Positions 1-64,000 of a stretch of DNA of 64,000 nucleotides are shown one piece after another (within the stretch, counting starts at the first letter, position 1; every line of letters begins with the position of its first letter). The notes under the pieces are model-generated. The model was not told the origin of the DNA, made no database searches, and was given only the letters and a program-made list of their open reading frames with translations. Position numbers and translations under genes: made by a program. The DNA lies in contig NZ_JQSG02000001.1 in assembly GCF_000754095.2 (NCBI RefSeq), positions 62,001 to 126,000 on the forward strand, written 5' to 3'. The DNA comes from Acidihalobacter prosperus. Its GTDB lineage: Bacteria > Pseudomonadota > Gammaproteobacteria > DSM-5130 > Acidihalobacteraceae.

Positions 1-672
1 TTCGTGTCCAAGGCCAGCGGCTTGCCCATGGCCAAGGTCGCGGCTCGCTGCATGGTGGGGCGGAAGCTGGCCGAGCAGGGTATTGCCACCGAGATCATCC
101 CGCCGTATTTTTCGGTCAAGGAGGCGGTGTTCCCGTTCATCAAATTTCCCGGCGTGGATCCGATCCTCGGGCCGGAGATGAAATCGACCGGTGAGGTCAT
201 GGGTATCGGGCTGAGCTTTGGCGAAGCCTTCGCCAAAGCTCAGTTGGCATCCGGCGTGGTGTTGCCGCGAGGCGGTCGAGCCTTCATCAGTGTCCGTGAC
301 GAGGACAAGGTCGCCGCCGTCGGCATTGCACGCGAGTTGCTCAAGCGCGGGTTCAGACTGGTGGCGACACATGGGACCGAGAAGGTTCTGGTGGCCGCGG
401 GCTTGCCCTGCGATGCCGTCAACAAGGTCATGGAGGGCCGACCGCACGTGGTCGACATGATCAAGAACGGCGAAATCGACATGATCGTGAACACCACCGC
501 GAACAAGCAGGCCATTGCAGACTCCTTCACCATCCGGCGAGAGGCGCTGCAGCGCAAAATTACCTACGCGACGACCATGGCGGGCGCGCTTGCGATGTGT
601 CTTGCCATGGATTTTCTGGATAACGAGGCGGTTTACCGTCTGCAGGACCTGCATGAGGAGGCTCGGCAATGA
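1..672 (+). CDS. carB: Carbamoyl-phosphate synthase large subunit, C-terminal part (cut by window start)
   Basis: The reading frame is open from base 1 and encodes about the last 223 residues of CarB. The opening [16 protein letters not shown] stretch matches the end of the second ATP-grasp half, and the rest is the MGS-like allosteric domain that binds ornithine and UMP in this family. The enzyme makes carbamoyl phosphate from glutamine, bicarbonate and two ATP for arginine and pyrimidine synthesis. The stop codon overlaps the greA start (ATGA at 669-672), so the two genes are co-transcribed and probably translationally coupled. The carAB-greA order is common in gammaproteobacteria. Confidence 0.96.
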
Positions 673-1145
673 ACAAGGTGCCGTTGACGATCCGCGGGGC
701 TGAAAAGCTCCGTGCGGAGTTGCAGAAGCTCAAGTCGGAAGAGCGTCCGCGCGTCGTGGCCGCCATCGCAGAGGCGCGCGCGCATGGCGATCTCAAGGAA
801 AACGCCGAATATCATGCGGCCCGCGAACAGCAGGGTTTCATCGAGGGGCGTATCAAGGAGGTCGAGGCCAAGCTCGCCAATGCCCAAGTCATCGACGTCA
901 CCAAGCTCAATCCCGGCGGTAAGGTCGTGTTTGGCGCCACCGTCGATCTGGCGGACGTGGCTTCGGGCGACGAGATCACATACCAGATCGTCGGTGACGA
1001 CGAGGCGGATATCAAACAGGGGTTGGTGTCGGTCAGTTCGCCGATCGCGCGGGCGCTGATAGGCAAGATGGAAGGAGACGAAGTGCTCGTGCAGGCGCCC
1101 GGCGGCAATCGCGAGTATGAAGTGCTCGCTGTACGTTACGTCTGA
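669..1145 (+). CDS. greA: Transcription elongation factor GreA
   Basis: This 158-residue protein has the usual GreA length. An N-terminal coiled coil (about residues 1-75) carries the [20 protein letters not shown]-type tip region, here seen as [13 protein letters not shown]. An FKBP-like C-terminal domain follows. GreA inserts the coiled coil into the RNA polymerase secondary channel and stimulates cleavage of backtracked transcripts. A GAGGAG ribosome binding site lies inside the end of carB, and the ATG overlaps the carB stop. The next gene, yhbY, points the other way and converges on greA, overlapping its last bases. Confidence 0.97.
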
Positions 1146-1414
1146 TTCAAGCGATTCTTCAGATACAGCACGACCACGCCGCCGATGCGCTGCACCAGTT
1201 CGGCGTCCGTGGCCGCGAGGATTTCCTCGATGATCGGTGTCATGGCCTCGCGTCCGCCGGGAATCTTGATCTTGATCAGTTCATGATGTTCGAGGGCGGC
1301 CCTGATTTCATCGATCACGCTGGCGTGCAGGCCCTTTTGGCCGATCAGCACGACCGGTTTGAGCGCGTGCGCCCTCGCCTTGAGTGCGCGTCTGTCGCGG
1401 TCATCGAGTACCAT
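1136..1414 (-). CDS. yhbY: Ribosome assembly RNA-binding protein YhbY (CRM domain)
   Basis: The 92-residue product is a stand-alone CRM domain with the family GxxG-type loop ([15 protein letters not shown]) and the C-terminal [12 protein letters not shown] strand. YhbY associates with pre-50S particles. The ATG at 1414 was chosen because AGGA lies seven bases upstream; an in-frame ATG at 1420 is also possible, while the longer upstream extension overlaps rlmE and is not credible. The gene is divergent from rlmE, as in many gammaproteobacteria, and its 3' end overlaps the end of greA by about 10 bases. Confidence 0.92.
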
Positions 1415-1471
1415 GGTCATATCCTTCGCCCGGAAAGCCGGGCAGTCTAGCATGGGTCGGAGAGGAAACCA

Positions 1472-2095
1472 GTGCCCCCTCGCAGCAAGAGCAGCCGCCA
1501 GTGGTTGCGGGAACATTTCGACGACCCCTATGTGCAGCGCGCGCAGGCGGAGGGCTATCGTTCGCGAGCGGTTTACAAGCTGCTCGAGCTCGACGAGCGC
1601 AATCCGGTTTTCCGCCCCGGGCAGACCGTCGTCGATCTGGGAGCGGCGCCGGGTGGGTGGAGCCAGGTGGCCCGCGCGCGTCTTGGCGGCTCGGGTCGGG
1701 TAATCGCGACGGATATTCTGGCGATTGATCCGTTGCCGGGCGTCGAGTTCCTGCAGGGCGATTTTCGCGAACAATCCGTGCTCGACGATCTGTTGCGTCT
1801 GATCGGCGAGACAGGGGCCGACCTTGTATTATCGGATATGGCGCCCAATATGAGTGGGGTGACCGCGGTGGATCAGCCGCGCGCGATGATATTGGCCGAA
1901 CTCGCGCTCGATCTGGCCATGAAGGTTCTGCGGCCCGGCGGCGGTTTGATACTGAAGCTTTTCCAGGGGCAGGGGTCCGACGCCTTCCTGGCGGAGCTGA
2001 GGGCCGGATTCGAGCGGGTGGGCGTACGCAAACCCAAGGCATCGCGTCCGCGCAGTCGCGAGGTCTACGTCGTGGCCTCGGGCCGGAAACTGTAG
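1472..2095 (+). CDS. rlmE: 23S rRNA 2'-O-methyltransferase RlmE (FtsJ/RrmJ)
   Basis: This 207-residue Rossmann methyltransferase methylates U2552 of 23S rRNA using S-adenosylmethionine. Visible motifs include the SAM-binding [11 protein letters not shown], the [10 protein letters not shown] catalytic aspartate region, the LKLFQGQG lysine and the terminal SREVY glutamate, making up the K-D-K-E set of the family. The start is a GTG at 1472, preceded by GGAGAGG at good spacing; the ATG at 1452 is out of frame. It is divergent from yhbY and is followed by ftsH, the classic rlmE-ftsH pair. Confidence 0.95.
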
Positions 2096-2136
2096 TAATG
2101 TCCGTAGTGTGCGGACGTCGTACTTGAGGTGACGCT

Positions 2137-4062
2137 TTGAACGATCTCGTCAAGAATATCATCCTGTGGGCGGTGATCGCCGTCGTGCTGATGTCGGTGT
2201 TCAACAACTTCAGCCAGCACAGCGACTCATCGTCCTCGACCATGTCCTACTCGCAGTTCATCGCTGCGGTGAAGGGTGGGCGGGTCAAGAATGTCATGAT
2301 CGACGGGCGGACCGTCCATGGCGTGACCGATGGTGGGCAGAAATTCACCACGTATACGCCGACCGATCCCGGCATGATCGGCGATCTGCTCAACAACGGC
2401 GTGAACGTGTCGGCTGCCGAGCCCAAAAAGGAATCGCTACTGCTGTCGATCCTGATCAGCTGGTTCCCCATGCTATTGCTGATCGGTGTCTGGATATTCT
2501 TCCTCAGGCAGATGCAGGGCGGTGCCGGCGGGCGCGGCGCGATGTCGTTCGGCAAGAGCCGCGCCAGAATGATGAGCGAAGATCAGGTCAAGGTCACCTT
2601 CGCCGATGTGGCGGGCGTGGACGAAGCCAAGGAGGAGGTGTCCGAGCTCGTCGAATTCCTCCGCGATCCCGGCAAGTTCCAGAAACTGGGCGGCAAGATT
2701 CCGCGTGGTGTGCTGATGGTCGGTTCGCCCGGCACGGGTAAAACCCTGCTGGCCAAGGCGATCGCCGGCGAGGCCAAGGTGCCGTTCTTCAGCATCTCCG
2801 GTTCGGACTTCGTTGAGATGTTTGTCGGCGTCGGCGCTTCGCGTGTCCGCGACATGTTCGAGCAGGCGAAAAAGCACGCGCCTTGCATCATCTTTATCGA
2901 TGAGATTGACGCGGTTGGCCGCCATCGCGGCGCTGGTCTCGGCGGCGGGCACGACGAACGCGAACAGACCCTCAACCAGCTTCTGGTCGAGATGGACGGC
3001 TTCGAGGGTACGGAAGGCGTCATCGTGATCGCCGCGACCAACCGTCCGGACGTGCTTGACCCGGCGCTGCTGCGCCCCGGCCGATTCGATCGTCAGGTGG
3101 TGGTGCCGCTGCCCGACGTGCGGGGCCGCGAGCAGATTTTGAAGGTGCACATGCGCCGTGTACCGGTGGGCGATGACGTCAAGCCCGGCATCATCGCGCG
3201 CGGCACGCCCGGATTCTCCGGTGCCGATCTTGCCAATCTTGTCAACGAGGCCGCCCTGTTCGCTGCGCGGGCCAACAAGCGCAGCGTCGACATGCTTGAA
3301 TTCGAGCGCGCCAAGGACAAGATCATGATGGGTGCCGAGCGGCGCTCCATGGTGATGAGCGAGGACGAGAAGAAGTTGACCGCCTATCACGAGGCCGGGC
3401 ACGCCATCGTCGGTCTGCTCGTCCCTGATCACGACCCGGTCTACAAGGTCAGCATCATCCCGCGTGGCCGGGCGCTGGGTGTCACCATGTTCCTGCCGGA
3501 GGACGATCGGTACAGTTACAGCAAGCAGCGGTTGGAAAGTCAGATATCGAGCCTGTTCGGCGGGCGGATTGCCGAAGAGCTGATCTTCGGGCTGGAAAAG
3601 GTGACTACTGGCGCGTCCAACGACATCGAGCGGGCAACGGATATTGCTCGCAACATGGTGACCAAGTGGGGTCTTTCCGAGCGCTTAGGGCCCCTGGCCT
3701 ACAGTGAAGACGAAGGCGAGGTTTTCCTTGGGCGCAGCGTGACCCAGCACAAGCAGGTTTCCGACGAGACGGCGCACGTCATCGACGAGGAGATCCGCTC
3801 CGTCATCGAGCGCAACTACGGGCGTTCGCAGCAGATCCTGCGCGACAACATGGAAAAGCTGCATATCATGGCCCAGGCGCTGGTCAAGTATGAAACCATC
3901 GACGCGGATCAGATTGCGGACATCATGTCCGGCAAGGACCCGCGACCGCCTTCCGACTGGAGCGACGAAGGACCCAATTCCGGGCCTACCGCTTCATCGG
4001 GCGACAAGACCACGCAGGAGACCGGTGGCGGCAAGCTGGGCGATCCGGCCAGCCTGCATTGA
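2137..4062 (+). CDS. ftsH: ATP-dependent zinc metalloprotease FtsH
   Basis: This 641-residue inner-membrane AAA+ protease degrades unassembled membrane proteins and regulatory substrates. It has two transmembrane helices (about residues 7-25 and 101-123) flanking a periplasmic domain. The Walker A motif GSPGTGKT is near residue 196, the Walker B motif is [11 protein letters not shown], the second region of homology ends RPGRFDR, and the zinc site HEAGH is at residues 418-422. Translation starts at a TTG (2137) behind TTGAGGTGA; the protein from that codon aligns with the normal FtsH N-terminus. A short hairpin (about 2102-2116) precedes the ribosome binding site. folP follows directly. Confidence 0.97.
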
Positions 4063-4077
4063 TTGTGCGATAGCGAC

Positions 4078-4968
4078 ATGATCGCGCCGGTGGACGGGGC
4101 GGGTGAGGCGAAAGCCTCCCCGCCCCAATCGGTTGTGCTTGACTGCGGTGGCCGATTGCTGGATCTGTCCCGCCCACGCGTCATGGGAATCCTGAACGTG
4201 ACGCCGGACTCATTCTCTGACGGCGGCCGCCACGCGTCGGTGTCCGCAGCGGTCGAGCATGCCCTGGGTATGATCGAAGCGGGCGCGGATATCATCGATG
4301 TCGGTGGAGAATCCACGCGCCCGGGTGCCGCCGAGGTTGACGCATCCAGCGAAATCCAACGTATCGAAGCCGTGATCCGTTCACTGAGCCGCGAGATCAA
4401 TGTGCCGATCTCGATCGACACGCGCAAGCCGGCGGTTATGCGTGCCGCGGTGGAGGCGGGCGCCGGGCTGATCAACGACATTCGCGCCTTGCAGGAGCCG
4501 GGTGCGCTTTCGCTGGCGGTCGAACTGGGTGTGCCGGTCTGCCTGATGCATATGCGAGGTGAGCCGCGCAGCATGCAGGCGGCACCTCGGTATGGGGATG
4601 TCGTGTCCGAGGTCGAGGATTTTCTCCTGGCGCGGGTGCATGCCTGCGAGGCTGCGGGTATCGATCGGCGGCGTCTCCTGCTGGATCCGGGTATCGGCTT
4701 CGGTAAGAGCCTGCAGCACAATGTCGATTTGTTGCGCGCGACACCGCGCCTCGCGGGGCACGGGCTGCCGCTCCTGATCGGCGTGTCGAGAAAGTCGATG
4801 ATCGGTGCCCTGCTGGCGAACCGCCCCGTCGACGGCCGCGTTGACGGCAGCGTCGGTGCCGCAGTGGCGGTGGCGCTGGCTGGAGCGCGCGTGCTCAGGG
4901 TGCACGACGTGCGGCAGACGGTGGATGCGCTCGAGGTTGCCTGGGCAATCGGTCAAAAAGGGAGGTAA
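4078..4968 (+). CDS. folP: Dihydropteroate synthase
   Basis: This TIM-barrel enzyme of about 296 residues condenses p-aminobenzoate with hydroxymethyl-dihydropterin diphosphate in folate synthesis. Signature motifs are [25 protein letters not shown], the NDIRAL loop and [11 protein letters not shown]. The ATG at 4078 is preferred; an in-frame TTG at 4063, immediately after the ftsH stop, would add five residues. The ftsH-folP-glmM order is conserved in gammaproteobacteria and indicates one operon. Confidence 0.95.
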
Positions 4969-4973
4969 TAAGC

Positions 4974-6341
4974 ATGCCGAGGGCCTATTTCGGCACCGAC
5001 GGAATTCGCGGCCGGGTCGGGGATGCCCCGATGACGCCGGAATTCATTCTGCGTTTGGGGTGGGCGGCCGGGCGAGTGCTTGCCCATAGCGGGCGCCGCT
5101 TGATTCTCGTGGGCAAGGATACGCGCATATCCGGTTATATGTTTGAGTCCGTACTCGAATCCGGGCTTTCTGCGGCAGGTGTCAATACCCGCCTGTTGGG
5201 GCCGATGCCGACACCTGGCGTGGCCTATCTGACACGGACGTTCCGTGCAAGCGCAGGGATCGTGATCAGCGCTTCGCACAATCCCTACTACGACAATGGC
5301 ATCAAGTTTTTCACTGGCGAAGGGACGAAGCTCCCTGATGAAATGGAAGAGGCCATTGAAGCTGAGCTTGCCAAGGCCATGTCCGTGGTCGATTCGGCGG
5401 AGTTGGGCAAGGTGGAGCGAGTGGTCGATGCGGCCGGGCGCTACATTGAATTCTGCAAGAGCACGGTGCCGACCGGCACCGCGCTGCATGGCATGAAGAT
5501 CGTGGTTGACTGCGCGAACGGCGCCACTTATCACATCGCGCCTGCCGTGTTCGCCGAACTGGGCGCCAAGGTGGTGCCACTGTGCGATGAACCCGATGGC
5601 ATCAACATCAATGCCGGCTGCGGTTCTACGGCGCCGAGACGGCTGGCCGACGCCGTGATGGGACAGCAGGCGGATCTTGGTGTCGCCTTCGACGGCGATG
5701 GCGATCGCGTCATCATGGTGGACGGTCGCGGCGAAGTGATCGACGGCGACGAGCTTCTGTACATCATCGCGTCCACGCGCCTGCAGCGTGCCGAGCTACA
5801 AGGGGGCGTGGTCGGTACTTTGATGAGCAACCTGGGGCTGGAGCATGCGCTTGACAGGCTCGGCATCCCGTTCGAGCGCGCGGCCGTCGGAGACCGCTAT
5901 GTCATGGAGGCGCTCAGGCAGCGTGGTTGGCTGCTCGGCGGCGAGAATTCCGGGCATTTGATCTGTCTGGACCGCCAGACTACCGGCGACGGTATCGTGG
6001 CCGCGCTGCAGGTGCTGGCGGCGATGGTATCGACAGGCAAGGGGCTGCGCGAGCTTTCGTCGGGCCTGGAAAAGTACCCGCAGGTACTGGTCAACGTACC
6101 GATCGCGTCCGGTTTTTCGATTGCTGCCTCGGCCGTACTCGCCGAGGCGGTGCGCGATGCGGAGACGGCGCTGGGCATGCATGGGCGCGTGTTGCTGAGG
6201 GCTTCGGGTACGGAGCCGCTTCTGAGGGTGATGATCGAGGGTCGCGAGTCCCGCAAGGTGCGCGCGCTGGCGGATCAGTTGGCAGCCGTGGTCCGGGCCG
6301 AGCAAAAACGCTTTGCCGCCACAGTAACGCCGGCGAATTGA
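4974..6341 (+). CDS. glmM: Phosphoglucosamine mutase
   Basis: This 455-residue alpha-D-phosphohexomutase converts glucosamine-6-phosphate to glucosamine-1-phosphate for peptidoglycan and LPS precursors. The N-terminus [12 protein letters not shown] is diagnostic. The catalytic phosphoserine is Ser101 in [14 protein letters not shown], the metal loop is DGDGDR, and the C-terminal phosphate-binding loop is [19 protein letters not shown] lies just upstream of the ATG, five bases after folP ends. The length is typical. Confidence 0.97.
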
Positions 6342-6402
6342 TTTATGTTGATATGCCGGTTAAGCTTCGGCGCTTTCGTGTGAGGTCATCAGGAGATCGT
6401 GG

Positions 6403-7149
6403 ATGCGACAGCCAATGGTCGCCGGCAACTGGAAACTCAATGGTTCCAGGAAGATGGTGCATGAATTGCTGGGCGATCTGTTGTCGGGTCTGAGTGATGG
6501 CCATGCCGCAGAGGTCGCGATCTGTCCGCCGTACGTATATCTGCATGAAGCGATGACGCGTCTTGAAGGCAGTCGTGTCGCGCTCGGTGCGCAGGACGTG
6601 TCTGCGGAGGATGAAGGTGCCTACACTGGCGAGGTGTCGGCGCCCATGCTGAGTGATGTGGGCTGCCGTTATGTCATCGTCGGGCATTCGGAGCGCCGCA
6701 GCTTGTATCACGAGACGGATGAGATTGTGGCGCACAAGTTTCAGGCCGTGAACCGAGCGGGGCTTTGTCCGATTCTGTGCGTTGGCGAAAGCCTTGAAGA
6801 GCGCAATGCGGGTGTCACGGAGGCCGTGGTTGCGAGGCAGCTGGATGCTGTGGTCGAATTGCTCGGCGCAGAAACCGTCAGCCGAGCCGTGATTGCCTAC
6901 GAGCCTGTGTGGGCCATCGGAACGGGGTTGACCGCATCGCCGGAGCAGGCTCAGGCCGTTCATGCCTATATCCGCGGGAGACTGGCGGCAGCTGGCGCCA
7001 AGCCGGATCAGACACGCTTGCTTTATGGCGGGAGCGTCAAGCCGGACAATGCGGCGGAGTTGTTCGCGATGCCGGATATCGACGGTGGATTGATCGGTGG
7101 TGCGTCGTTGCAGGCCGAAGCCTTCCTTGCCATTTGCAATGCCGCTTGA
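6403..7149 (+). CDS. tpiA: Triosephosphate isomerase
   Basis: This 248-residue enzyme interconverts dihydroxyacetone phosphate and glyceraldehyde-3-phosphate. In an autotroph it serves both glycolysis and the Calvin cycle. Active-site motifs are GNWKLNGS (substrate-binding Asn and Lys), VGHSERR (catalytic His) and AYEPVWAIGTG (catalytic Glu), with the phosphate-binding GGSVKPDN loop. It starts about 60 bases after glmM and is followed 12 bases later by secG, a common arrangement. Confidence 0.97.
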   Translation: MRQPMVAGNWKLNGSRKMVHELLGDLLSGLSDGHAAEVAICPPYVYLHEAMTRLEGSRVALGAQDVSAEDEGAYTGEVSAPMLSDVGCRYVIVGHSERRSLYHETDEIVAHKFQAVNRAGLCPILCVGESLEERNAGVTEAVVARQLDAVVELLGAETVSRAVIAYEPVWAIGTGLTASPEQAQAVHAYIRGRLAAAGAKPDQTRLLYGGSVKPDNAAELFAMPDIDGGLIGGASLQAEAFLAICNAA

Positions 7150-7161
7150 GCTGAGGCTGAT

Positions 7162-7524
7162 ATGCTGTATACGTTGTTGATTGTGTTGCAGGTCGTCGTT
7201 GCGATCGCGGTGATCGTGCTGGTGCTTCTGCAGCACGGCAAGGGTGCGGATGCGGGTGCTGCCTTCGGCAGTGGCGCATCCGGCACGGTTTTCGGCGCGC
7301 GAGGCTCGGCATCCTTTTTAAGCCGAGCCACCGCAGCATTGGCCACTGTGTTTTTTCTCAATTGCTTGGGCTTGGCCTATCTTGCCGCCCATCAGAATAC
7401 CGATGGTGGGAGTGTGGTGGATCAGCCAGGTGCAAAGAGTATTATCGGCGAGTCTGGTAAGCCCGCTGCCACGACGCCGGTGCCCTCGGCCGGTGGAAGT
7501 CAGGCAGGCGGCAAGAGCCAATAG
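7162..7524 (+). CDS. secG: Preprotein translocase subunit SecG
   Basis: This 120-residue protein has two hydrophobic helices (about residues 2-22 and 52-72) separated by the conserved LLQHGKGADAGAAFGSG loop and the GARGSASFLSR motif. The C-terminal tail is low-complexity and rich in Gly, Ser and Pro. SecG assists SecYE in protein export. tpiA-secG-tRNA-Leu is a familiar gammaproteobacterial neighbourhood. Confidence 0.94.
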   Translation: MLYTLLIVLQVVVAIAVIVLVLLQHGKGADAGAAFGSGASGTVFGARGSASFLSRATAALATVFFLNCLGLAYLAAHQNTDGGSVVDQPGAKSIIGESGKPAATTPVPSAGGSQAGGKSQ

Positions 7525-7531
7525 GCAAAGC

Positions 7532-7559
7532 TTGTCATAATTTGTTTTTTTGTTAGTAT
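7532..7559 (+). promoter_or_regulatory. Candidate promoter of tRNA-Leu
   Basis: TTGTCA (7532-7537) is followed after 16 bases by TAGTAT (7554-7559), placing a start site about 12 bases before the tRNA. The spacer is T-rich. The call rests only on pattern and position. Confidence 0.4.
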
Positions 7560-7578
7560 AAGTTGTCTTTTTCAGAAT

Positions 7579-7663
7579 GCCGATGTGGTGAAATTGGTAG
7601 ACACGCTATCTTGAGGGGGTAGTGGCGAAAGCCGTGCCGGTTCGAATCCGGCCATCGGCACCA
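7579..7663 (+). tRNA. tRNA-Leu(GAG)
   Basis: This is an 85-base class II tRNA. The acceptor GCCGATG pairs with CATCGGC, the anticodon stem CTATC/GGTAG encloses loop TTGAGGG with anticodon GAG at 7613-7615, a variable arm is present, the T-loop is TTCGAAT, and the CCA end is encoded. It lies between secG and the nuo operon, its usual place in many gammaproteobacteria. Confidence 0.97.
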
Positions 7664-7908
7664 TAGATTCCTAAAGGCCTACGGAGAGAGGCCTTCGGCG
7701 TAGTTGTTAACTCGCTGAAATATAATCAAAAAAATCCGTTGGTGCATATTGACAGCGGAAAAATCGCTGACATAGACTCCGGTGGGTGCTCCAGTCCGGT
7801 GAAGGCTGCGGCACGCTAGGAGAAGTACTGACCTGGCCGTCAGGTGGTTTACGCGTGGGCGCAGCATTGCCTCGCGGGCGGCCGTAGCAGGAGCGAGGCG
7901 GTTTATAT
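7664..7908 (+). promoter_or_regulatory. nuo leader region with candidate promoter
   Basis: No gene is seen in these 245 bases. A short hairpin (AAGGCCT/AGGCCTT, 7674-7695) follows the tRNA but lacks a T-run. A consensus TTGACA at 7749-7754 is followed after 18 bases by TAGACT (7773-7778), a good sigma70-type candidate for the nuo operon that would give a leader of about 125 bases. An isolated TATAAT at 7721-7726 has no well-placed -35. The region just before nuoA supplies a GGAGCGAGG ribosome binding site. Confidence 0.5.
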
Positions 7909-8265
7909 ATGTTGGAGAGCTATCTCCCAATTCTGGTGTTCATCGCCGTCGGCCTAGTGGTCGGCGCCGCTCCAATGGCCTTGGGCGTCCTGCTCGGGCC
8001 ACGCCGCCCCGATGCTGCAAAAGACTCGCCGTATGAATGCGGTTTCGAGGCTTTTGAGGACTCGCGCATGAAATTCGATGTGCGTTATTACCTCGTGGCT
8101 ATCCTCTTCATCATTTTCGACCTGGAAATCGCATTTCTGTTCCCCTGGGCGGTGGTGCTGGATCGTATCGGCCTATTCGGTTTGCTGTCGATGGCGCTGT
8201 TTCTTGGGATATTGATTGTCGGTTTTGTCTACGAGTGGAAAAAGGGAGCGCTCGAATGGGAATAG
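7909..8265 (+). CDS. nuoA: NADH-quinone oxidoreductase subunit A
   Basis: This 118-residue membrane subunit of complex I has three transmembrane helices. The family signature [20 protein letters not shown] lies in the first cytoplasmic loop, followed by [12 protein letters not shown] in the second helix. It is the first gene of the 14-gene nuo operon. Its last codons overlap the start of nuoB. Confidence 0.96.
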
Positions 8266-8732
8266 AGGGCGTCCTTGAAAAAGGCTGGGTGACGACCAGT
8301 GCGGACAAACTGATCAATTGGGCGCGAACGGGTTCTCTTTGGCCAATGACGTTCGGGCTGGCCTGTTGCGCCGTTGAAATGATGCACGCTGGCGCTGCGC
8401 GTTATGATCTTGATCGTTTCGGCGTCATATTCCGGCCTAGCCCGCGGCAATCCGATGTGATGATTGTGGCAGGTACGCTCGTCAACAAGATGGCACCTGC
8501 GTTGCGCAAGGTTTACGACCAGATGGCCGAGCCCAGATGGGTTATCTCGATGGGCTCGTGTGCGAATGGTGGCGGTTATTATCATTATTCGTATTCGGTC
8601 GTGCGTGGTTGCGACCGTATCGTCCCGGTCGATGTCTACGTGCCTGGATGCCCACCCACTGCCGAGGCGCTGCTTTACGGCATCATTCAGCTGCAAAATA
8701 AAATCCGGCGGACCGATACCATCGCCCGATAA
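8256..8732 (+). CDS. nuoB: NADH-quinone oxidoreductase subunit B
   Basis: This 158-residue subunit carries the N2 iron-sulfur cluster that passes electrons to quinone. The cluster cysteines are visible in [16 protein letters not shown] and VPGCPPTAE. The ATG at 8256 is preceded by AAAGGGAG at seven bases and overlaps the nuoA end by 10 bases; an upstream in-frame GTG at 8235 is less likely. Confidence 0.96.
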
Positions 8733-8758
8733 TTTTGCGCCACGCGCGTGACACGGAA

Positions 8759-9469
8759 ATGACATCAGAAATGAATTTATCCCGGATCCTGCATGATCGA
8801 CTCGGCGCGAAAATCAAAGAGTTGGTCGATCAAAACGGCGAATTGACGCTGACGCTATCACCGGATGACGTGCAGGAGGCTGTCCGCACATTGCGTGACG
8901 CCGTTGATCTGGGGTTTGAGCAGCTGATCGATCTTTGCGGTGTGGATTACCTCCACTATGGCGTCGGTGAATGGGCGACGGAAAGCGCTTCGACGGAAGG
9001 TTTCGGTCGTGGTGTGCAACCATCCACTTCGGCACATTTCACTTTCCACGATGCACCGCGACCGAGTGCGCATCAGGGTCCGCGTTTTGCTGTGGTCTAT
9101 CACCTACTTTCCATCAGCCACAATTGGCGATTGCGTGTGAAGGTGTTCTGTGCCGATGATGAATTCCCGCGCGTTCCGAGTGTGACGGATGTGTGGGCTG
9201 TCGCGAATTGGTTCGAGCGTGAAGCCTTCGATCTGTTTGGCATCCTGTTCGATGGCCATCCGGATCTGCGGCGCTTGCTGACTGACTATGGGTTTGTCGG
9301 GCATCCATTCAGAAAGGACTTTCCGCTGATCGGGCATGTCGAAATGCGTTACGACTCCGAACAGCAGCGTGTCATCTACGAGCCGGTCAGCATCGAGCCT
9401 CGAGTGCTCGTGCCGAAGGTGATCCGTCGCGACAACCGTTATGCGGGCGAGGGGACTCAGGATGCCTGA
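8759..9469 (+). CDS. nuoC: NADH-quinone oxidoreductase subunit C
   Basis: This peripheral-arm subunit of about 236 residues ends with the conserved [20 protein letters not shown] region and the HPFRKDFPL motif. Between [10 protein letters not shown] and [10 protein letters not shown] there is an extra Ser/Thr/His-rich stretch of about 35 residues that is absent from short NuoC proteins. The ATG at 8759 is used; ATG 8771 is an alternative, and neither has a strong ribosome binding site. nuoC is separate from nuoD, unlike the fused form in E. coli. Its stop overlaps the nuoD start. Confidence 0.94.
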
Positions 9470-10715
9470 AATCAGAAATTACACGCTGAATTTCGGCCCT
9501 CAGCATCCGTCCGCGCACGGCGTGCTGCGGCTGGTTCTGGAAATGGATGGCGAGGTCATCGAGCGGGCGGATCCGCACATCGGCTTATTGCATCGTGGTA
9601 CCGAGAAGCTTGCCGAGAGCAAGCCATATAACCAGAGCATAGGTTATATGGATCGTCTCGATTATGTGTCGATGATGTGCAACGAGCATGGCTATGTGCT
9701 GGCCATCGAAAAGTTGCTCGGCGTTGAAGCGCCGCTGCGCGCGCAATACATACGTGTGATGTTCGACGAAATCACGCGCATTCTGAATCATTTGCTTTGG
9801 TTGGGTGCACACGCCCTCGACATCGGCGCGATGACGGTCTTTCTGTACGCCTTCCGTGAGCGGGAGGATCTGATGGACTGCTACGAGGCCGTATCCGGGG
9901 CACGTCTGCATGCCACCTACTATCGTCCTGGCGGAGTCTATCGGGATCTTCCGGGTAACATGCCGCAATACAAGCCCTCGCGCTGGCACGATGAACGAGA
10001 GATCGCGCGCCTCAATGATGAACGCAGCGGTACGCTGCTCGATTTCATCGAATCTTTTACGGAGCGCTTTCCCGGTTGCGTCGACGAATACGAAACATTG
10101 CTGACGGATAACCGCATCTGGAAGCAGCGAACGGTTGATATCGGCATCGTGACCTCAGAACGGGCTCTGCAGCTTGGTTTCACCGGCCCCATGATCCGCG
10201 GTTCAGGCATCGAGTGGGACTTGCGCAAAAAGCAGCCGTACGAGGTTTACGACCGCCTCGATTTCGACGTGCCGGTGGGCGTCAATGGCGATTGCTACGA
10301 TCGCTATCTGGTTCGTGTCGAGGAAATGCGTCAGTCGAATCGGATTATCCGCCAGTGTGTGGACTGGTTGCGGCAGAATCCCGGACCCGTAATGCTCGAA
10401 GAGCATAAGATCACGCCGCCTCGACGCGAAGAAATGAAGGCGGATATGGAAGCGCTGATACACCATTTCAAACTGTTCACCGAAGGTTACACGCTGCCGG
10501 CCGGCGAAGCCTACGCGGCGGTCGAACATCCCAAGGGCGAGTTCGGTGTGTATCTGGTGTCGGACGGTGCCAATAAGCCGTATCGCGTCAAAGTAAGGGC
10601 GCCTGGCTTTGCGCATCTGGCTTCGCTCGATGAGATGTCGCGCGGCCATATGCTGGCCGACGTGGTGGCTATTATCGGTACCCAGGACATCGTCTTCGGG
10701 GAGGTGGATCGATGA
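9462..10715 (+). CDS. nuoD: NADH-quinone oxidoreductase subunit D
   Basis: This 417-residue 49-kDa-type subunit helps form the quinone-binding pocket. It has [21 protein letters not shown] near the N-terminus, the [14 protein letters not shown] motif and the C-terminal [19 protein letters not shown]. The ATG at 9462 overlaps the end of nuoC and has GGCGAGGGG upstream. The stop overlaps the nuoE ATG (ATGA). Confidence 0.96.
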
Positions 10716-11218
10716 TTTCCGAAAATTTGCCGGATGGCAAAGCATTGCTTTCCGATCACGTCCGCGAGGAAATCGACCATTGGCTTGCCCGCTATCCCGC
10801 GGAGCAGCGTCAGTCAGCCGTATTGGCCGCGCTACGCGCCGTCCAGCACGAGCATGGGTGGTTGAGTACGGAGGCGATGGATGCCGTTGCGGACTATATC
10901 GGTATGCCGCGCATCGCCGTATACGAAGTGGCGAGCTTTTACTCGATGTATTCGCTCAAGCCGGTCGGGCGACATACGATCGCGGTCTGTCTGAATGTTT
11001 CCTGCATGCTGCGCGACGGAGATGCCGTGCTCGGGTACATCGAGCGGAAACTCGGCATCAAAGTCGGGGAAAGCACCCCGGATGGGCGTTTTTACCTCAA
11101 ACGTGAGGAGGAGTGCCTCGCAGCCTGCTGCGGCGCACCGATGATGCAGGTCGATCACGTCTATTACGAGAATCTCACCCCGCAGAAGGTGGATGAGATT
11201 CTGGATGGCCTGGAGTAA
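10712..11218 (+). CDS. nuoE: NADH-quinone oxidoreductase subunit E
   Basis: This 168-residue thioredoxin-like subunit holds the N1a [2Fe-2S] cluster. The four ligands are visible as a pair in [12 protein letters not shown] and a pair in [14 protein letters not shown]. It works with NuoF and NuoG in the NADH-oxidising module. It overlaps nuoD by four bases and ends five bases before nuoF. Confidence 0.96.
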
Positions 11219-11222
11219 ACGC

Positions 11223-12518
11223 ATGACGAATCAGGTCTGTTTTATCACGCTCGAACACGAGACGCCGTGGAGCCTGGATACTTATTTGAAGGTGGATGGC
11301 TACGCCGCATGGAAAAAAATCCTCTCTGAGCGCACTTCCCGCGATGAAATTATCGCTGAGGTCAAGGCTTCGAATCTCCGAGGCCGTGGCGGCGCGGGCT
11401 TTCCCACCGGCTTGAAGTGGAGCTTTATGCCTCGCCAGGCACCGGGACAGAAATATATCGTGTGCAATTCCGACGAATCGGAGCCAGGCACCTGCAAGGA
11501 TCGCGACATCCTGCGCTTCAATCCTCATGCATTGGTGGAAGGCATGGCGATCGCCGGTTATGCGATAGGTGCCACGGTGGGATACAACTACATGCGCGGC
11601 GAATTCATGGACGAGCCCTATCAACGGTTCGCCCAGGCCGTCGAAGAGGCGTATGCAGCTGGTCTGCTGGGCAAGAACATTATGGGGTCGGGTGTCGATT
11701 TCGATCTTTATCCCACTCTGGGAGCGGGCGCCTATATCTGTGGCGAGGAAACGGCATTGCTGGAATCCCTGGAAGGCAAGAAGGGACAGCCACGCTTCAA
11801 GCCGCCTTTCCCGGCGAATTTCGGGCTTTACGGGCGTCCGACCACCATCAACAACACGGAGACGCTGTCCTCCGTCCCCGTCATTATGCGAAAAGGCGGC
11901 CGCTGGTTTGCGGAGCTGGGGACCGAAAAGTCCGGTGGCGAAAAGATATTTGCGGTTTCCGGGCATGTGAATCGTCCCGGCAATTACGAAGTGCCCATGG
12001 GCTTGCCGTTCAAGGAGTTGCTGGAAATGGCGGGCGGCGTGCTCAAGGGCCGCCAGCTGAAGGCGGTGATCCCCGGCGGCTCCTCGGTGCCGGTCGTGCC
12101 TGGCGAAATCATGCTTGAGACGAATATGGATTACGAATCGGTTGGCAAGGCCGGTTCCATGCTCGGCTCCGGCGCGGTCATGGTGCTGGACGAAACTTCC
12201 GATATGGTCAAGGTGCTGCAGCGTATTTCGCGGTTTTATTTCAAGGAATCATGCGGCCAGTGCACGCCCTGCCGCGAAGGCACGGGTTGGCTCTATCGCA
12301 TGCTAACCCGTATTGTCGAGGGGCGTGGGCGCATGGAGGATATCGAGCGCCTGGACGATGTCGCGAGCAAAATCGAGGGCCGCACGATCTGTGCGCTCGG
12401 CGATGCGGCGGCGATGCCGGTGCGCAGCTTTATCCAGCATTACCGCGAAGAATTCGTGTATTACATCGAGCATGGCCGGAGCATGATTGAATCTCCGCCG
12501 TCCGAATGGGCGGCCTAG
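11223..12518 (+). CDS. nuoF: NADH-quinone oxidoreductase subunit F
   Basis: This 431-residue flavoprotein binds FMN and NADH and carries the N3 cluster. The glycine-rich [15 protein letters not shown] motif binds NADH and FMN, and the cluster cysteines are in [12 protein letters not shown] plus a later Cys (GRTICALGD). The ATG at 11223 gives a typical N-terminus ([21 protein letters not shown] in the sequence). It sits just after nuoE. Confidence 0.96.
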
Positions 12519-12542
12519 ACTTTACCGCGGCGAGCGATTCCT

Positions 12543-14942
12543 ATGAGCGACGAACAGCTGATCACCATCGAGATCGACGGCGCACCCTACCGGGCGCGTA
12601 GAGGCGCCATGTTGATCGAGGTGACCGATGCATGTGGCGTGGATGTGCCGCGTTTTTGCTATCACAAGAAATTGTCGGTTGCCGCCAACTGCCGGATGTG
12701 CCTCGTCGAGGTCGAGAAGGCCGCGAAACCGCTGCCGGCCTGTGCCACGCCGGTGCAGGAGGGCATGAAGGTGTCGACGCGCTCTCCGCTTGCGATCGCG
12801 GCGCAGCGCGGCACGATGGAATTCCTGCTGATCAACCATCCGCTGGACTGTCCGATCTGCGATCAGGGCGGCGAATGTGAGTTGCAGGATGTCGCCATGG
12901 GTTTCGGCGAAGGCGTGTCGCGCTATACCGAGAACAAGCGGGTGGTGCGGGACAAGGATATCGGTTCGCTGGTTGCGACAGAAATGACGCGCTGCATTCA
13001 TTGCACGCGATGCGTGCGCTTCAGCGCGGAAATCGCAGGTCTTCCCGAGTTGGGTGCTACCGGGCGCGGCGAAAACATGCGTATCGGCACCTATGTCGAA
13101 CACACCTTGTCCTCGGAGCTGTCGGGCAACATCATCGATCTTTGCCCGGTGGGCGCCTTGACCGCGAAACCTTCGCGTTTCGACGGACGGGCCTGGGAGA
13201 TGATTCAGCAGCCCGGCATCGGCGCACATGATTGCGTGGGCTCGAACGTTTACATGCATACCCTGCATGGCAAGGTCGTGCGCGTCGTGCCTCGCGACAA
13301 CGAATCCGTGAACGAAACCTGGCTGTCTGATCGCGACCGCTTCAGCTACCAGTCGCTGCAGGCGACGGATCGGATCGTGACGCCGCAGATCAAACGCAAT
13401 GGCCGCTGGCACGACACCGACTGGAATACCGCGTTGCAGGCCGTTGCGGAAGGTCTGCGCGGACAGCAGGCTGACGAGGTGGGCGGCCTGCTTTCGCCAA
13501 ACGCCACGGTGGAGGAGGCGTACTTGTTCCAGAAGCTGCTGCGCGGTCTCGGCACTTCAAACGTGGATCACCGCCTACGCCAGACCGATACCCGCGATGA
13601 TGCGCGCGACCCCTTGTTCCCTTGGCTGGGGCAGACGATCGAGTCGCTTGAAAAAGTGAATGCGGCACTGCTGATCGGCAGCAACGTGCGCAAACAGCAG
13701 CCGCTGCTCGCGCATCGTCTGCGCAAGGCCGGCATGCGCGGTGCGCGCATCATGGATATCAACCCGCGCGCCTTCGATTTCACCTTCCCGCTCGCGGAGC
13801 GCGCGATCGTCCCGCCGCAGCAGATGGTGGCGGTACTGGTCGAAGTGCTGACCGCGCTTTGCGAGGCTCGCGGCGAGCGCGTGCCGGCATGGGCGGGCAA
13901 GGGTGTGGCGGGAACCCAGGCGCAAGCGATCGCCCATCATCTGATGCACGCCCAGCAGGCCACGGTTTTGCTGGGACAGCTTGCCATCGCACATCCCGAC
14001 TATTCGCGCCTGCGTGCACTATCCGTAGAGATTGCCGCGCGCAGCGATGCGCGCATTGGTTATCTCACGGATGGTGCCAATGCTGCCGGCGCCTGGCTGG
14101 CGGGCGCGGTGCCGCATCGCATGGCCGGTGGTCAACCGTCGCGCGAGCCTGGTCTGGACGCGCAGTCCATGTTGGCGAAGCCTCGTCAGGCATATCTGCT
14201 GTGCGGCTTGGAGCCGGAACTGGATTGCGAGCAGGGCGCGCGCGCGTTCGACGCGCTCATGGCGGCAAAGTTCGTTGCCGCGTTGTCGCCTTTTGCGGGC
14301 GAAGGCATGCGCGAGTATGCCGATGTGATACTGCCGGTTGCCGCCTTTGCCGAAACTTCGGGGACTTATGTCAATGCCGAAGGTCGCTGGCAGAGCTTCA
14401 ATGCCGCCGTGAGTGCGCCCGGCGAGGTGCGCCCGGCTTGGCGTGTGCTTCGCGTGCTTGGCAATCTGCTGGACCTTCCCGGGTTCGAATTCATGTCGTC
14501 CGAGGATGTGCGTGAGGAAGTGAAAACGCGTCTGGATACCACTAGGACGTTTGACAATGCTCTGCTCGTCGCCGATACGGGCGTCACCGTCGAGGGCGGT
14601 CTTGACGATCCGGGTATGGACGCGCTCATGCGCGCCTCCGAAGTCGGAGCCTACGTGACCGACGCCAGCGTGCGCAGAAGTCCTGCCCTGCAGGCAACCC
14701 CCGACGCGTATGCAGCGCAAGGATTGTCACTGCACCCGGCCGACAGGGCACGTCTTGGTCTGGAAACGGTTTCGCGTGTCCGTGTCGAGCAGGCCGGTCG
14801 GGTGGCGGAATTCGAATTGAATTCCGACGCAGGCGTGCCTGAGGGTGTGGCCTGGCTCCCGATCGGTTCGCCAGAGGCCGCACAGCTGGGTGCCGCCTAT
14901 GGTGCTGTCAAGCTGATGCCGGTAGCCGGAGGCGCGGCATGA
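12543..14942 (+). CDS. nuoG: NADH-quinone oxidoreductase subunit G
   Basis: This 799-residue subunit channels electrons from NuoF toward NuoB. The N-terminal [2Fe-2S] ligands are seen in [17 protein letters not shown] and PACATPV. The His-Cys N5 site follows ([18 protein letters not shown]), then the N4 site ([11 protein letters not shown]). The remainder is a degenerate molybdopterin-oxidoreductase fold. It overlaps the nuoH start by four bases. Confidence 0.96.
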
Positions 14943-16012
14943 TGCAACCCCTGTTCGCGCTTTGGTCCGGCATTCCGGCCGACCTGCAGACCCTGCTCGT
15001 CATCGTGGCAAAGATCGTGGCCATTCTGATTCCGTTGCTGATCAGCGTGGCTTATTTCACCTTCGCCGAACGCAAGGTGATCGGCTACATACAGGTGCGT
15101 ATTGGACCCAACCGGGTCGGTCCGCGCGGCTGGCTGCAGCCGATCGCCGATGCGCTCAAGCTGATCATGAAGGAAGTGATCATCCCGACGCGCGCCAACC
15201 GCCTGCTGTTTTTCGTGGCACCTTTGCTCGCGATCGCGCCGGCACTGGCTGCGTGGGCGGTCATCCCCTTCGACGACGGCATGATTCTGTCCAATATCAA
15301 TGCCGGTTTGCTCTACATACTGGCCATCACGTCGGTAGGCGTATACGGCATCGTACTGGCCGGCTGGGCTTCCAACTCCAAATATGCATTGTTGGGCGCG
15401 CTTCGCTCAGCCGCCCAGATCGTCGCCTACGAAATTGCCATGGGTTTTGCGCTGGTGGGCGTGCTGATGGCCAGCGGCAGCCTCAATCTGGGCGATATCG
15501 TCAATGCACAGGCTGGTGGCGTGACCCATTGGTATTGGCTGCCGTTACTGCCGCTGCTGATGGTCTATCTGATCTCCGGCGTGGCCGAGACGAACCGCGC
15601 GCCTTTCGACGTCGCCGAAGGCGAATCCGAAATTGTGGCCGGTTTCCATGTGGAATATTCCGGCATGGCCTTCGCGATCTTCTTCCTGGCCGAATACGCG
15701 AACATGATCCTGGTTTCGGCGTTGACCGCCTTGCTTTTTTTCGGCGGCTGGCTGTCGCCCTTCGGCGCTTGGGGTTCCCAGGTGCCGTACCTGGGTGCGG
15801 TACTCGGCGGCGGCATTCATTGGCTGTTGCTCAAGACCGCCGTGTTCATGTTCCTGTTTCTATGGTTTCGCGCGACCTTCCCCCGCTATCGCTATGACCA
15901 GATCATGCGGCTGGGCTGGAAGGTGTTGATTCCGGTGACCCTGGTCTGGATCGCGGTCGAAGGCGTCGCCGTCGCATTCCATCTGTCGCCGTGGTTCTCA
16001 AGAGGGGCCTGA
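14939..16012 (+). CDS. nuoH: NADH-quinone oxidoreductase subunit H
   Basis: This 357-residue membrane subunit with about eight helices forms the junction with the peripheral arm and part of the quinone channel. Family motifs are [20 protein letters not shown] and [20 protein letters not shown]. Two adjacent ATGs (14939, 14942) could start it; the first overlaps the nuoG stop. Confidence 0.95.
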
Positions 16013-16014
16013 CG

Positions 16015-16503
16015 ATGCGCATCCTGAAATCGTTTTTCAAAAGCTATTTGCTGATCGAACTGTTGCGCGGACTTCAGTTGACGGGGCGATATCTGTTCCA
16101 GCGCAAAATCACCATCCAGTACCCTGAGGAGAAGACGCCCCAATCTTATCGTTTCCGTGGTCTGCATGCCCTGCGGCGCTACGCCAACGGGGAGGAGCGC
16201 TGCATCGCCTGCAAGCTCTGCGAAGCGGTTTGCCCCGCACTTGCGATCACCATCGAGTCCGACGAGCGCGAAGACGGCACGCGGCGGACGACTCGTTACG
16301 ATATCGATCTTTTCAAGTGTATCTACTGCGGATTCTGCGAAGAATCATGCCCGGTCGATTCGATCGTCGAGACGCGGGTCTACGAATACCACTTCGAGAA
16401 CCGCGGAGAGCACATCATGACCAAGGAAAAATTGCTGGCCATGGGCGATAAATTCGAATCCGAAATCGCCGCCGACCGTGCGGCCGATGCGCCGTATCGA
16501 TAA
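16015..16503 (+). CDS. nuoI: NADH-quinone oxidoreductase subunit I
   Basis: This 162-residue ferredoxin-like subunit has two [4Fe-4S] motifs, [12 protein letters not shown] and [12 protein letters not shown], which are clusters N6a and N6b. The ATG at 16015 follows AGAGGGG; the upstream in-frame extension lies inside nuoH and is rejected. It is spaced two bases from the nuoH stop. Confidence 0.96.
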
Positions 16504-16518
16504 AGGACGACGCTACCC

Positions 16519-17115
16519 ATGACTTTCCTGCAATTTGTGTTTTATTTATTTTCCGCGCTGACCATCCTTTCGGCACTGGGTATGATCGTCGCGCGCAACC
16601 CGGTGCACGCCGTGCTTTTCCTGGTGTTCGCGTTTTTCAACAGCGCGGCGTTGTGGATTACCCTGCAGGCCGAATTTCTTGGCATCGTCCTGGTGCTGGT
16701 CTACGTGGGGGCGGTCATGGTGCTCTTCCTGTTCGTGGTGATGATGCTGGATATCAACATCGCGCGGATGCGTGAAGGCTTCACGCGATTTTTACCGCTA
16801 GGCGTCGTCGTAGCGCTGGTCATGGTTGTGGAAATGGGATTGATCGTCGGTGCGCGCAACTTCCAGATTCATGCCCCCCATGCGAGCGGCACCCAGGTTC
16901 CCAATACGGTCGAACTGGGACGCGTGCTGTATACGCAGTACGCGTACCCCTTCGAACTGGCGGCCGTCATACTGCTGGTCGCGATCGTGGCCGCCATATC
17001 GCTGACCTTCCGCCGTAGACCCGACACCAAATACCAGCGTCCTGAGCAGCAGATCCGGATTCGAAGGGAAGATCGAGTCAGGTTGGTGAACATGCCCTCT
17101 GAAAAGAAGCAGTGA
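16519..17115 (+). CDS. nuoJ: NADH-quinone oxidoreductase subunit J
   Basis: This 198-residue membrane subunit has about five helices. The conserved NPVHAVLFLVFAFFNSAALW and GAVMVLFLFVVMML segments are present. The C-terminal tail is charged and cytoplasmic. It sits between nuoI and nuoK in the standard order. Confidence 0.94.
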   Translation: MTFLQFVFYLFSALTILSALGMIVARNPVHAVLFLVFAFFNSAALWITLQAEFLGIVLVLVYVGAVMVLFLFVVMMLDINIARMREGFTRFLPLGVVVALVMVVEMGLIVGARNFQIHAPHASGTQVPNTVELGRVLYTQYAYPFELAAVILLVAIVAAISLTFRRRPDTKYQRPEQQIRIRREDRVRLVNMPSEKKQ

Positions 17116-17175
17116 CGCGGGATGTCGCTGATGTACCGCAGGCCCTGACAACCCGACGCGCCTTACGGAGAAACC

Positions 17176-17481
17176 ATGCTTTCACTATCGAATTACCTTG
17201 TGGTCGGCGCCATTTTGTTTTCGCTGGCAGTGGCAGGCATATTCATTAATCGCAAGAACGTGATCGTGCTGCTGATGTGCGTGGAGCTGATGCTGCTCGC
17301 CGTCAACATGAATTTCATCGCGTTCTCGCATTTCCAGCAGAATCTGGCAGGGCAGGTATTCGTGTTCTTCATCCTGACCGTGGCCGCGGCCGAGGCCGCC
17401 ATCGGTCTGGCGATTCTGGTGGTGCTGTTCCGAAACCGTCGCACGATCAACGTCAGCGACCTGGATGACATGAAGGGGTAG
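17176..17481 (+). CDS. nuoK: NADH-quinone oxidoreductase subunit K
   Basis: This 101-residue subunit has three helices and belongs to the MrpC-like family. The conserved membrane glutamates lie in [17 protein letters not shown] and [13 protein letters not shown]. An ACGGAGAAACC ribosome binding site precedes the ATG. The nuoL ATG follows after three bases. Confidence 0.95.
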
Positions 17482-17484
17482 TTA

Positions 17485-19470
17485 ATGGAAGCCGTCTATC
17501 TCGCCATCCCGCTGGCGCCGCTGATCGGTGCGATCATTGCCGGCCTGTTCGGCCGTGTGATCGGCCGTGCAGGTGCACATTGGGTCACGACCGGCAGCGT
17601 GGCGATCGCGTTCCTGCTGTCGGCATGGGTGTTCAAACGCCTCGTATTCGATGGCGCGGCGCCATTCGACGGGCCCGTCTATACCTGGATGAGCGCGGGC
17701 GGCTACAACTTCACGATCGGCTTTCTGATCGACCGCCTCAGCGTGCTCATGATGGTCGTGGTGACTTTCGTGTCGCTGATGGTGCACGTTTACACCATCG
17801 GTTACATGGGACACGACGAGGAGCTCTGGCCGGAAGACAGCCGTCCACGCGAAACTACCTATCAGCGTTTCTTCAGCTACATCGCGCTGTTCACCTTCTC
17901 CATGCTCATGCTGGTGATGGCGAACAATTTCCTCCAGCTCTTCTTCGGCTGGGAGGCGGTGGGTCTGGTCTCGTATCTTCTGATTGGTTTTTATACGTAC
18001 CGCGAGTCCGCGATCTACGCCAATCTCAAAGCCTTCCTGGTCAACCGGGTCGGCGATTTCGGTTTTGTGCTGGGTATCGCCGCCGTCTACATGTATACGG
18101 GCAGCCTCGATTATCACGTCGTGTTCGCGCAGGCGCCGCAGCTGGTGGGCCAGACCATCAGCGTTCTACCGGGCGAGCACTGGGCGGTCCCTACCGTTAT
18201 TGCGATCCTGCTGTTCATCGGCGCGATGGGCAAATCGGCCCAGGTGCCGCTGCACGTGTGGTTGCCGGACTCAATGGAAGGCCCGACGCCGATTTCCGCG
18301 CTGATCCATGCCGCAACCATGGTCACGGCCGGCATCTTCATGGTCAGCCGCATGTCACCGATCTACGAGCTCAGCCCGACGGCGCTGAGCCTGGTGCTCG
18401 TCATAGGCGCGATAACTGCATTCTTCATGGGGCTTATCGGCATCGTGCAGCAGGATATCAAGCGTGTGATCGCCTATTCGACGCTGTCCCAACTCGGTTA
18501 CATGACCGCGGCTCTGGGGGCATCTGCCTATGCCGCCGGGATGTTCCATTTGCTGACCCATGCCTTCTTCAAGGCACTGCTGTTTCTCGCCGCCGGTTCG
18601 GTCATCATGGCCATGCACCACGAGCAGGACATTCGCAAGATGGGCGGCCTGCGTCGCTATATGCCGGTGACCTACTGGACCTCGCTGGTCGGTTCGCTTG
18701 CGCTAATCGGTTTTCCGGGATTCTCGGGCTTCTTCTCGAAGGATTCGATCATCGAAGCCGTACGTGATGCACATGTTCCCGGTGCCGGACTTGCCTACTG
18801 GTTGCTGCTGCTCGGCGTGTTCGTGACCGCGCTTTACACGTTCCGCCTGTTTTTCCTGGTGTTCCACGGCAAGGAACGGATGGATGCGCATACGCGCGAG
18901 CACCTGCACGAATCGCCGCTCGTGGTTACCGTGCCGCTGATTCTGTTGGCGATCCCCGCATTCGGTGCCGGTTACCTCATCCACCCGCTGCTGTTCGGTC
19001 ACTACTTTGGCAACACCATCGAGGTATTGCCGGCCCATGACGTGCTGGCCGTGCTGGGCAGTCATTATCACGGCGCGCTGGCGATGATGCTGCACGGTCT
19101 GACCGCTGCGCCTTTCTGGCTCTCGATCGCCGGCGTCGCGGTCGCCGCCTACGTGTATCTGTATCAGCCGTCGCTGGCGTCTGAATTCAAGACACGTCTG
19201 CATGGCATATGGAAAATGCTCGACGAACGCTATGGTTTTGATGCCTTCAACGACCGCGTGTTTGCAGGGGGCGGGCGTGCGTTGGGACGTTTGTTCTGGC
19301 GCATCGGCGATGCCTTTGTCATCGACAACTTGGTGGTGAACGGCGTCGCACGTGTGATCGGCTGGACCTCGGCGCGCGTGCGCCATGTGCAAACCGGCTA
19401 TCTGTACCACTACAGCTTCGCCATGATCATTGGCGTGCTGGTGTTGCTGAGCTGGTTCGTATTCCGCTAG
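17485..19470 (+). CDS. nuoL: NADH-quinone oxidoreductase subunit L
   Basis: This 661-residue antiporter-like proton-pumping subunit is homologous to MrpA. It has a long series of helices and the family region GWEAVGLVSYLLIGF. The conserved Lys-containing MGKSAQVPLHVWLPDSMEGP and HAATMVTAGIFM segments are visible. A C-terminal lateral helix and anchor are consistent with the full length. Confidence 0.96.
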   Translation: MEAVYLAIPLAPLIGAIIAGLFGRVIGRAGAHWVTTGSVAIAFLLSAWVFKRLVFDGAAPFDGPVYTWMSAGGYNFTIGFLIDRLSVLMMVVVTFVSLMVHVYTIGYMGHDEELWPEDSRPRETTYQRFFSYIALFTFSMLMLVMANNFLQLFFGWEAVGLVSYLLIGFYTYRESAIYANLKAFLVNRVGDFGFVLGIAAVYMYTGSLDYHVVFAQAPQLVGQTISVLPGEHWAVPTVIAILLFIGAMGKSAQVPLHVWLPDSMEGPTPISALIHAATMVTAGIFMVSRMSPIYELSPTALSLVLVIGAITAFFMGLIGIVQQDIKRVIAYSTLSQLGYMTAALGASAYAAGMFHLLTHAFFKALLFLAAGSVIMAMHHEQDIRKMGGLRRYMPVTYWTSLVGSLALIGFPGFSGFFSKDSIIEAVRDAHVPGAGLAYWLLLLGVFVTALYTFRLFFLVFHGKERMDAHTREHLHESPLVVTVPLILLAIPAFGAGYLIHPLLFGHYFGNTIEVLPAHDVLAVLGSHYHGALAMMLHGLTAAPFWLSIAGVAVAAYVYLYQPSLASEFKTRLHGIWKMLDERYGFDAFNDRVFAGGGRALGRLFWRIGDAFVIDNLVVNGVARVIGWTSARVRHVQTGYLYHYSFAMIIGVLVLLSWFVFR

Positions 19471-19517
19471 TCGCGTAGCTACGCGTCGATAACGACAAAA
19501 TGGATTAAGGGACTCGC

Positions 19518-21032
19518 ATGCTTACGCATTGGCCACTGCTCAGCCTGGTGATCTGGCTGCCGGTACTCGGCGGCATCGTGCTCATGGCCACATCTGGTGG
19601 TTCGGAGCGGCTGACGAAACAACTGGCGCTGGTGATCTCGGTGCTCGCGTTCATTGTCAGTATTCCGTTGCTGACGAATTTCAACACGCATACCGCCGCG
19701 ATGCAGTTCGTCGAATTCCATCCGTGGATTCGCATGCTGAATATCAATTATCACCTCGGTGTGGACGGACTTTCGGCACCGTTGATCGTGCTCACCACTT
19801 TCATGACCGTGATCGTCGTGATTGCGGGCTGGGAAGTCATCGACCGGCACGTGGCGCAGTACATGGCGGCCTTCCTGGTGCTGGAAGGCTTGATGAACGG
19901 CGTGTTCGCGGCGCTGGATTCGATCCTTTTCTACATTTTTTTCGAAGGCATGCTGATCCCGATGTTCCTGGTGATCGGCATCTGGGGCGGACCGCGGCGC
20001 GTCTACGCGACGATCAAATTCTTCCTCTACACCTTCCTCGGCTCCGTGCCGATGCTGATCGCCCTGATCTACCTTTACACCCGTTCCGGCAGCTTCGGCA
20101 TCGCCGAACTGCAGCAGCTGCATATCGGGCTGACCGCGCAGATCCTGATTTTCCTGGCCTTCATGGGCGCGTTCGCGGTCAAGATCCCCATGTGGCCTGT
20201 GCATACGTGGCTGCCCGATGCGCACGTGGAAGCGCCCACGGGGGGGTCGATCATTCTTGCCGCCATCATGCTCAAGGTCGGTGCCTACGGTTTCCTGCGC
20301 TTTTCTTTGCCCATCGTGCCGGACGCCAGCCAGATGCTGAGCGGGGTGCTGATTTTCATGTCTCTGGTCGCGATCGTGTATATCGGATTCGTCGCGCTCG
20401 CCCAGCAGGACATGAAAAAACTCATCGCATATTCATCGATCGCGCACATGGGCTTCGTGACCCTGGGCTTTTTCTCGATCTACGCCGTCATCGCCAACAG
20501 CGGCGTGAGTCAAGCGGCCCTGTTGGGGCTGGAAGGCGGCTTGGTGCAAATGGTCTCGCACGGCTTCATTTCCGGTGCGCTCTTCCTGAGCGTGGGCGTG
20601 CTGTACGACCGCATGCACAGCCGCGAAATCTCGGCCTACGGCGGCGTGGTCAACACCATGCCCGTGTTCGCAGGCTTCTTCGTCCTTTTCGCGATGGCGA
20701 ACACCGGCCTGCCGGGCACCTCCGGTTTTGTCGGCGAATTCATGGTCATTCTTGCCAGCTTCCATGCCAACTTCTGGTATGCGCTGCTGGCGGCATTCAC
20801 GTTGATCATCGGTGCGGCATACACCCTGTGGCTGGTCAAGCGCGTGATATTCGGCCCTGTGGCCAATCAGGAGGTTGCGGCGCTCAAGGACGTGAACCGG
20901 CGCGAGCGGCTGATGCTGACGCTGCTGGCCTTGGCCGTGCTGCTGCTCGGTATCTGGCCCGCGCCGCTGCTCGATATCATGCATGTGTCCATGCAGCATC
21001 TGCTGCAGCAGGCGCTGGCCTCCAAGCTTTGA
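19518..21032 (+). CDS. nuoM: NADH-quinone oxidoreductase subunit M
   Basis: This 504-residue antiporter-like subunit of complex I has the conserved FFEGMLIPMFLVIGIWGG segment with its membrane glutamate, VKIPMWPVHTWLPDAHVEAP, and YSSIAHMGFVTLG. The length is normal. A 114-base gap with no gene separates it from nuoN. Confidence 0.96.
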   Translation: MLTHWPLLSLVIWLPVLGGIVLMATSGGSERLTKQLALVISVLAFIVSIPLLTNFNTHTAAMQFVEFHPWIRMLNINYHLGVDGLSAPLIVLTTFMTVIVVIAGWEVIDRHVAQYMAAFLVLEGLMNGVFAALDSILFYIFFEGMLIPMFLVIGIWGGPRRVYATIKFFLYTFLGSVPMLIALIYLYTRSGSFGIAELQQLHIGLTAQILIFLAFMGAFAVKIPMWPVHTWLPDAHVEAPTGGSIILAAIMLKVGAYGFLRFSLPIVPDASQMLSGVLIFMSLVAIVYIGFVALAQQDMKKLIAYSSIAHMGFVTLGFFSIYAVIANSGVSQAALLGLEGGLVQMVSHGFISGALFLSVGVLYDRMHSREISAYGGVVNTMPVFAGFFVLFAMANTGLPGTSGFVGEFMVILASFHANFWYALLAAFTLIIGAAYTLWLVKRVIFGPVANQEVAALKDVNRRERLMLTLLALAVLLLGIWPAPLLDIMHVSMQHLLQQALASKL

Positions 21033-21146
21033 CGTGAGGACCGATGATGCCTGCCATGCCGACGACGACACGCACGCGCGCGCAGCGCGCTCATGCACGC
21101 CAGACGTTTTTCGCCGCGAACAACTTGAGATGGGGCGCCCCGTAAC

Positions 21147-22592
21147 ATGAATCATTTTCCCCTAACCGACATCACCCTGGTGGTGCCCGAGTTGTTCATG
21201 CTCGGCATGATCTGCGCGATCCTGGTGATCGACGTATTCCTGCGCGACGAGCAACGTGGCGTGACCTACTGGCTTACGCAGGCCAGTCTGGTGGGTGCGT
21301 TGATCCTGACGTTGACGATGGACGAGGGCACGCGTCGCGTGGGCCTGAGCGGCACCTTCATCGCCGATCCGCTTTCGGTCCTGCTCAAGTCCGCGGTATA
21401 CGTCCTGACCATCGCGGTCTTCGCCTACTCGCGGCGCTATCAGGAGAGTCGCGACCTGTTCCGCGGCGAGTATTTCGTGCTCGGCCTGGCGGGCGTGCTG
21501 GGCATGATGGTGCTGATCTCGGCCTACAGCCTGTTGACGGTGTATCTCGGTCTGGAGCTAATGTCGCTCGCGCTCTATGCCATGGTCGCACTGCAGCGGG
21601 ATTCGGGGCGCGCATCCGAGGCCGCCATGAAGTATTTTGTACTCGGCGCACTGGCCTCCGGCATGCTCCTGTACGGCATGTCCATTCTGTACGGCCTGAC
21701 CGGTACGCTGGGCATGCCGGAAATCGCCGCATCGCTGATTCAGCAAAATCACCCACCCATGGCCGTGACGTTTGCCGTGGTCTTCGTGGTGGTCGGGCTG
21801 GCCTTCAAGCTGGGAGCCGTGCCCTTCCATATGTGGGTTCCGGATGTTTACGAAGGCGCCCCCAGTTCGGTCACGCTGTATGTGGGGTCGGTTACCAAGA
21901 TTGCCGCCTTCGCCATGCTTCTCAGGCTGCTGGCCGAAGCCCTGCCCAGCACGCATGCCAGCTGGGGCGGCATGCTCGAACTCATGGTCGTGTTGTCCCT
22001 GGCGGTCGGCAACGTGATTGCGATCGCACAAACGAACATCAAGCGCATGCTGGCCTATTCAACGATCTCCCATGTCGGATTCGTGATGCTCGGCGTGTTG
22101 ACCGGGACGGCGACCGGTTACGCAGCTGCGATGTTCTACGTGCTGATCTACGCGCTGATGTCGGCCGGTGCCTTCGGCATGGTCGTGCTGTTGAGTCGCA
22201 AGGGATACGAGGCCGAGAATCTGAGCGATTTCAGCGGGCTCAACGAGCGTAGCCCATGGCTGGCCTTCGTCATGTTGTTGTTCATGTTTTCCATGGCCGG
22301 CGTGCCGCCGACGGTGGGTTTCTATGCGAAACTTGTGGTACTGCAGTCTGTCATACAGGTCGACCAGCCGTGGCTGGCCTTGTATGCCGTGATCATGTCG
22401 GTCATTGGCGCCTTCTATTATCTGCGAGTCGTCAAGTTCATCTATTTCGACAAGCCCGTTACGAACGAACCGGTGGTCACCGGTCCCGTCGCAGGAGCAA
22501 TCATGAGCGCCAATGGGTTGTCCGTTCTGGTCCTGGGTCTTTTCCCCTGGGTGTTGATGTCGATCTGCGCCGCCGCGGCGGCCAGCCTGTGA
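21147..22592 (+). CDS. nuoN: NADH-quinone oxidoreductase subunit N
   Basis: This 481-residue third antiporter-like subunit has GLELMSLALYAMVALQ, FKLGAVPFHMWVPDVYEGAP and YSTISHVGFVMLG as family landmarks. It completes the 14-subunit set A-N. The stop codon is two bases before the ATG of the DUF2818 gene, which suggests the operon continues. Confidence 0.96.
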   Translation: MNHFPLTDITLVVPELFMLGMICAILVIDVFLRDEQRGVTYWLTQASLVGALILTLTMDEGTRRVGLSGTFIADPLSVLLKSAVYVLTIAVFAYSRRYQESRDLFRGEYFVLGLAGVLGMMVLISAYSLLTVYLGLELMSLALYAMVALQRDSGRASEAAMKYFVLGALASGMLLYGMSILYGLTGTLGMPEIAASLIQQNHPPMAVTFAVVFVVVGLAFKLGAVPFHMWVPDVYEGAPSSVTLYVGSVTKIAAFAMLLRLLAEALPSTHASWGGMLELMVVLSLAVGNVIAIAQTNIKRMLAYSTISHVGFVMLGVLTGTATGYAAAMFYVLIYALMSAGAFGMVVLLSRKGYEAENLSDFSGLNERSPWLAFVMLLFMFSMAGVPPTVGFYAKLVVLQSVIQVDQPWLALYAVIMSVIGAFYYLRVVKFIYFDKPVTNEPVVTGPVAGAIMSANGLSVLVLGLFPWVLMSICAAAAASL

Positions 22593-22594
22593 GT

Positions 22595-22918
22595 ATGAGC
22601 GACGGAACCTTTACCTGGACCTACGTCATCGTGGCCCTGATTGCGGCCAATCTGCCCTGGCTGAGCGAGCGCCGTTTTTTCGTGTGGCCCTCCGCCACGC
22701 CCAAGTCGGCGGCCTTCAGGCTTTTCGAATGGCTTGTGATGTATTTCGTGACCGGCGCGATCGGTCTGGGTCTGGAGCACCAGATGACGGGCGAGATTTA
22801 CCACAAGGGCTGGGTTTTCTACACGGTCACCGTTTCGCTGTTCATCGTGTTTGCCATGCCAGGGTTCATCTATCGCTACGATTTGCGTCGCCATCTGCGC
22901 AATAACCGCCGCGCCTGA
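22595..22918 (+). CDS. DUF2818 family membrane protein, nuo-linked
   Basis: This 107-residue protein has three predicted helices (about 6-24, 42-62, 73-94) and a basic C-terminus. The sequence IAANLPWLSERRFFVWP fits DUF2818, a family found directly after nuoN in many beta- and gammaproteobacteria. No biochemical role is known to me; position suggests an assembly or accessory function for complex I. A GTG at 22589 overlapping the nuoN stop is an alternative start. Confidence 0.8.
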   Translation: MSDGTFTWTYVIVALIAANLPWLSERRFFVWPSATPKSAAFRLFEWLVMYFVTGAIGLGLEHQMTGEIYHKGWVFYTVTVSLFIVFAMPGFIYRYDLRRHLRNNRRA

Positions 22919-22950
22919 TCGCGGATTTGCCAGGCTTGGAAAGATGGTCC

Positions 22951-22979
22951 TTGCCAAGTCGGCACCCTTTGAGTACTAT
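22951..22979 (+). promoter_or_regulatory. Promoter of the initiator tRNA / rimP-nusA-infB operon
   Basis: TTGCCA (22951-22956) and TACTAT (22974-22979) are separated by exactly 17 bases. The expected start site is about 7-10 bases before the tRNA. In gammaproteobacteria the metY-nusA-infB operon is transcribed from such a promoter. Confidence 0.65.
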
Positions 22980-22992
22980 ACGCAGCCTCTGA

Positions 22993-23069
22993 TGCGGGGT
23001 GGAGCAGTCTGGCAGCTCGTCGGGCTCATAACCCGAAGGTCGCAGGTTCAAATCCTGCCCCCGCTACCA
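22993..23069 (+). tRNA. metY: Initiator tRNA-fMet(CAT)
   Basis: This 77-base tRNA has anticodon CAT in the loop CTCATAA. The anticodon stem has the three consecutive G:C pairs (GGG/CCC) that mark initiators. Acceptor bases 2-7 (GCGGGG) pair with CCCCGC; position 1 is T and position 72 is T, so the first pair is a mismatch, as initiators require, but U-U rather than the usual C-A. CCA is encoded. It precedes rimP, matching the metY position. Confidence 0.95.
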
Positions 23070-23080
23070 AGGAATAGAAT

Positions 23081-23107
23081 AAAAAGGCCCCGTCAGGGGC
23101 CTTTTTA
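23081..23107 (+). terminator. Intrinsic terminator after the initiator tRNA
   Basis: An 11-bp stem, AAAAAGGCCCC paired with GGGGCCTTTTT around a GTCA loop, ends in a T-run. It would separate most tRNA transcripts from the downstream rimP-nusA-infB message, with readthrough feeding the operon. The A-tract makes it potentially bidirectional. Confidence 0.85.
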
Positions 23108-23162
23108 TTAGCCGCAGCGAATGCCCGCGACGGTTTGAAACGGGCGCGGGGTCGAGTGGATC

Positions 23163-23669
23163 ATGAGTGAACCGATGCAGGAAAGACTCGAAGGCTTGTT
23201 GTCGCCTCTGGTGGCGGGGATGGGTTTCGAGCTCTGGGGACTGGAATACGCCCAGCGTGGCGAGCAGGCTCTGCTGCGGGTTTTCATTGATCGCGATGGC
23301 GGCATCACGCTGGACGACTGCGCGCTGGTCAGCGAACAGGTCGGCGCGCTGCTTGATGTCGAGGATCCGATCACCCTGGCCTACCGTCTGGAAGTGTCCT
23401 CTCCGGGCCTTGACCGCGTGCTGTTCAAGCCCGAGCAGTATCGACGCTATATCGGCGCGCGCCTCAAACTGCGTCTGCGCTGGGCGGTGGAAGGGCGTCG
23501 CAATGTCCAGGGGCGCCTGGTCGCGTGCGACGATGAGGCGGTCAGTATCGAATTGGAGACGGGCGAAGCGGCTACGGTTCCACTGGAATCGGTGCACCGT
23601 GCCCGTCTGATCTATGAAATGGGGTCGGAGCAGCCGGAACAGCGGTCTGTGTCCGATACCGACGAATGA
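23163..23669 (+). CDS. rimP: Ribosome maturation factor RimP
   Basis: This 168-residue protein is needed for 30S subunit maturation. The N-terminal alpha/beta domain contains GFELWGLEY and RVFIDRDGGITLDDCALVSEQ, and the DYxLEVSSPGLDR-type motif appears as YRLEVSSPGLDR. A C-terminal SH3-like domain follows. It opens the protein-coding part of the nusA-infB operon. Confidence 0.95.
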   Translation: MSEPMQERLEGLLSPLVAGMGFELWGLEYAQRGEQALLRVFIDRDGGITLDDCALVSEQVGALLDVEDPITLAYRLEVSSPGLDRVLFKPEQYRRYIGARLKLRLRWAVEGRRNVQGRLVACDDEAVSIELETGEAATVPLESVHRARLIYEMGSEQPEQRSVSDTDE

Positions 23670-23714
23670 TGGTTTGCGTGGCTGCCTGAGGCGGCCTGTC
23701 TGGGAGAGTTGGCG

Positions 23715-25214
23715 ATGAACAAAGAGATCCTGCTGGTGGTCGATGCGGTCTCCAACGAAAAGGCCGTGGATAAGGAGATCATCTTCGAGGCCATCGAGGC
23801 CGCGCTGGCGTCCGCAACCCGCAAGAAGCAGGGCGGCGAGATCGACGTGCGCGTCAGCATCGACCGTCGTACGGGCGACTACCAGGGCTATCGGCGCTGG
23901 CAGGTGCTTGATGACGAAGATCCGGCCTTCGAATCGCCAGACAGCCAGCGTCTGCTCAGCTATGCGCGCCAGGATCATCCCGACATCCAGGTGGGCGACT
24001 ACATCGAGGAGCCGATAGAGGCCGCGGACTTCGGGCGTATCGCTGCGCAGATCGCAAAACAGGTCATCGTGCAGAAGGTGCGCGAAGCCGAGCGCAAGCA
24101 GGTCGTCGAAGCCTTCGAGGACCGTGTGGGCCAGCTCGTCATGGGCGTGGTCAAGCGCAGCGAGCGTCACGGCATCTACCTCGACCTGGGCGGCAACGCG
24201 GAGGCGTTTATCGGCCGGGAAGACATGATCCCGCGAGAAACGGTGCGCGCAGGCGAACGCCTGCGGGGGTTCCTGAAGGAAGTCCGTCACGAACCTCGTG
24301 GTCCGCAGCTTTTCGTCACGCGTACCGCTCCGGATTTTCTCATCGAGCTGTTCAAGCTCGAAGTGCCGGAAGTAGGGCAGGGCGTCATCGAGATCAAGGG
24401 TGCGGCCCGCGATCCGGGGCTCCGGGCCAAGATCGCGGTGAAATCGAACGACCAGCGTCTCGACCCTGTCGGTGCCTGCGTCGGCATGCGCGGTTCGCGC
24501 GTGCAGTCGGTGTCCAACGAGCTGGCCGGTGAGCGCATTGACATCGTCCTGTGGGACGATAACCCGGCACAGTTCGTGATCAACGCCATGTCGCCGGCCG
24601 AAGTGCTGTCGATCGTCGTCGACGAGGACCGACACAGCATGGATCTGGCCGTGGCCGAGGACAAGCTCTCGCAGGCGATCGGTCGTGGCGGTCAGAACGT
24701 CAAGCTGGCCAGCCAGCTGACGGGCTGGGAACTCAACGTGATGTCCGAGCAGCAGGCCGAAGAAAAGAACGAGCAGGAAACGCGCGAGCTGGCCCAGACC
24801 TTCATGGATCAGCTCGATGTCGACGAGGAAATCGCCGCGATCCTAGTGCAGGAGGGTTTCACCGCGGTCGACGAAGTGGCCTACGTGCCCCCCGAAGAGC
24901 TGCTCGAAATAGAAGAGTTCGACGAGGGTGTGGTCGAGGAGCTGCGTGCGAGGGCGCGCGACGCGCTGCTGGCAAGGGCGATCGCGGCCGAGGGTGCGGG
25001 TGGCGCACCGGCCGAGGATCTGCTCGGGTTGGAAGGCATGGACGATACCTTGGCGGCCGAACTGGCCAAGCGCGGTATCGTTTCGGCCGAGGATCTTGCC
25101 GAGCAGGCGGTGGATGACCTGCTGGATATCCAAGGAATGGACGCGGAACGTGCGGCCGCTTTGATCATGACCGCCCGTGCGCCCTGGTTTGAGGCGTCTG
25201 GTGCCCAGGATTGA
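23715..25214 (+). CDS. nusA: Transcription termination/antitermination factor NusA
   Basis: This 499-residue protein has an N-terminal RNA polymerase-binding domain, an S1 domain (about 135-200), two KH domains (containing [14 protein letters not shown] and [13 protein letters not shown]) and two C-terminal acidic repeats with helix-hairpin-helix character. It modulates pausing and rho-dependent and intrinsic termination. The ATG at 23715 has GGGAGAG upstream. Confidence 0.96.
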
Positions 25215-25246
25215 ATCGCTACTAGAACGCCATGAGGTGACCGAAC

Positions 25247-27838
<2,592 letters not shown>

Positions 27839-27841
27839 GCG

Positions 27842-28216
27842 ATGCCGCGCGAATTCTCCAGAAGTCTGCGCGTCGGCGAACAGATCCGGCGCGAGCTGGC
27901 CGATCTGTTGCGTTCCGAGGTCAAGGATCCCGGTATGGGCCTCGTGACCGTCGGCGACGTCGAGCTGTCCAAGGATCTCTCGCATGCCCGAGTGTACTTC
28001 ACGGTGCTGGGTGACGAATCCGCGGCCACAGCCACGGCGACCGCGCTCGGGCGTGCCTCGGGCTTTCTGCGTCGCGAGCTGGGACGGCGCATGCGCCTGC
28101 GCATCGTGCCCGAACTGCAGTTCGTCTTCGACGACAGCGAGCTGCGTGGCGCGCGTGTGGACGAACTGATCGAACAGGCCAGGCGCAAGGATCGCGAGCG
28201 AGGCTCGGAGGACTGA
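27842..28216 (+). CDS. rbfA: 30S ribosome-binding factor RbfA
   Basis: This 124-residue KH-like protein acts in late 30S maturation and cold adaptation. It has the typical start REFSRSLRVGEQIRRELADLL, the central SKDLSHARVYFTVLG strand and the RLRIVPELQFVFDDS segment. It is three bases after infB and three bases before truB. Confidence 0.95.
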   Translation: MPREFSRSLRVGEQIRRELADLLRSEVKDPGMGLVTVGDVELSKDLSHARVYFTVLGDESAATATATALGRASGFLRRELGRRMRLRIVPELQFVFDDSELRGARVDELIEQARRKDRERGSED

Positions 28217-28219
28217 GCC

Positions 28220-29155
28220 TTGGCCCCGCGTAGCCCCGTCGAACGCCGCGACGTCAGCGGCGTACTGCTGTTGGATAAACCCCAGGGTTTGAGCTCCAAC
28301 CAGGCCCTGCAGGCCGTCAAGCGGATATTCCGCGCGCGCAAGGCCGGTCACACGGGCAGCCTCGATCCCCTGGCCACCGGCCTGCTGCCGATCTGCCTCG
28401 GCGAAGCCACCAAGGTTTCCGCTTATCTACTCGAAGCCGACAAGCACTACCAGGCAAGCGCGCAGCTTGGCGTGCGTACCGACTCCGCCGATTCGCAAGG
28501 GCATGTGATTGCCCGCCGCGCCGTGCCGGCATTCGATGCCGCCAGCCTGGAGGCGGCCATGGTCTCCCTGCGCGGCGAAATCGAACAGGTGCCGCCCATG
28601 TATTCCGCACTCAAGCATGAGGGTCGGCGCCTCTACGAGCTGGCGCGTGCCGGTGTCGAGGTCGAGCGCAAGGCCAGACGTGTGCGTATCGAGCGCTTCG
28701 AGTTGCTGCATCGGGCGGACGACAACCTGGATTTCGACATCCGCTGCAGCAGCGGCACCTACGTCCGCACACTGATCGACGACCTCGGCGAAGCCCTGGG
28801 CTGCGGCGCGCATGTCACCGCCCTGCGCCGGCTGGGTGTCAGTCCCTTCGACGCGCCGCAAATGTACACCCTGGAGCAGCTCCGCGAACGGGCCGAGGCA
28901 GGATCCGAAGCGCTTGACGCAACGCTGCTCGCTGTCGATGCCGCGCTGACCCGCTGGCCGCAGGTACGTCTCGGCGCGGACGCCTCGCATTACCTGGGTC
29001 AGGGGCAGGCCATCTGGGTGCCGCATGCGCCGGTATCCGGGCTCGTACGCCTTTATAACGACGCCGAGGACCGGTTTCTCGGCATCGGCGAGATCCTCGA
29101 CGACGGTCGTGTCTCACCCAAGCGCCTCATGCGTTGGGCACTGACCGGAAACTGA
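28220..29155 (+). CDS. truB: tRNA pseudouridine(55) synthase TruB
   Basis: This 311-residue enzyme makes pseudouridine 55 in the tRNA T-loop. The catalytic aspartate is Asp49 in HTGSLDPLATGLLP, and the RCSSGTYVRTLIDDLG motif follows. A PUA-like C-terminal domain is present. The start is a TTG at 28220 with GGAGG at suitable spacing. In many relatives rpsO and pnp come next; here tRNA-Ser and the island follow. Confidence 0.95.
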   Translation: MAPRSPVERRDVSGVLLLDKPQGLSSNQALQAVKRIFRARKAGHTGSLDPLATGLLPICLGEATKVSAYLLEADKHYQASAQLGVRTDSADSQGHVIARRAVPAFDAASLEAAMVSLRGEIEQVPPMYSALKHEGRRLYELARAGVEVERKARRVRIERFELLHRADDNLDFDIRCSSGTYVRTLIDDLGEALGCGAHVTALRRLGVSPFDAPQMYTLEQLRERAEAGSEALDATLLAVDAALTRWPQVRLGADASHYLGQGQAIWVPHAPVSGLVRLYNDAEDRFLGIGEILDDGRVSPKRLMRWALTGN

Positions 29156-29236
29156 CCGCGCCACGTTTACAGCAGGCGCGCGATCGGGTAGTCTTGCCGG
29201 CCGGTCAGCGGTATACCCGCGGCCGCCGCAGTATCC

Positions 29237-29327
29237 GGAGAGGTGTCCGAGTGGTTGAAGGAGCACGCCTGGAAAGTGTGTATACGGTAACCCCGTATCG
29301 AGGGTTCGAATCCCTCCCTCTCCGCCA
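29237..29327 (+). tRNA. tRNA-Ser(GGA)
   Basis: This 91-base class II tRNA has the acceptor stem GGAGAGG/CCTCTCC, anticodon GGA (29271-29273) in loop CTGGAAA, a long variable arm, T-loop TTCGAAT and an encoded CCA. Its 3' end serves as the attachment site of the downstream island: the last 17-19 bases recur at 40869 and 41046. Confidence 0.96.
29311..29327 (+). repeat. attL core (tRNA-Ser 3' end)
   Basis: These 17 bases are the acceptor/T-arm 3' strand of tRNA-Ser plus CCA, and are identical to the copies at 40869-40885 and 41048-41064. Integration regenerates the intact tRNA at this end. Confidence 0.8.
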
Positions 29328-29392
29328 TATAATACATAAGGCATTGAATTCCAGATAATTTATTAGGAATCAATACTTAGCGCTATTCGACT

Positions 29393-29412
29393 GGTACACC
29401 AAGCGGGTACAC
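29393..29412 (+). repeat. Two GGTACAC repeats, candidate integrase arm sites
   Basis: GGTACAC occurs at 29393-29399 and 29406-29412, 13 bases apart and just before the integrase start. A third copy in the same orientation is at 40799-40805, near the other island end. Such repeats near both ends resemble arm-type binding sites or an autoregulatory operator; this is inference. Confidence 0.4.
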
Positions 29413-29420
29413 TACTTGGG

Positions 29421-31022
29421 ATGCCAGACATGTCTCTACAGACCCATCTACTCAGGCGGGGCGGGATTTATTACTTCCGCGCCAAGATTCCTGTCGACCT
29501 GCAATTGTACTTGGGTAAACGCGAGGAGAAGTTCTCGCTCAAGACCAGAGATCCCCAGGAAGCGCGTAGTCTGGCCCGTCGTGCCTCGGCCGACTTCGAC
29601 CGACGCTGCGCGATGTTACGTGATGAGATCGCTGCCCGCCAGCGGTCCGATACTGGCCGGGTCGTGGATGAAGCGCTGATTCAAGAGATCTGCATGCACT
29701 GGCGGCATCAGGCGCTGGCCGGCGACGAACAGATCCGTATTCTCGGACAGGCGGCGGAAGAGCGCCGGACAGGTCACGCCGAACGTGAAGTCACACGCGC
29801 CGCGCTCAAGGAAACGCTCAGCCAGAGCGCGCTGGAGGCGGTTGAGCCGGCGCTGAAAGGTTTTTTGTATCTCAATGGGCTGCATATCGATCAAAAAGAC
29901 ACGGAAGGCTACCGCAGGCTGCTCTACCGCTTCCTGCAGACGGTGACCGAGGTCCACGACCAGCAGCTTGCGCGCGATGCCGGAGAAGTCGTCTGGACGC
30001 CTGAGGCGCCGCTGACGCCCCGTTCGCCGACCACCCCGGGCCTGAGCCTCGAGATCGCCTTCGAGGACTGGAAACGCTTCGACCCCAGCCGTCCGGCCCG
30101 TACCGTGGCCGACGTGCGCCGAGTGGTCGATGCATTCCAACAACTCACCGCCCATAAGCCCCTAGAGGCGATCGAGCGCCAGGAAGTGATCGCCTACCGT
30201 GACCAGTGTATCGCCCAGGGCCTCAGCGCCAAGACCGTCAGCAAGAAAATCGCCTTGCTATGCGCCCTGTTCAACGTCGCCATCGATAGCGGCAAGCTAC
30301 GCTATAACCCCGCCCAGCGAGTCTCGATCCCCAGGGGCGATCGCCGTCAGCGCAAGCCCTTCGACCTCGACGATCTCAAGCGCATCTTCGGGCCCACGCT
30401 CTACACCCGGGGCTTGGGACGCAAGACGGGTGCCGCCGGCATCTGGTTGCCGCTGCTGGCGCTCTACCAAGGCTGCCGGGTCGAGGAATTGGCGCAACTG
30501 CGTGTAGCCGACGTGCAGCACGCCGAAGGTATCGACTACCTCAATATCGACGACGACACCGATGCGACCCATACGCAAGGCGCCGAGGCGGTGGGGAAGC
30601 GACTCAAAAATACCGCCTCGCGCCGACGCCTGCCGCTGCATCCGGCCGTCATCGCCGCCGGTTTTCTGGATTATGTCGAGCAGGTGAGGGCGCAGCGCCA
30701 TCACCGACTGTTTCCGAGCCTGATCCCGGACAAGGACGGCAAATACTCGTCCACCTTCTCCAAAGCCTTCATGAGATACCTGCGCAGTGATCTTGAGATC
30801 ACCGACAGGTCTAAGGTATTTCACAGCTTCCGACATCGCTTTCGGAGTGCCTGCCGCGACGCCGGGCTGGACGAAGAGATCGCTGACGCCCTGATGGGGC
30901 ATAGCGATGGGCAGAAAACCGGACGCCATTATGGCGAGCGTTTCAGCCTGATCCGACTGCACGAAGCGATCAGCCGGATTCAATATCCGGGTTTGGAGAT
31001 CCCGCGTCACCCCAGCCACTGA
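29421..31022 (+). CDS. int: Site-specific tyrosine recombinase (integrase)
   Basis: This 533-residue protein starts with a short DUF6538-like arm-binding segment (LLRRGGIYYFRAKIP), continues through a helical region and an SAM-like core-binding domain (about 205-300), and ends with the catalytic domain. The catalytic set is visible: Arg353 (GCRVEEL), a Lys near 396, His468 and Arg471 (HSFRHRFR), His494 (GHSDGQ) and Tyr504 (GRHYGE). It lies beside its tRNA-Ser attachment site and presumably catalyses integration and excision of the island. Confidence 0.93.
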   Translation: MPDMSLQTHLLRRGGIYYFRAKIPVDLQLYLGKREEKFSLKTRDPQEARSLARRASADFDRRCAMLRDEIAARQRSDTGRVVDEALIQEICMHWRHQALAGDEQIRILGQAAEERRTGHAEREVTRAALKETLSQSALEAVEPALKGFLYLNGLHIDQKDTEGYRRLLYRFLQTVTEVHDQQLARDAGEVVWTPEAPLTPRSPTTPGLSLEIAFEDWKRFDPSRPARTVADVRRVVDAFQQLTAHKPLEAIERQEVIAYRDQCIAQGLSAKTVSKKIALLCALFNVAIDSGKLRYNPAQRVSIPRGDRRQRKPFDLDDLKRIFGPTLYTRGLGRKTGAAGIWLPLLALYQGCRVEELAQLRVADVQHAEGIDYLNIDDDTDATHTQGAEAVGKRLKNTASRRRLPLHPAVIAAGFLDYVEQVRAQRHHRLFPSLIPDKDGKYSSTFSKAFMRYLRSDLEITDRSKVFHSFRHRFRSACRDAGLDEEIADALMGHSDGQKTGRHYGERFSLIRLHEAISRIQYPGLEIPRHPSH

Positions 31023-31173
31023 GGCAAGACTCCGGGGATAGTGACGTCATCGATCCAGGTGTAGGCATACGCAAAACTGCCCCCAAGTCGTGCAAAGCCG
31101 CACCGCGACTTTGCTCAAGGTGCAGGGGCGGATGCCGGTTTGCTGCAGCCATCGGCAGCGGCCGGATATAGAT

Positions 31174-32232
31174 GGCCGCGCCCCCCAATGAGGGGGCGGG
31201 GCCGAATGCGCCGGATTCCTTTATCCGACGTTTTGTCCACAAAAGTCACACTCGCGAATCCTAATGATCCACGCGCCTCGTGCCGTCGCCATGGCTGCCA
31301 CGCCAAGGTTTGATGACGGTCGATGGAAAGCGGTCCAGGTACCACCCTGTCCCGTTAGCCACCTCGTGCCCTGCCAGGGGCTTTAGTCTCTTATCACTGC
31401 TTCGGGCTTTCGCCTGCAGAACCCTTCGTATCGGTTCAGCTCTGCAGGTCCGGCCGGCGCACATGCGCCGCACCGCTACTTGCCCGATCTCCCACACCTG
31501 TACAGCGCCTTGCGACGCCAAACCCAGCGGTTGCCTACCGCTCATTGGCCCAGGTGCTTCCCACGTTAGTTAGACGCTACTACGCAATATATCGCCGCCG
31601 CTGTCATGATCGAGTCATCGCATACGCTCACCCGGTTGCCCGGTGTCAGTCCCGCGAGATTCCATAGCCGGTGACTTACCAGACTCATCAATCCCAGCTA
31701 CCGATTAACCCGCTACGCTGCGGGCCAACGGCTGTCTATATGCTCTGCACAGCATCCCTCATCGAGGACGCCGTTAGACGCTTGAGCTATGCATCGGCCC
31801 CGGGCTTCCCCAGGTGCCCCGTACCCTGAACGGTCCATGCCGTCGGCCTCGCGGCCATCGTACGATCTACAGATTACCCTGTAGCTAAGCCTACGTCTGC
31901 AGCACCCGTCACGCGCTTGCGCTCGTCCCGGGGATATGGATTGAGTACCAGATTTTCGCGTCAAACCGGAACGCCGCGGCATTTCCTCCGCGGGCCCGTG
32001 TCCGTGTCGCCCAATCTACCTGATTGCTCCGGATAGTCGGATTGAGTCGAGTCGGGAGTTTCACCCGCCGCGCTCATCGCAGCCGCGCCAGCTCCATTAC
32101 GAGCACGCGGCTACAGCAGTTCCGGTAGGGTGGCGCCCTACCTTCCAAGAGATTACGAGGGGGTTGGCAGCCCCCTCACTGAACTGGCAGGGAGCGGGCC
32201 AACAGGCCCACGTTGATGACGCTTTCGCGTCT
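31174..32232 (-). ncRNA. Candidate large structured noncoding RNA (unclassified)
   Basis: About 1.1 kb without a credible protein gene is packed with strong hairpins: 31174-31203, 31397-31419, 31505-31518, 31527-31541, 31629-31645, 31845-31856, 31867-31884, 31974-31993, 32124-32142, 32157-32178, 32197-32210 and 32219-32232. Read on the minus strand, several are closed by GNRA tetraloops: GAAA (32224-32227 and 31408-31411), GCAA (31510-31513 and 31636-31639) and GCGA (31849-31852). On the plus strand these loops are TTTC, TTGC and TCGC, so the RNA is most likely transcribed leftward from near 32290. I cannot assign it to a known class. Ends and promoter are not defined. Confidence 0.55.
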
Positions 32233-32471
32233 GTGTCTCCTTCATATTTTCTCACTTATCCTAGGTGGATCAATACATTAGGGCGATGGTCATCTCGCCC
32301 AGTTTAGGAATCTCTCTTTATGGAGCGGCCACTTTCGTGTCCGGATCATTGCGCGGCTGCGGCTTCGCCGCACACGCGAAAAATCAGCGGCCTCGACCAA
32401 GCGCCTCCCCCTAGCGCGCAGACGCGGCCGCATGGATCCAGAGAGACCGTCGGCTATTGCCATAGGGGTGC

Positions 32472-32544
32472 CCTCGCGCGCGCGAGGCATCGCCTGCGCA
32501 GCCTATGGAATCAGGCGCGAATCCGTGCCCTCGCGCGCGCGAGG
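32472..32544. repeat. Two copies of a 16-bp perfect palindrome
   Basis: CCTCGCGCGCGCGAGG occurs at 32472-32487 and 32529-32544, 57 bases apart, within a 20-base direct repeat beginning GTGC. They lie upstream of the ATG at 32584 and between the divergent RNA candidate and that gene. They could be operators for a dimeric regulator; alternatively they form cruciforms. Confidence 0.6.
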
Positions 32545-32583
32545 GAGAAGCGCTCTAATTTTGTCGTCCCCCTACTACTAGGT

Positions 32584-33288
32584 ATGGACGCACACTCATA
32601 CCTCATCAGGGATACGCTGCACGCTTCCCGTGCCATCATCAACGCAGTCTCACGCGGACATGATCGGCATACCTCAGGCCTCGTGCCACTCGAACGCGCG
32701 GAAGCACTGGTCACCAAGTTCGCCGAGCGTTACGGGGTGCTCGAGTCGGCATCCGAGGCGCGGCAGCGACGCCGACACAAGCTTGCCCGTGCCCGATTGC
32801 ATATGGGTTTTGTGGGGCGCGTCGAGGATGGCCATCTCTGGTGGCTGTTGTTGGTCAGTCGGGAGGGTGAAGGTCCGGTGACGACGCTGGAGAAGCTGTA
32901 CGCCGCGCAGGACAAACACCATCGCATTCACATCATGGGGCTGGAGTTGGTCCGCTACCCACGACCTGGTAGCGTAGAGCGCTGGACTTGGCGACTGCCG
33001 ACCGACGCGTATCGCTTGCTACTCAAGCACGCCGTGGCCTTGGCGCGGCATCAAGATCCGCGTCAGGCGCAGGCGCTGATCAATCACGAGATGCGCCGGC
33101 CGGGCTATAGAGGGATCCGCACGCAGCGTAAAGAATTGTTCCGGGCGATGGCGCGGGCTCGCGCGCCACTGGTCAAGCGCGGCGCCGCGCCGCTCGTGTT
33201 CCCCGAATCACAGTTCTGGCTGCGCATGTTGTCGGCCGATATGGAGAGCATACCGCTGGGTGTGCTGGTGAGGCGCTTGCGCAGATGA
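32584..33288 (+). CDS. Hypothetical island protein
   Basis: This basic protein of 234 residues is one I do not recognise. It has an Arg/His-rich helical N-terminal half (RARLHMGFVGRVEDGHLWW, then a WLLLVSREGEGP strand) and ends in VRRLRR. The central part looks like a small alpha/beta domain. No signal peptide or membrane helix is evident. The open frame extends upstream to 32320, but the palindromic repeats and low-complexity translation there favour the ATG at 32584; the ribosome binding site is weak. It is divergent from the structured RNA candidate and precedes the hxs cluster. Confidence 0.6.
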   Translation: MDAHSYLIRDTLHASRAIINAVSRGHDRHTSGLVPLERAEALVTKFAERYGVLESASEARQRRRHKLARARLHMGFVGRVEDGHLWWLLLVSREGEGPVTTLEKLYAAQDKHHRIHIMGLELVRYPRPGSVERWTWRLPTDAYRLLLKHAVALARHQDPRQAQALINHEMRRPGYRGIRTQRKELFRAMARARAPLVKRGAAPLVFPESQFWLRMLSADMESIPLGVLVRRLRR

Positions 33289-33482
33289 GCCCGGGCCTTG
33301 CCGTGAACCAGTACAACTACTCTTGAAACATCACAAGCCGGAGAGTAGGGTAGCAAACTTGGCATCGAGGCCGATGATGCACTTGAAATATCGGAATAAA
33401 AAAGGTTTGACTTGAGAGTCTTAACAAAAACTAACCATATGGTAGGGTAGAGCATTAAATGCTGCTGGGAGTGTGAATCATA
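33289..33482 (+). promoter_or_regulatory. Upstream region of the hxs operon
   Basis: This 194-base gap marks the change to A/T-richer DNA. TTGACT at 33407-33412 could be a -35 element, with a poor -10 (ACTAAC, 33430-33435) 17 bases on. GGGAG before the hxsA ATG is a ribosome binding site. No terminator for the preceding gene is obvious. Confidence 0.3.
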
Positions 33483-33782
33483 ATGAATAAGAAATTCATG
33501 ACTAAATTTGCTGTCCTCTCTGCGACATTTGCAGCCGCATCTCAGGCCCAAGCGATGCTTACTCCGAACAATCCTTCTGATACATGGCCGACAACTGTCA
33601 CGGCTACGTTAATCAACATTCCTTCCCTAAAGGCACATCGGCCATCCGCTGCGCTAAGCGACAGGGATTTTGTCCTGAAACGGATGGGGCAGGGTGGCCT
33701 AATGGTTGCTGACCACTGGTCGCATGCTTCTCACAGCTCGCACGTATCGCACTACTCAAGCAGTTCAAACAACGGCTACTAG
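33483..33782 (+). CDS. hxsA: His-Xaa-Ser repeat precursor protein HxsA
   Basis: This 99-residue protein ends in five consecutive His-x-Ser triplets (HWSHASHSSHVSHYS, residues 78-92) followed by SSSSNNGY. The N-terminus looks like a Sec signal peptide: Lys-rich start, hydrophobic core and an AQA site at residue 24. Together with the next three genes this matches the His-Xaa-Ser system, in which paired radical SAM enzymes are predicted to modify the repeat peptide. The actual modification is unknown. The product is presumably exported after or before modification. Confidence 0.88.
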   Translation: MNKKFMTKFAVLSATFAAASQAQAMLTPNNPSDTWPTTVTATLINIPSLKAHRPSAALSDRDFVLKRMGQGGLMVADHWSHASHSSHVSHYSSSSNNGY

Positions 33783-33844
33783 AAAGATACCAATCCAGTA
33801 AGACCGATGCTCTCTGGTTATTTTCGTCTTAGGGGGCTGATCAA

Positions 33845-34129
33845 ATGCAGAACCTTGCGCTAGATTGCACATGCTATTCCATTGACGCCGTTCAGAAAGC
33901 CGCGTACCGATTCATAGATCGGCTAACTATTCAGATATCCACTTCTGACAGTGAAATTATATGCTCTATCGAGCCTATAAAAAAAAATAGTGACCTAGAT
34001 GTGCTAATCGCTGATTTCAAGCGGGAACTGCTAGACCAGGAATTGCGTGAAAAGATAAAGGTAGAGACAGCACCTGTCAGGGATCTCATTTTGTCGCTCG
34101 CTTTCTCCAAGAGTGGCTTGCAGGAATGA
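33845..34129 (+). CDS. hxsD: His-Xaa-Ser system protein HxsD
   Basis: This 94-residue protein contains the family landmarks AYRFIDRLTIQIS and the C-terminal FKRELLDQELREKIKVETAPVRDLILSLAFS region (read in two parts). HxsD occurs only with HxsB and HxsC and is a likely peptide-binding or partner protein, by analogy with other radical SAM peptide systems. GGGGG lies before the ATG, and its stop overlaps the hxsB start (ATGA). Confidence 0.88.
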   Translation: MQNLALDCTCYSIDAVQKAAYRFIDRLTIQISTSDSEIICSIEPIKKNSDLDVLIADFKRELLDQELREKIKVETAPVRDLILSLAFSKSGLQE

Positions 34130-35586
34130 GCAAGTTCGTCGGTATCGATGAGTTCCGCGCAGAAAACGGGAACTACAGCCTGCTCCCATTCAGATTCGAG
34201 TCAATTGATTTTGAAAATATAGTGGTAACAAATTCCGTGGGCGAATTCGTCATCATGGGCCGTGACAAGCTCGACCCTTTGGTGGAAAAGTCCTTACCTA
34301 GTAATGATCCTGACTATGTGGCGTTACGTCGCATTCAGGTGTTGAAAGAGCCGTCTGATTACTGGGCTTTGTCGTTACTAGCCCTGAAAACTCGTACACG
34401 CCTGTTGCCGCTACGGAATTTCACAAACTTGCACATCTTTGTCGTCAGCCTTCGCTGCGATCATAGTTGTCAATATTGCCAGGTGTCGCGTCAGTCGGAT
34501 AACAAGCTGGCATATGACATGTCTGAAGGAACAGCCAACAAGGCTTTGGACATGGTTTTTCGGTCGCCCAACGAAGCTATCAAGATTGAGTTCCAGGGTG
34601 GAGAGCCCCTTCTGAACTTCGAACTGATCCGGTATGTTGTGGAAAAAGCGGAAGAGCGTAACCAAATAGAGCAACGTGATCTCCAGTTTGTTATTGCAAC
34701 CTCACTTTCTTTAGCCACTAACGATATTCTCGAATATTGCCGTGATCACCATATATATCTGTCCTCGTCACTAGATGGCCCCGCAGACCTCCACAACAAG
34801 AATCGACCTCGTCCTGGTAGAGATAGCCACGAGCGCTTTTCTGACGGTTTGCGACGTGCGCGCGACATTGTCGGTTATGACGCAGTATCAGCGTTGATGA
34901 CGACCTCGCCTGCCAGCATGACCCGTGTAACAGACATCATCGATGAATACCTTAGATTCGGCTTCGATAGTATTTTTCTCCGCCACCTTTCGCCCTATGG
35001 CTTTGCGGTCAAGACAAAAAGCTACCAAGCATATAATGCTGAACGCTGGCTGCAGTTCTACAAAGAAGGTGTGGAGTACATCCTTGACCTAAACCGGAAA
35101 GGTATTCGGTTCGTCGAGCATTATTCGACCATCATTTTGACCAAGATGTTTGCCGTGAATGACCCCGGGTTTGTTGATCTTAAGAACCCCGCAGGAGTGG
35201 GCATTGCTGCGGTCGTGTTCAACTATGACGGCGACGTCTATGCCTCTGACGAAAGCCGAATGCTTCATGAGATGGGTGATTCATCGTTCAGGATGGGCAA
35301 TCTCCATGAAAACACATACAAGGAAATCTTTACATCTGATGCCCTGCTAAGTGCTCTGGAAGATTCTTTCACCCTTTCCGCTCCGATGTGCAGCGACTGT
35401 GCTTTTGAGTCTTGGTGCGGCGCTGATCCAGTGTTTCACCATGCCACCTTTGGTGACATGCTTGGCCGAAAGCCAGAATCCGAGTTCTGCAAGCGCACTA
35501 TGGGAATAATTCGATATCTTCTCGACAAGATCCGTAACGACACAGAGGCGCTTGAAATTTTCAAACGCTGGGTTAATAAATGTTAA
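34126..35586 (+). CDS. hxsB: His-Xaa-Ser system radical SAM maturase HxsB
   Basis: This 486-residue radical SAM enzyme has the cluster motif CDHSCQYC (Cys111, 115, 118; CX3CX2C), the GGEP-type segment EFQGGEPLLNFELI and a Cys-rich C-terminal region (MCSDCAFESWCG plus a later EFC) like SPASM auxiliary-cluster domains. It would cleave S-adenosylmethionine to make a radical that modifies HxsA. It overlaps hxsD and hxsC by a few bases, so the three are co-translated. Confidence 0.9.
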   Translation: MSKFVGIDEFRAENGNYSLLPFRFESIDFENIVVTNSVGEFVIMGRDKLDPLVEKSLPSNDPDYVALRRIQVLKEPSDYWALSLLALKTRTRLLPLRNFTNLHIFVVSLRCDHSCQYCQVSRQSDNKLAYDMSEGTANKALDMVFRSPNEAIKIEFQGGEPLLNFELIRYVVEKAEERNQIEQRDLQFVIATSLSLATNDILEYCRDHHIYLSSSLDGPADLHNKNRPRPGRDSHERFSDGLRRARDIVGYDAVSALMTTSPASMTRVTDIIDEYLRFGFDSIFLRHLSPYGFAVKTKSYQAYNAERWLQFYKEGVEYILDLNRKGIRFVEHYSTIILTKMFAVNDPGFVDLKNPAGVGIAAVVFNYDGDVYASDESRMLHEMGDSSFRMGNLHENTYKEIFTSDALLSALEDSFTLSAPMCSDCAFESWCGADPVFHHATFGDMLGRKPESEFCKRTMGIIRYLLDKIRNDTEALEIFKRWVNKC

Positions 35587-36737
35587 CGCTCTCAGGGAAA
35601 GTATTAAGCGTATCGGAAGCGCAGCACGACAATAGTCAGCGGCGTAGAGTTTATAGCCTAACCACAAATGATAATTTGCCGTTACCTCTAAGAGCTCAAA
35701 AGGCGCTTATTTACCACCATGATGGCTCGCCACCTCCCGGATATGAGCATTACATATTCATTGGCAAGACACCTTCTTCATGGGCAGAAGCAAGTAACTA
35801 CACTGTGGTCCCGGAAAGTTTTGATTATTTGGGTGAAGGTGACGTCGTTGCGCTATCCGAGACTGGGATCCGCTCACTTTACCGAGCTAACTCCCGTCAT
35901 AACAGCCTTCTCCTGACCGAACGATGTAATCACTATTGTTTGATGTGTTCCCAGCCACCTAAGCGCAGTGACGATAGCTGGCTCTTGGATGAGGCGTTCG
36001 ATGCGATTCGACTCATGCCGAGATCCACACAAACCCTAGGCATCACAGGTGGAGAGCCAACACTTTATCGAGATGGGTTCCTGCAACTGATCAGGCACAT
36101 ACAGTCGTATCTTCCCAATGCTGCGTTGCACATCCTGTCAAATGGCCGCGCATTCTCTGACGTGGAATTCACAGGGCGATATGCAACTATTAAGCACCAA
36201 AACTTGATGCTCGGAATACCCTTGTATTCATCTGATCCCACACGCCATGACTATGTGGTGCAATCGAGAGGGGCTTTTGATGAGACGATCAGAGGCATAC
36301 TTAACCTGAAACAACACCAACAAAAGGTTGAGTTACGTGTTGTCCTACACAAGCTAACATCCCAGGGGTTGCCTGATCTTGCCGAGTTTATTGCCCGTAA
36401 TTTGCTTTTTGTGGATCAGGTCGCCCTAATGGGCTTGGAAATGACGGGCTTCACCCTGGCCAATCTCAATGAGCTCTGGATAGACCCGGTAGACTACCAG
36501 AGTGAACTTCGTGCGGCGGTACGAACATTGGATGCATACGGCATCCCTGTTTCGATTTACAATCACCAGCTTTGTTTAATACCTCAGGATTTAGAGAGAT
36601 TCAGTGTCAAGTCCATCTCTGATTGGAAGAATGAATTTGTCTCAGAGTGTGAGTCGTGTACCAGAATGCATGAATGTGGTGGTTTTTTTTCATCTGGAAT
36701 TGTAAATGGGTATAGCCCTTCCATTAAGAAATTCTAG
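35580..36737 (+). CDS. hxsC: His-Xaa-Ser system radical SAM maturase HxsC
   Basis: This 385-residue second radical SAM enzyme has the motif CNHYCLMC (Cys116, 120, 123), a GITGGEPTLYRDG segment and a terminal Cys cluster (CESCTRMHECGG). The region before the motif is a long N-terminal extension (about 110 residues). Pairing of HxsB and HxsC suggests two successive or cooperative modifications of HxsA. It ends the operon; no terminator is obvious before the IS256 remnant. Confidence 0.9.
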   Translation: MLTLSGKVLSVSEAQHDNSQRRRVYSLTTNDNLPLPLRAQKALIYHHDGSPPPGYEHYIFIGKTPSSWAEASNYTVVPESFDYLGEGDVVALSETGIRSLYRANSRHNSLLLTERCNHYCLMCSQPPKRSDDSWLLDEAFDAIRLMPRSTQTLGITGGEPTLYRDGFLQLIRHIQSYLPNAALHILSNGRAFSDVEFTGRYATIKHQNLMLGIPLYSSDPTRHDYVVQSRGAFDETIRGILNLKQHQQKVELRVVLHKLTSQGLPDLAEFIARNLLFVDQVALMGLEMTGFTLANLNELWIDPVDYQSELRAAVRTLDAYGIPVSIYNHQLCLIPQDLERFSVKSISDWKNEFVSECESCTRMHECGGFFSSGIVNGYSPSIKKF

Positions 36738-36830
36738 AGTCTTTTGGATATATTGTAATATTGGTTTATTTATGTTTCGCTTCACCTCTTCGATAACAGC
36801 AGGCGCAGACCCTTGGTTGCAGATTATTGC

Positions 36831-36893
36831 TCGATCGAGGAGTCGTTGATCGAGATGTATCTGGCCGGGGTGTCGGTGCGCCGGGTCGAGCAC
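36831..36893 (+). pseudogene. IS256-family transposase remnant
   Basis: One frame reads SIEESLIEMYLAGVSVRRVE, which matches the N-terminal region of IS256/mutator transposases. Flanking sequence does not continue the match and a stop follows soon after. Only a scrap is left between hxsC and the convergent gene at 36966. Confidence 0.6.
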
Positions 36894-36965
36894 AAAGGCT
36901 GGAACGCTGATACTCCACCAAAAACCAGTATGAGAACTGGATGTTGGTGACAATCAAGTAGGGTT

Positions 36966-38129
36966 TTACAATTCGAGATAATCCCACCAGCGGACTGGGG
37001 GCTCCTCAGCCGCTACTGGGCGGACATATCGAGCCGCCTCGTAGCACTTGTTATCATTACTATACCAGCCACCAGACTTTTCGAATGCTTTCAATATCCG
37101 CAACCTGGTTTCGACTTCCATTCTCTCTGAAAGCATGGGCTGCATACGTAACGAATAATCTGGCTGGAAGAAGAAATAGGTTCCATCCATGCTATAGGTA
37201 TTCCTTGGATGTTTTTCTGGGTAGCAAGCGCCGAATGTACTTATAAACATACTTTCTCTAACAAACCGGAATTTCCATTCGGGCGCTTCGATTTGCCTGG
37301 ACAGGCACCCAGCTTCGTCCGGGTCAATCACGCTGAGACCCTGCAATATACGAGCCGTGCTTCTAGCCAAAATATTGACCGTCGCACTAAACTCCGCAGG
37401 TGCTTTTAGAAGAAAGCCATCCATTCCTTCTTTTCGACCGATTTTTAAAAATTTGTCAAGAGCCATTGCGATCCTGAAGATATTATCTTCAAATGTCCCA
37501 TTCATCTGCCACTTGGGGGCTCCCCAATATTTCCCTTTAGTAGCAAAAATACAACGTGTTTTCGGCGCCAAAACCCTTCGCATCTCATCGTAGGCCACAC
37601 AACCAGCAGGATCATAGCCGCCGGGGTCGTTCTGTCGAAGCCAACCGCTCTTTAATAAAAACATCCCAGCTTTGGCTGTGTATTCAGGATCGCAATGGCT
37701 TATCAACAGTGAGAATATCTGATAAGTAATAATTTCTACTGGGCTCTGATTATCGTCAAAATGTACTGGTTCGAATAATTCGATATTAGCATATTTGTCA
37801 ATCATAAATCGGAGCGCACGCAGTAAGCGTATTAACTCTGGAATACAATCCTCACTATTAGTGGGCTGATCCGCCTTATAAAATATAGACAGACGTTTTA
37901 GAGCTTCGATTCGCGGTTTAGAGCAATATCTAGCAGCAGATATTACAGTAATGTCCAGAGCCAAGTGGATTATACTATCTAGCTTCTCATGAGCAATAGA
38001 CGGCTCCAGCATCCTCAGAATCTCGCTTACTATCCGAGCAGATGCTGCATCACTCGGCAGGCGATGATGATCAATCAGAAGATCTAGCGCACAAAACTGA
38101 GATTTCCGGAACGAAGTAGCAAGACCCAT
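36966..38129 (-). CDS. Hypothetical protein, possibly YqcI/YcgG-like
   Basis: I do not firmly recognise this 387-residue protein. The N-terminal half is helical. The C-terminal half has CIFATKGKYWGAPKW and then STFGACYPEKHPRNTYSMDG with FFFQPDYSLR, a spacing that recalls the YqcI/YcgG family (heme-dependent oxygenases such as GntA), but the resemblance is weak. The start has GAGGA nine bases upstream. It is the last gene of a leftward cluster with a cupin and a sulfotransferase-like gene, and its A/T content is higher than the host's. Confidence 0.55.
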   Translation of the reverse strand: MGLATSFRKSQFCALDLLIDHHRLPSDAASARIVSEILRMLEPSIAHEKLDSIIHLALDITVISAARYCSKPRIEALKRLSIFYKADQPTNSEDCIPELIRLLRALRFMIDKYANIELFEPVHFDDNQSPVEIITYQIFSLLISHCDPEYTAKAGMFLLKSGWLRQNDPGGYDPAGCVAYDEMRRVLAPKTRCIFATKGKYWGAPKWQMNGTFEDNIFRIAMALDKFLKIGRKEGMDGFLLKAPAEFSATVNILARSTARILQGLSVIDPDEAGCLSRQIEAPEWKFRFVRESMFISTFGACYPEKHPRNTYSMDGTYFFFQPDYSLRMQPMLSERMEVETRLRILKAFEKSGGWYSNDNKCYEAARYVRPVAAEEPPVRWWDYLEL

Positions 38130-38239
38130 AACTTATCGATCCTCTATTTTCGCAATACAGCAAAGACAGGTTTTCCAATCTACTAAACTAGAAATAGTAA
38201 ACTCATCAATTCTCACAAATGTTTTGTTTGCCATGCTAA

Positions 38240-38560
38240 TCACATTTTTGTGGGTTGTATATTATCAATAACCAGGAGTTCAACATGATGATCAATGATG
38301 AGTCGATGTTTTTCGCCGGCTGAGACCACAGCCAAATCCCCCTTAGAAAGTAAGGATCTCTTGCCGTCAACTTCCAAGGTCATATAGCCATCAAGGACAA
38401 AAAAAGTTTCTTCGGCGCCAGGATGCATATGCAAATTCGTACTCATTTCTTTCATATGCCTATGGCGCACATAGACACCGCCTATTTCGCCAAGCAACAA
38501 AGAACTCCAATGATTATCTCGTTCCCAGACCGGCGACGCACTTTTAACAATGATTGGCAT
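38240..38560 (-). CDS. Cupin domain-containing protein
   Basis: This 106-residue single-domain cupin has the metal-binding motif HMHPGAEETFFVLDG (His44, His46 and a Glu) and a second motif around GEKHRLIIDHHVE. Such proteins are often small isomerases, dioxygenases or sensors; the substrate cannot be told. GAGGA precedes the ATG. It lies between the sulfotransferase-like gene and the unknown gene and points the same way. Confidence 0.8.
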   Translation of the reverse strand: MPIIVKSASPVWERDNHWSSLLLGEIGGVYVRHRHMKEMSTNLHMHPGAEETFFVLDGYMTLEVDGKRSLLSKGDLAVVSAGEKHRLIIDHHVELLVIDNIQPTKM

Positions 38561-38790
38561 CTTAGTAATCCTCTATTTCCCATTCCCATATTTCGAAATC
38601 GATGTTAACCTGTATATTTGAGATTTCCTAGATACAATTTACTACCCTGCTAAGTTTGTTGGCTTAACTCGACGGTTATAAACAACCCACTTTTGGCAGC
38701 TATCCTTTGCCGAAAGCCAATATAATGGCTGTTGCCCATCCACTCTATATCACTCTGCCCGACCTCAGATGCTCATGATTTGAATTGCCT
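38561..38790 (-). other. A/T-rich spacer between sulfotransferase-like and cupin genes
   Basis: No gene is seen in these 230 bases. The sequence is A/T-rich and may carry a promoter for the cupin gene: on the minus strand TTGTAT and TATACA occur 15 bases apart, which is short of the ideal spacing. Confidence 0.3.
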
Positions 38791-39516
38791 TTACTGACGA
38801 TCAGTTTTATGCTCGTATGCGACGCCTTTTTTTAACTCTCTATAAAATGCAAGACAATTGTCATAGATTATTCGTATGCGAGGTTGCTCTAAAATTTCAA
38901 ATGCAGTTTCTCCTTGCGCGACAAAACCGTTGCTTTTATTTGCAAGCGCGTGCCAATCTTCTCGATCTTGCCATTCAGGGCGCGACCCATAATTCCACCG
39001 TAGAGATTCTAGTTTTGGATCTAATCCAAGGCTTTCAAAATAATGCCGAACGACTTCTTGCGGATATTCACGGAGTGATTGACCATCAATAACCAAGGGG
39101 GCAGTTCCAGTACCATGCATGAGAGTATTATAAAATCGGAATGATTCCTCATACCCTGTTTCTTCATATGTGAAGTTTTCCCGCATTTTATAAAGAGACG
39201 GCAAAACAAATTTTGGATGACGGATCAGGAAACTGTGTATAACGTTATCAGGAAATGAAAAATTATGGAATGGCTTCATGTGATAAGTCATCTCTTTGAC
39301 AAACACAGGGCTCGAACAGCTTGCCTCTTTCAAATGTTCAACCACCTTCTCAATATCAGTCATTGATTCTGCGACCCTTCCAGAAGCAAACAATTTATAA
39401 GGCGTGATAAAAGGTTCTCCATAAACTTTAAAGTCTCCACGGTTATCCACCATTTTCTCGAATGCTGTGGAGACAGAGCGTGGAACACACCATAAGAACA
39501 CGACAGGGTAACTCAC
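38791..39516 (-). CDS. Sulfotransferase-like protein
   Basis: This 241-residue protein has a P-loop-like 5'-phosphosulfate motif, CVPRSVSTAFEK (residues 10-21), and a 3'-phosphate-binding type segment, FLIRHPKFVLPSLYKM. These suggest PAPS-dependent sulfotransfer; the acceptor is unknown. The start is a GTG at 39516 with GGAG upstream. The inverted repeat of the IS630 element ends only about 11 bases before the start codon, so the native upstream region is lost or displaced. Confidence 0.72.
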   Translation of the reverse strand: MSYPVVFLWCVPRSVSTAFEKMVDNRGDFKVYGEPFITPYKLFASGRVAESMTDIEKVVEHLKEASCSSPVFVKEMTYHMKPFHNFSFPDNVIHSFLIRHPKFVLPSLYKMRENFTYEETGYEESFRFYNTLMHGTGTAPLVIDGQSLREYPQEVVRHYFESLGLDPKLESLRWNYGSRPEWQDREDWHALANKSNGFVAQGETAFEILEQPRIRIIYDNCLAFYRELKKGVAYEHKTDRQ

Positions 39517-39527
39517 GATACACTCCG

Positions 39528-40628
39528 AATTACTCAGCAGTCAGTAATATAGGCAACACTTGGATGCCTGGAGAATGAGCGGATCAGATTCGGCTGTGCG
39601 GCCATGTCGGCGAGTTGAAACTGGATGCGATCTTCCAGACGTTCTCCGGCACGCAACGGCCGGCGGGCATTGCCCGTGCGCTTGGCGTGGCTCCAGACCA
39701 GCTCGTCGGGATTGAGTTCGGGGGCATAGCCGGGCAGGAAGTGCAACGTCAACTTGCCCTTTGACTTGGCGACATACGTTTTGACGGCGCGGGTCTTGTG
39801 CGCAGGCAGATTATCGAGGATCAGATGCAGCGGCTTGCGTCGGCCGCGCATCAGGCGCTGTAGGAAGGTCACGAACAGGTCGCCGTTCAAGCCGCCCTTG
39901 TAAGTCGTGAACCAGAACGCCCCCTTGGCACTGACCGCCGAGGCGGCACTGATCCCTTGACGCTGTCCGGGCACCGAGACGACCGGCGTGTGTCCTTTGG
40001 CGCCCCATGTCTTGCCATGCACCGAGTCGGCACGAAAACCTGACTCGTCCCAAAAATAGATATCGGCCTTGTCCCGCTTGGCTTGGCGGGCAATCGCCGG
40101 ATAGGTTTCCCGTTGCCAGCGCTCGATCGCGTCAGGATCCCGCTGATACGCACGCTGGAGTGGCTTTTGCGCGGTCAAGCCGACCCGCGCCAGCAACGCG
40201 CCCACTGAGGCCAAGCTCAGCGAAACGCCCAATCGCTGTGCGATCAGTTCGCGCACGATCTGGCGTGTCCATAAACCGAAGTCGAAGCCATACTGCCGCG
40301 GGTTCTTGCCGTTGACCCACCGGAACACTTGCCGTCCTTGGGCATCGGTCAACTTCCGGCGCCGCCCGGGGGCCCGCCGCAACTGCAGGGCCCGCTTGCC
40401 TTGGCCGCGCCCGCGCACCTTCAGCCGTACCTTGTACGCCCAAGTCCGGTGCATCCCGAACGACGCCGAGACCGCTGCCGGCGATTCGCCCTCCGCCATC
40501 CGCTCCAGCGCCATGAAGCGCATCGCTTCCAGCGTCTCGCGGGTCAATGTCCGGCCATCGTTCTTCATACCCAATTATGACCGCAGTCGACGCCATTTGT
40601 TCCCTAATATACTGACTTATGAGTAATT
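39528..40628 (-). mobile_element. IS630-family insertion sequence
   Basis: The element is bounded by imperfect 30-base inverted repeats (39528-39557 and 40599-40628; 24 of 30 match, sharing AATTACTCA and AGTCAGTA). It contains one transposase gene. The outer limits follow from the repeats; the expected TA target duplication is not clear, so the true ends may lie a few bases inward. Confidence 0.75.
39534..40568 (-). CDS. IS630 family transposase
   Basis: This transposase of about 344 residues has an N-terminal helix-turn-helix (SPAAVSASFGMHRTWAYKVR) and a DDE domain. The catalytic residues appear in YFWDESGFRAD, LILDNLPAHKT and PELNPDELVW. The ATG at 40568 is chosen; an in-frame TTG lies six bases upstream. 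The frame is intact, so the element may be active. Confidence 0.9.
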   Translation of the reverse strand: MKNDGRTLTRETLEAMRFMALERMAEGESPAAVSASFGMHRTWAYKVRLKVRGRGQGKRALQLRRAPGRRRKLTDAQGRQVFRWVNGKNPRQYGFDFGLWTRQIVRELIAQRLGVSLSLASVGALLARVGLTAQKPLQRAYQRDPDAIERWQRETYPAIARQAKRDKADIYFWDESGFRADSVHGKTWGAKGHTPVVSVPGQRQGISAASAVSAKGAFWFTTYKGGLNGDLFVTFLQRLMRGRRKPLHLILDNLPAHKTRAVKTYVAKSKGKLTLHFLPGYAPELNPDELVWSHAKRTGNARRPLRAGERLEDRIQFQLADMAAQPNLIRSFSRHPSVAYITDC

Positions 40629-40868
40629 GCAGAAGCTCAGCCATTCTCAGGCAGCGGCCATTATATTTTGTTACAACGGATATCCTGATGGAAGCAGCCA
40701 GTGACCGCAAGGGGGATGTTTCGAGGCTATTCGTAAAGCGCGATTGACAGATCAATGTTCTTTGTGGATATTAGATAGTTAAACTGATACGCCAGAGTGG
40801 TACACTAGTCGAGTTAAGCGTTCTTGTAACTTATTGATTGTAGAGGTATTGTATCTGGATATCCGGAT

Positions 40869-40911
40869 TCCCTCCCTCTCCGCCACTTAATCGCAGCCGC
40901 GATATTCCGTT
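40869..40911 (+). repeat. attR-like copy 1
   Basis: These 43 bases begin with the tRNA-Ser 3' end (17 bases) and continue CTTAATCGCAGCCGCGATAT. The whole block recurs exactly at 41047-41089, 178 bases downstream; similarity continues with mismatches for about 15 more bases. Confidence 0.8.
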
Positions 40912-41045
40912 CCACAGCGATTGCCATCTGATCCTTCCGAATGGAGGGTGAGAAGCCTCATGGGTTCGACCGATTCGTCCGGAACGGATCGGCACGCCGC
41001 GCGAGCGGCGGTCCCGCAGGGACGAGGCGCAGGACGCGCCGAGCA

Positions 41046-41089
41046 ATCCCTCCCTCTCCGCCACTTAATCGCAGCCGCGATATTCCGTT
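41046..41089 (+). repeat. attR-like copy 2
   Basis: This is the second copy of the tRNA-Ser 3' end, with 19 bases (from AATCCC) identical to the tRNA gene, followed by the same flank as copy 1. It is probably the original chromosomal junction; the segment between the two copies could be a leftover of an earlier or tandem integration. Confidence 0.75.
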
Positions 41090-41222
41090 GCCCAGCGACT
41101 GTCATTTTATGCTGTGCAGGGCAAAGGTGCAGACCACCGGTTTGCTCAGTACCTTGACGCGAGCGCCGTTGCCGATATTCGTGAGATTGCTAATTCCGGG
41201 CGCGGAACGCTAGCATTGCCGG

Positions 41223-42263
41223 ATGCAGACACTCACGCTTCAGACTCCCGACGACCTTCATGTTCACTTTCGCGACGGCGCGATGCTCGCGGAGACGGTG
41301 CGGGCGACGGCGCGGGTGTTCCGGCGCGCCATCGCGATGCCGAATCTGGTGCCGCCGGTGAAGACGGTCGAGCAGGCGCTTGCCTACAAACAGCGCCTGC
41401 TCGACGCCCGGCCGGAAGGCTCGGCGTTCGAGCCGCTGATGACCCTGTATCTGACCGATACTCTCGACGCCGACGAGATCGCGCGCGCCGCGGCCGCAGG
41501 CGTCCGCGCGGTCAAGCTGTATCCGGCCGGGGCGACCACCAATTCCGACGCCGGGGTCGCCAACCTGGACAGCCTGTACCCCATTCTCGAAATTCTGGAG
41601 GCGCACGGCATCATGCTGCTGGTGCACGGCGAGGTGACCGACCGCGGCGTGGATATCTTCGACCGCGAGCGCGAGTTCATCGACCGCCACCTGCGCGCCA
41701 TCGCCGAGCGGTTCGCCGAGCTGAAGATCGTGCTGGAGCACATCAGCACCAAGGACGCGGCCGAGTTCGTGGCCGGGGCCGGCGCCAACGTGGCGGCGAC
41801 GATCACCCCGCAGCATCTGCTGCTCAACCGCAACGACCTGCTGGCCGGCGGCATCCGTCCGCACAATTACTGCCTGCCGGTGCTCAAGCGCCGCAGTCAC
41901 CAGGAAGCGCTGCGCGCGGCCGCGGTGTCCGGTTCCAGCAAGTTCTTCCTGGGCACGGATTCGGCGCCGCACGAGCTTTCGACCAAGGAGTCGGCCTGCG
42001 GCTGCGCCGGCTGCTACAGCGCGCCGACCGCCCTGGAGCTGTATGCGCAGGTCTTCGACGAGTTGGGCGCGCTTGACCGTCTGGAAGCCTTCGCCAGCCA
42101 TTACGGCGCCGATTTCTACGGCCTGCCGCGCAATGCGGGCACGGTGACCCTGGTCAAGGAGCCGTGGACGATCCCCGAGCGCGTCGAAATCCCCGGCGTT
42201 GGTTCGATCGTTCCGCTGATGGCCGGCACGCGGCTCGACTGGAAGCTGCAGTCGCCCGCCTGA
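41223..42263 (+). CDS. pyrC: Dihydroorotase (type II)
   Basis: This 346-residue amidohydrolase interconverts carbamoyl aspartate and dihydroorotate in pyrimidine synthesis. Metal ligands are visible: [10 protein letters not shown] near the N-terminus, the carboxylated-Lys region [30 protein letters not shown] and the GTDSAPH aspartate. It is a complete gene just outside the island. Confidence 0.95.
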
Positions 42264-42297
42264 GCGCGGGGGTGAGGGTAATCCGCGCCGTCATCGG

Positions 42298-43152
42298 TCA
42301 TGGGTTGCACTCGGGGCAGTGCCCGGGGTCGGCGGTTGCGCGTCCGTCGGGGCGTTCCCGCCGCTCGCTGTGGCCGCATTTCACGCAGCCGTGGACCACG
42401 CTGTGGACGAGGCGCGTGGGCGTGCCGCACCAGGCGCACGGCAGACCCGTAAGCGCATCGACCTGACCCCAGCCGGGCAGTCCACAGGCCGGGCACGGCG
42501 TGTCCAGGCGCGTCGCCAACGTTTGCGCCAGTTGTGCGATCGCGGCCATGCGCGTGGGGTTGTGCGAGGCGCGCATGTCGGTTTCGACCCAGACCGCGGT
42601 TTCCCCCGATTCGCGCAGCAGGTTCGCGAACGCCTGCGCCAGAGCCGTTTCATCCCGAATGCCCTTGAGTACCCTGCGCCGCGCGTCGCGCGGCCCCGTG
42701 GCGAGTATCAGCGCATGCGACGGGAAGCGCGCCCGCTGCGCGAATTCGGTCAGCGCGTCGAGGCTGTCCACCTCGGCCATCCGATAGTTGGTCTCGGCGG
42801 TGGTCAGCGATACGGTCAGCGCGAAGTCGCGCGCACGGTCGGCAAAATGCAGCAATTCCTGACCGGCGGGGATGAAGCCGGTCTCCGGGTGCGGGCCGAA
42901 ACTGCCTTCGCTGGCCAGCGCCAGCTCGGCGTCGGTGTCGGCGAATGCCTGCGCCACCTTGCGCCGGGCGGCGTCCAGCGCCGTGCCTTCGCGCGCGACC
43001 TCGCCGCTGAACGTGCCGAAGCGATCGGTATCGCACGGGTGTTCCACGACCTGCGCGCCGAGCCGCTCGGCGAAGGCCGGGGCGATCGCCTGCGATTTGG
43101 CGTGCAGGGTCGGCAGGACGACCTGCCGGCCCCGGTAGGGTTGAGGTTTCAT
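42298..43152 (-). CDS. DUF6671 family protein with C-terminal zinc ribbons
   Basis: This 284-residue protein has an N-terminal domain (LPTLHAKSQAIAPAF, then CDTDRFGTFSGE) and a C-terminal region with four CxxC pairs (CPACG, CAWCG, CVKCG, CPECNP), consistent with two zinc ribbons. The sequence fits DUF6671, whose function is unknown. It is convergent with pyrC and downstream of dabA on the same strand. Confidence 0.8.
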   Translation of the reverse strand: MKPQPYRGRQVVLPTLHAKSQAIAPAFAERLGAQVVEHPCDTDRFGTFSGEVAREGTALDAARRKVAQAFADTDAELALASEGSFGPHPETGFIPAGQELLHFADRARDFALTVSLTTAETNYRMAEVDSLDALTEFAQRARFPSHALILATGPRDARRRVLKGIRDETALAQAFANLLRESGETAVWVETDMRASHNPTRMAAIAQLAQTLATRLDTPCPACGLPGWGQVDALTGLPCAWCGTPTRLVHSVVHGCVKCGHSERRERPDGRATADPGHCPECNP

Positions 43153-43254
43153 CGGGGGCGTTTTCGAGATGCAGTTCGCCGTTTCGGCGGCCGTGAAGGT
43201 TGCGCGTCCCTGCGCGGTTTCACCATCCCTGCAGGCAGTAGGCCAGCGCCGCGC

Positions 43255-45765
43255 TTACGCGGCGGCCGCGAGCGACGTGTCGCTGCGTTCCCAGCCGCCG
43301 TCTGACAGGCGACGGAAGACGCCGTCGTCGCCGATGCGGAACAGGTGCAGCCAGCCGTTTTCGACCAGTTGGCGGACCAGTTCGTGGCGGGCGATCACGT
43401 CGTCGATCGCGGCCTGCGGCGCCTCGATGAACACGGACAGGCGCAACGGCTCGTGCATCCAGCGCCGGCCGTCGTGCAGCGACTGCAGCGGCAGGCCGAC
43501 GCGCAGGTCGCCGCCGTTGCCTTCCAGTACGCCGATGGCGCCGCCGACCACGTTGTGCAGCACCTTGTTGCCGCTGCCGAAGCGGCGGTTGTCGATTACC
43601 GAGCCGTAGTACTGCATGTTGATCCAGTTGGCGACCACCATCGGCGCGGTCATGATCAGCTCCAGGATCTTGAAGCCTTCGTCCTTTTGCCAGTCGTAGT
43701 CGTGCAGGAAGGCGCGGCCTTCGAGGTCCATGTCCGCGGTGCGCGCGCGCGGCGCGGCGATGAAGGCGGCGTTGTTGCTCAGCGCCCACTCGGGCCGCAC
43801 CTCGGACCAGTCGCGGCTGCGCCGGCGCACGTCGGCTTCGACCGCGCGGTCGGGTTGCCCGGCGGTGCCGAGCAACGCGGCGCGCTCCATGCGCGCGAGG
43901 TCCCCCGCCTGTTCCAGCCACTGGCGCAGCTGGGCGAGGTCGCCGGCGAGCGCGGCGGGCACGTCGTCGGTGTCGAACAGGCGCAGCTCGTCGGTGGTGG
44001 TGTCGTGCAGGCCGGCGACGAACCAGGTGTCCTCGGGGATCACGATGCCGCGCCCGGCGAGCCCGCGGCGCACCGCGGGGTCGTTCATCAGCGCGGCGAC
44101 CACGCGGGCGCTGGCCTCGCCGGTCTGACCCGCGCAGGCGCCGCAGTCGAGGCCGGTGGCGTGCGGATTGTTCACCGTGCTGCTGCCGTGGCCGGCAAGC
44201 AGCACCAGGCGGCCGAAGTTCGCGGTCATGGACATGGCGCGCAGGATGCGTTCGGCGTGTCCCAGCCGGTCTTCGGCGGGGATGCCCGCGTCGCCGTCGC
44301 CCACCGCCTCAAGGCTGGGCCCGATGCGCACGATGTCGCGCCTGGCGATGCCCTGGCTGTGCGGATCGGGCACCGGACGGGTCCAGCCGAAGCTGTCGCT
44401 GAGCAGCTTGGGGCCGTAGCTCAGGCCGGCGGACTCGACGAAGGAGAAGCACGAGGACGCCGACAGCTTGAAGCCCTTCCAGGCCTTGTGCAGGCCGATA
44501 CGCCGGCGGCGCTGCTGCTGCAGGCCGTCGGCATCATCGCCCTTGACCCGATCCTGAATGCGGTAGCCCGGATTGAAGATCACCGGCACGTGGCTGCGGC
44601 CCTGGGCGGCGCCCAGCGGCACGTGCTCGATGAAGATGCCGAAGAAGCCGGCGAAGCCGACGGTCTGCACCGCCGGCGCCACGGTTTCCAGCGAGCGGCG
44701 GAACACCTCGGAGCGCACGTCGATGCAGAAGGCCGCCTGAACCGGCGGGCGGAACACGTGCGGCGCGGGCCGCGATTCGCCGGTCAGCCCGGCGATCACG
44801 CTGCGCTGGAAGCCGATCTCCATCGCGTTCAGCAGGATGCGGTCGATTTCCGCGGCGGCCTGGCGCTTGGCCGAAGGCGGACGCATGCTGGCGGCCAGCA
44901 TTTCGCGCCAGCGCGCGATCAGCGCGGGCGAGCGCTTCTCCTCGAACAGCAGCATGTCCCACATCAGGCGGATGGCGAGCAGATCGACGATGGCGTCGTC
45001 GCGCCGTCCGCCCAGCTCCGCCTGCCAGCGCAGGTAGCGTGCCCACGCCGCCCAGCCGCCGATGCTCATCAGCGAGGCGTGCAGGTAGCGCTCCACCGCC
45101 GCGTCCTGGATGCCCAGCCGGCCGATGGCCAGCGCGATGGCGTCGCGCGGGTCGGCGGGCAGGCGGCCGACCGCGGCGCGAAAGTCGCGCAGGCCCATCA
45201 TCGCCGGGCTGCGGTCGATGGCCGCGGCCTTGCGCCACGACTGATAGAGAGACTGCCCGCGCCAGGGCATGGCGACGATGGCCTGGCCGAGGTCGAAATA
45301 GGCCGCGCAGTGCCGGCTGATGCTTTCGGTGACGAAGCTCGACCACAGGCCGCCCTCGACCCGCTCCAACACCTCGCTCACCGGCGCCATGCCGAGTTTC
45401 GGCCGCGGTGCCGGCGCTGCCAACGCGCGTTCGACGGCCTCGACGTCGAGCCGGCTGCCGCAGCGTTCGATGGCCTGGCGCAGGTCGTCGCGGCTGATGC
45501 GGCCGCTGGCCAGCTGCTCGCGGTAGTACTCGCGCGACATGTACAGGCCGTTGCCGGTGATCCGCGCCAGGGTGTCGGAGGCGTCCTGGAAGCCATGGTC
45601 GCGCAGGCCGAAGAACGGATTGACGGCGACGAAGTGCTTCAGCGGCCACAGCGGCGCGATGCGTTCGCAGGCGGCGTCGATGCGCCGGTTCAGTTCGGCG
45701 CGGTCCAGCGTCGCCTCGGTGCGGTCGTCCCGGCTTGTCAGGGTGAAGTCTTCACGCATGTCCAT
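43255..45765 (-). CDS. dabA: Inorganic carbon transporter subunit DabA (DUF2309)
   Basis: This 836-residue peripheral protein resembles beta-carbonic anhydrases and works with DabB to accumulate bicarbonate. Putative zinc ligands and catalytic residues are Cys347 and Asp349 (FCIDVRSE), His526 (AGHGSS) and Cys541 (LDCGACAG), in the same pattern as reported for Halothiobacillus DabA. The ATG at 45765 follows GAGGAG and is one base beyond the dabB stop, so the two are coupled. A long antisense frame is a shadow. Confidence 0.94.
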   Translation of the reverse strand: MDMREDFTLTSRDDRTEATLDRAELNRRIDAACERIAPLWPLKHFVAVNPFFGLRDHGFQDASDTLARITGNGLYMSREYYREQLASGRISRDDLRQAIERCGSRLDVEAVERALAAPAPRPKLGMAPVSEVLERVEGGLWSSFVTESISRHCAAYFDLGQAIVAMPWRGQSLYQSWRKAAAIDRSPAMMGLRDFRAAVGRLPADPRDAIALAIGRLGIQDAAVERYLHASLMSIGGWAAWARYLRWQAELGGRRDDAIVDLLAIRLMWDMLLFEEKRSPALIARWREMLAASMRPPSAKRQAAAEIDRILLNAMEIGFQRSVIAGLTGESRPAPHVFRPPVQAAFCIDVRSEVFRRSLETVAPAVQTVGFAGFFGIFIEHVPLGAAQGRSHVPVIFNPGYRIQDRVKGDDADGLQQQRRRRIGLHKAWKGFKLSASSCFSFVESAGLSYGPKLLSDSFGWTRPVPDPHSQGIARRDIVRIGPSLEAVGDGDAGIPAEDRLGHAERILRAMSMTANFGRLVLLAGHGSSTVNNPHATGLDCGACAGQTGEASARVVAALMNDPAVRRGLAGRGIVIPEDTWFVAGLHDTTTDELRLFDTDDVPAALAGDLAQLRQWLEQAGDLARMERAALLGTAGQPDRAVEADVRRRSRDWSEVRPEWALSNNAAFIAAPRARTADMDLEGRAFLHDYDWQKDEGFKILELIMTAPMVVANWINMQYYGSVIDNRRFGSGNKVLHNVVGGAIGVLEGNGGDLRVGLPLQSLHDGRRWMHEPLRLSVFIEAPQAAIDDVIARHELVRQLVENGWLHLFRIGDDGVFRRLSDGGWERSDTSLAAAA

Positions 45766-45766
45766 G

Positions 45767-47416
45767 TCAGGCTCCTCGTGAGGTGACGGGGGCAAAGGGG
45801 GCGGGCTGCACGACGGGTTCCGGCCGCGGGCTGGGCCACACGCGCTGCAGCAGGCGGGTGATGAACACGTCGATGTACAGGCCGTTGTAGAGGTGCATGT
45901 AGAGGCCCTCGCCCAGGGCGGCGGGGTTGTGCCTGAGCAGCTGCTGCAGTACCAGCAGGGCCAGGAATACGCCGATCACGGCCGCAGACAATCCGTACTG
46001 GAACGCGCCGGGCGGCGACTGGAGCGGCAGCACGCTGCCCTGCATGAGCGCCGCGAACAGGGCGTGCAGGGCGAAATAGGCCACCGCGACGCCGCCGCTC
46101 AGGCCGAGGCCGCGCAGCAGCAGGGCGCCGCCGCTCAGCGCGCCGGCCGTCTGCAGCAATAGCTGGCTGACGGCGATGGCGACGATGGCGCCGGCCGCCA
46201 GCAGGGCGGGCTCTCCGGCGATGCCGATGCCGAAGGCCGCGCCAACCACCAGCGTCATGCCGCCGCCGATGAGCAGCGCCGCCAGCAGCAGACCGGGCCT
46301 GAAGGCGTTCGACGGATAGGGCATGGCCGGCGCGCGGAAGGCGTCGACGCCGCTGCCGGAGGCGAGGAAGGCGTGCGCCTTGTACAGCGAGTGGGCAACC
46401 AGGTGCAGCATGGCCAGGCTGTACAGGCCGAGGCCGCATTCCAGCAGCATGAAGCCCATCTGCGCGGTGGTCGACCAGGCCAGCGACACCTTGATGCTGG
46501 TCTGGGTGAGCATCACCAGCGAGGCCAGCGCGAGGGTGGTCAGGCCGACGATGGCCAGGGCCCCTAGCGCCAGTTCGGAATGCGACATGACCGGGCTCAT
46601 GCGGATCACCAGGAACGCACCGGCATTGACGATGCCCGCGTGCAGCAGCGCGGACACCGGCGTCGGCGCCTCCATCACCTGGATCAGCCAGCCGTGGAAG
46701 GGGAACTGGGCCGACTTGAGCCCCGCGCTGACCGCGATCAGCATGGCGGCGACCTGCAGGGCGATGGGCGTCGGGCCCTGCAGCGCGGCCAGCGCGCGGA
46801 ACATGCCCTCGAACTCCAGGGTGTGCAGGCTGTAGCCGATCAGCAGGACCGCCGCCAGCAGGCTCAGGTCGCCGAGACGGCTGGCGACGAACTTCTTGTG
46901 CGCGGCCAGCACCGCGGCCGGGCGCTCGCCGTAGAACATCAGCAGCTGGTGCAGGCACAGGCTGGTGGCGATCCAGGCCAGCGCGAACATCAGCAGGTTG
47001 CCCGAGGCGATCAGCATGAGAATGGCCGCCAGGGTCAGCGCCAGCCACTTGTTGAAGCGGCCCTGATTGGGGTCGCCGTTGAGGTAGTTGCGCGCGTAGC
47101 GGGTCACCACCGCGCCGACGAAGGACACCAGCAGCAGCATGATGACCGTGACGCTGTTGACGTAGACGCTGAGCGAGAAGGCGCCGACGTCGCCCGGCAG
47201 CGCGATGCTGGAAAGTGTCCAGGTATGTGCGCGGTCGAAGGGGAGGGCGACGGCGGCCAGAATGGCGCTGGCGAACGCCAGCCAGGCGGCGGCACCAGAC
47301 AGACGCGCCATCACGCGGGGTTGGGCATTGGCCCATTGGGCCGGTATCAGCCCGGCGAGCAACAGCAGCACGGGCGCGGCCAGGACGAAGCCGGGAGTGA
47401 ATGCGTTAGGCAGCAT
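45767..47416 (-). CDS. dabB: DabB, NuoL/MrpA-like cation-translocating subunit
   Basis: This 549-residue membrane protein of the antiporter-like family has about 14 helices. Family segments include the SAGLKSAQFPFHGWL lysine region, EAPTPVSALLHAGIVNAG and LAWSTTAQMGFMLLE. It is thought to energise DabA with a proton or sodium gradient. It starts at an ATG with GGAGG upstream and is the first gene of the leftward operon, divergent from the LysR regulator. Confidence 0.93.
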   Translation of the reverse strand: MLPNAFTPGFVLAAPVLLLLAGLIPAQWANAQPRVMARLSGAAAWLAFASAILAAVALPFDRAHTWTLSSIALPGDVGAFSLSVYVNSVTVIMLLLVSFVGAVVTRYARNYLNGDPNQGRFNKWLALTLAAILMLIASGNLLMFALAWIATSLCLHQLLMFYGERPAAVLAAHKKFVASRLGDLSLLAAVLLIGYSLHTLEFEGMFRALAALQGPTPIALQVAAMLIAVSAGLKSAQFPFHGWLIQVMEAPTPVSALLHAGIVNAGAFLVIRMSPVMSHSELALGALAIVGLTTLALASLVMLTQTSIKVSLAWSTTAQMGFMLLECGLGLYSLAMLHLVAHSLYKAHAFLASGSGVDAFRAPAMPYPSNAFRPGLLLAALLIGGGMTLVVGAAFGIGIAGEPALLAAGAIVAIAVSQLLLQTAGALSGGALLLRGLGLSGGVAVAYFALHALFAALMQGSVLPLQSPPGAFQYGLSAAVIGVFLALLVLQQLLRHNPAALGEGLYMHLYNGLYIDVFITRLLQRVWPSPRPEPVVQPAPFAPVTSRGA

Positions 47417-47653
47417 GGCGACCTCCTGCGGCTGATGGGCAATGCATGTGGCTGGATGGCCACAAGATCGCTGTGGATGGCAAGGTGCGGCGGGTTTTCA
47501 TGATGCAGACTCCCTTGATTGAAGGCCTTTGCGTCCGTTGCGAAACGAATCGCTGATGGCTGGGGAGTCTAGGGAAGATGTGAAATGAATAAAAATGAAT
47601 AGTCGTTATAAAAACGATATCCTTAAGGCTATAGTTCTGCGGGAGATACGACC
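47417..47653. promoter_or_regulatory. Divergent control region between dabB and the LysR gene
   Basis: These 237 bases contain TCGTTATAAAAACGA (47603-47617), an inverted repeat TCGTT-N5-AACGA, and the palindrome CCTTAAGG (47621-47628). Both lie in an A/T-rich stretch next to the LysR start, the usual place for LysR binding. They are good candidates for the regulator's operator controlling both directions. Confidence 0.5.
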
Positions 47654-48562
47654 ATGATGCATGTCACCCTGCGCCAGTTACAGGCCTTCGAGGCAGTGGC
47701 TCGGCTGCGCAGCTTTTCGCGCGCCGCCGAGGAAATGCACGTCACTCAGCCCACGGTGTCGAAACAGATTCGTGCCCTGCACGAACAGGTCGGGCTGCCG
47801 TTGCTGGAGCAGGTCGGCAAGAAGGTCTTTCTCACCGAGGCCGGGCAGGAGCTTTACGCCACCTGTGCCGACTGGCTGAATACCTGGGGCCGTTTCGAGC
47901 AGGCCGTCGCCAATCTCAAGGGCCTCAAGCAGGGGCGGCTGAAAATCGCCGCGGTGACCACCGCCAAATACTTCATGCCCCGGATCCTCGGCCCGTTCTG
48001 CAGTCAGTACCCGGGCATCGACATTTCGCTCGAAGTGGTCAACCGCGACCGGGTGCTGGACCGCATGGCGCGCAACGAGGACGACCTCTACGTCATGGGC
48101 GTGCCGCCAGACGACATGGACATCGAGAGCGAAGCCTTCATGGACAACCCGATCGTCGTGATCGCACCGGTCGGGCACCGGCTGGCGGATCGCAGACGCA
48201 TTCCCTTTGCCGCGCTGGGCGATGAAACCTTTCTGGTACGCGAGCAGGGTTCGGGCACGCGCATGACCATGGAGCGTTTGTTCCAGGAGCAGGGCGTGCC
48301 GCTCAACATCCGCATGGAGCTGGGCAGCAACGAGGCCATCAAGCAGGCCGTGGCAGGCGGACTGGGTCTGGCGCTGCTGTCGCGCAGCACGCTGAATTTC
48401 GACCCCATCCAGAACGAGCTGGCGGTGCTCGACGTCGAAGGCTTCCCGATCCGCCGCGCCTGGTACATCGTGCGCCCCAAGGGCAAGAATCTCTCCGTCG
48501 TGGCCGCGACCTTCCACGACTTCCTGCTCAGTCACGTGCAGCTGTTCGTGCCGCACGCCTGA
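47654..48562 (+). CDS. LysR-family transcriptional regulator (CbbR-like)
   Basis: This 302-residue regulator has an N-terminal winged helix-turn-helix (LRSFSRAAEEMHVTQPTVSKQI) and a substrate-binding effector domain. Features such as RLKIAAVTTAKYFMPRILGPF resemble CbbR/CcmR-type regulators of carbon fixation. Divergence from dabBA strongly suggests it controls them in response to a carbon or redox metabolite. Confidence 0.85.
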   Translation: MMHVTLRQLQAFEAVARLRSFSRAAEEMHVTQPTVSKQIRALHEQVGLPLLEQVGKKVFLTEAGQELYATCADWLNTWGRFEQAVANLKGLKQGRLKIAAVTTAKYFMPRILGPFCSQYPGIDISLEVVNRDRVLDRMARNEDDLYVMGVPPDDMDIESEAFMDNPIVVIAPVGHRLADRRRIPFAALGDETFLVREQGSGTRMTMERLFQEQGVPLNIRMELGSNEAIKQAVAGGLGLALLSRSTLNFDPIQNELAVLDVEGFPIRRAWYIVRPKGKNLSVVAATFHDFLLSHVQLFVPHA

Positions 48563-48624
48563 GGCCCGTCGGTGCGATTCAGATTCTAGGTTTGGTGCCC
48601 GGATCGGCGCGCTTGGTCTGGCGA

Positions 48625-49935
48625 CTAGGCCGATACGGTTTTCCGGGCGATCTTTCTCAGCGGCAGGGCGACTTCGAGGCGCGCCATCAGCAGGTACATG
48701 CCGCTGATCTTGCGGTGGAGATAAAGGATGTCGGCGGGCGGGATTCGGCTGAAGCGGTCGTGGAAGCGTAGCTGTATCAACGCGTCGCGCATGCGTCGGG
48801 GCAGGTCGGAACCGGCGAAGACGAAGGGGACGTCGCGGCGGGCCGGTTCGGCGGCAATGCCCAGCACCTTCACGAAGGCCTGGCGGTAGCGTAGCGGATC
48901 GTCCTCGGTGAAATAGCCGACCTGCGCGGCGGCACGGGCGAGGTCGTCCTCGCTGCCGTCGATGGCGGACAGCAGCAGGGTGCGCAGGGCGTCGCGGAAG
49001 GGCGGCGTGTAGACGCGGGTTGCGCCGAAATCGAGCAGTTGCAGTTTGCCGTTGGCGGGGTTGAAGCGGTAATTGGCGAAGTTCGGGTCGGTCTGAACCA
49101 CGCCCCAGACAAAGACCTCGCGCAGGGCGAGTTCCAGCAGATCGGTCGCAAGTTGCGTGCGCTGCGTCCTGGGGAGTGCGGCCAGGGTCTCGATGGGCTG
49201 GCCATCGAGGAAGTGCATGCAGAGCACCTCGGCGGTGGTGCGTTCGGGCAGGGTCAGCGGGAGCTCGTAGCGCGGGTCGTCGCCCAGGTGTTCGGCATAG
49301 CGCGCGATATGCCCGGCCTCGAGCAGGTAGTCGGCCTCGTCGTGCAATTGACGCTTGGCCTCCGCGAGCAGGGGCGTGAGATCGAATTCGGATGGCAGGG
49401 CATGCGTGAGGCGCAGCAGGGTCGCCATGTTGTCGACATCGCTGTCGATGCTCTGGCGCACGCTGGGGTATTGCACCTTGATTGCCACCCGCGGGCCGTC
49501 GCGCAGCTGCGCGTCGTGCACCTGGCCGATGGAGGCGGCGGCCAGCGGGGTGAAGATGAAACGCGTGAAATCCCGGTCCCAGTTCTTGCCCCAGGCGTTT
49601 TCGAGCACCTGCGCAACCTGGCCCAGCGGCATGTAGTGCGCCTTGTCGCGCAGGCGGGCGAGGGCTTCGCTCAGTTCCGGCGGCAGGACGTTGCCGCTGT
49701 CCATGGAGATGAGCTGGCCGAGTTTCATGGCCGCGCCCCGCATCTCGGACAGCCGGTCGCCCAGACGCCGCGCATTCGCCGGCGTCAGCAGGAGCTGGTC
49801 GAGCCGCGGGCGGTTGCCCTTGGCGAGCTGGCGTGCGCCCTCGCTCACCACGCCGCTGGCCAAGCCGCCGGCCAGTCGACCCATCTTGGCGAGCCGGGCG
49901 AGGCGCGAGCTGGGCATGCGGTATTCCCTGGACAT
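48625..49935 (-). CDS. ABC1/AarF/UbiB-family atypical kinase, COQ8-like
   Basis: This protein of about 436 residues has the KxGQ motif (AMKLGQLISMD), the AAASIGQVHDA loop replacing the glycine-rich loop, VAIKVQYP, QTDPNFANYRF and LLDFGATR. QTDPN resembles COQ8/ADCK3 rather than the HADMHPGN of UbiB, so it belongs to the COQ8-like subgroup. A role in ubiquinone synthesis or lipid homeostasis is inferred. The start at 49935 has GGGAAG nearby; 49992 is an alternative. Confidence 0.82.
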   Translation of the reverse strand: MSREYRMPSSRLARLAKMGRLAGGLASGVVSEGARQLAKGNRPRLDQLLLTPANARRLGDRLSEMRGAAMKLGQLISMDSGNVLPPELSEALARLRDKAHYMPLGQVAQVLENAWGKNWDRDFTRFIFTPLAAASIGQVHDAQLRDGPRVAIKVQYPSVRQSIDSDVDNMATLLRLTHALPSEFDLTPLLAEAKRQLHDEADYLLEAGHIARYAEHLGDDPRYELPLTLPERTTAEVLCMHFLDGQPIETLAALPRTQRTQLATDLLELALREVFVWGVVQTDPNFANYRFNPANGKLQLLDFGATRVYTPPFRDALRTLLLSAIDGSEDDLARAAAQVGYFTEDDPLRYRQAFVKVLGIAAEPARRDVPFVFAGSDLPRRMRDALIQLRFHDRFSRIPPADILYLHRKISGMYLLMARLEVALPLRKIARKTVSA

Positions 49936-50110
49936 TCGATGCTTCCCGAGCGGTGTATCTGGAATGGGGGTGTTTCCGGATCGGATCATCATGCGCCATC
50001 AGGCGCCGGGCTGTCGCGTAGCGGCATTGCTCGGCAACCGGCTCGATTTTTGAGGCTGGCATGCGGCACAAGGTTCCGCCGCTCGATACGAAGAAGGCTC
50101 GGCTTGTGGG

Positions 50111-51583
50111 TTACGCCGTCTTGATGCTCTGGTAGGCGGCGAGGGCCTGCTTGCGGCTGACTGCCAGATCGACGAGGGGGTTGGGGTAGTCACGCCCGAG
50201 GCGGATGCCGGCGTGCTGCAGGGTCTGCGCCGAGGCCTCCCACGGGGCGTGCAGGTCCTTGTCCGGCAGCCGGGCGAGCTCGGGCAGCCAGCGGCGCAGG
50301 TAACGCCCCTGCGGATCGAACTTGCGGCCTTGCAGCACGGGGTTGAAGACCCGGAAGTAGGGCGCGGCGTCGGCCCCGCAGCCGGCCGTCCACTGCCAGC
50401 CCAGGGTGTTGTTCGCCAGATCGGCGTCGAGCAGGGTGTCCCAGAACCAGCGCGCGCCCGCCTGCCAGGGGGTCAGCAGGTTCTTGGTGAGGAAGGACGC
50501 GACCACCATGCGTACGCGGTTGTGCATCCAGCCGGTGTGCCAAAGCTCGCGCATCCCCGCATCGACCAGCGGAATTCCGGTCCGCCCGCGCTGCCAGGCC
50601 TCGAGGCGGGAGGCGTGATCGCGGGTCCAGGGGAAGGCCTCGAAACGGGCGTCGAGGCTGCGTTCCGAGGTCTGCGGGAAGTGGAACAGCAGGTGATGGG
50701 CAAACTCGCGCCAGCCCAGTTCGCGCAGAAAGGTTTCCAGCCCGGAGAAGGTGCCGCGATCCGTACTCCTGGCCATGTGCGCCTGGGCCGCGGCCGCGAT
50801 CTGGCGGGGGCCGATCTCGCCGAAATGCAGATGCGGGGACAGCCGCGAGGTCGCGCGTTCCGACGGCAGGTCGCGTCCCGCGGCATAGTCAGCGGCGGCC
50901 CGATCGAGGAACGTCGCCAGCGCATCCTGCGCGCCCCTCTCGCCGGGCTGCCAGTGATCGGCGAAGGCATCGGCCCAGGGGCGCTGCGGCAGGAGACCGA
51001 GCGTATTCAAAGACTCGGATTCGGCCGCCATCAGCGCAAGCGCCTCGGGGGGCGGTGCGGCATTTTCCGCAAGACCCAAACCCAGGCAGGCCTTCCAGAA
51101 CGGGGTGAAGACTCTGTAGGGCCCGCCGCTTTGCGTCTGCAGGGCCCAGGGCTCGAACAGCAGGGCGGCATTGTGGCTGTGTGCGTCCAGGCCATCCTGA
51201 CGCAGGGTCTGCTTGATGGCGCCGTCGCGCGCGATCGCGGCGGGTTCATAGAGGCGGTTCCAGTGCACCGCGCCGGCCCCGGTTTCGCGGGCGAGTCGGC
51301 GCAGGGCTTCGAGGCTGGGTCCACGGCGGATGACCAGTCCGCTCCCGTGGCGGCGCAGGTCGCGATCCAGGGCGGCGAGGCTGTGGTGCAGCCACCACCG
51401 GGATGCGCCGCCCGGCGCCCAGGGGGTTTCCTCCTCGTGGGCATGTATGTAGACCGGAACGATGCGCATACCCGCGTCGCGGGCGGCCCGCAGCGCCGGG
51501 TTGTCCGCGAGGCGCAGATCGCGCCTGAACCAGACGATGGCGGCGGGCGGGCCCGTGACGGTATCCTCGCGGCGTTGGTTCAT
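50111..51583 (-). CDS. phrB: Deoxyribodipyrimidine photolyase
   Basis: This 490-residue flavoprotein repairs UV-induced pyrimidine dimers with light energy. The N-terminal antenna domain starts IVWFRRDLRLADNPAL. The C-terminal FAD domain has TSRLSPHLHFGEIGPRQI, GIPLVDAGMRELWHTGWMHN and the NNTLGWQWTAGCGADAAPYFR region typical of class I CPD photolyases. Confidence 0.94.
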   Translation of the reverse strand: MNQRREDTVTGPPAAIVWFRRDLRLADNPALRAARDAGMRIVPVYIHAHEEETPWAPGGASRWWLHHSLAALDRDLRRHGSGLVIRRGPSLEALRRLARETGAGAVHWNRLYEPAAIARDGAIKQTLRQDGLDAHSHNAALLFEPWALQTQSGGPYRVFTPFWKACLGLGLAENAAPPPEALALMAAESESLNTLGLLPQRPWADAFADHWQPGERGAQDALATFLDRAAADYAAGRDLPSERATSRLSPHLHFGEIGPRQIAAAAQAHMARSTDRGTFSGLETFLRELGWREFAHHLLFHFPQTSERSLDARFEAFPWTRDHASRLEAWQRGRTGIPLVDAGMRELWHTGWMHNRVRMVVASFLTKNLLTPWQAGARWFWDTLLDADLANNTLGWQWTAGCGADAAPYFRVFNPVLQGRKFDPQGRYLRRWLPELARLPDKDLHAPWEASAQTLQHAGIRLGRDYPNPLVDLAVSRKQALAAYQSIKTA

Positions 51584-51639
51584 CGAGTTCGGCTCTTGCC
51601 AGGTTGTGGGGCCGCGCGGGTTATCGGCATATCGGCCCG

Positions 51640-52074
51640 CTAGCGTCTGCCCGGCCGCCGCGCATCGAGCGCGACCTGGAGCAGGGCCAGCGCGCGGATC
51701 AGTTCCGCATGTGCGAGCTGCTTGTCGTAGGGCAGCCGCGCCCTCTGGTCGCGGCTGCGGGCGCGTTTGACCGCCTCCTCGGCGGCGCGGGCGTCGATGT
51801 CTTGGGCGCGCAGGGCCGTGTCGGCGAGTACGGTCACCTGGGTCGGCTGCACTTCCAGATAGCCGCCTTCAAGATACAGGTACTGCCAGGCGTCGTCGCT
51901 CAGATAGCGCGCCTCGCCGGGCATCAGGCGCGCGAGCACGGGGGTATGGCCTGGCAGGACGCACATTTCGCCGCCTTCGGCGGGCAGCACCACGCGTTCT
52001 ACGGTGCCGAAGAACAGGCTGCCCTGGGCGGTGACGATGCTGAGCGTAATGCGTGCGTGGCGGTGTTCGCTCAT
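51640..52074 (-). CDS. atpC: Orphan F1 ATP synthase epsilon subunit
   Basis: This 144-residue protein has the AtpC beta-sandwich (IVTAQGSLFFGTVERVVLPAEGG, the GHTPVLARLMPGEAR turn, LYLEGGYLEVQPTQVTVLAD) and a C-terminal helical hairpin. Unlike the normal gene it is not in an atp operon; it follows a cytidylate kinase-like gene with a four-base overlap. It may be a second copy with a specialised regulatory role. Confidence 0.85.
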   Translation of the reverse strand: MSEHRHARITLSIVTAQGSLFFGTVERVVLPAEGGEMCVLPGHTPVLARLMPGEARYLSDDAWQYLYLEGGYLEVQPTQVTVLADTALRAQDIDARAAEEAVKRARSRDQRARLPYDKQLAHAELIRALALLQVALDARRPGRR

Positions 52075-52742
52075 GTGTGCAAGCGATGGGGCTGACGTGC
52101 GTGCAGGCCGGCCACGATGATGTCCACCACGCGTTCGAGCGTGTCAACGTGGTCGGTGTTGACGACGAGATCGAAGTCGTCGAAGGCATCCCGCGTGCGT
52201 CCGAAATGATGCTTCAGGTAGGTCCGCCTGTCCGCCTCGATGCGGTGCCAGCGGTCTGCGGCGGCCTGATGGTCCAGGCTGTCCCTCTGCGCCAGCCGGG
52301 CGATACAGGTTTCGGGCGAGGCGCGCAGGTAGACGCGGTACATGTCGGGAATGCTGGCGATGAGATGCACGCCGCGCCCGAGTATCACGCCGCCCTGGCG
52401 GGCGATGGCCAGGACCAGCTCAACGAGGGCCTTGGCGTATTCGTCGCTCGAAGGGATGTTGCCGTAGCCGTGCAGCAGCCGCGAGATCAGCCCCGGCGGG
52501 GCCGATTCGTCCAACTCGCGCATCAGCGCCGGGTCGCCTTCGATGCGCTCGATGACGCCGTCGATCACCGCATGGTCATAGAAGGCCACGCCGATCCGGG
52601 CAGCCAGCAGCGGTGCGATCACGCCGGCGCCGGCGCCGTAGTCGCGGCTGATCGCGACCAGCGGGCCGGCGCGCGGGCCGGCCTGCACGCCGCTTTCGTG
52701 CAGCAGCGTGAGCAGATAGCGTTCGAGTGCGCTGCGTGTCAT
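52071..52742 (-). CDS. Cytidylate kinase-like family protein
   Basis: This 223-residue protein fits the cytidylate kinase-like family (PF13189). Visible features are AISRDYGAGAGVIAPLLAARIG, a degenerate P-loop, then GVILGRGVHLIA and RLAQRDSLDHQAAADR. The substrate is unknown; it need not be CMP. Its stop overlaps the start of the orphan atpC, so both are made from one message. Confidence 0.8.
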   Translation of the reverse strand: MTRSALERYLLTLLHESGVQAGPRAGPLVAISRDYGAGAGVIAPLLAARIGVAFYDHAVIDGVIERIEGDPALMRELDESAPPGLISRLLHGYGNIPSSDEYAKALVELVLAIARQGGVILGRGVHLIASIPDMYRVYLRASPETCIARLAQRDSLDHQAAADRWHRIEADRRTYLKHHFGRTRDAFDDFDLVVNTDHVDTLERVVDIIVAGLHARQPHRLHT

Positions 52743-52909
52743 GGTCGGCTTCCGAAGGGCATGCGGTTTTTATGGTCGTGCAGGCGCCGCCCCGATGCAA
52801 TCCCCCGATGGCGTGCTACCGTCCAGAGGTGCACGCGGCGGAGGCGGGTTACGCTTTTGTCTCCGCGGACACGGGGGCATCGCGGGCAGTCCGGCAAGGA
52901 GGGCAGGAA

Positions 52910-53896
52910 ATGAAGATCATCGAAGTGGTCGCCGAAGCCAGCAGCCGCGACACCATCGCCGCGATCGGCGAGAAGATCAAGGCGACGGATTTTCGAACCG
53001 GTGCGGTGGATGACGACGGGCTGCAGTTCATGCGCCTGCTGATGGCCGACGACAAGGTGCAGCGGGCGCTGGACCTGCTGCAGAACGTGCTCGGCGCCCA
53101 GCCCGGCGCGCATATCGTGGTGCTGCCGGTCGAGGTGGCGCTGCCGCGCCAGAACGAGGCGGAAAGCCAGCAGGAGGATGCCGCCGTGGCCCTGCGCGAG
53201 TCGCTGTACGCGGGCGTGGAGCGCGATGCGCGTTTCGGCACCAATTACGTGGTGCTGGTGCTGCTGTCGACCATGGTGGCCGCGATCGGCATGATCGAGG
53301 ACAACGTCAGCGCGATCATCGGGGCGATGGTGATCGCGCCCCTGCTGGGGCCCAACCTCGCCTTCGGCCTGAGTACGGCGCTGGGCGATCTGTCGCTGAT
53401 GCGCAAGGCGGTCGGTAGCCTGCTCGCGGGTGTCGCCCTGGCGGTCGCGGCGTCCGCCGCGATCGGTGCCTTCGTGCCGCACGGTCTGCTCGTGAGCCAC
53501 GAGCTGGTCGCCCGCACGATCACCGGCTATGACACCGTGGCGTTGGCCCTGGCTTCCGGAGCCGCCGCCGCGCTGTCGTTGACCACCGGGCTGTCCAGCG
53601 TGCTCGTCGGGGTGATGGTCGCGGTCGCGCTGTTGCCGCCTGCCGCCGCCCTGGGGCTGTATCTCGGCGCCGGAGCAGGGGCGAGCGCCGCGGGTGCCGG
53701 CCTGCTGCTGGCGGTCAATGTGGTGTGCGTCAACCTGGCCAGCAAGGTTGTGTTCCTGCTCAAGGGCATCCGCCCGCGCACCTGGGTGGACAAGGCACGG
53801 GCGCGCCGCGCGACCGTGATCTATCTCGTCATGTGGCTGGTCACGCTGATGATTCTGCTGCTGGTCATCTACTTGCGGCGCACCTTGCACGGCTGA
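52910..53896 (+). CDS. TIGR00341/DUF389 family membrane protein
   Basis: This 328-residue protein has a soluble N-terminal region (about 1-105, MKIIEVVAEASSRD) and a membrane domain with about six helices, including IEDNVSAIIGAMVIAPLLGPNLAFG, the family hallmark (in two parts). Function is unknown. The ATG at 52910 has AAGGAGGG upstream; longer starts run into the divergent gene. Confidence 0.85.
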   Translation: MKIIEVVAEASSRDTIAAIGEKIKATDFRTGAVDDDGLQFMRLLMADDKVQRALDLLQNVLGAQPGAHIVVLPVEVALPRQNEAESQQEDAAVALRESLYAGVERDARFGTNYVVLVLLSTMVAAIGMIEDNVSAIIGAMVIAPLLGPNLAFGLSTALGDLSLMRKAVGSLLAGVALAVAASAAIGAFVPHGLLVSHELVARTITGYDTVALALASGAAAALSLTTGLSSVLVGVMVAVALLPPAAALGLYLGAGAGASAAGAGLLLAVNVVCVNLASKVVFLLKGIRPRTWVDKARARRATVIYLVMWLVTLMILLLVIYLRRTLHG

Positions 53897-53959
53897 TATT
53901 TTCGCCCGCCTGCGCCTGCGCCTGCGCGTTCGGCTTCAATCGCCAAGGAGGATACCGCC

Positions 53960-54790
53960 ATGAAATACCTGCGCTACGGCGAACCGGGCCGCGAGCGTCC
54001 GGGCGTGCTGGACGATGCGGGCGTGATCCGCGATCTCGGCGGCCGTTGCGACGATCTGGCGGGCGACGCGCTCGATCCCGCACGCCTGATGGCGTTGACC
54101 GGAGCGGACCTCGCTTCGCTGCCCGCCGTTGATGCCGGCGTGCGACTGGGACCCTGCGTGGCGGCCACCCGTCAGTTCATCGGTATCGGCCTCAATTATG
54201 CCGATCATGCCGCCGAGACCGGCATGCCGATCCCGCAGGAGCCCATCGTGTTCAACAAGGCACCGGGCTGCATGGCCGGGCCGAACGACGCGATCCCGGT
54301 GCCGCCTGGAGCGGCCAAGGTGGACTGGGAAGTGGAGCTGGCGCTGGTGATCGGGCGGCGCGCCTGGCAGGTCGAGGAGGCCGACGCGCTCGGTCATCTG
54401 GCCGGCTACTGCATCTGCAACGACGTTTCCGAACGCGCTTGGCAGCTCGAAGGCACTGGGCAGTGGCTCAAGGGCAAGAGCGCCCCCGGCTTCGGCCCGC
54501 TGGGCCCTTGGCTGGTCACCCCGGACGAGGTACCCGATCCGCTGTCGCTGGCCATGACCCTGGAGGTCAACGGCGAAACCATGCAGTCCGGCAGCACCGC
54601 GACCATGATCTTCAGCCCGGCCTATCTCGTGTCCTATCTGTCGCGCTTCATGGTGCTGGAGCCGGGCGACGTGATCACCACCGGTACACCGCCTGGGGTC
54701 GGCATGGCGCGCGGCCGTTTCCTCAGGCCCGGCGACCGCGTGCGCGCCAGGGTCGCCGGACTGGGCGAGCAGGTGAACGAGGTTACGTGA
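53960..54790 (+). CDS. Fumarylacetoacetate hydrolase family protein
   Basis: This 276-residue protein has the FAH metal-binding motifs: IGIGLNYADHAAETG, a VDWEVELALVIG glutamate pair, YCICNDVSER, and TTGTPPGVGMA. Members split 2,4-diketo acids or decarboxylate oxaloacetate; the sequence is close to the 2,4-diketo-3-deoxy-fuconate hydrolase type, but the substrate is not certain. Confidence 0.88.
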   Translation: MKYLRYGEPGRERPGVLDDAGVIRDLGGRCDDLAGDALDPARLMALTGADLASLPAVDAGVRLGPCVAATRQFIGIGLNYADHAAETGMPIPQEPIVFNKAPGCMAGPNDAIPVPPGAAKVDWEVELALVIGRRAWQVEEADALGHLAGYCICNDVSERAWQLEGTGQWLKGKSAPGFGPLGPWLVTPDEVPDPLSLAMTLEVNGETMQSGSTATMIFSPAYLVSYLSRFMVLEPGDVITTGTPPGVGMARGRFLRPGDRVRARVAGLGEQVNEVT

Positions 54791-54796
54791 GCCAGG

Positions 54797-55216
54797 CTAG
54801 CGCGCGAAAAGCTGGCCGAGGTCGCGAAAGGCCTTGAATTCCAGTGCGTTGCCGGACGGGTCGCGGAAGAACAGCGTCGCCTGCTCGCCGGGTTCGCCCG
54901 GGAAGCGGATGGTCGGCTCGATTTCGAAGGTCACGCCGGCCTCGCGCAGGCGTCCCGCCAGCGCCTGCCAGGAAGCCATGTCGAGCACCACGCCGAAATG
55001 CGGCACCGGTACGGACTCTCCGTCCACCGGATTGAAGGCCGCGGTGCCCGCATGTCCCGGGGCATGATGGATCACCAGCTGATGGCCCATGAGGTCGAAG
55101 TCGACCCAGTGCGCGGCACTGCGGCCTTCCGGCAGCCCGAGAACCTCGCCGTAGAAACGTCGCGCCTCGGCGAGATCGCGCACGGGGATGGCGAGATGGA
55201 AGGGTTGCAGGGACAT
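54797..55216 (-). CDS. VOC family (glyoxalase-like) protein
   Basis: This 139-residue protein has two vicinal-oxygen-chelate repeats: FHLAIPVRDLAEARRFYGEVLG near the start (read in parts) and VTFEIEPTIRF...LFFRDPSGNALEFKAF at the end, giving the metal ligands His and Glu. The substrate is unknown. The ATG at 55216 is chosen; the longer frame lacks similarity. Confidence 0.85.
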   Translation of the reverse strand: MSLQPFHLAIPVRDLAEARRFYGEVLGLPEGRSAAHWVDFDLMGHQLVIHHAPGHAGTAAFNPVDGESVPVPHFGVVLDMASWQALAGRLREAGVTFEIEPTIRFPGEPGEQATLFFRDPSGNALEFKAFRDLGQLFAR

Positions 55217-55412
55217 GGCGCGGCTTCCGTTTGCGGATGGCGAGGCGGCAGTATCCCGCGCGGTGTTGCGGTGGGGCAAGTGTCTGCCACGCCCATGGAA
55301 CACATCACATACCCATCGGTCTGACTGATGACGGCACGCCGCCTGCGATATACCGCGGCGGCGATTTCATTTTTCGGCAATACCGTACTGAATGTCGGTA
55401 AGGAGTTCGACT
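55217..55412. other. Divergent intergenic region between VOC and SDR genes
   Basis: These 196 bases show no gene. They should hold promoters for both neighbours; TAAGGAG before the SDR start is a ribosome binding site. No palindromic operator is obvious. Confidence 0.3.
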
Positions 55413-56147
55413 ATGCAGCTACGCAACATCGAAGGCGCCGTGGCCGTGATTACCGGGGCATCCAGCGGCATCGGCGAGGCCGCGGCGCGCGTGCTGGCCG
55501 AGGAGGGCGTCAAGCTCGTGCTCGCCGCGCGCAGCCGCGACAAGATCGAGGCGCTGGCCGCCGAGCTCGGCGACGACTGTCTCGCGGTGTCGACCGACGT
55601 CGGCGATCCGGCCCAGGTCAAGACGCTCTTCGAACAGGCAAAGTCGCGCTTCGGCGGCGTCGACCTGCTGTTCAACAACGCCGGCGTCGGCTACAACGGC
55701 GCCTTCGCGGACAGCGACCCGGCTCAATGGAAGGCGACCATCGACGCCAATCTCTATGGCGTGCTCCACTGCACCCAGGCCGCGATCCCGCTGATGCGCG
55801 GGCGTGAGGGCGCGATGATCAGCTCGGTGTCCAGCGTCGGCGGCCGACACGGCATCGAGGGCTGGTCGGTGTACAACGCGACCAAGTTCGCCGTGGTCGG
55901 ATTTCACGACGCCCTGCGCAAGGAACTGGGGCCGGAGGGCATCCGCGTGTCGCTGATCGAGCCGGGCGCGGTCTATACGCAGTGGGGCTACAACGTGCCC
56001 GAGGATGCGATGCGGGAGCGGCGCGACAAGCTGGGTGCGCTGCACGCCGAGGACATCGCCCACGCACTGGTGTTCGCCTTCGCCCAGCCAGCCAACGTGA
56101 ACTGCCAGGAACTGTTGGTCATGCCGACCCGGCAGACCTATCCCTAG
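55413..56147 (+). CDS. Short-chain dehydrogenase/reductase
   Basis: This 244-residue Rossmann enzyme has the cofactor motif TGASSGIGEAAA, NNAGVGYNG, and the catalytic Ser-Tyr-Lys seen as SSVSSVGGRHG and YNATKFAVVG. The Arg at RSRDKIE suggests NADP(H). The substrate is unknown. The ATG at 55413 follows TAAGGAG at seven bases. Confidence 0.9.
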   Translation: MQLRNIEGAVAVITGASSGIGEAAARVLAEEGVKLVLAARSRDKIEALAAELGDDCLAVSTDVGDPAQVKTLFEQAKSRFGGVDLLFNNAGVGYNGAFADSDPAQWKATIDANLYGVLHCTQAAIPLMRGREGAMISSVSSVGGRHGIEGWSVYNATKFAVVGFHDALRKELGPEGIRVSLIEPGAVYTQWGYNVPEDAMRERRDKLGALHAEDIAHALVFAFAQPANVNCQELLVMPTRQTYP

Positions 56148-56219
56148 CCAGCATTCGAGCGGATGTTGGCGACGCTATAATCGGCGTTTTCACATGCGGG
56201 ATGCGGGGAGGGGACGCTT

Positions 56220-56777
56220 ATGGGCGGCAACGACACGGCCTTGCTGCTGATCGACGTGCAGCAGGGATTCGACGCGCCGGGTTGGGGCGCGCGCAACCGG
56301 CCGCAGGCCGAACGCGAGATCGCCCGGCTGCTCGCCGCCTGGCGCGCGGCCGGCGCCCCGGTCGTGCACGTGCGCCACCTCTCGACCGAGCCCGCCTCGC
56401 CGCTGCATCCCTCCGGCGCGGGCATTGCCTTCAAGCCCGAGGCCGCCCCGCTCGCGGGCGAGCCCGTGTTCGAAAAGCGGGTCAACAGCGCCTTCATCGG
56501 CACCGGGCTCGAAGCCTGGCTGCGCGATCAGGGTGTCGAGGCGCTGGCGGTGGCGGGGCTCACCACGGATCATTGCGTTTCCACCAGCGTGCGCATGGCG
56601 GCGAATCTGGGTTTTCGCGTGATGCTCGTGGAGGACGCCTGCGCCACCTTTGGGCGCGTCGGCCACGACGGCCGCTATTACGGCGCCGACGAACTGCACC
56701 GCACCGCAGTGGCCAGCCTGCACGGTGAGTTTGCACGCATTGCAGGCGCTGCCGAAGCGATCGGTGCGGCGTTGTGA
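56220..56777 (+). CDS. Isochorismatase-like cysteine hydrolase
   Basis: This 185-residue hydrolase has the catalytic aspartate in [10 protein letters not shown], a lysine in [12 protein letters not shown] and a cysteine in [13 protein letters not shown]. It is the first gene of a three-gene set with the following ABM-domain and YbaK-like genes; the GTG of the next gene overlaps its stop. Confidence 0.88.
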
Positions 56778-57103
56778 TCGCCGTCACGCCGGAGCCGCCC
56801 TACTACGCGGTCATATTCACGGCGCAGTCCGGCGCGGACGACGCCGGCTATGCCGAGACGGCGGCACGCATGCTGTCGCTGGCACGCGCGCAGCCCGGTT
56901 TTCTCGGCGTCGAATCGGCACACGAGGCCGATGGCGGCATCACAGTCTCCTACTGGCGCGATCTCGAATCGATCTCTGCCTGGCGGCGACACGTCGAGCA
57001 TCAGGCAGCACAGCGCGAGGGCCGCGCCCGCTGGTACGCGCGCTACGCCCTGCGCGTGGCGCGGGTCGAGCGCGCGCACGCCTTCGACGGCACGACGATA
57101 TGA
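56774..57103 (+). CDS. ABM-domain (antibiotic biosynthesis monooxygenase-like) protein
   Basis: This 109-residue protein has a ferredoxin-like fold signature: [20 protein letters not shown], and [20 protein letters not shown]. The family includes heme-degrading and quinone monooxygenases. The start is GTG at 56774, overlapping the previous stop; the end overlaps the next ATG. Confidence 0.82.
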
Positions 57104-57570
57104 CGCCCGCCGTGCAGCTGGCGAAGAAAACGGGCATCGCGCATACCGTGCATGCCTACGAGCACGATCCGTCGGTGACCGCCTACGGCGACGAGGCGGT
57201 GGACAAGCTCGGGCTCGATCCGGCGCGGGTGTTCAAGACCCTGGTGGTGGCCACGGATGCCGGCGTGCTGGCCGTGGCGGTGCTGCCGGTGCCGTGCAAG
57301 CTCTCCTTCAAGGCCGTCGCCGCCGCGCTCGGCGCGAAGAAGGCGGCGATGGCGGAGCCGGCCGCCGTTACCCGCGCCACGGGCTACGTGCTCGGCGGCG
57401 TCAGCCCGATGGGGCAGAAAAAGCGCCTGCCGATGGTGATCGACGACAGCGCCCGCAGCCTCGCCACGATCTTCGTCAGCGCCGGGCGGCGGGGGTTGGA
57501 GATCGAGCTGGCCCCGGACGACCTCGCGGCGCTCACCGGCGGACGTTTCGCTGCCATCGCGGTGGAATAG
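57100..57570 (+). CDS. ybaK: Cys-tRNA(Pro)/Cys-tRNA(Cys) deacylase YbaK-like
   Basis: This 156-residue protein of the YbaK/EbsC type hydrolyses misacylated Cys-tRNA(Pro). Landmarks are AVDKLGLDPARVFKTLVV, the conserved lysine in CKLSFKAVAAALGAKKA, and TGYVLGGVSPMGQKKRLP. The ATG at 57100 overlaps the previous stop. Confidence 0.9.
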   Translation: MTPAVQLAKKTGIAHTVHAYEHDPSVTAYGDEAVDKLGLDPARVFKTLVVATDAGVLAVAVLPVPCKLSFKAVAAALGAKKAAMAEPAAVTRATGYVLGGVSPMGQKKRLPMVIDDSARSLATIFVSAGRRGLEIELAPDDLAALTGGRFAAIAVE

Positions 57571-57902
57571 AGCATCCGTTTTCGGTCACGGCGCCGCGAA
57601 TGTCTCGATGCCCGCGCGCCGCTCCGGTGTGCAATCCGCAACATCTCGCCGCGCCGGCCGCCTTGCCCGCCTTGTCCGTTCCCGATTCCAGCGCGGTTGT
57701 CCGCCCGTTGGCCGGGTGGAAGCGGGCGATCCCGGAGCGGGGCAGACGGCCGCTTGTCCTGCGCGGGAGGGGGTGTACAATAGCGGCGCGCCACCCGATG
57801 GGTGGCGTCGTTTTGTACGAGGTCTGCGCGAAACCGGATGGCCGGGCGCGCGCATGCCGCCGGAAGCCGCCTGGCAACCGGATGCCCATGGTGGCCCGCA
57901 TC
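57571..57902 (+). promoter_or_regulatory. Upstream region of the 4.5S RNA with promoter and hairpin
   Basis: No gene is seen in these 332 bases. TTGTCC (57754-57759) and TACAAT (57776-57781) are 16 bases apart, a good promoter. Just downstream is CGCCACCC-GAT-GGGTGGCG (57790-57808) followed by TCGTTTTG, an attenuator-like hairpin. It could be a 5' leader of the SRP RNA precursor or a terminator of the preceding operon. Confidence 0.5.
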
Positions 57903-58000
<98 letters not shown>

Positions 58001-58044
58001 CCAATCGGTATAGTCCCAAGCTTTGGCAGCCGCCGATCCTATCG

Positions 58045-59697
58045 ATGACCTACCAGGCACTGGCGCGCAAATGGCGCCCGCACAATTTCGATGAACTGGT
58101 GGGGCAGGCGCATGTGCGCCGAGCCCTGGTCAACGCCCTGCGCGAGCAGCGCATCCATCCCGCCTATCTGTTCACCGGCACCCGCGGCGTCGGCAAGACC
58201 ACGCTGGCGCGCATACTCGCCAAATGCCTCAACTGCGAGACCGGCGTCACGCCCGAACCCTGCGGCGAGTGCACGGCCTGCCGCGAGATCGACGAGGGCC
58301 GCTTTATCGACCTGATCGAGGTCGACGCGGCCTCGCGCACCAAGGTCGAGGATACCCGCGAGCTGCTCGAGAACGTGCAGTACGCACCCACCCGAGGGCG
58401 CTACAAGGTGTACCTCATCGACGAGGTGCACATGCTTTCCGGGCACAGTTTCAACGCCCTGCTCAAGACCCTCGAGGAACCGCCGCCGCACGTGCAGTTC
58501 CTGCTCGCGACCACCGATCCGCAGAAGCTGCCGGCCACGATTCTTTCCCGCTGCGTGCAGTTCGGCCTCAAGCGCATTCCCGAGACGGCGATCGCCGAGC
58601 AGCTGGCCAGCGTGCTCGAACGCGAGGGGCTGGGCGGCGAGCCGGCGGCGCTGCGCGAGCTGGCGCGTGCGGCAGACGGCAGCCTGCGCGATGCGCTGAG
58701 TCTGCTCGATCAGGCCGTCGCCTATGGCGGCGGCTCGGTCAACGAGGCGGACGTGCGCGACATGCTGGGCACGATCTCGCGCGACGCCGTACCCCGTTTG
58801 CTGCGGGCATTGGCGGCTGGGGAGGCGGCGGCGATGCTTGACGTGGTCGACGAACTGGCCGGTCAGGCGGCCGATTTTGCGGCGGTGCTGGCCGAGCTGC
58901 TGTCCGCCCTGCACCGTATCGCGGTGTACCAGATCGCCGGCGTCGCAGCGGCCGACGAGCAGGCGGAGGCCGCCTGGAGCGAACTGGCGGCCACGCTGGG
59001 CGCCGAAGACGTCCAGCTCTACTACCAGATCGCGCTGATCGGCCGACGCGACCTGCCGCTGGCGGCGGACCCGCGCAGCGGCTTCGAAATGGTGCTGCTG
59101 CGCATGCTGGCGTTCCGCCCCGCCACGGCGGAGACGGTGCCGGCAGACGCCTCGCCACGGGCGGCAGTCTCGCCCCGGCCGCAGGCGCCTGCTACCGCAG
59201 AACCGAGGGCGGTCTATGCGCCGGTGTCCGCGCCAGCGCCCGCGGCCGCTGCGGACCCGCCTGCGAGGGCTTCCGCCGAGGCGGCCGGCGGCGCTGCGGG
59301 GCAGTGGGCGGCGCGCGTGGCGGCCCTCGGCCTGCGCGGTCTCGCCGGACAGCTGGCGAGCCACACCAGTTTGATGTCGGCGGAGGCCGGGCATTACCGA
59401 CTGGCCATCGAGCGATCATCGGAACACCTGTGCACTGAAATGGCCCGACAGCGCCTGATCGAGGCACTGTCGGAGGTCGACGGACGGCCCGTGCGCGTGG
59501 ATATCCAGGTGGCGGATTCGGTGGGCGAGACACCGGCCGTGCAGGCCGAGCGTGCCGCCGCAAGCCTGCAATCGGAAGCCGAGCACTCGATCGAGACGGA
59601 CGAATGGATACAAGGTATCCGTGCGCAGCTGGGCGCCAAGGTGGTGCCGGGCTCCGTGCGCCCGCGCACGGACGCGCCGGATTTGAATGAAACTTGA
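58045..59697 (+). CDS. dnaX: DNA polymerase III subunits gamma/tau
   Basis: This 550-residue clamp-loader ATPase has [19 protein letters not shown] at the start, Walker A GTRGVGKT, a zinc module (CLNCETG...CGECTAC), [10 protein letters not shown] and the sensor ATTDPQKLP. An Ala/Pro-rich linker (about 375-430) leads to the tau C-terminal domain. An earlier in-frame start would overlap the 4.5S RNA, so the ATG at 58045 is used. No clear slippery site for gamma was spotted. Confidence 0.95.
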
Positions 59698-59712
59698 GAG
59701 GACGGAAAGAAT

Positions 59713-60036
59713 ATGAAGGGTCCCATCGCGAATTTGATGAAGCAGGCGCAACAGATGCAGGCCGAGATGCAGAAGGCCCAGGAAGAGCTGGCAGGCATGG
59801 AGGTCACTGGCGAGGCCGGCGGCGGCATGGTCAAGGTGACCATGACCGGGCGTCACGAGGCGCGCCGCGTGACCATCGATCCCAGTCTGCTCGGCGACGA
59901 CAAGGAAATGCTGGAGGATCTGATCGCCGCGGCGATCAACGACGCCAGCCACCGCATAGAATCGGCCACGCAGGAGCGCTTTTCCGGCATGGCTTCCGGC
60001 GTCAACCTGCCGCCCGGCTTCAAGCTGCCGTTCTAG
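59713..60036 (+). CDS. ybaB: Nucleoid-associated protein YbaB/EbfC
   Basis: This 107-residue DNA-binding protein has the N-terminal [20 protein letters not shown] coiled coil and [23 protein letters not shown]. dnaX-ybaB-recR is a highly conserved trio. A GAGAGGACGGAAAG ribosome binding site precedes it. Confidence 0.95.
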
Positions 60037-60038
60037 GC

Positions 60039-60635
60039 ATGGCGCGCAGCCCCCTCCTGGAGGGATTGATCGAGGCTCTGCGGTGCCTGCCGGGCGTGGG
60101 ACCGAAATCGGCTCAGCGCATGGCCTACCACCTGCTTGAGCGCCACCGCGACGATGCCCTGCGTCTGAGCGAGGCACTGCGTGCGGCGGTCGAGCGCATC
60201 GGCCATTGCGAGCGTTGCCGCACCCTGAGCGAAACCGAGCTGTGTGCGGTCTGCGCCGATACCCGGCGCGATGCCGGTCTGCTGTGCGTGGTGGAAAATC
60301 CCTCTCATCTACAGGTGATGGAGCAGGCGACGCACTTCAAGGGCGTGTATCACGTGCTCATGGGGCGTCTGTCGCCGCTGGACGGCATCGGTCCGGAGGA
60401 ACTCGGTCTGGACCGGCTCGAACGGCGCCTGGGAGAGGGCGAGCTGCGCGAGCTGATTCTGGCGATCAGCCCGACGGTCGAGGGCGAGGTGACGGCGCAC
60501 TACATCGGCGAGATGGCCCGTGCCCATGGCGTGCGCGTGACCCGGCTCGCGCAGGGTGTGCCGATGGGCGGCGAGCTGGAATATCTGGACAGCGGCACAT
60601 TGACCCACGCCTTCGAATCGCGCCGCGAATATTGA
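60039..60635 (+). CDS. recR: Recombination protein RecR
   Basis: This 198-residue recombination mediator has a helix-hairpin-helix ([17 protein letters not shown]), a four-Cys zinc finger (CERC...CAVC), and the Toprim motif ([14 protein letters not shown]). It acts with RecF and RecO in gap repair. The ATG lies two bases after ybaB. Confidence 0.96.
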
Positions 60636-60678
60636 GCGCGGCGCGCCCTTCCTTCATGCCTTTTCAGGAAACAAGCCC

Positions 60679-61023
60679 ATGAGCGACTGCCTGTTCTGCC
60701 GAATCGTGGCCGGCGAGATACCCGCCGAGCCGGTCTATCAGGACGAGGATGTGCTGGCCTTTCGCGACATCAACCCGCAGGCACCGCTGCATGTGCTGGT
60801 GGTGCCGCGCCGGCATATCGCCACGCTCAACGACCTGACACCGGACGACGCCGGGGTGGTCGGCACAATGCACCTTGCGGCGGCTCGCATCGCCGCCGAG
60901 CACGGTCTTGCCGAGGCGGGCTACCGCACGGTATTCAACTGCAACGAGCAGGCCGGGCAGACGGTATTTCATCTGCACTTGCATGTACTCGGCGGCCGCG
61001 CCCTGGGTTGGCCGCCCGGCTAG
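60679..61023 (+). CDS. hinT: HIT family protein (histidine triad)
   Basis: This 114-residue protein has CLFCRIVAGEIP at the N-terminus and the catalytic triad HLHLHVLGGR near the end. HinT-like enzymes hydrolyse nucleoside phosphoramidates. AGGAAA precedes the ATG. It follows recR and is likely the last gene of the operon. Confidence 0.93.
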   Translation: MSDCLFCRIVAGEIPAEPVYQDEDVLAFRDINPQAPLHVLVVPRRHIATLNDLTPDDAGVVGTMHLAAARIAAEHGLAEAGYRTVFNCNEQAGQTVFHLHLHVLGGRALGWPPG

Positions 61024-61102
61024 GGGCGGTTCGCGCCGCGCCGTGGTGGGTGCCGGAGCGCCTTGCGGGGCTGGCGGATACCGAAGGGCGGTTCGATGGA
61101 CG

Positions 61103-61379
61103 CTAGGGTCTGTGCACACGATGGGATGGCGTGCTGCCGGAGCCGCTTTTCGTGGCCGCCTGGTGCCGCGCGCGGCATGGTCTGCCACATGACATGGGTC
61201 AGCGGCAACACCGCGAGACGCGAAAAGCGGCCCCGGCCGGCCTGCGGGCTGCGACCGAAAAAACCGCCACTCGGCGTTGCCCGTCGCTGATTTGGCATCA
61301 CAAACCGCGCTGCTCGCGCCTCGAACGGCGGTTCTTCTGTCACAACAGCATGCCTGCCCATCGGGTGAACAGGCCCTAG
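61103..61379. mobile_element. MITE-like element with 34-base terminal inverted repeats
   Basis: The terminal repeats 61103-61136 and 61346-61379 match at 28 of 34 bases (both begin CTAGGG and end GCATGCTG or GCGTGCTG toward the centre). An inner perfect 11-bp inverted repeat (GCCGCTTTTCG 61142-61152, complement 61221-61231) is also present. No transposase is encoded. CTAG at both ends could be a YTAR-type target duplication as in IS5-family elements. It fills the gap between hinT and the small membrane protein gene. Confidence 0.6.
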
Positions 61380-61648
61380 TTCGCTGTCGGACGGCCATGA
61401 TGCGCAGCCGCAACCGCCGGTGCCGCGGACTCGAATTGTCGGTCGTAGCCGCGGCGGTCGATGTCGTGCACGCTCAGCAGCAACGCCATCAACAGATAGC
61501 ACACCAAGGCCGCGACGCCATGCCGGCGCAGCACTTCGCCGCTGCTGCGTGCACGTACCCAGGCTGGATGCCGGTAGCCCAACAGGGTCAGCGCGCTGAG
61601 GACCAGCGAGGCGGCGAGCAGCAGCAGTAGCCAGAGATCCGTTTTCAT
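61376..61648 (-). CDS. Small hypothetical membrane protein
   Basis: This 90-residue protein has two hydrophobic helices (about 4-24 and 44-62) and no recognised domain. Its TAG stop lies within the CTAG end of the MITE-like element, so the C-terminus may have been changed by that insertion. Its ATG overlaps the end of rsgA, suggesting co-transcription. Confidence 0.6.
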   Translation of the reverse strand: MKTDLWLLLLLAASLVLSALTLLGYRHPAWVRARSSGEVLRRHGVAALVCYLLMALLLSVHDIDRRGYDRQFESAAPAVAAAHHGRPTAN

Positions 61649-62580
61649 GGACTCATAGAGTCGCCGCCGCGGACGGAGTTCCGGAGCTCGTTCGAAAGTT
61701 CCAGAAAGCTGCGCAGGCGGGTGGCGGCGATTTCGCCGGCTTCGACCGCGGTCTTGATCGCGCAGCCCGGTTCGGCGCGATGCTGGCAGTTGTGGAAGCG
61801 GCAGTCGCCGATGCGCGCCGCGATCTCGGGGAAGCCGGCGTGCAGCGATGCGCGCTCGGGCGCGAACGGCGCGAAGTCGCGCACGCCCGGCGAGTCGATC
61901 AGGTCGCCGCCGCCGGGTAGGGCATAGAGGTGGGCGTGGGTAGTGGTGTGGCGGCCCTCTCCGGTGAGTGCCGACAACTCGCCGACTCGAACTTCGAGGT
62001 TCGGGTCGAGATGATGCGTGAGCGAGGATTTGCCGACCCCGGACTGGCCGACGAACAGACTGGTGCGCCCGGCGAGTCGTGCGCGCAGGTCATCGATGCC
62101 GCTGCCGTCGAGCGTACTGGTGGACAGTACTGGATATCCAAGGCCGGCATACAGGGTACGGGTCTCGGATACATGCGCCGCGGCTGCCGGCGCCAGCGCG
62201 AGATCGATCTTGTTGATGACGATGGCCGCGTTGGCGCCGAGATCGGCGGTGCCGACGAGGTAGCGGTCGATCAGCCCCCAGTCGGGCGGCGGCCGGGTGG
62301 CGACCACGATGACGACCTGATCGACGTTGGCGACGCCGGCACGCGGCCGCCCGCGATGATCCGGCCGCACGAGGCAATTGCGCCGCGGCAGCAGCGCGGT
62401 GAGCACCGCCTTGTCGAACCCGTCCTCGTATTCGATTTCGTCGCCGCACACCGGCGCGCGTAGATGCTCGGGACCGCGTTTGACCAGATTGCGCGGCGAA
62501 ACGGCCTTGTGCAGTCCACCGGCATCGTCGCGCACGATCAGTTCGGCACCGAAACGGGCGACCACCCGGCCTCGGGTCAT
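61645..62580 (-). CDS. rsgA: Small ribosomal subunit biogenesis GTPase RsgA
   Basis: This 311-residue circularly permuted GTPase has an OB-fold start, NKID (G4) before GQSGVGKSSL (G1), and DSPGVRDF (G3). The C-terminal zinc-binding segment is CRFHNCQHRAEPGC. It acts in late 30S maturation. Its start overlaps the end of the pterin dehydratase gene by four bases. Confidence 0.95.
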   Translation of the reverse strand: MTRGRVVARFGAELIVRDDAGGLHKAVSPRNLVKRGPEHLRAPVCGDEIEYEDGFDKAVLTALLPRRNCLVRPDHRGRPRAGVANVDQVVIVVATRPPPDWGLIDRYLVGTADLGANAAIVINKIDLALAPAAAAHVSETRTLYAGLGYPVLSTSTLDGSGIDDLRARLAGRTSLFVGQSGVGKSSLTHHLDPNLEVRVGELSALTGEGRHTTTHAHLYALPGGGDLIDSPGVRDFAPFAPERASLHAGFPEIAARIGDCRFHNCQHRAEPGCAIKTAVEAGEIAATRLRSFLELSNELRNSVRGGDSMSP

Positions 62581-62927
62581 GAGAACAGGGCGTCCACGCG
62601 TGCGGCGCAGATGAAATCGTTGCGCGACAGTCCGCCGATGGCATGGGTCGAGTAGCGCACGCGACAGCGGTTGTAGCCGACTTCGAGATCGGGGTGATGG
62701 TCTTCTCGATGGGCGATCCAGGCGACTGCGTTGACGAAGGCCATGGTGTCGTGGAAGTTCGCGAAGCCCAGTTCCCGCGCGATGGCGCGGCCGTCCTCGA
62801 CCCGTTGCCAGTCCGGGTGCAGGCCGCTCATCAGGCGTGCCGCCTCGTCGTGATCGAGCGGCGGCACGCCGCCTTCGCAGGGCGCGCAGCGGCCTTGCCG
62901 GAGGGTGTGGGTGATGCCGTCATTCAT
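62577..62927 (-). CDS. phhB: 4a-hydroxytetrahydrobiopterin dehydratase
   Basis: This 116-residue enzyme recycles the oxidised pterin cofactor. Typical motifs are the AHREDHHPDLEVGYNRCRV active-site histidines and the FANFHDTMAFVNAVAWIA helix. The ATG at 62927 has AGAGGAG upstream; a longer frame to 63026 overlaps the neighbour and is not used. Confidence 0.92.
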   Translation of the reverse strand: MNDGITHTLRQGRCAPCEGGVPPLDHDEAARLMSGLHPDWQRVEDGRAIARELGFANFHDTMAFVNAVAWIAHREDHHPDLEVGYNRCRVRYSTHAIGGLSRNDFICAARVDALFS

Positions 62928-62955
62928 GCGGGACTCCTCTGTTCTGAGGTCGGAT

Positions 62956-64000
62956 TCAGCGCGAGTCCGCCGCATCGAGTCGATGCAGGTGCTCGACCCG
63001 GATCGAGGCGGGTGGGTGCGAGTCATAGTAGGCCGAGTGCAGCGGGTCGGGCGTCAGCGTGCTGGCGTTGTCCCGGTACAGTTTGACCAGGGCATGCACC
63101 AGCGGCGTGGCACCGCCGGTCTGCAGATGCGCGAAGGCATCGGCCTCGAATTCCTGCTTGCGCGAGCGCCAGGAGAACAGCGGCGTGAGCGGGAAGGCGA
63201 AGCTCGGCAGGGCGATCAGAAACAGCAGCAGGGCCATGTGGGTGGATGGCGTGCTGACCCCGAGACCGGCGTAGAACCAGGGCTGTTGCATCAGCCAGGC
63301 CAGCAGTGCGAGACCGGCGAGGCTGAGTGCACTCATTAGCCACATGGCCTTCTGTACATGCCGGTGGCGATAATGTCCCAGTTCGTGAGCCAGCACGGCT
63401 TCGATTTCCTCGGGTTCGAGCTTGTCGATCAGGGTGTCGAAAAAGACGATGCGCTTGTTGCGCCCGAGTCCGGTGAAATAGGCGTTGCCGTGGCCCGAAC
63501 GTTTGGAACCGTCCATCACGTATATGCCCCTGGAGCGGAAACCGGTGCGTTCGAGCAGCGCCTCCACGCGCGCGCGCAGCGGGCCTTCCTCCAGTGGCTC
63601 GAAGCGATTGAACAGCGGTGCGATGAAGCGCGGAAAGGCCCAGGCCATGAGTAGGCTGAAGCCGGTCCACACCAGCCAGACGTACAGCCACCAGACGCTG
63701 CCCGTTCGCCCCATCAGCCACAGGATGAGCAACAGCAGAGGCACGCCGAGCATCAGCAGGAGCAGCGCCTGCAGCAGCAGATCGCCGAGGTAGGTGGCGG
63801 GGCGGGTGCGGTTGAAGCCGTGGCGCGCCTCGATCACGAAGGTGCGCCACAGCGCGAAGGGTTGATCGAGCAAGGCGCCGATGACGATCACGCTGAGTAC
63901 GGTCGCGGTGCCGGCCAGCAGCGGCGACCAGCCGGACGCGCGCCACAGCCGGTCGACCAGGTCGAGCCCGCCGCCCAGCGTCCAGCCGAGCAGGATCAAG
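62956..64000 (-). CDS. M48 family (Ste24/HtpX-like) metalloprotease, cut by window end
   Basis: The frame runs off the window; at least 347 residues are present. It has several membrane helices, the zinc motif HELGH (with a third ligand E in EFEADAFA) and an N-terminal region like CAAX protease 1 (Ste24). The start lies outside the window. Confidence 0.88.
   Translation of the reverse strand, partial: LILLGWTLGGGLDLVDRLWRASGWSPLLAGTATVLSVIVIGALLDQPFALWRTFVIEARHGFNRTRPATYLGDLLLQALLLLMLGVPLLLLILWLMGRTGSVWWLYVWLVWTGFSLLMAWAFPRFIAPLFNRFEPLEEGPLRARVEALLERTGFRSRGIYVMDGSKRSGHGNAYFTGLGRNKRIVFFDTLIDKLEPEEIEAVLAHELGHYRHRHVQKAMWLMSALSLAGLALLAWLMQQPWFYAGLGVSTPSTHMALLLFLIALPSFAFPLTPLFSWRSRKQEFEADAFAHLQTGGATPLVHALVKLYRDNASTLTPDPLHSAYYDSHPPASIRVEHLHRLDAADSR

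Follow-up and report, generated by a model that had tools for sequence, protein, structure and literature searches.

A Circularly Permuted Group II Ribozyme with a Cognate Upstream Site in a tRNA-Ser Island of Acidihalobacter prosperus, a Candidate DNA Mobilization Module

Genomic island and its recent transfer

The window analyzed here is a stretch of 64,000 nucleotides from A. prosperus, and all positions without a replicon name refer to it. It contains a genomic island of ~11.7 kb that extends from a tRNA-Ser gene to the distal att repeats and carries an integrase, a ribozyme, the gene acpG and cargo. Apart from the ribozyme, its landmarks are the following.

29237-29327, plus strand: tRNA-Ser (GGA), the integration site, with an att repeat at 29309-29333
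29421-31022, plus strand: tyrosine integrase of the island, with DUF6538 and Phage_integrase domains (domain search)
32584-33288, plus strand: acpG, 234 aa, divergent partner of the RNA (neighbor family and profile)
40867-41069, plus strand: distal att repeats, 40867-40891 and 41045-41069 (repeat search)

The distal end consists of two adjacent att-containing copies of 67 nt (40869-40935 and 41047-41113), 90% identical, which are perhaps the trace of a second integration. Within the cargo (33483-36737), a small Ser/His-rich precursor-like protein is followed by two radical SAM proteins, whose radical SAM domains were confirmed, an arrangement that we take to be reminiscent of His-Xaa-Ser (Hxs) systems. 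Compared with G002, a genome from a different species of the genus, the window has 98.5-98.8% identity in the integrase and in the ribozyme-acpG segment but only 81% in infB; the G002 copy is at a different tRNA-Ser (CGA) and has different cargo. From this disparity in sequence identity, the integrase-ribozyme-AcpG backbone moved recently between species.

Structure and class of the RNA

The following parts of the RNA were located, all of them on the minus strand.

32231-32218 and 31414-31405, minus strand: hairpins with GAAA loops (direct reading)
31924-31913 and 31524-31505, minus strand: hairpins with GCAA loops (direct reading)
31856-31845, minus strand: hairpin with a GCGA loop (direct reading)
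32157-32177, minus strand: 5' hairpin GAGGGGGCUGCCAACCCCCUC, a P1/P2-type stem (direct reading, with the choice between P1 and P2 presumptive)
32124-32142, minus strand: 5' hairpin GGUAGGGCGCCACCCUACC, a P2-type stem (direct reading)
32082-32112, minus strand: domain 5, with the AGC triad at 32112-32110 and a UN bulge (alignment and direct reading)
32044-32075, minus strand: domain 6, with the bulged branch-point A at 32047 (alignment and direct reading)
32013-32040, minus strand: predicted excised circle of 28 nt, from the 3' splice site CAAU^ to the 5' splice site ^GGGCG (splice-site rule)
32008-32012, minus strand: GGGCG motif of the 5' splice site, where domain 1 begins (alignment and reading)
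31762-31969, minus strand: most of domain 1, with strong covariation (alignment)
31392-31761, minus strand: remainder of D1 and D2-D4, toward the 3' end of the ribozyme, a conserved core (conservation, with presumptive domain borders)

The initial annotation had described a large structured noncoding RNA of the minus strand in a tRNA-Ser island, with hairpins closed by GNRA loops; these are found where it placed them, and the homologues covary. It had also taken the strand bias as a mark of RNA, and folding agrees: minus-strand 31390-32232 reaches -383 kcal/mol (z = -4.0, equaled by 0/20 shuffles), against z = -1.8 for the plus-strand fold of the interval. Several G-U pairs are invariant on the minus strand (e.g., UG 41/41, GU 43/43) and would become C-A mismatches if read on the opposite strand, so these fixed pairs indicate that the functional RNA is that of the minus strand. 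The interval originally proposed, 31174-32232, was right in part. It includes the conserved element, from ~32178 to ~31392, but 31174-31391 is without clear conservation, and two further parts, the site upstream at 32314-32307 and acpG at 32584-33288, fall outside it.

A sensitive DNA search of plasmids gave partial matches in Azotobacter, Thiothrix, Halomonas, Paraburkholderia, Polaromonas and E. coli plasmids, running colinear with the window RNA and mostly over stretches without an annotated gene. With a degenerate pattern of the best-conserved motif, 38 genome contigs were retrieved, 37 of which fit the element profile; none of the pattern matches in viral contigs fit it, and the phage records searched for the element gave no match. 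Carriers in E. coli (5426 genomes) were 15 plasmids of ~30 kb and 7 of ~3 kb, with 0 chromosomal copies, and other carriers include Pseudoalteromonas pMtBL and Acinetobacter plasmids. The E. coli ~30-kb T4SS plasmids and 3-kb RepL plasmids constitute a family from many hosts and countries that is typed non-mobilizable.

Covariation among homologues, which had been suggested as a check on the RNA, was found and is strong (40+ homologues). The D1 and D5-D6 parts were aligned separately. In the former (43 sequences), 93.4% of the cells are paired, compared with 28-42% when the partners are slid by 1-3 columns, and two-sided changes occur in 427 cells versus 50-95; for the latter (41 sequences), the values are 98.3% versus 32-47% and 166 cells versus 7-23. 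Each of the two pairing scores lies above all 500 shuffles.

Circularly permuted (CP) group II ribozymes have been described as RNAs of ~900 nt, present on chromosomes and plasmids and frequently next to acpG, with a role not known (PMC8637638, Roth et al. 2021). The minus-strand RNA at ~32178-31392 is almost certainly a member of this known class. It is homologous over its full length, and colinear, to the RNA of Polaromonas pPNAP05, retrieved independently as a homologue, which self-processes in vitro (PMC8637638). Its match to A. radioresistens pARA1 (E = 5e-48) is also colinear, and the Polaromonas and Acinetobacter radioresistens ribozymes are both among those assayed in the same study (PMC8637638). 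A hairpin close to the 5' end is laid out like domain 5 of group II introns, and D5 and D6, with covarying helices, precede D1-D4. Across 41 aligned sequences, A and G of the triad are conserved in 41/41 and C in 37/41, with the bulge U and the branch A in 41/41; in the window, the D5 triad, the D6 branch A and both splice-site motifs read as intact. The splice-site rule NU^ / ^GGGCG predicts a circle of 28 nt in the window and of 32 nt in pPNAP05, the latter equal to the published circle length, and published spacers between the splice sites span 15-86 nt (PMC8637638). For the ribozyme of the 3-kb E. coli plasmid, the predicted circle has 20 nt. Taken together, the pPNAP05 homology, the splice-site rule, the triad, bulge and branch A, and AcpG place the RNA in the CP group II class. 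In the window copy, by reading, the loop CGCCA (32142-32124) is complementary to UGGCG near 31520 (31524-31505), a candidate P2-D2 pseudoknot.

The window RNA thus shares with the CP group II ("T-large") RNAs of Roth et al. the 5' D5-D6, the AGC triad, the UN bulge, the branch A, the NU and GGGCG splice sites, a size of ~900 nt, a nearby acpG and an often plasmid-borne location. A difference is that the window copy resides in an integrase island at tRNA-Ser. With canonical mobile group II introns, it has in common the D5/D6 active-site layout, an exon-binding sequence and a reaction with DNA that is possible in principle. However, its domain order is permuted, it has no intron-encoded reverse transcriptase and it interrupts no gene; the permuted order, the lack of a reverse transcriptase ORF near the RNA and the lack of an Rfam intron match rule out a canonical group II intron.

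The statement that the RNA matches none of GOLLD, ROOL and HEARO holds and extends to every other Rfam model: at gathering and permissive thresholds, the covariance models, those of GOLLD, ROOL, HEARO, OLE and introns among them, produced chance-level matches only. The accompanying idea of an unmatched or new class had to be abandoned, given the homology, splice sites and D5/D6 of a CP group II ribozyme. Size, mobile setting and the missing Rfam match would all suit an unrecognized giant RNA like GOLLD, ROOL or HEARO, but full-length homology to an experimentally proven CP group II ribozyme, the class signatures and covariation rule it out. The probability left to it, or to a decayed protein-coding region, is negligible, the latter being ruled out by base-pair covariation and the same full-length homology to an active ribozyme. 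Two of the neighbor-protein clusters (2 and 3) turned out to be spurious translations of the RNA itself.

The partner protein AcpG

The gene next to the RNA had been noted as divergent and unknown. Divergent it is, but it is not unknown, being the recurrent partner acpG. AcpG is encoded near the RNA in 45/54 loci, mostly in divergent orientation, and conversely, a protein search of genomes gave 10 distinct AcpG loci, each with the RNA beside it. The family profile, built from the RNA neighbors, matches TTHC007, the founding AcpG, with E = 2.3e-15. Comparisons with Pfam, NCBIfam, PHROGs and PDB sequences returned nothing useful. The AlphaFold model is confident (pLDDT 88) and has no Foldseek match at E <= 0.001; its faint similarity to reverse transcriptases (TM ~0.3) was not considered significant. 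No later work on AcpG or CP group II function was found in the literature covered (mostly outside subscription journals and bioRxiv preprints). Just upstream of acpG, there are two exact 20-nt copies of GTGCCCTCGCGCGCGCGAGG, with the palindrome CCTCGCGCGCGCGAGG, at 32468-32487 and 32525-32544, a possible operator or processing site. In the much-used Antarctic plasmid pMtBL, the hypothetical orf1 (110-817) is AcpG, and the unannotated stretch at ~3115-3881 is a CP group II ribozyme.

Co-evolution of the guide and its cognate site

Two short sequences on the minus strand are complementary to each other.

31656-31663, minus strand: guide or exon-binding sequence GGAAUCUC, in a terminal loop (alignment and reading)
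32307-32314, minus strand: candidate target site GAGATT^CC, the exact guide complement GAGATTCC (complementarity and homologues)

The 8-nt GGAAUCUC is the most conserved motif of the RNA, and its loop is here equated, by position and complementarity, with what would be the exon-binding site of PMC8637638. The site was first noticed in early alignments and then tested on 47 loci, where this first pass, with a different search window, gave an exact site in 31/47 (chance ~0.01 per locus). With the search window fixed after the first pass at 500-1400 nt upstream of the guide, the exact guide complement was found between acpG and the ribozyme in 50/58 loci, against 0.74 expected, the 58 loci being related by descent and hence non-independent draws. 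No site, exact or not, was detectable in 5/58, one of which is at a contig end and one of which has an IS insertion. GAGATT is found at the splice site of the ribozyme itself in only ~7/47 loci.

Loci derived from the pattern carry GGAAUCUC by construction, so a stronger test is provided by the loci with variant guides that were found by other routes (n = 10). All ten have a compensated site, exact in 8 and with one G.T wobble in 2, and the consensus GAGATTCC is kept in none of them. Examples of the variant guides with their sites are GGAACCUC with GAGGTTCC, GGAUGUUC with GAACATCC, GUAUCUUC with GAAGATAC, GGAGUCCC with GGGACTCC and GGAACUUC with GAAGTTCC. Swapping guides among the ten loci gave a mean of 1.7 matches and a maximum of 6, versus 8 for the real ones (three loci share one guide). 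This test rejects a chance origin of GAGATTCC, and the sequences indicate a guide-site co-evolution that appears to be new relative to the class description; the main text of PMC8637638 is without the upstream cognate site, guide co-evolution and relaxase-less conjugative context that the present analysis adds. Thiothrix pTunz1 has two CP group II ribozymes (16679-17867 and 32161-33216), with a cognate site upstream only of the acpG-adjacent one.

A block rich in A/T flanks the site at its 5' end, and at 10/26 loci (expectation 0.7) an inverted repeat stops 6-16 nt short of the site on its upstream side. In the window this repeat is weak; on the RNA-only plasmid of Novacetimonas, a palindrome of 24 nt takes its place. 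The chief rival to a role in DNA transfer takes the site as part of a transcript: ribozyme and AcpG would be a maintenance or regulatory module that governs either its own expression or how stably the element is kept, and the site would lie within the leader of the ribozyme transcript and be processed as RNA, e.g., by 5'-end maturation or silencing through guide pairing. The position in the divergent acpG-ribozyme intergenic region fits such a leader, the A/T-rich block could be part of a promoter and pMtBL is transcribed over nearly its whole length (PMC10033558). A sigma-70 promoter overlapping the site was rejected, since no -35 element is conserved upstream across loci and no such promoter was found in the window, which counts against regulation. 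Weighed with the distribution on plasmids described below, we regard this regulatory role as unlikely.

Relaxase-poor plasmids

By database typing, 37/38 plasmid records with the RNA are non-mobilizable, and so are 27/27 of those with AcpG (27/28 with a second query), compared with 444/5000 (8.9%) of plasmids with a homologous VirB4, among which the four best matches all carry the CP group II RNA. Three relaxase families were searched for directly (PF03432, PF08751 and PF03389), with 0 hits in the 10 plasmid records searched; for the E. coli 30-kb plasmid, the relaxase check consisted of annotation and Pfam. T4SS gene sets without an annotated relaxase are found in E. coli pEc631_3, whose coupling-protein candidate was recognized only by similarity to others, Paraburkholderia pBN5, Gluconacetobacter pGDIPal5I and Pandoraea pPO70-4. 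On several full-T4SS plasmids, the RNA and acpG are near the coupling-protein or VirB11 genes, and in the related Xanthomonas plasmII, the coupling protein is followed by mobF. The ribozyme module and such a protein relaxase with its oriT (MobF of plasmII) would have in common the proposed role, a coupling protein nearby and, in part of the loci, a short conserved site preceded by an inverted repeat. Unlike the relaxase system, the module has an RNA and a protein without recognizable fold in place of an HUH relaxase. In Pandoraea pPO70-4, the ribozyme (20620-23246) is split by an IS256-family element, a natural knockout on a T4SS plasmid.

In E. coli FHI_NMBU_11 and in Novacetimonas C110, an RNA-only plasmid and an AcpG plasmid reside in one strain, the split one would expect of a ribozyme and site that work in cis with a protein supplied in trans. 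The Novacetimonas AcpG plasmid has neither the ribozyme nor a matching site. Counting against mobilization, the 3-kb plasmid is present in six E. coli strains that lack both the 30-kb AcpG plasmid and any acpG of this type, and a T4SS in cis is missing from several small plasmids and from pTT8. The same six strains, by retaining ribozyme and site without AcpG, speak for regulation, which in turn predicts neither the scarcity of relaxases nor the split over co-resident plasmids; moreover, the replicons are unrelated, replication is independent of the module and the module is also found in chromosomal islands. A replication or copy-number RNA is disfavored, as the carriers have unrelated replicons and tolerate the published deletions: OriR (1918-2759) is sufficient for the replication of pMtBL (PMC10033558), and pTT8 is stated to tolerate deletion of the ribozyme (PMC8637638).

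A possible role in mobilization

Our preferred reading, plausible but not quite probable, is that the ribozyme and AcpG are a DNA mobilization module in which the upstream site is recognized, and perhaps cut, in place of a relaxase and oriT; a role in the transfer of the element is proposed just as tentatively. The ribozyme would be transcribed leftward, folded and probably bound by AcpG. Its guide GGAAUCUC would pair with the upstream site GAGATTCC on the ribozyme-sense strand, the site being used as DNA, and the ribozyme would react at GAGATT^CC by reverse splicing or hydrolysis. The opened DNA strand might then serve as the starting point for transfer of the element, through its own T4SS or that of a helper. 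For the island, a helper would be needed, since no VirB4 (PF03135) was found in the host genome, nor was one found in nine other AcpG genomes. The ribozyme RNP would thus fill the role of relaxase and oriT; ribozyme and AcpG make up, with the integrase, the backbone of the mobile island. As has been remarked, back-splicing run in reverse would cut one strand of DNA, a reaction open to exploitation by an associated mobile element (PMC8637638). In its strongest form, which seems rather unlikely, CP group II plus AcpG would be an RNA-based relaxase: by pairing with an oriT-like site and cutting it, the RNP would start the passage of single-stranded DNA through type IV secretion. RNA catalysis, and not a protein relaxase, would then move a class of conjugative plasmids, satellite plasmids and islands.

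A precedent is SGI1, in which the element-encoded sgm-sRNA is needed for mobilization (PMC9299015). The two systems would have in common an element RNA in mobilization, nonclassical proteins and a helper T4SS in trans. In contrast to the window RNA, sgm-sRNA is small, with no known relationship to it, and SGI1 uses the tyrosine-recombinase-like MpsA/MpsB with an oriT, RNA-oriT pairing having been judged unnecessary there (PMC9299015).

Cutting at the site could also serve exclusion or defense, with the guided RNP cleaving the same site in incoming related elements and not for its own transfer. Targeting of invading nucleic acids is mentioned as a possibility in PMC8637638, and a guide and site that covary by lineage would define specificity groups. 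However, an element that carries the site itself would be a target of its own RNP, a complete plasmid usually bears a single site and one guide is common to most lineages, giving little discrimination, all of which makes defense improbable. Finally, the RNA might be a self-splicing passenger, selfish or relict, that does nothing for the element, with the upstream site left over as a remnant target, in keeping with the seeming futility of back-splicing (discussed in PMC8637638). The catalytic signatures, the acpG association and compensated sites kept across divergent lineages render this very improbable.

CP group II ribozymes have been a recognized class since 2021, and the guide-target co-evolution and relaxase-less context make their function directly testable. 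If the mobilization reading is true, this would, to our knowledge, be the first case of DNA transfer started by a natural ribozyme. The non-mobilizable typing of some T4SS plasmids and tiny plasmids would then be accounted for, and annotation tools would gain a new mobilization marker.

Follow-up and report, generated by a model that had tools for sequence, protein, structure and literature searches.

A His-Xaa-Ser peptide-modification gene set in a tRNA-Ser island of Acidihalobacter prosperus and its proposed product

The hxs genes and their families

The window analyzed here, a stretch of 64,000 nucleotides from Acidihalobacter prosperus, carries between 33483 and 36737 on the plus strand four adjacent genes in the order hxsA2-hxsD-hxsB-hxsC, as read from its open reading frames. 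The four-gene cluster proposed in the initial annotation was thereby recovered at the same coordinates:

33483-33782 (+), hxsA2, precursor of 99 aa (NF038296, 55.7 bits, cut-off 48)
33845-34129 (+), hxsD, small partner protein of 94 aa (TIGR03976, 76 bits, cut-off 50; AF2 model with pLDDT 93)
34126-35586 (+), hxsB, radical SAM/SPASM maturase of 486 aa (TIGR03978, 612 bits, cut-off 370)
35580-36737 (+), hxsC, radical SAM maturase of 385 aa (TIGR03977, 405.9 bits, cut-off 267.9)

An ATGA overlap joins hxsD to hxsB and a 7 bp overlap joins hxsB to hxsC, which suggests a single transcript. No clear terminator or promoter was found within the operon, where counts of such signals were the same as in shuffled sequences.

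HxsD, HxsB and HxsC each exceed the cut-off of their family model. A comparison with TIGR03976 to TIGR03979 had been proposed as a check of the assignment, and it came out as expected for TIGR03976, TIGR03977 and TIGR03978; the precursor, in contrast, failed TIGR03979, the model of the long form of HxsA (12.3 vs. 121.65 bits), and is an HxsA2 of 99 aa without any Pfam domain, scoring above the cut-off of this sister model. With NF038296 taken for the precursor, all four proteins pass curated models, in line with the earlier description of the set as known by annotation. The gene order A2-D-B-C is shared with annotated sets (NCBI) from Paraburkholderia and Nostoc plasmid copies, and the set in the window differs from known Hxs systems in nothing diagnostic. 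Judged by its sequence, the cluster is an ordinary and complete member of the catalogued, annotated and biochemically uncharacterised His-Xaa-Ser system, the origin of which lies with Haft and Basu (2011, J Bacteriol 193:2745; cited in the sequence-network study PMC9062424). Within the open-access literature, mentions of HxsB in its proper meaning were confined to that study and a genome list (PMC8446631), and no experiments on HxsB were found there; subscription papers lay mostly outside this search and recent work may be missed. Within the same scope, the earlier view that neither the chemistry nor the biological role of the system has been established agrees with the literature. To the existing annotation the present analysis adds the phase of the array, a link to Sec and peptidoglycan, the loss of AuxI, a predicted RRE-like domain in HxsB and the history of the island.

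The tRNA-Ser island and the distribution of hxs genes

The cluster had been described as cargo of a tRNA-Ser island lying in A/T-richer DNA, and both parts of this description were substantiated. The island is delimited by the following features:

29237-29327 (+), tRNA-Ser(GGA), the integration site, with its 3' end (29309-29327) forming the repeated att core (ARAGORN, repeats)
29421-31022 (+), tyrosine-recombinase integrase with DUF6538 and Phage_integrase domains (Pfam), with a 98.6% identical copy in a relative
40869-40885 (+), direct repeat of the tRNA-Ser 3' end, 17 bp, the inner att-like copy (repeat search)
41045-41063 (+), direct repeat of the tRNA-Ser 3' end, 19 bp, the outer att-like copy, where the island probably ends on the right

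The integrase thus lies at the 3' end of the tRNA gene, direct repeats of this end follow, and an empty site is present in a genome of the same genus (G002), where the tRNA end and sequence matching position 41223 lie within ~380 bases. The GC content is 47.7% in the hxs genes, 61% in the left part of the island and 65-69% in the flanks. At another tRNA-Ser gene, G002 contains a sister island (98.5-98.7% identical) with an integrase 98.6% identical to that of the window and with the block 31113-33367 shared at 98.5%, but its cargo is different and does not include hxs; HxsB is absent from both same-genus genomes searched. A near-identical sister island lacking hxs means that the genes were either gained by, or lost from, an otherwise shared island, and gain is favored because of their low GC content relative to both the left part of the island and the flanks. 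The hxs genes are therefore probably a later, secondary insert into the island.

Several other elements of the island are recorded here in their own right. At 40869-40885 and again ~176 bp away at 41045-41063, the repeated tRNA-Ser 3' end is followed by CTTAATCGCAGCCGCGATATTCCGTT, which looks like the result of two successive integrations or of a small nested element. A 322-aa open reading frame at 32320-33288 (+) has no Pfam or NCBIfam match and a near-identical stretch in the sister island; the latter (L085, G002:C1:1717300-1737000) carries GGDEF/EAL-type proteins and, as judged by eye, a small rusticyanin-like protein in place of hxs. Resemblance to the Mutator transposase family at 36826-36940 is weak (E 0.087). 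On the minus strand, in DNA of 42-44% GC (36966-39516), follow a 387-aa protein with weak similarity to YqcI/YcgG (36966-38129; E 3.8e-4, under the cut-off), a small cupin (38240-38560; Cupin_2) and a sulfotransferase (38791-39516; Sulfotransfer_5). This trio 3' of hxsC was considered as a part of the system and rejected, as homologs occur near hxsB in none of 74 loci. On its right side the A/T-rich cargo closes with an IS630-family transposase (39534-40574, minus strand; NF033545, 214.8 bits).

The loci of relatives were obtained by scanning one genome per species, which yielded 74 with hxsB; hxsC was found in 69, and several of the remainder are truncated contigs. Within the same class, HxsB exceeded the cut-off in 4 of 369 genomes, that of the window included, while the four further genomes of the same family yielded no such HxsB; the gene is thus patchy. 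The HxsB of the window falls, in a quick tree, within a set of 17 rows (SH-aLRT 100), which besides itself comprises 15 Betaproteobacteria and one Alphaproteobacterium. Matches were further found in 328 plasmid records, 304 of them from Klebsiella and most typed as conjugative, the sampled Klebsiella copies being ~32% identical, and in two records of phage collections, one of a Leptospira phage, the other of a gut scaffold that is unverified. Together with the patchiness, these records indicate that Hxs is often mobile cargo. No nucleotide match was found in E. coli genomes. The genes are thus widespread on chromosomes of many species, on plasmids and in phage records, and no published product was found in the open-access literature. 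The gut scaffold (L089), labeled as bacteriophage, unannotated and possibly host DNA, carries a complete divergent set composed of an HxsD-like protein (871-1245), an HxsC-like protein (2509-3633), an HxsB with full SPASM Cys (3637-5037) and an HxS-rich protein (5919-6425).

The HxS array and its maturation enzymes

HxsA2 is built from a Sec-like signal peptide, a spacer ending in DRDFVLKR..., an (HxS)5 tail and a terminal SSSNNGY. The number of five triplets reported earlier is exact:

33714-33758 (+), five contiguous HxS triplets HWS-HAS-HSS-HVS-HYS, the predicted modified core (shuffle tests, codon reading)

The triplets use mixed codons (CAC and CAT for His; TCG, TCT and TCA for Ser), so that a slipped DNA repeat is unlikely. 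Among 200,000 shuffles of the whole peptide, 50 contained at least five HxS and none had five in a row; nor did five in a row arise in 200,000 shuffles confined to the His/Ser-rich tail.

The phase of the repeat was read from 70 distinct precursors of relatives, chosen for at least three contiguous HxS. The last His has a Ser at +2 in all 73 periodic arrays, while only four of the 73 have a Ser before the first His, which identifies His(i)-x-Ser(i+2) as the unit; on this sequence pattern S-H-x is disfavored. Ser occupies +2 of 438 of the 439 His, a share owed in part to the choice of precursors with at least three HxS, which does not affect the phase test, and the single exception (precursor L060) is a phase slip of the search pattern. 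In periodic arrays the +2 residue is strictly Ser, with Thr and Ala absent, and residue x is unconstrained, with 14 residue kinds across the set; HWS in the window contributes its sole Trp at x (1 of 444). A unit of this kind would favor a side-chain cross-link between i and i+2.

Links of this spacing are formed by radical SAM/SPASM enzymes: HaaB and ScaB join C2 of His to Cbeta of Ala at i/i+2, and MscB joins C4 of Phe to Cbeta of Ser (PMC11002830). Triceptides (HaaB, ScaB, MscB, YhhB; PMC11002830) share with Hxs this type of enzyme, an aromatic residue at i and a partner at i+2. Hxs differs from them in its strict Ser, its second radical SAM enzyme and its tandem array, and HxsB scores far below the cut-offs of the cyclophane-forming family models (YhhB 67.1 vs. 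445, AmcB 50.1 vs. 425 and GrrM 44.6 vs. 310 bits).

Both radical SAM enzymes had been credited with CX3CX2C motifs and C-terminal Cys clusters. These are present (C111/C115/C118 and C422/C425/C431/C455 in HxsB; C116/C120/C123 and C332/C357/C360/C366 in HxsC) and invariant in alignments of 70 HxsB and 67 HxsC sequences. HxsC additionally carries a CNHYCLMCSQPPK motif in the alignment; it has a family model of its own and no SPASM match. In anSME, AuxII is held by CX2CX5C and one later Cys. The AuxII Cys of HxsB are kept in 75 of 75 homologs, whereas at the AuxI positions 356, 374 and 434 a Cys occurs in no more than 4, 1 and 1 of the 75, and at none of them in the HxsB of the window; the distant HxsB of the gut scaffold retains all three. 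HxsB therefore falls short of a full SPASM domain, which has two auxiliary ligand sets with seven to eight Cys, and with AuxII kept and AuxI lost it should hold two clusters in total, a single auxiliary one besides the SAM cluster.

The AF2 model of HxsB (pLDDT 86.4) places strands (23-45) and helices (46-101), three of each, ahead of the barrel in the order found in RRE domains, and this N-terminal region (23-101) is predicted to be RRE-like. By VIA-align the nearest structure is anSME (Z 34.1, residues 100-486, 362 residues), with further matches to CteB (residues 20-473, Z 32.0, rmsd 4.3, 405 aligned, with the whole model as query) and ChlB (Z 31.9). The ranthipeptide maturases CteB and PapB and anSME share with HxsB a radical SAM fold with a C-terminal cluster domain, and CteB has an N-terminal RRE. 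These enzymes form thioethers or formylglycine on Cys or Ser and have full SPASM ligand sets, in contrast to HxsB with its AuxII ligands only. HxsD is predicted to fold as beta-alpha-beta-beta-alpha, with a last helix of 40 residues; its top Foldseek and VIA rows were ferredoxin-like, MscS C-terminal and KEOPS Pcc1 folds, all with Z < 8 and E > 0.04. A PqqD-like RRE was considered for HxsD and is provisionally disfavored, since neither list of weak matches contained an RRE or PqqD-like row; HxsD may serve as a leader-binding or scaffold protein. A role in anti-phage defense was dismissed, as the PADLOC matches were limited to weak, generic pVip (viperin) ones in the radical SAM core.

Two of these features count against a cross-link: the closest fold match of HxsB, anSME, oxidizes Ser or Cys to formylglycine without cross-linking, and the AuxI Cys kept by two-cluster SPASM enzymes are missing. 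Moreover, known three-residue cyclophane enzymes tolerate several third residues, and the strict Ser at +2 therefore suggests that its hydroxyl may matter, which speaks against a simple cyclophane. HxsB and HxsC might instead oxidize each HxS Ser at C-beta to formylglycine, to which the neighboring imidazole N would perhaps add, with His serving in recognition or aldehyde trapping; the sequence-profile match of HxsB to anSME and the absence of Thr or Ala at +2 would fit such a reaction. We nevertheless consider it unlikely, since anSME has two auxiliary clusters where HxsB keeps ligands for one, since a strict His every third residue would be left unexplained, and since the nearest family models are cross-linking maturases (PapB 113.6 bits vs. 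65.9 bits for the anaerobic sulfatase maturase). Somewhat less improbable, though still not our expectation, would be another change of His or Ser, such as epimerization, dehydration, a His-O-Ser ether, a bond between His N and C-beta or links between triplets, with HxsB and HxsC performing separate steps. The co-occurrence of two non-redundant radical SAM enzymes across the loci and the separate, non-SPASM family of HxsC are consistent with this, but none of these changes accounts for the phase of the array better than an i/i+2 link.

Predicted export and proposed function

A Sec-like signal peptide was recognized in 68 of the 70 precursors, HxsA2 of the window among them, using a simple home-made rule (basic start, hydrophobic 12-mer, A-x-A-like site). 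FL or FM occurs near the start of 51 of 59 A2-type precursors, in 37 with a Pro three residues past F, and this sequence conservation of FL..P appears to exceed the requirements of a signal peptide. Long HxsA of alphaproteobacteria, Klebsiella and Aeromonas have a PG_binding_1 domain downstream of the array, and that of a myxobacterium a PEGA domain. Only hxsA, hxsB, hxsC and hxsD recur widely in the neighborhoods of the 74 loci. The combination of a small precursor with radical SAM maturases recalls sactipeptide and ranthipeptide clusters, and the mature product could in principle be released as a bacteriocin or signaling peptide. We regard this as very improbable, as genes for a dedicated exporter, a protease or immunity do not recur across the 74 loci, as the precursor starts with a Sec-like signal peptide and as the array is fused to peptidoglycan-binding or PEGA domains in relatives. 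Taken together, these observations speak for a protein of the envelope and against a secreted antibiotic.

We tentatively propose, at somewhat less than an even chance, that hxsADBC makes an exported, His-Ser stapled envelope peptide that might act as a metal buffer. The proposal draws on the observed genes, families, array phase, conservation, neighborhoods and island and on a predicted fold and predicted export. HxsA2 would be translated with its Sec-type signal peptide and bound in the cytoplasm by the RRE-like N-terminal domain of HxsB, assisted by HxsD, with docking likely to take place at the FL..P motif inside the signal peptide. HxsB and HxsC would then act on the HxS array by hydrogen abstraction and join the ring of His(i) to Ser(i+2), the bond most likely running from a His ring carbon to the Ser C-beta, as in a three-residue cyclophane, with 2 H lost per triplet. 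The signal peptide would carry the modified peptide out via Sec, after which it would be free in the periplasm in HxsA2 systems and anchored by the peptidoglycan-binding domain in long HxsA systems. A row of constrained imidazoles would probably bind metal, to which neighboring genes lend no support: no consistent metal-resistance genes were found beside hxs. A metal-resistance neighborhood was rejected accordingly, with only a chrA near hxs in Novosphingobium and another ~12 kb off in Klebsiella. If the proposal is true, a radical-SAM RiPP that leaves the cytoplasm via Sec and is attached to peptidoglycan would widen the presumed roles of such peptides. The conservation analysis sharpens three questions: at which atoms His(i) and Ser(i+2) would react, whether the leader is the signal peptide, and whether a single auxiliary cluster is enough for HxsB.

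Bufferins offer a precedent: these RiPPs carry Sec signal peptides and sequester periplasmic copper, and preliminary results reported by their authors place the signal peptide within the recognition sequence (PMC12452194). In a more specific version of our proposal, which strikes us as quite unlikely, Hxs would be their radical-SAM counterpart, a Sec-exported envelope RiPP with the signal peptide as leader and a ladder of His-Ser staples buffering metal, its genes being disseminated by plasmids, phages and islands. Bufferins and oxazolins resemble Hxs in that a Sec-type signal peptide replaces the usual leader and in the proposed periplasmic product; unlike Hxs, they depend on an MNIO enzyme and are modified on Cys, a residue that 63 of the 70 Hxs precursors do not contain.
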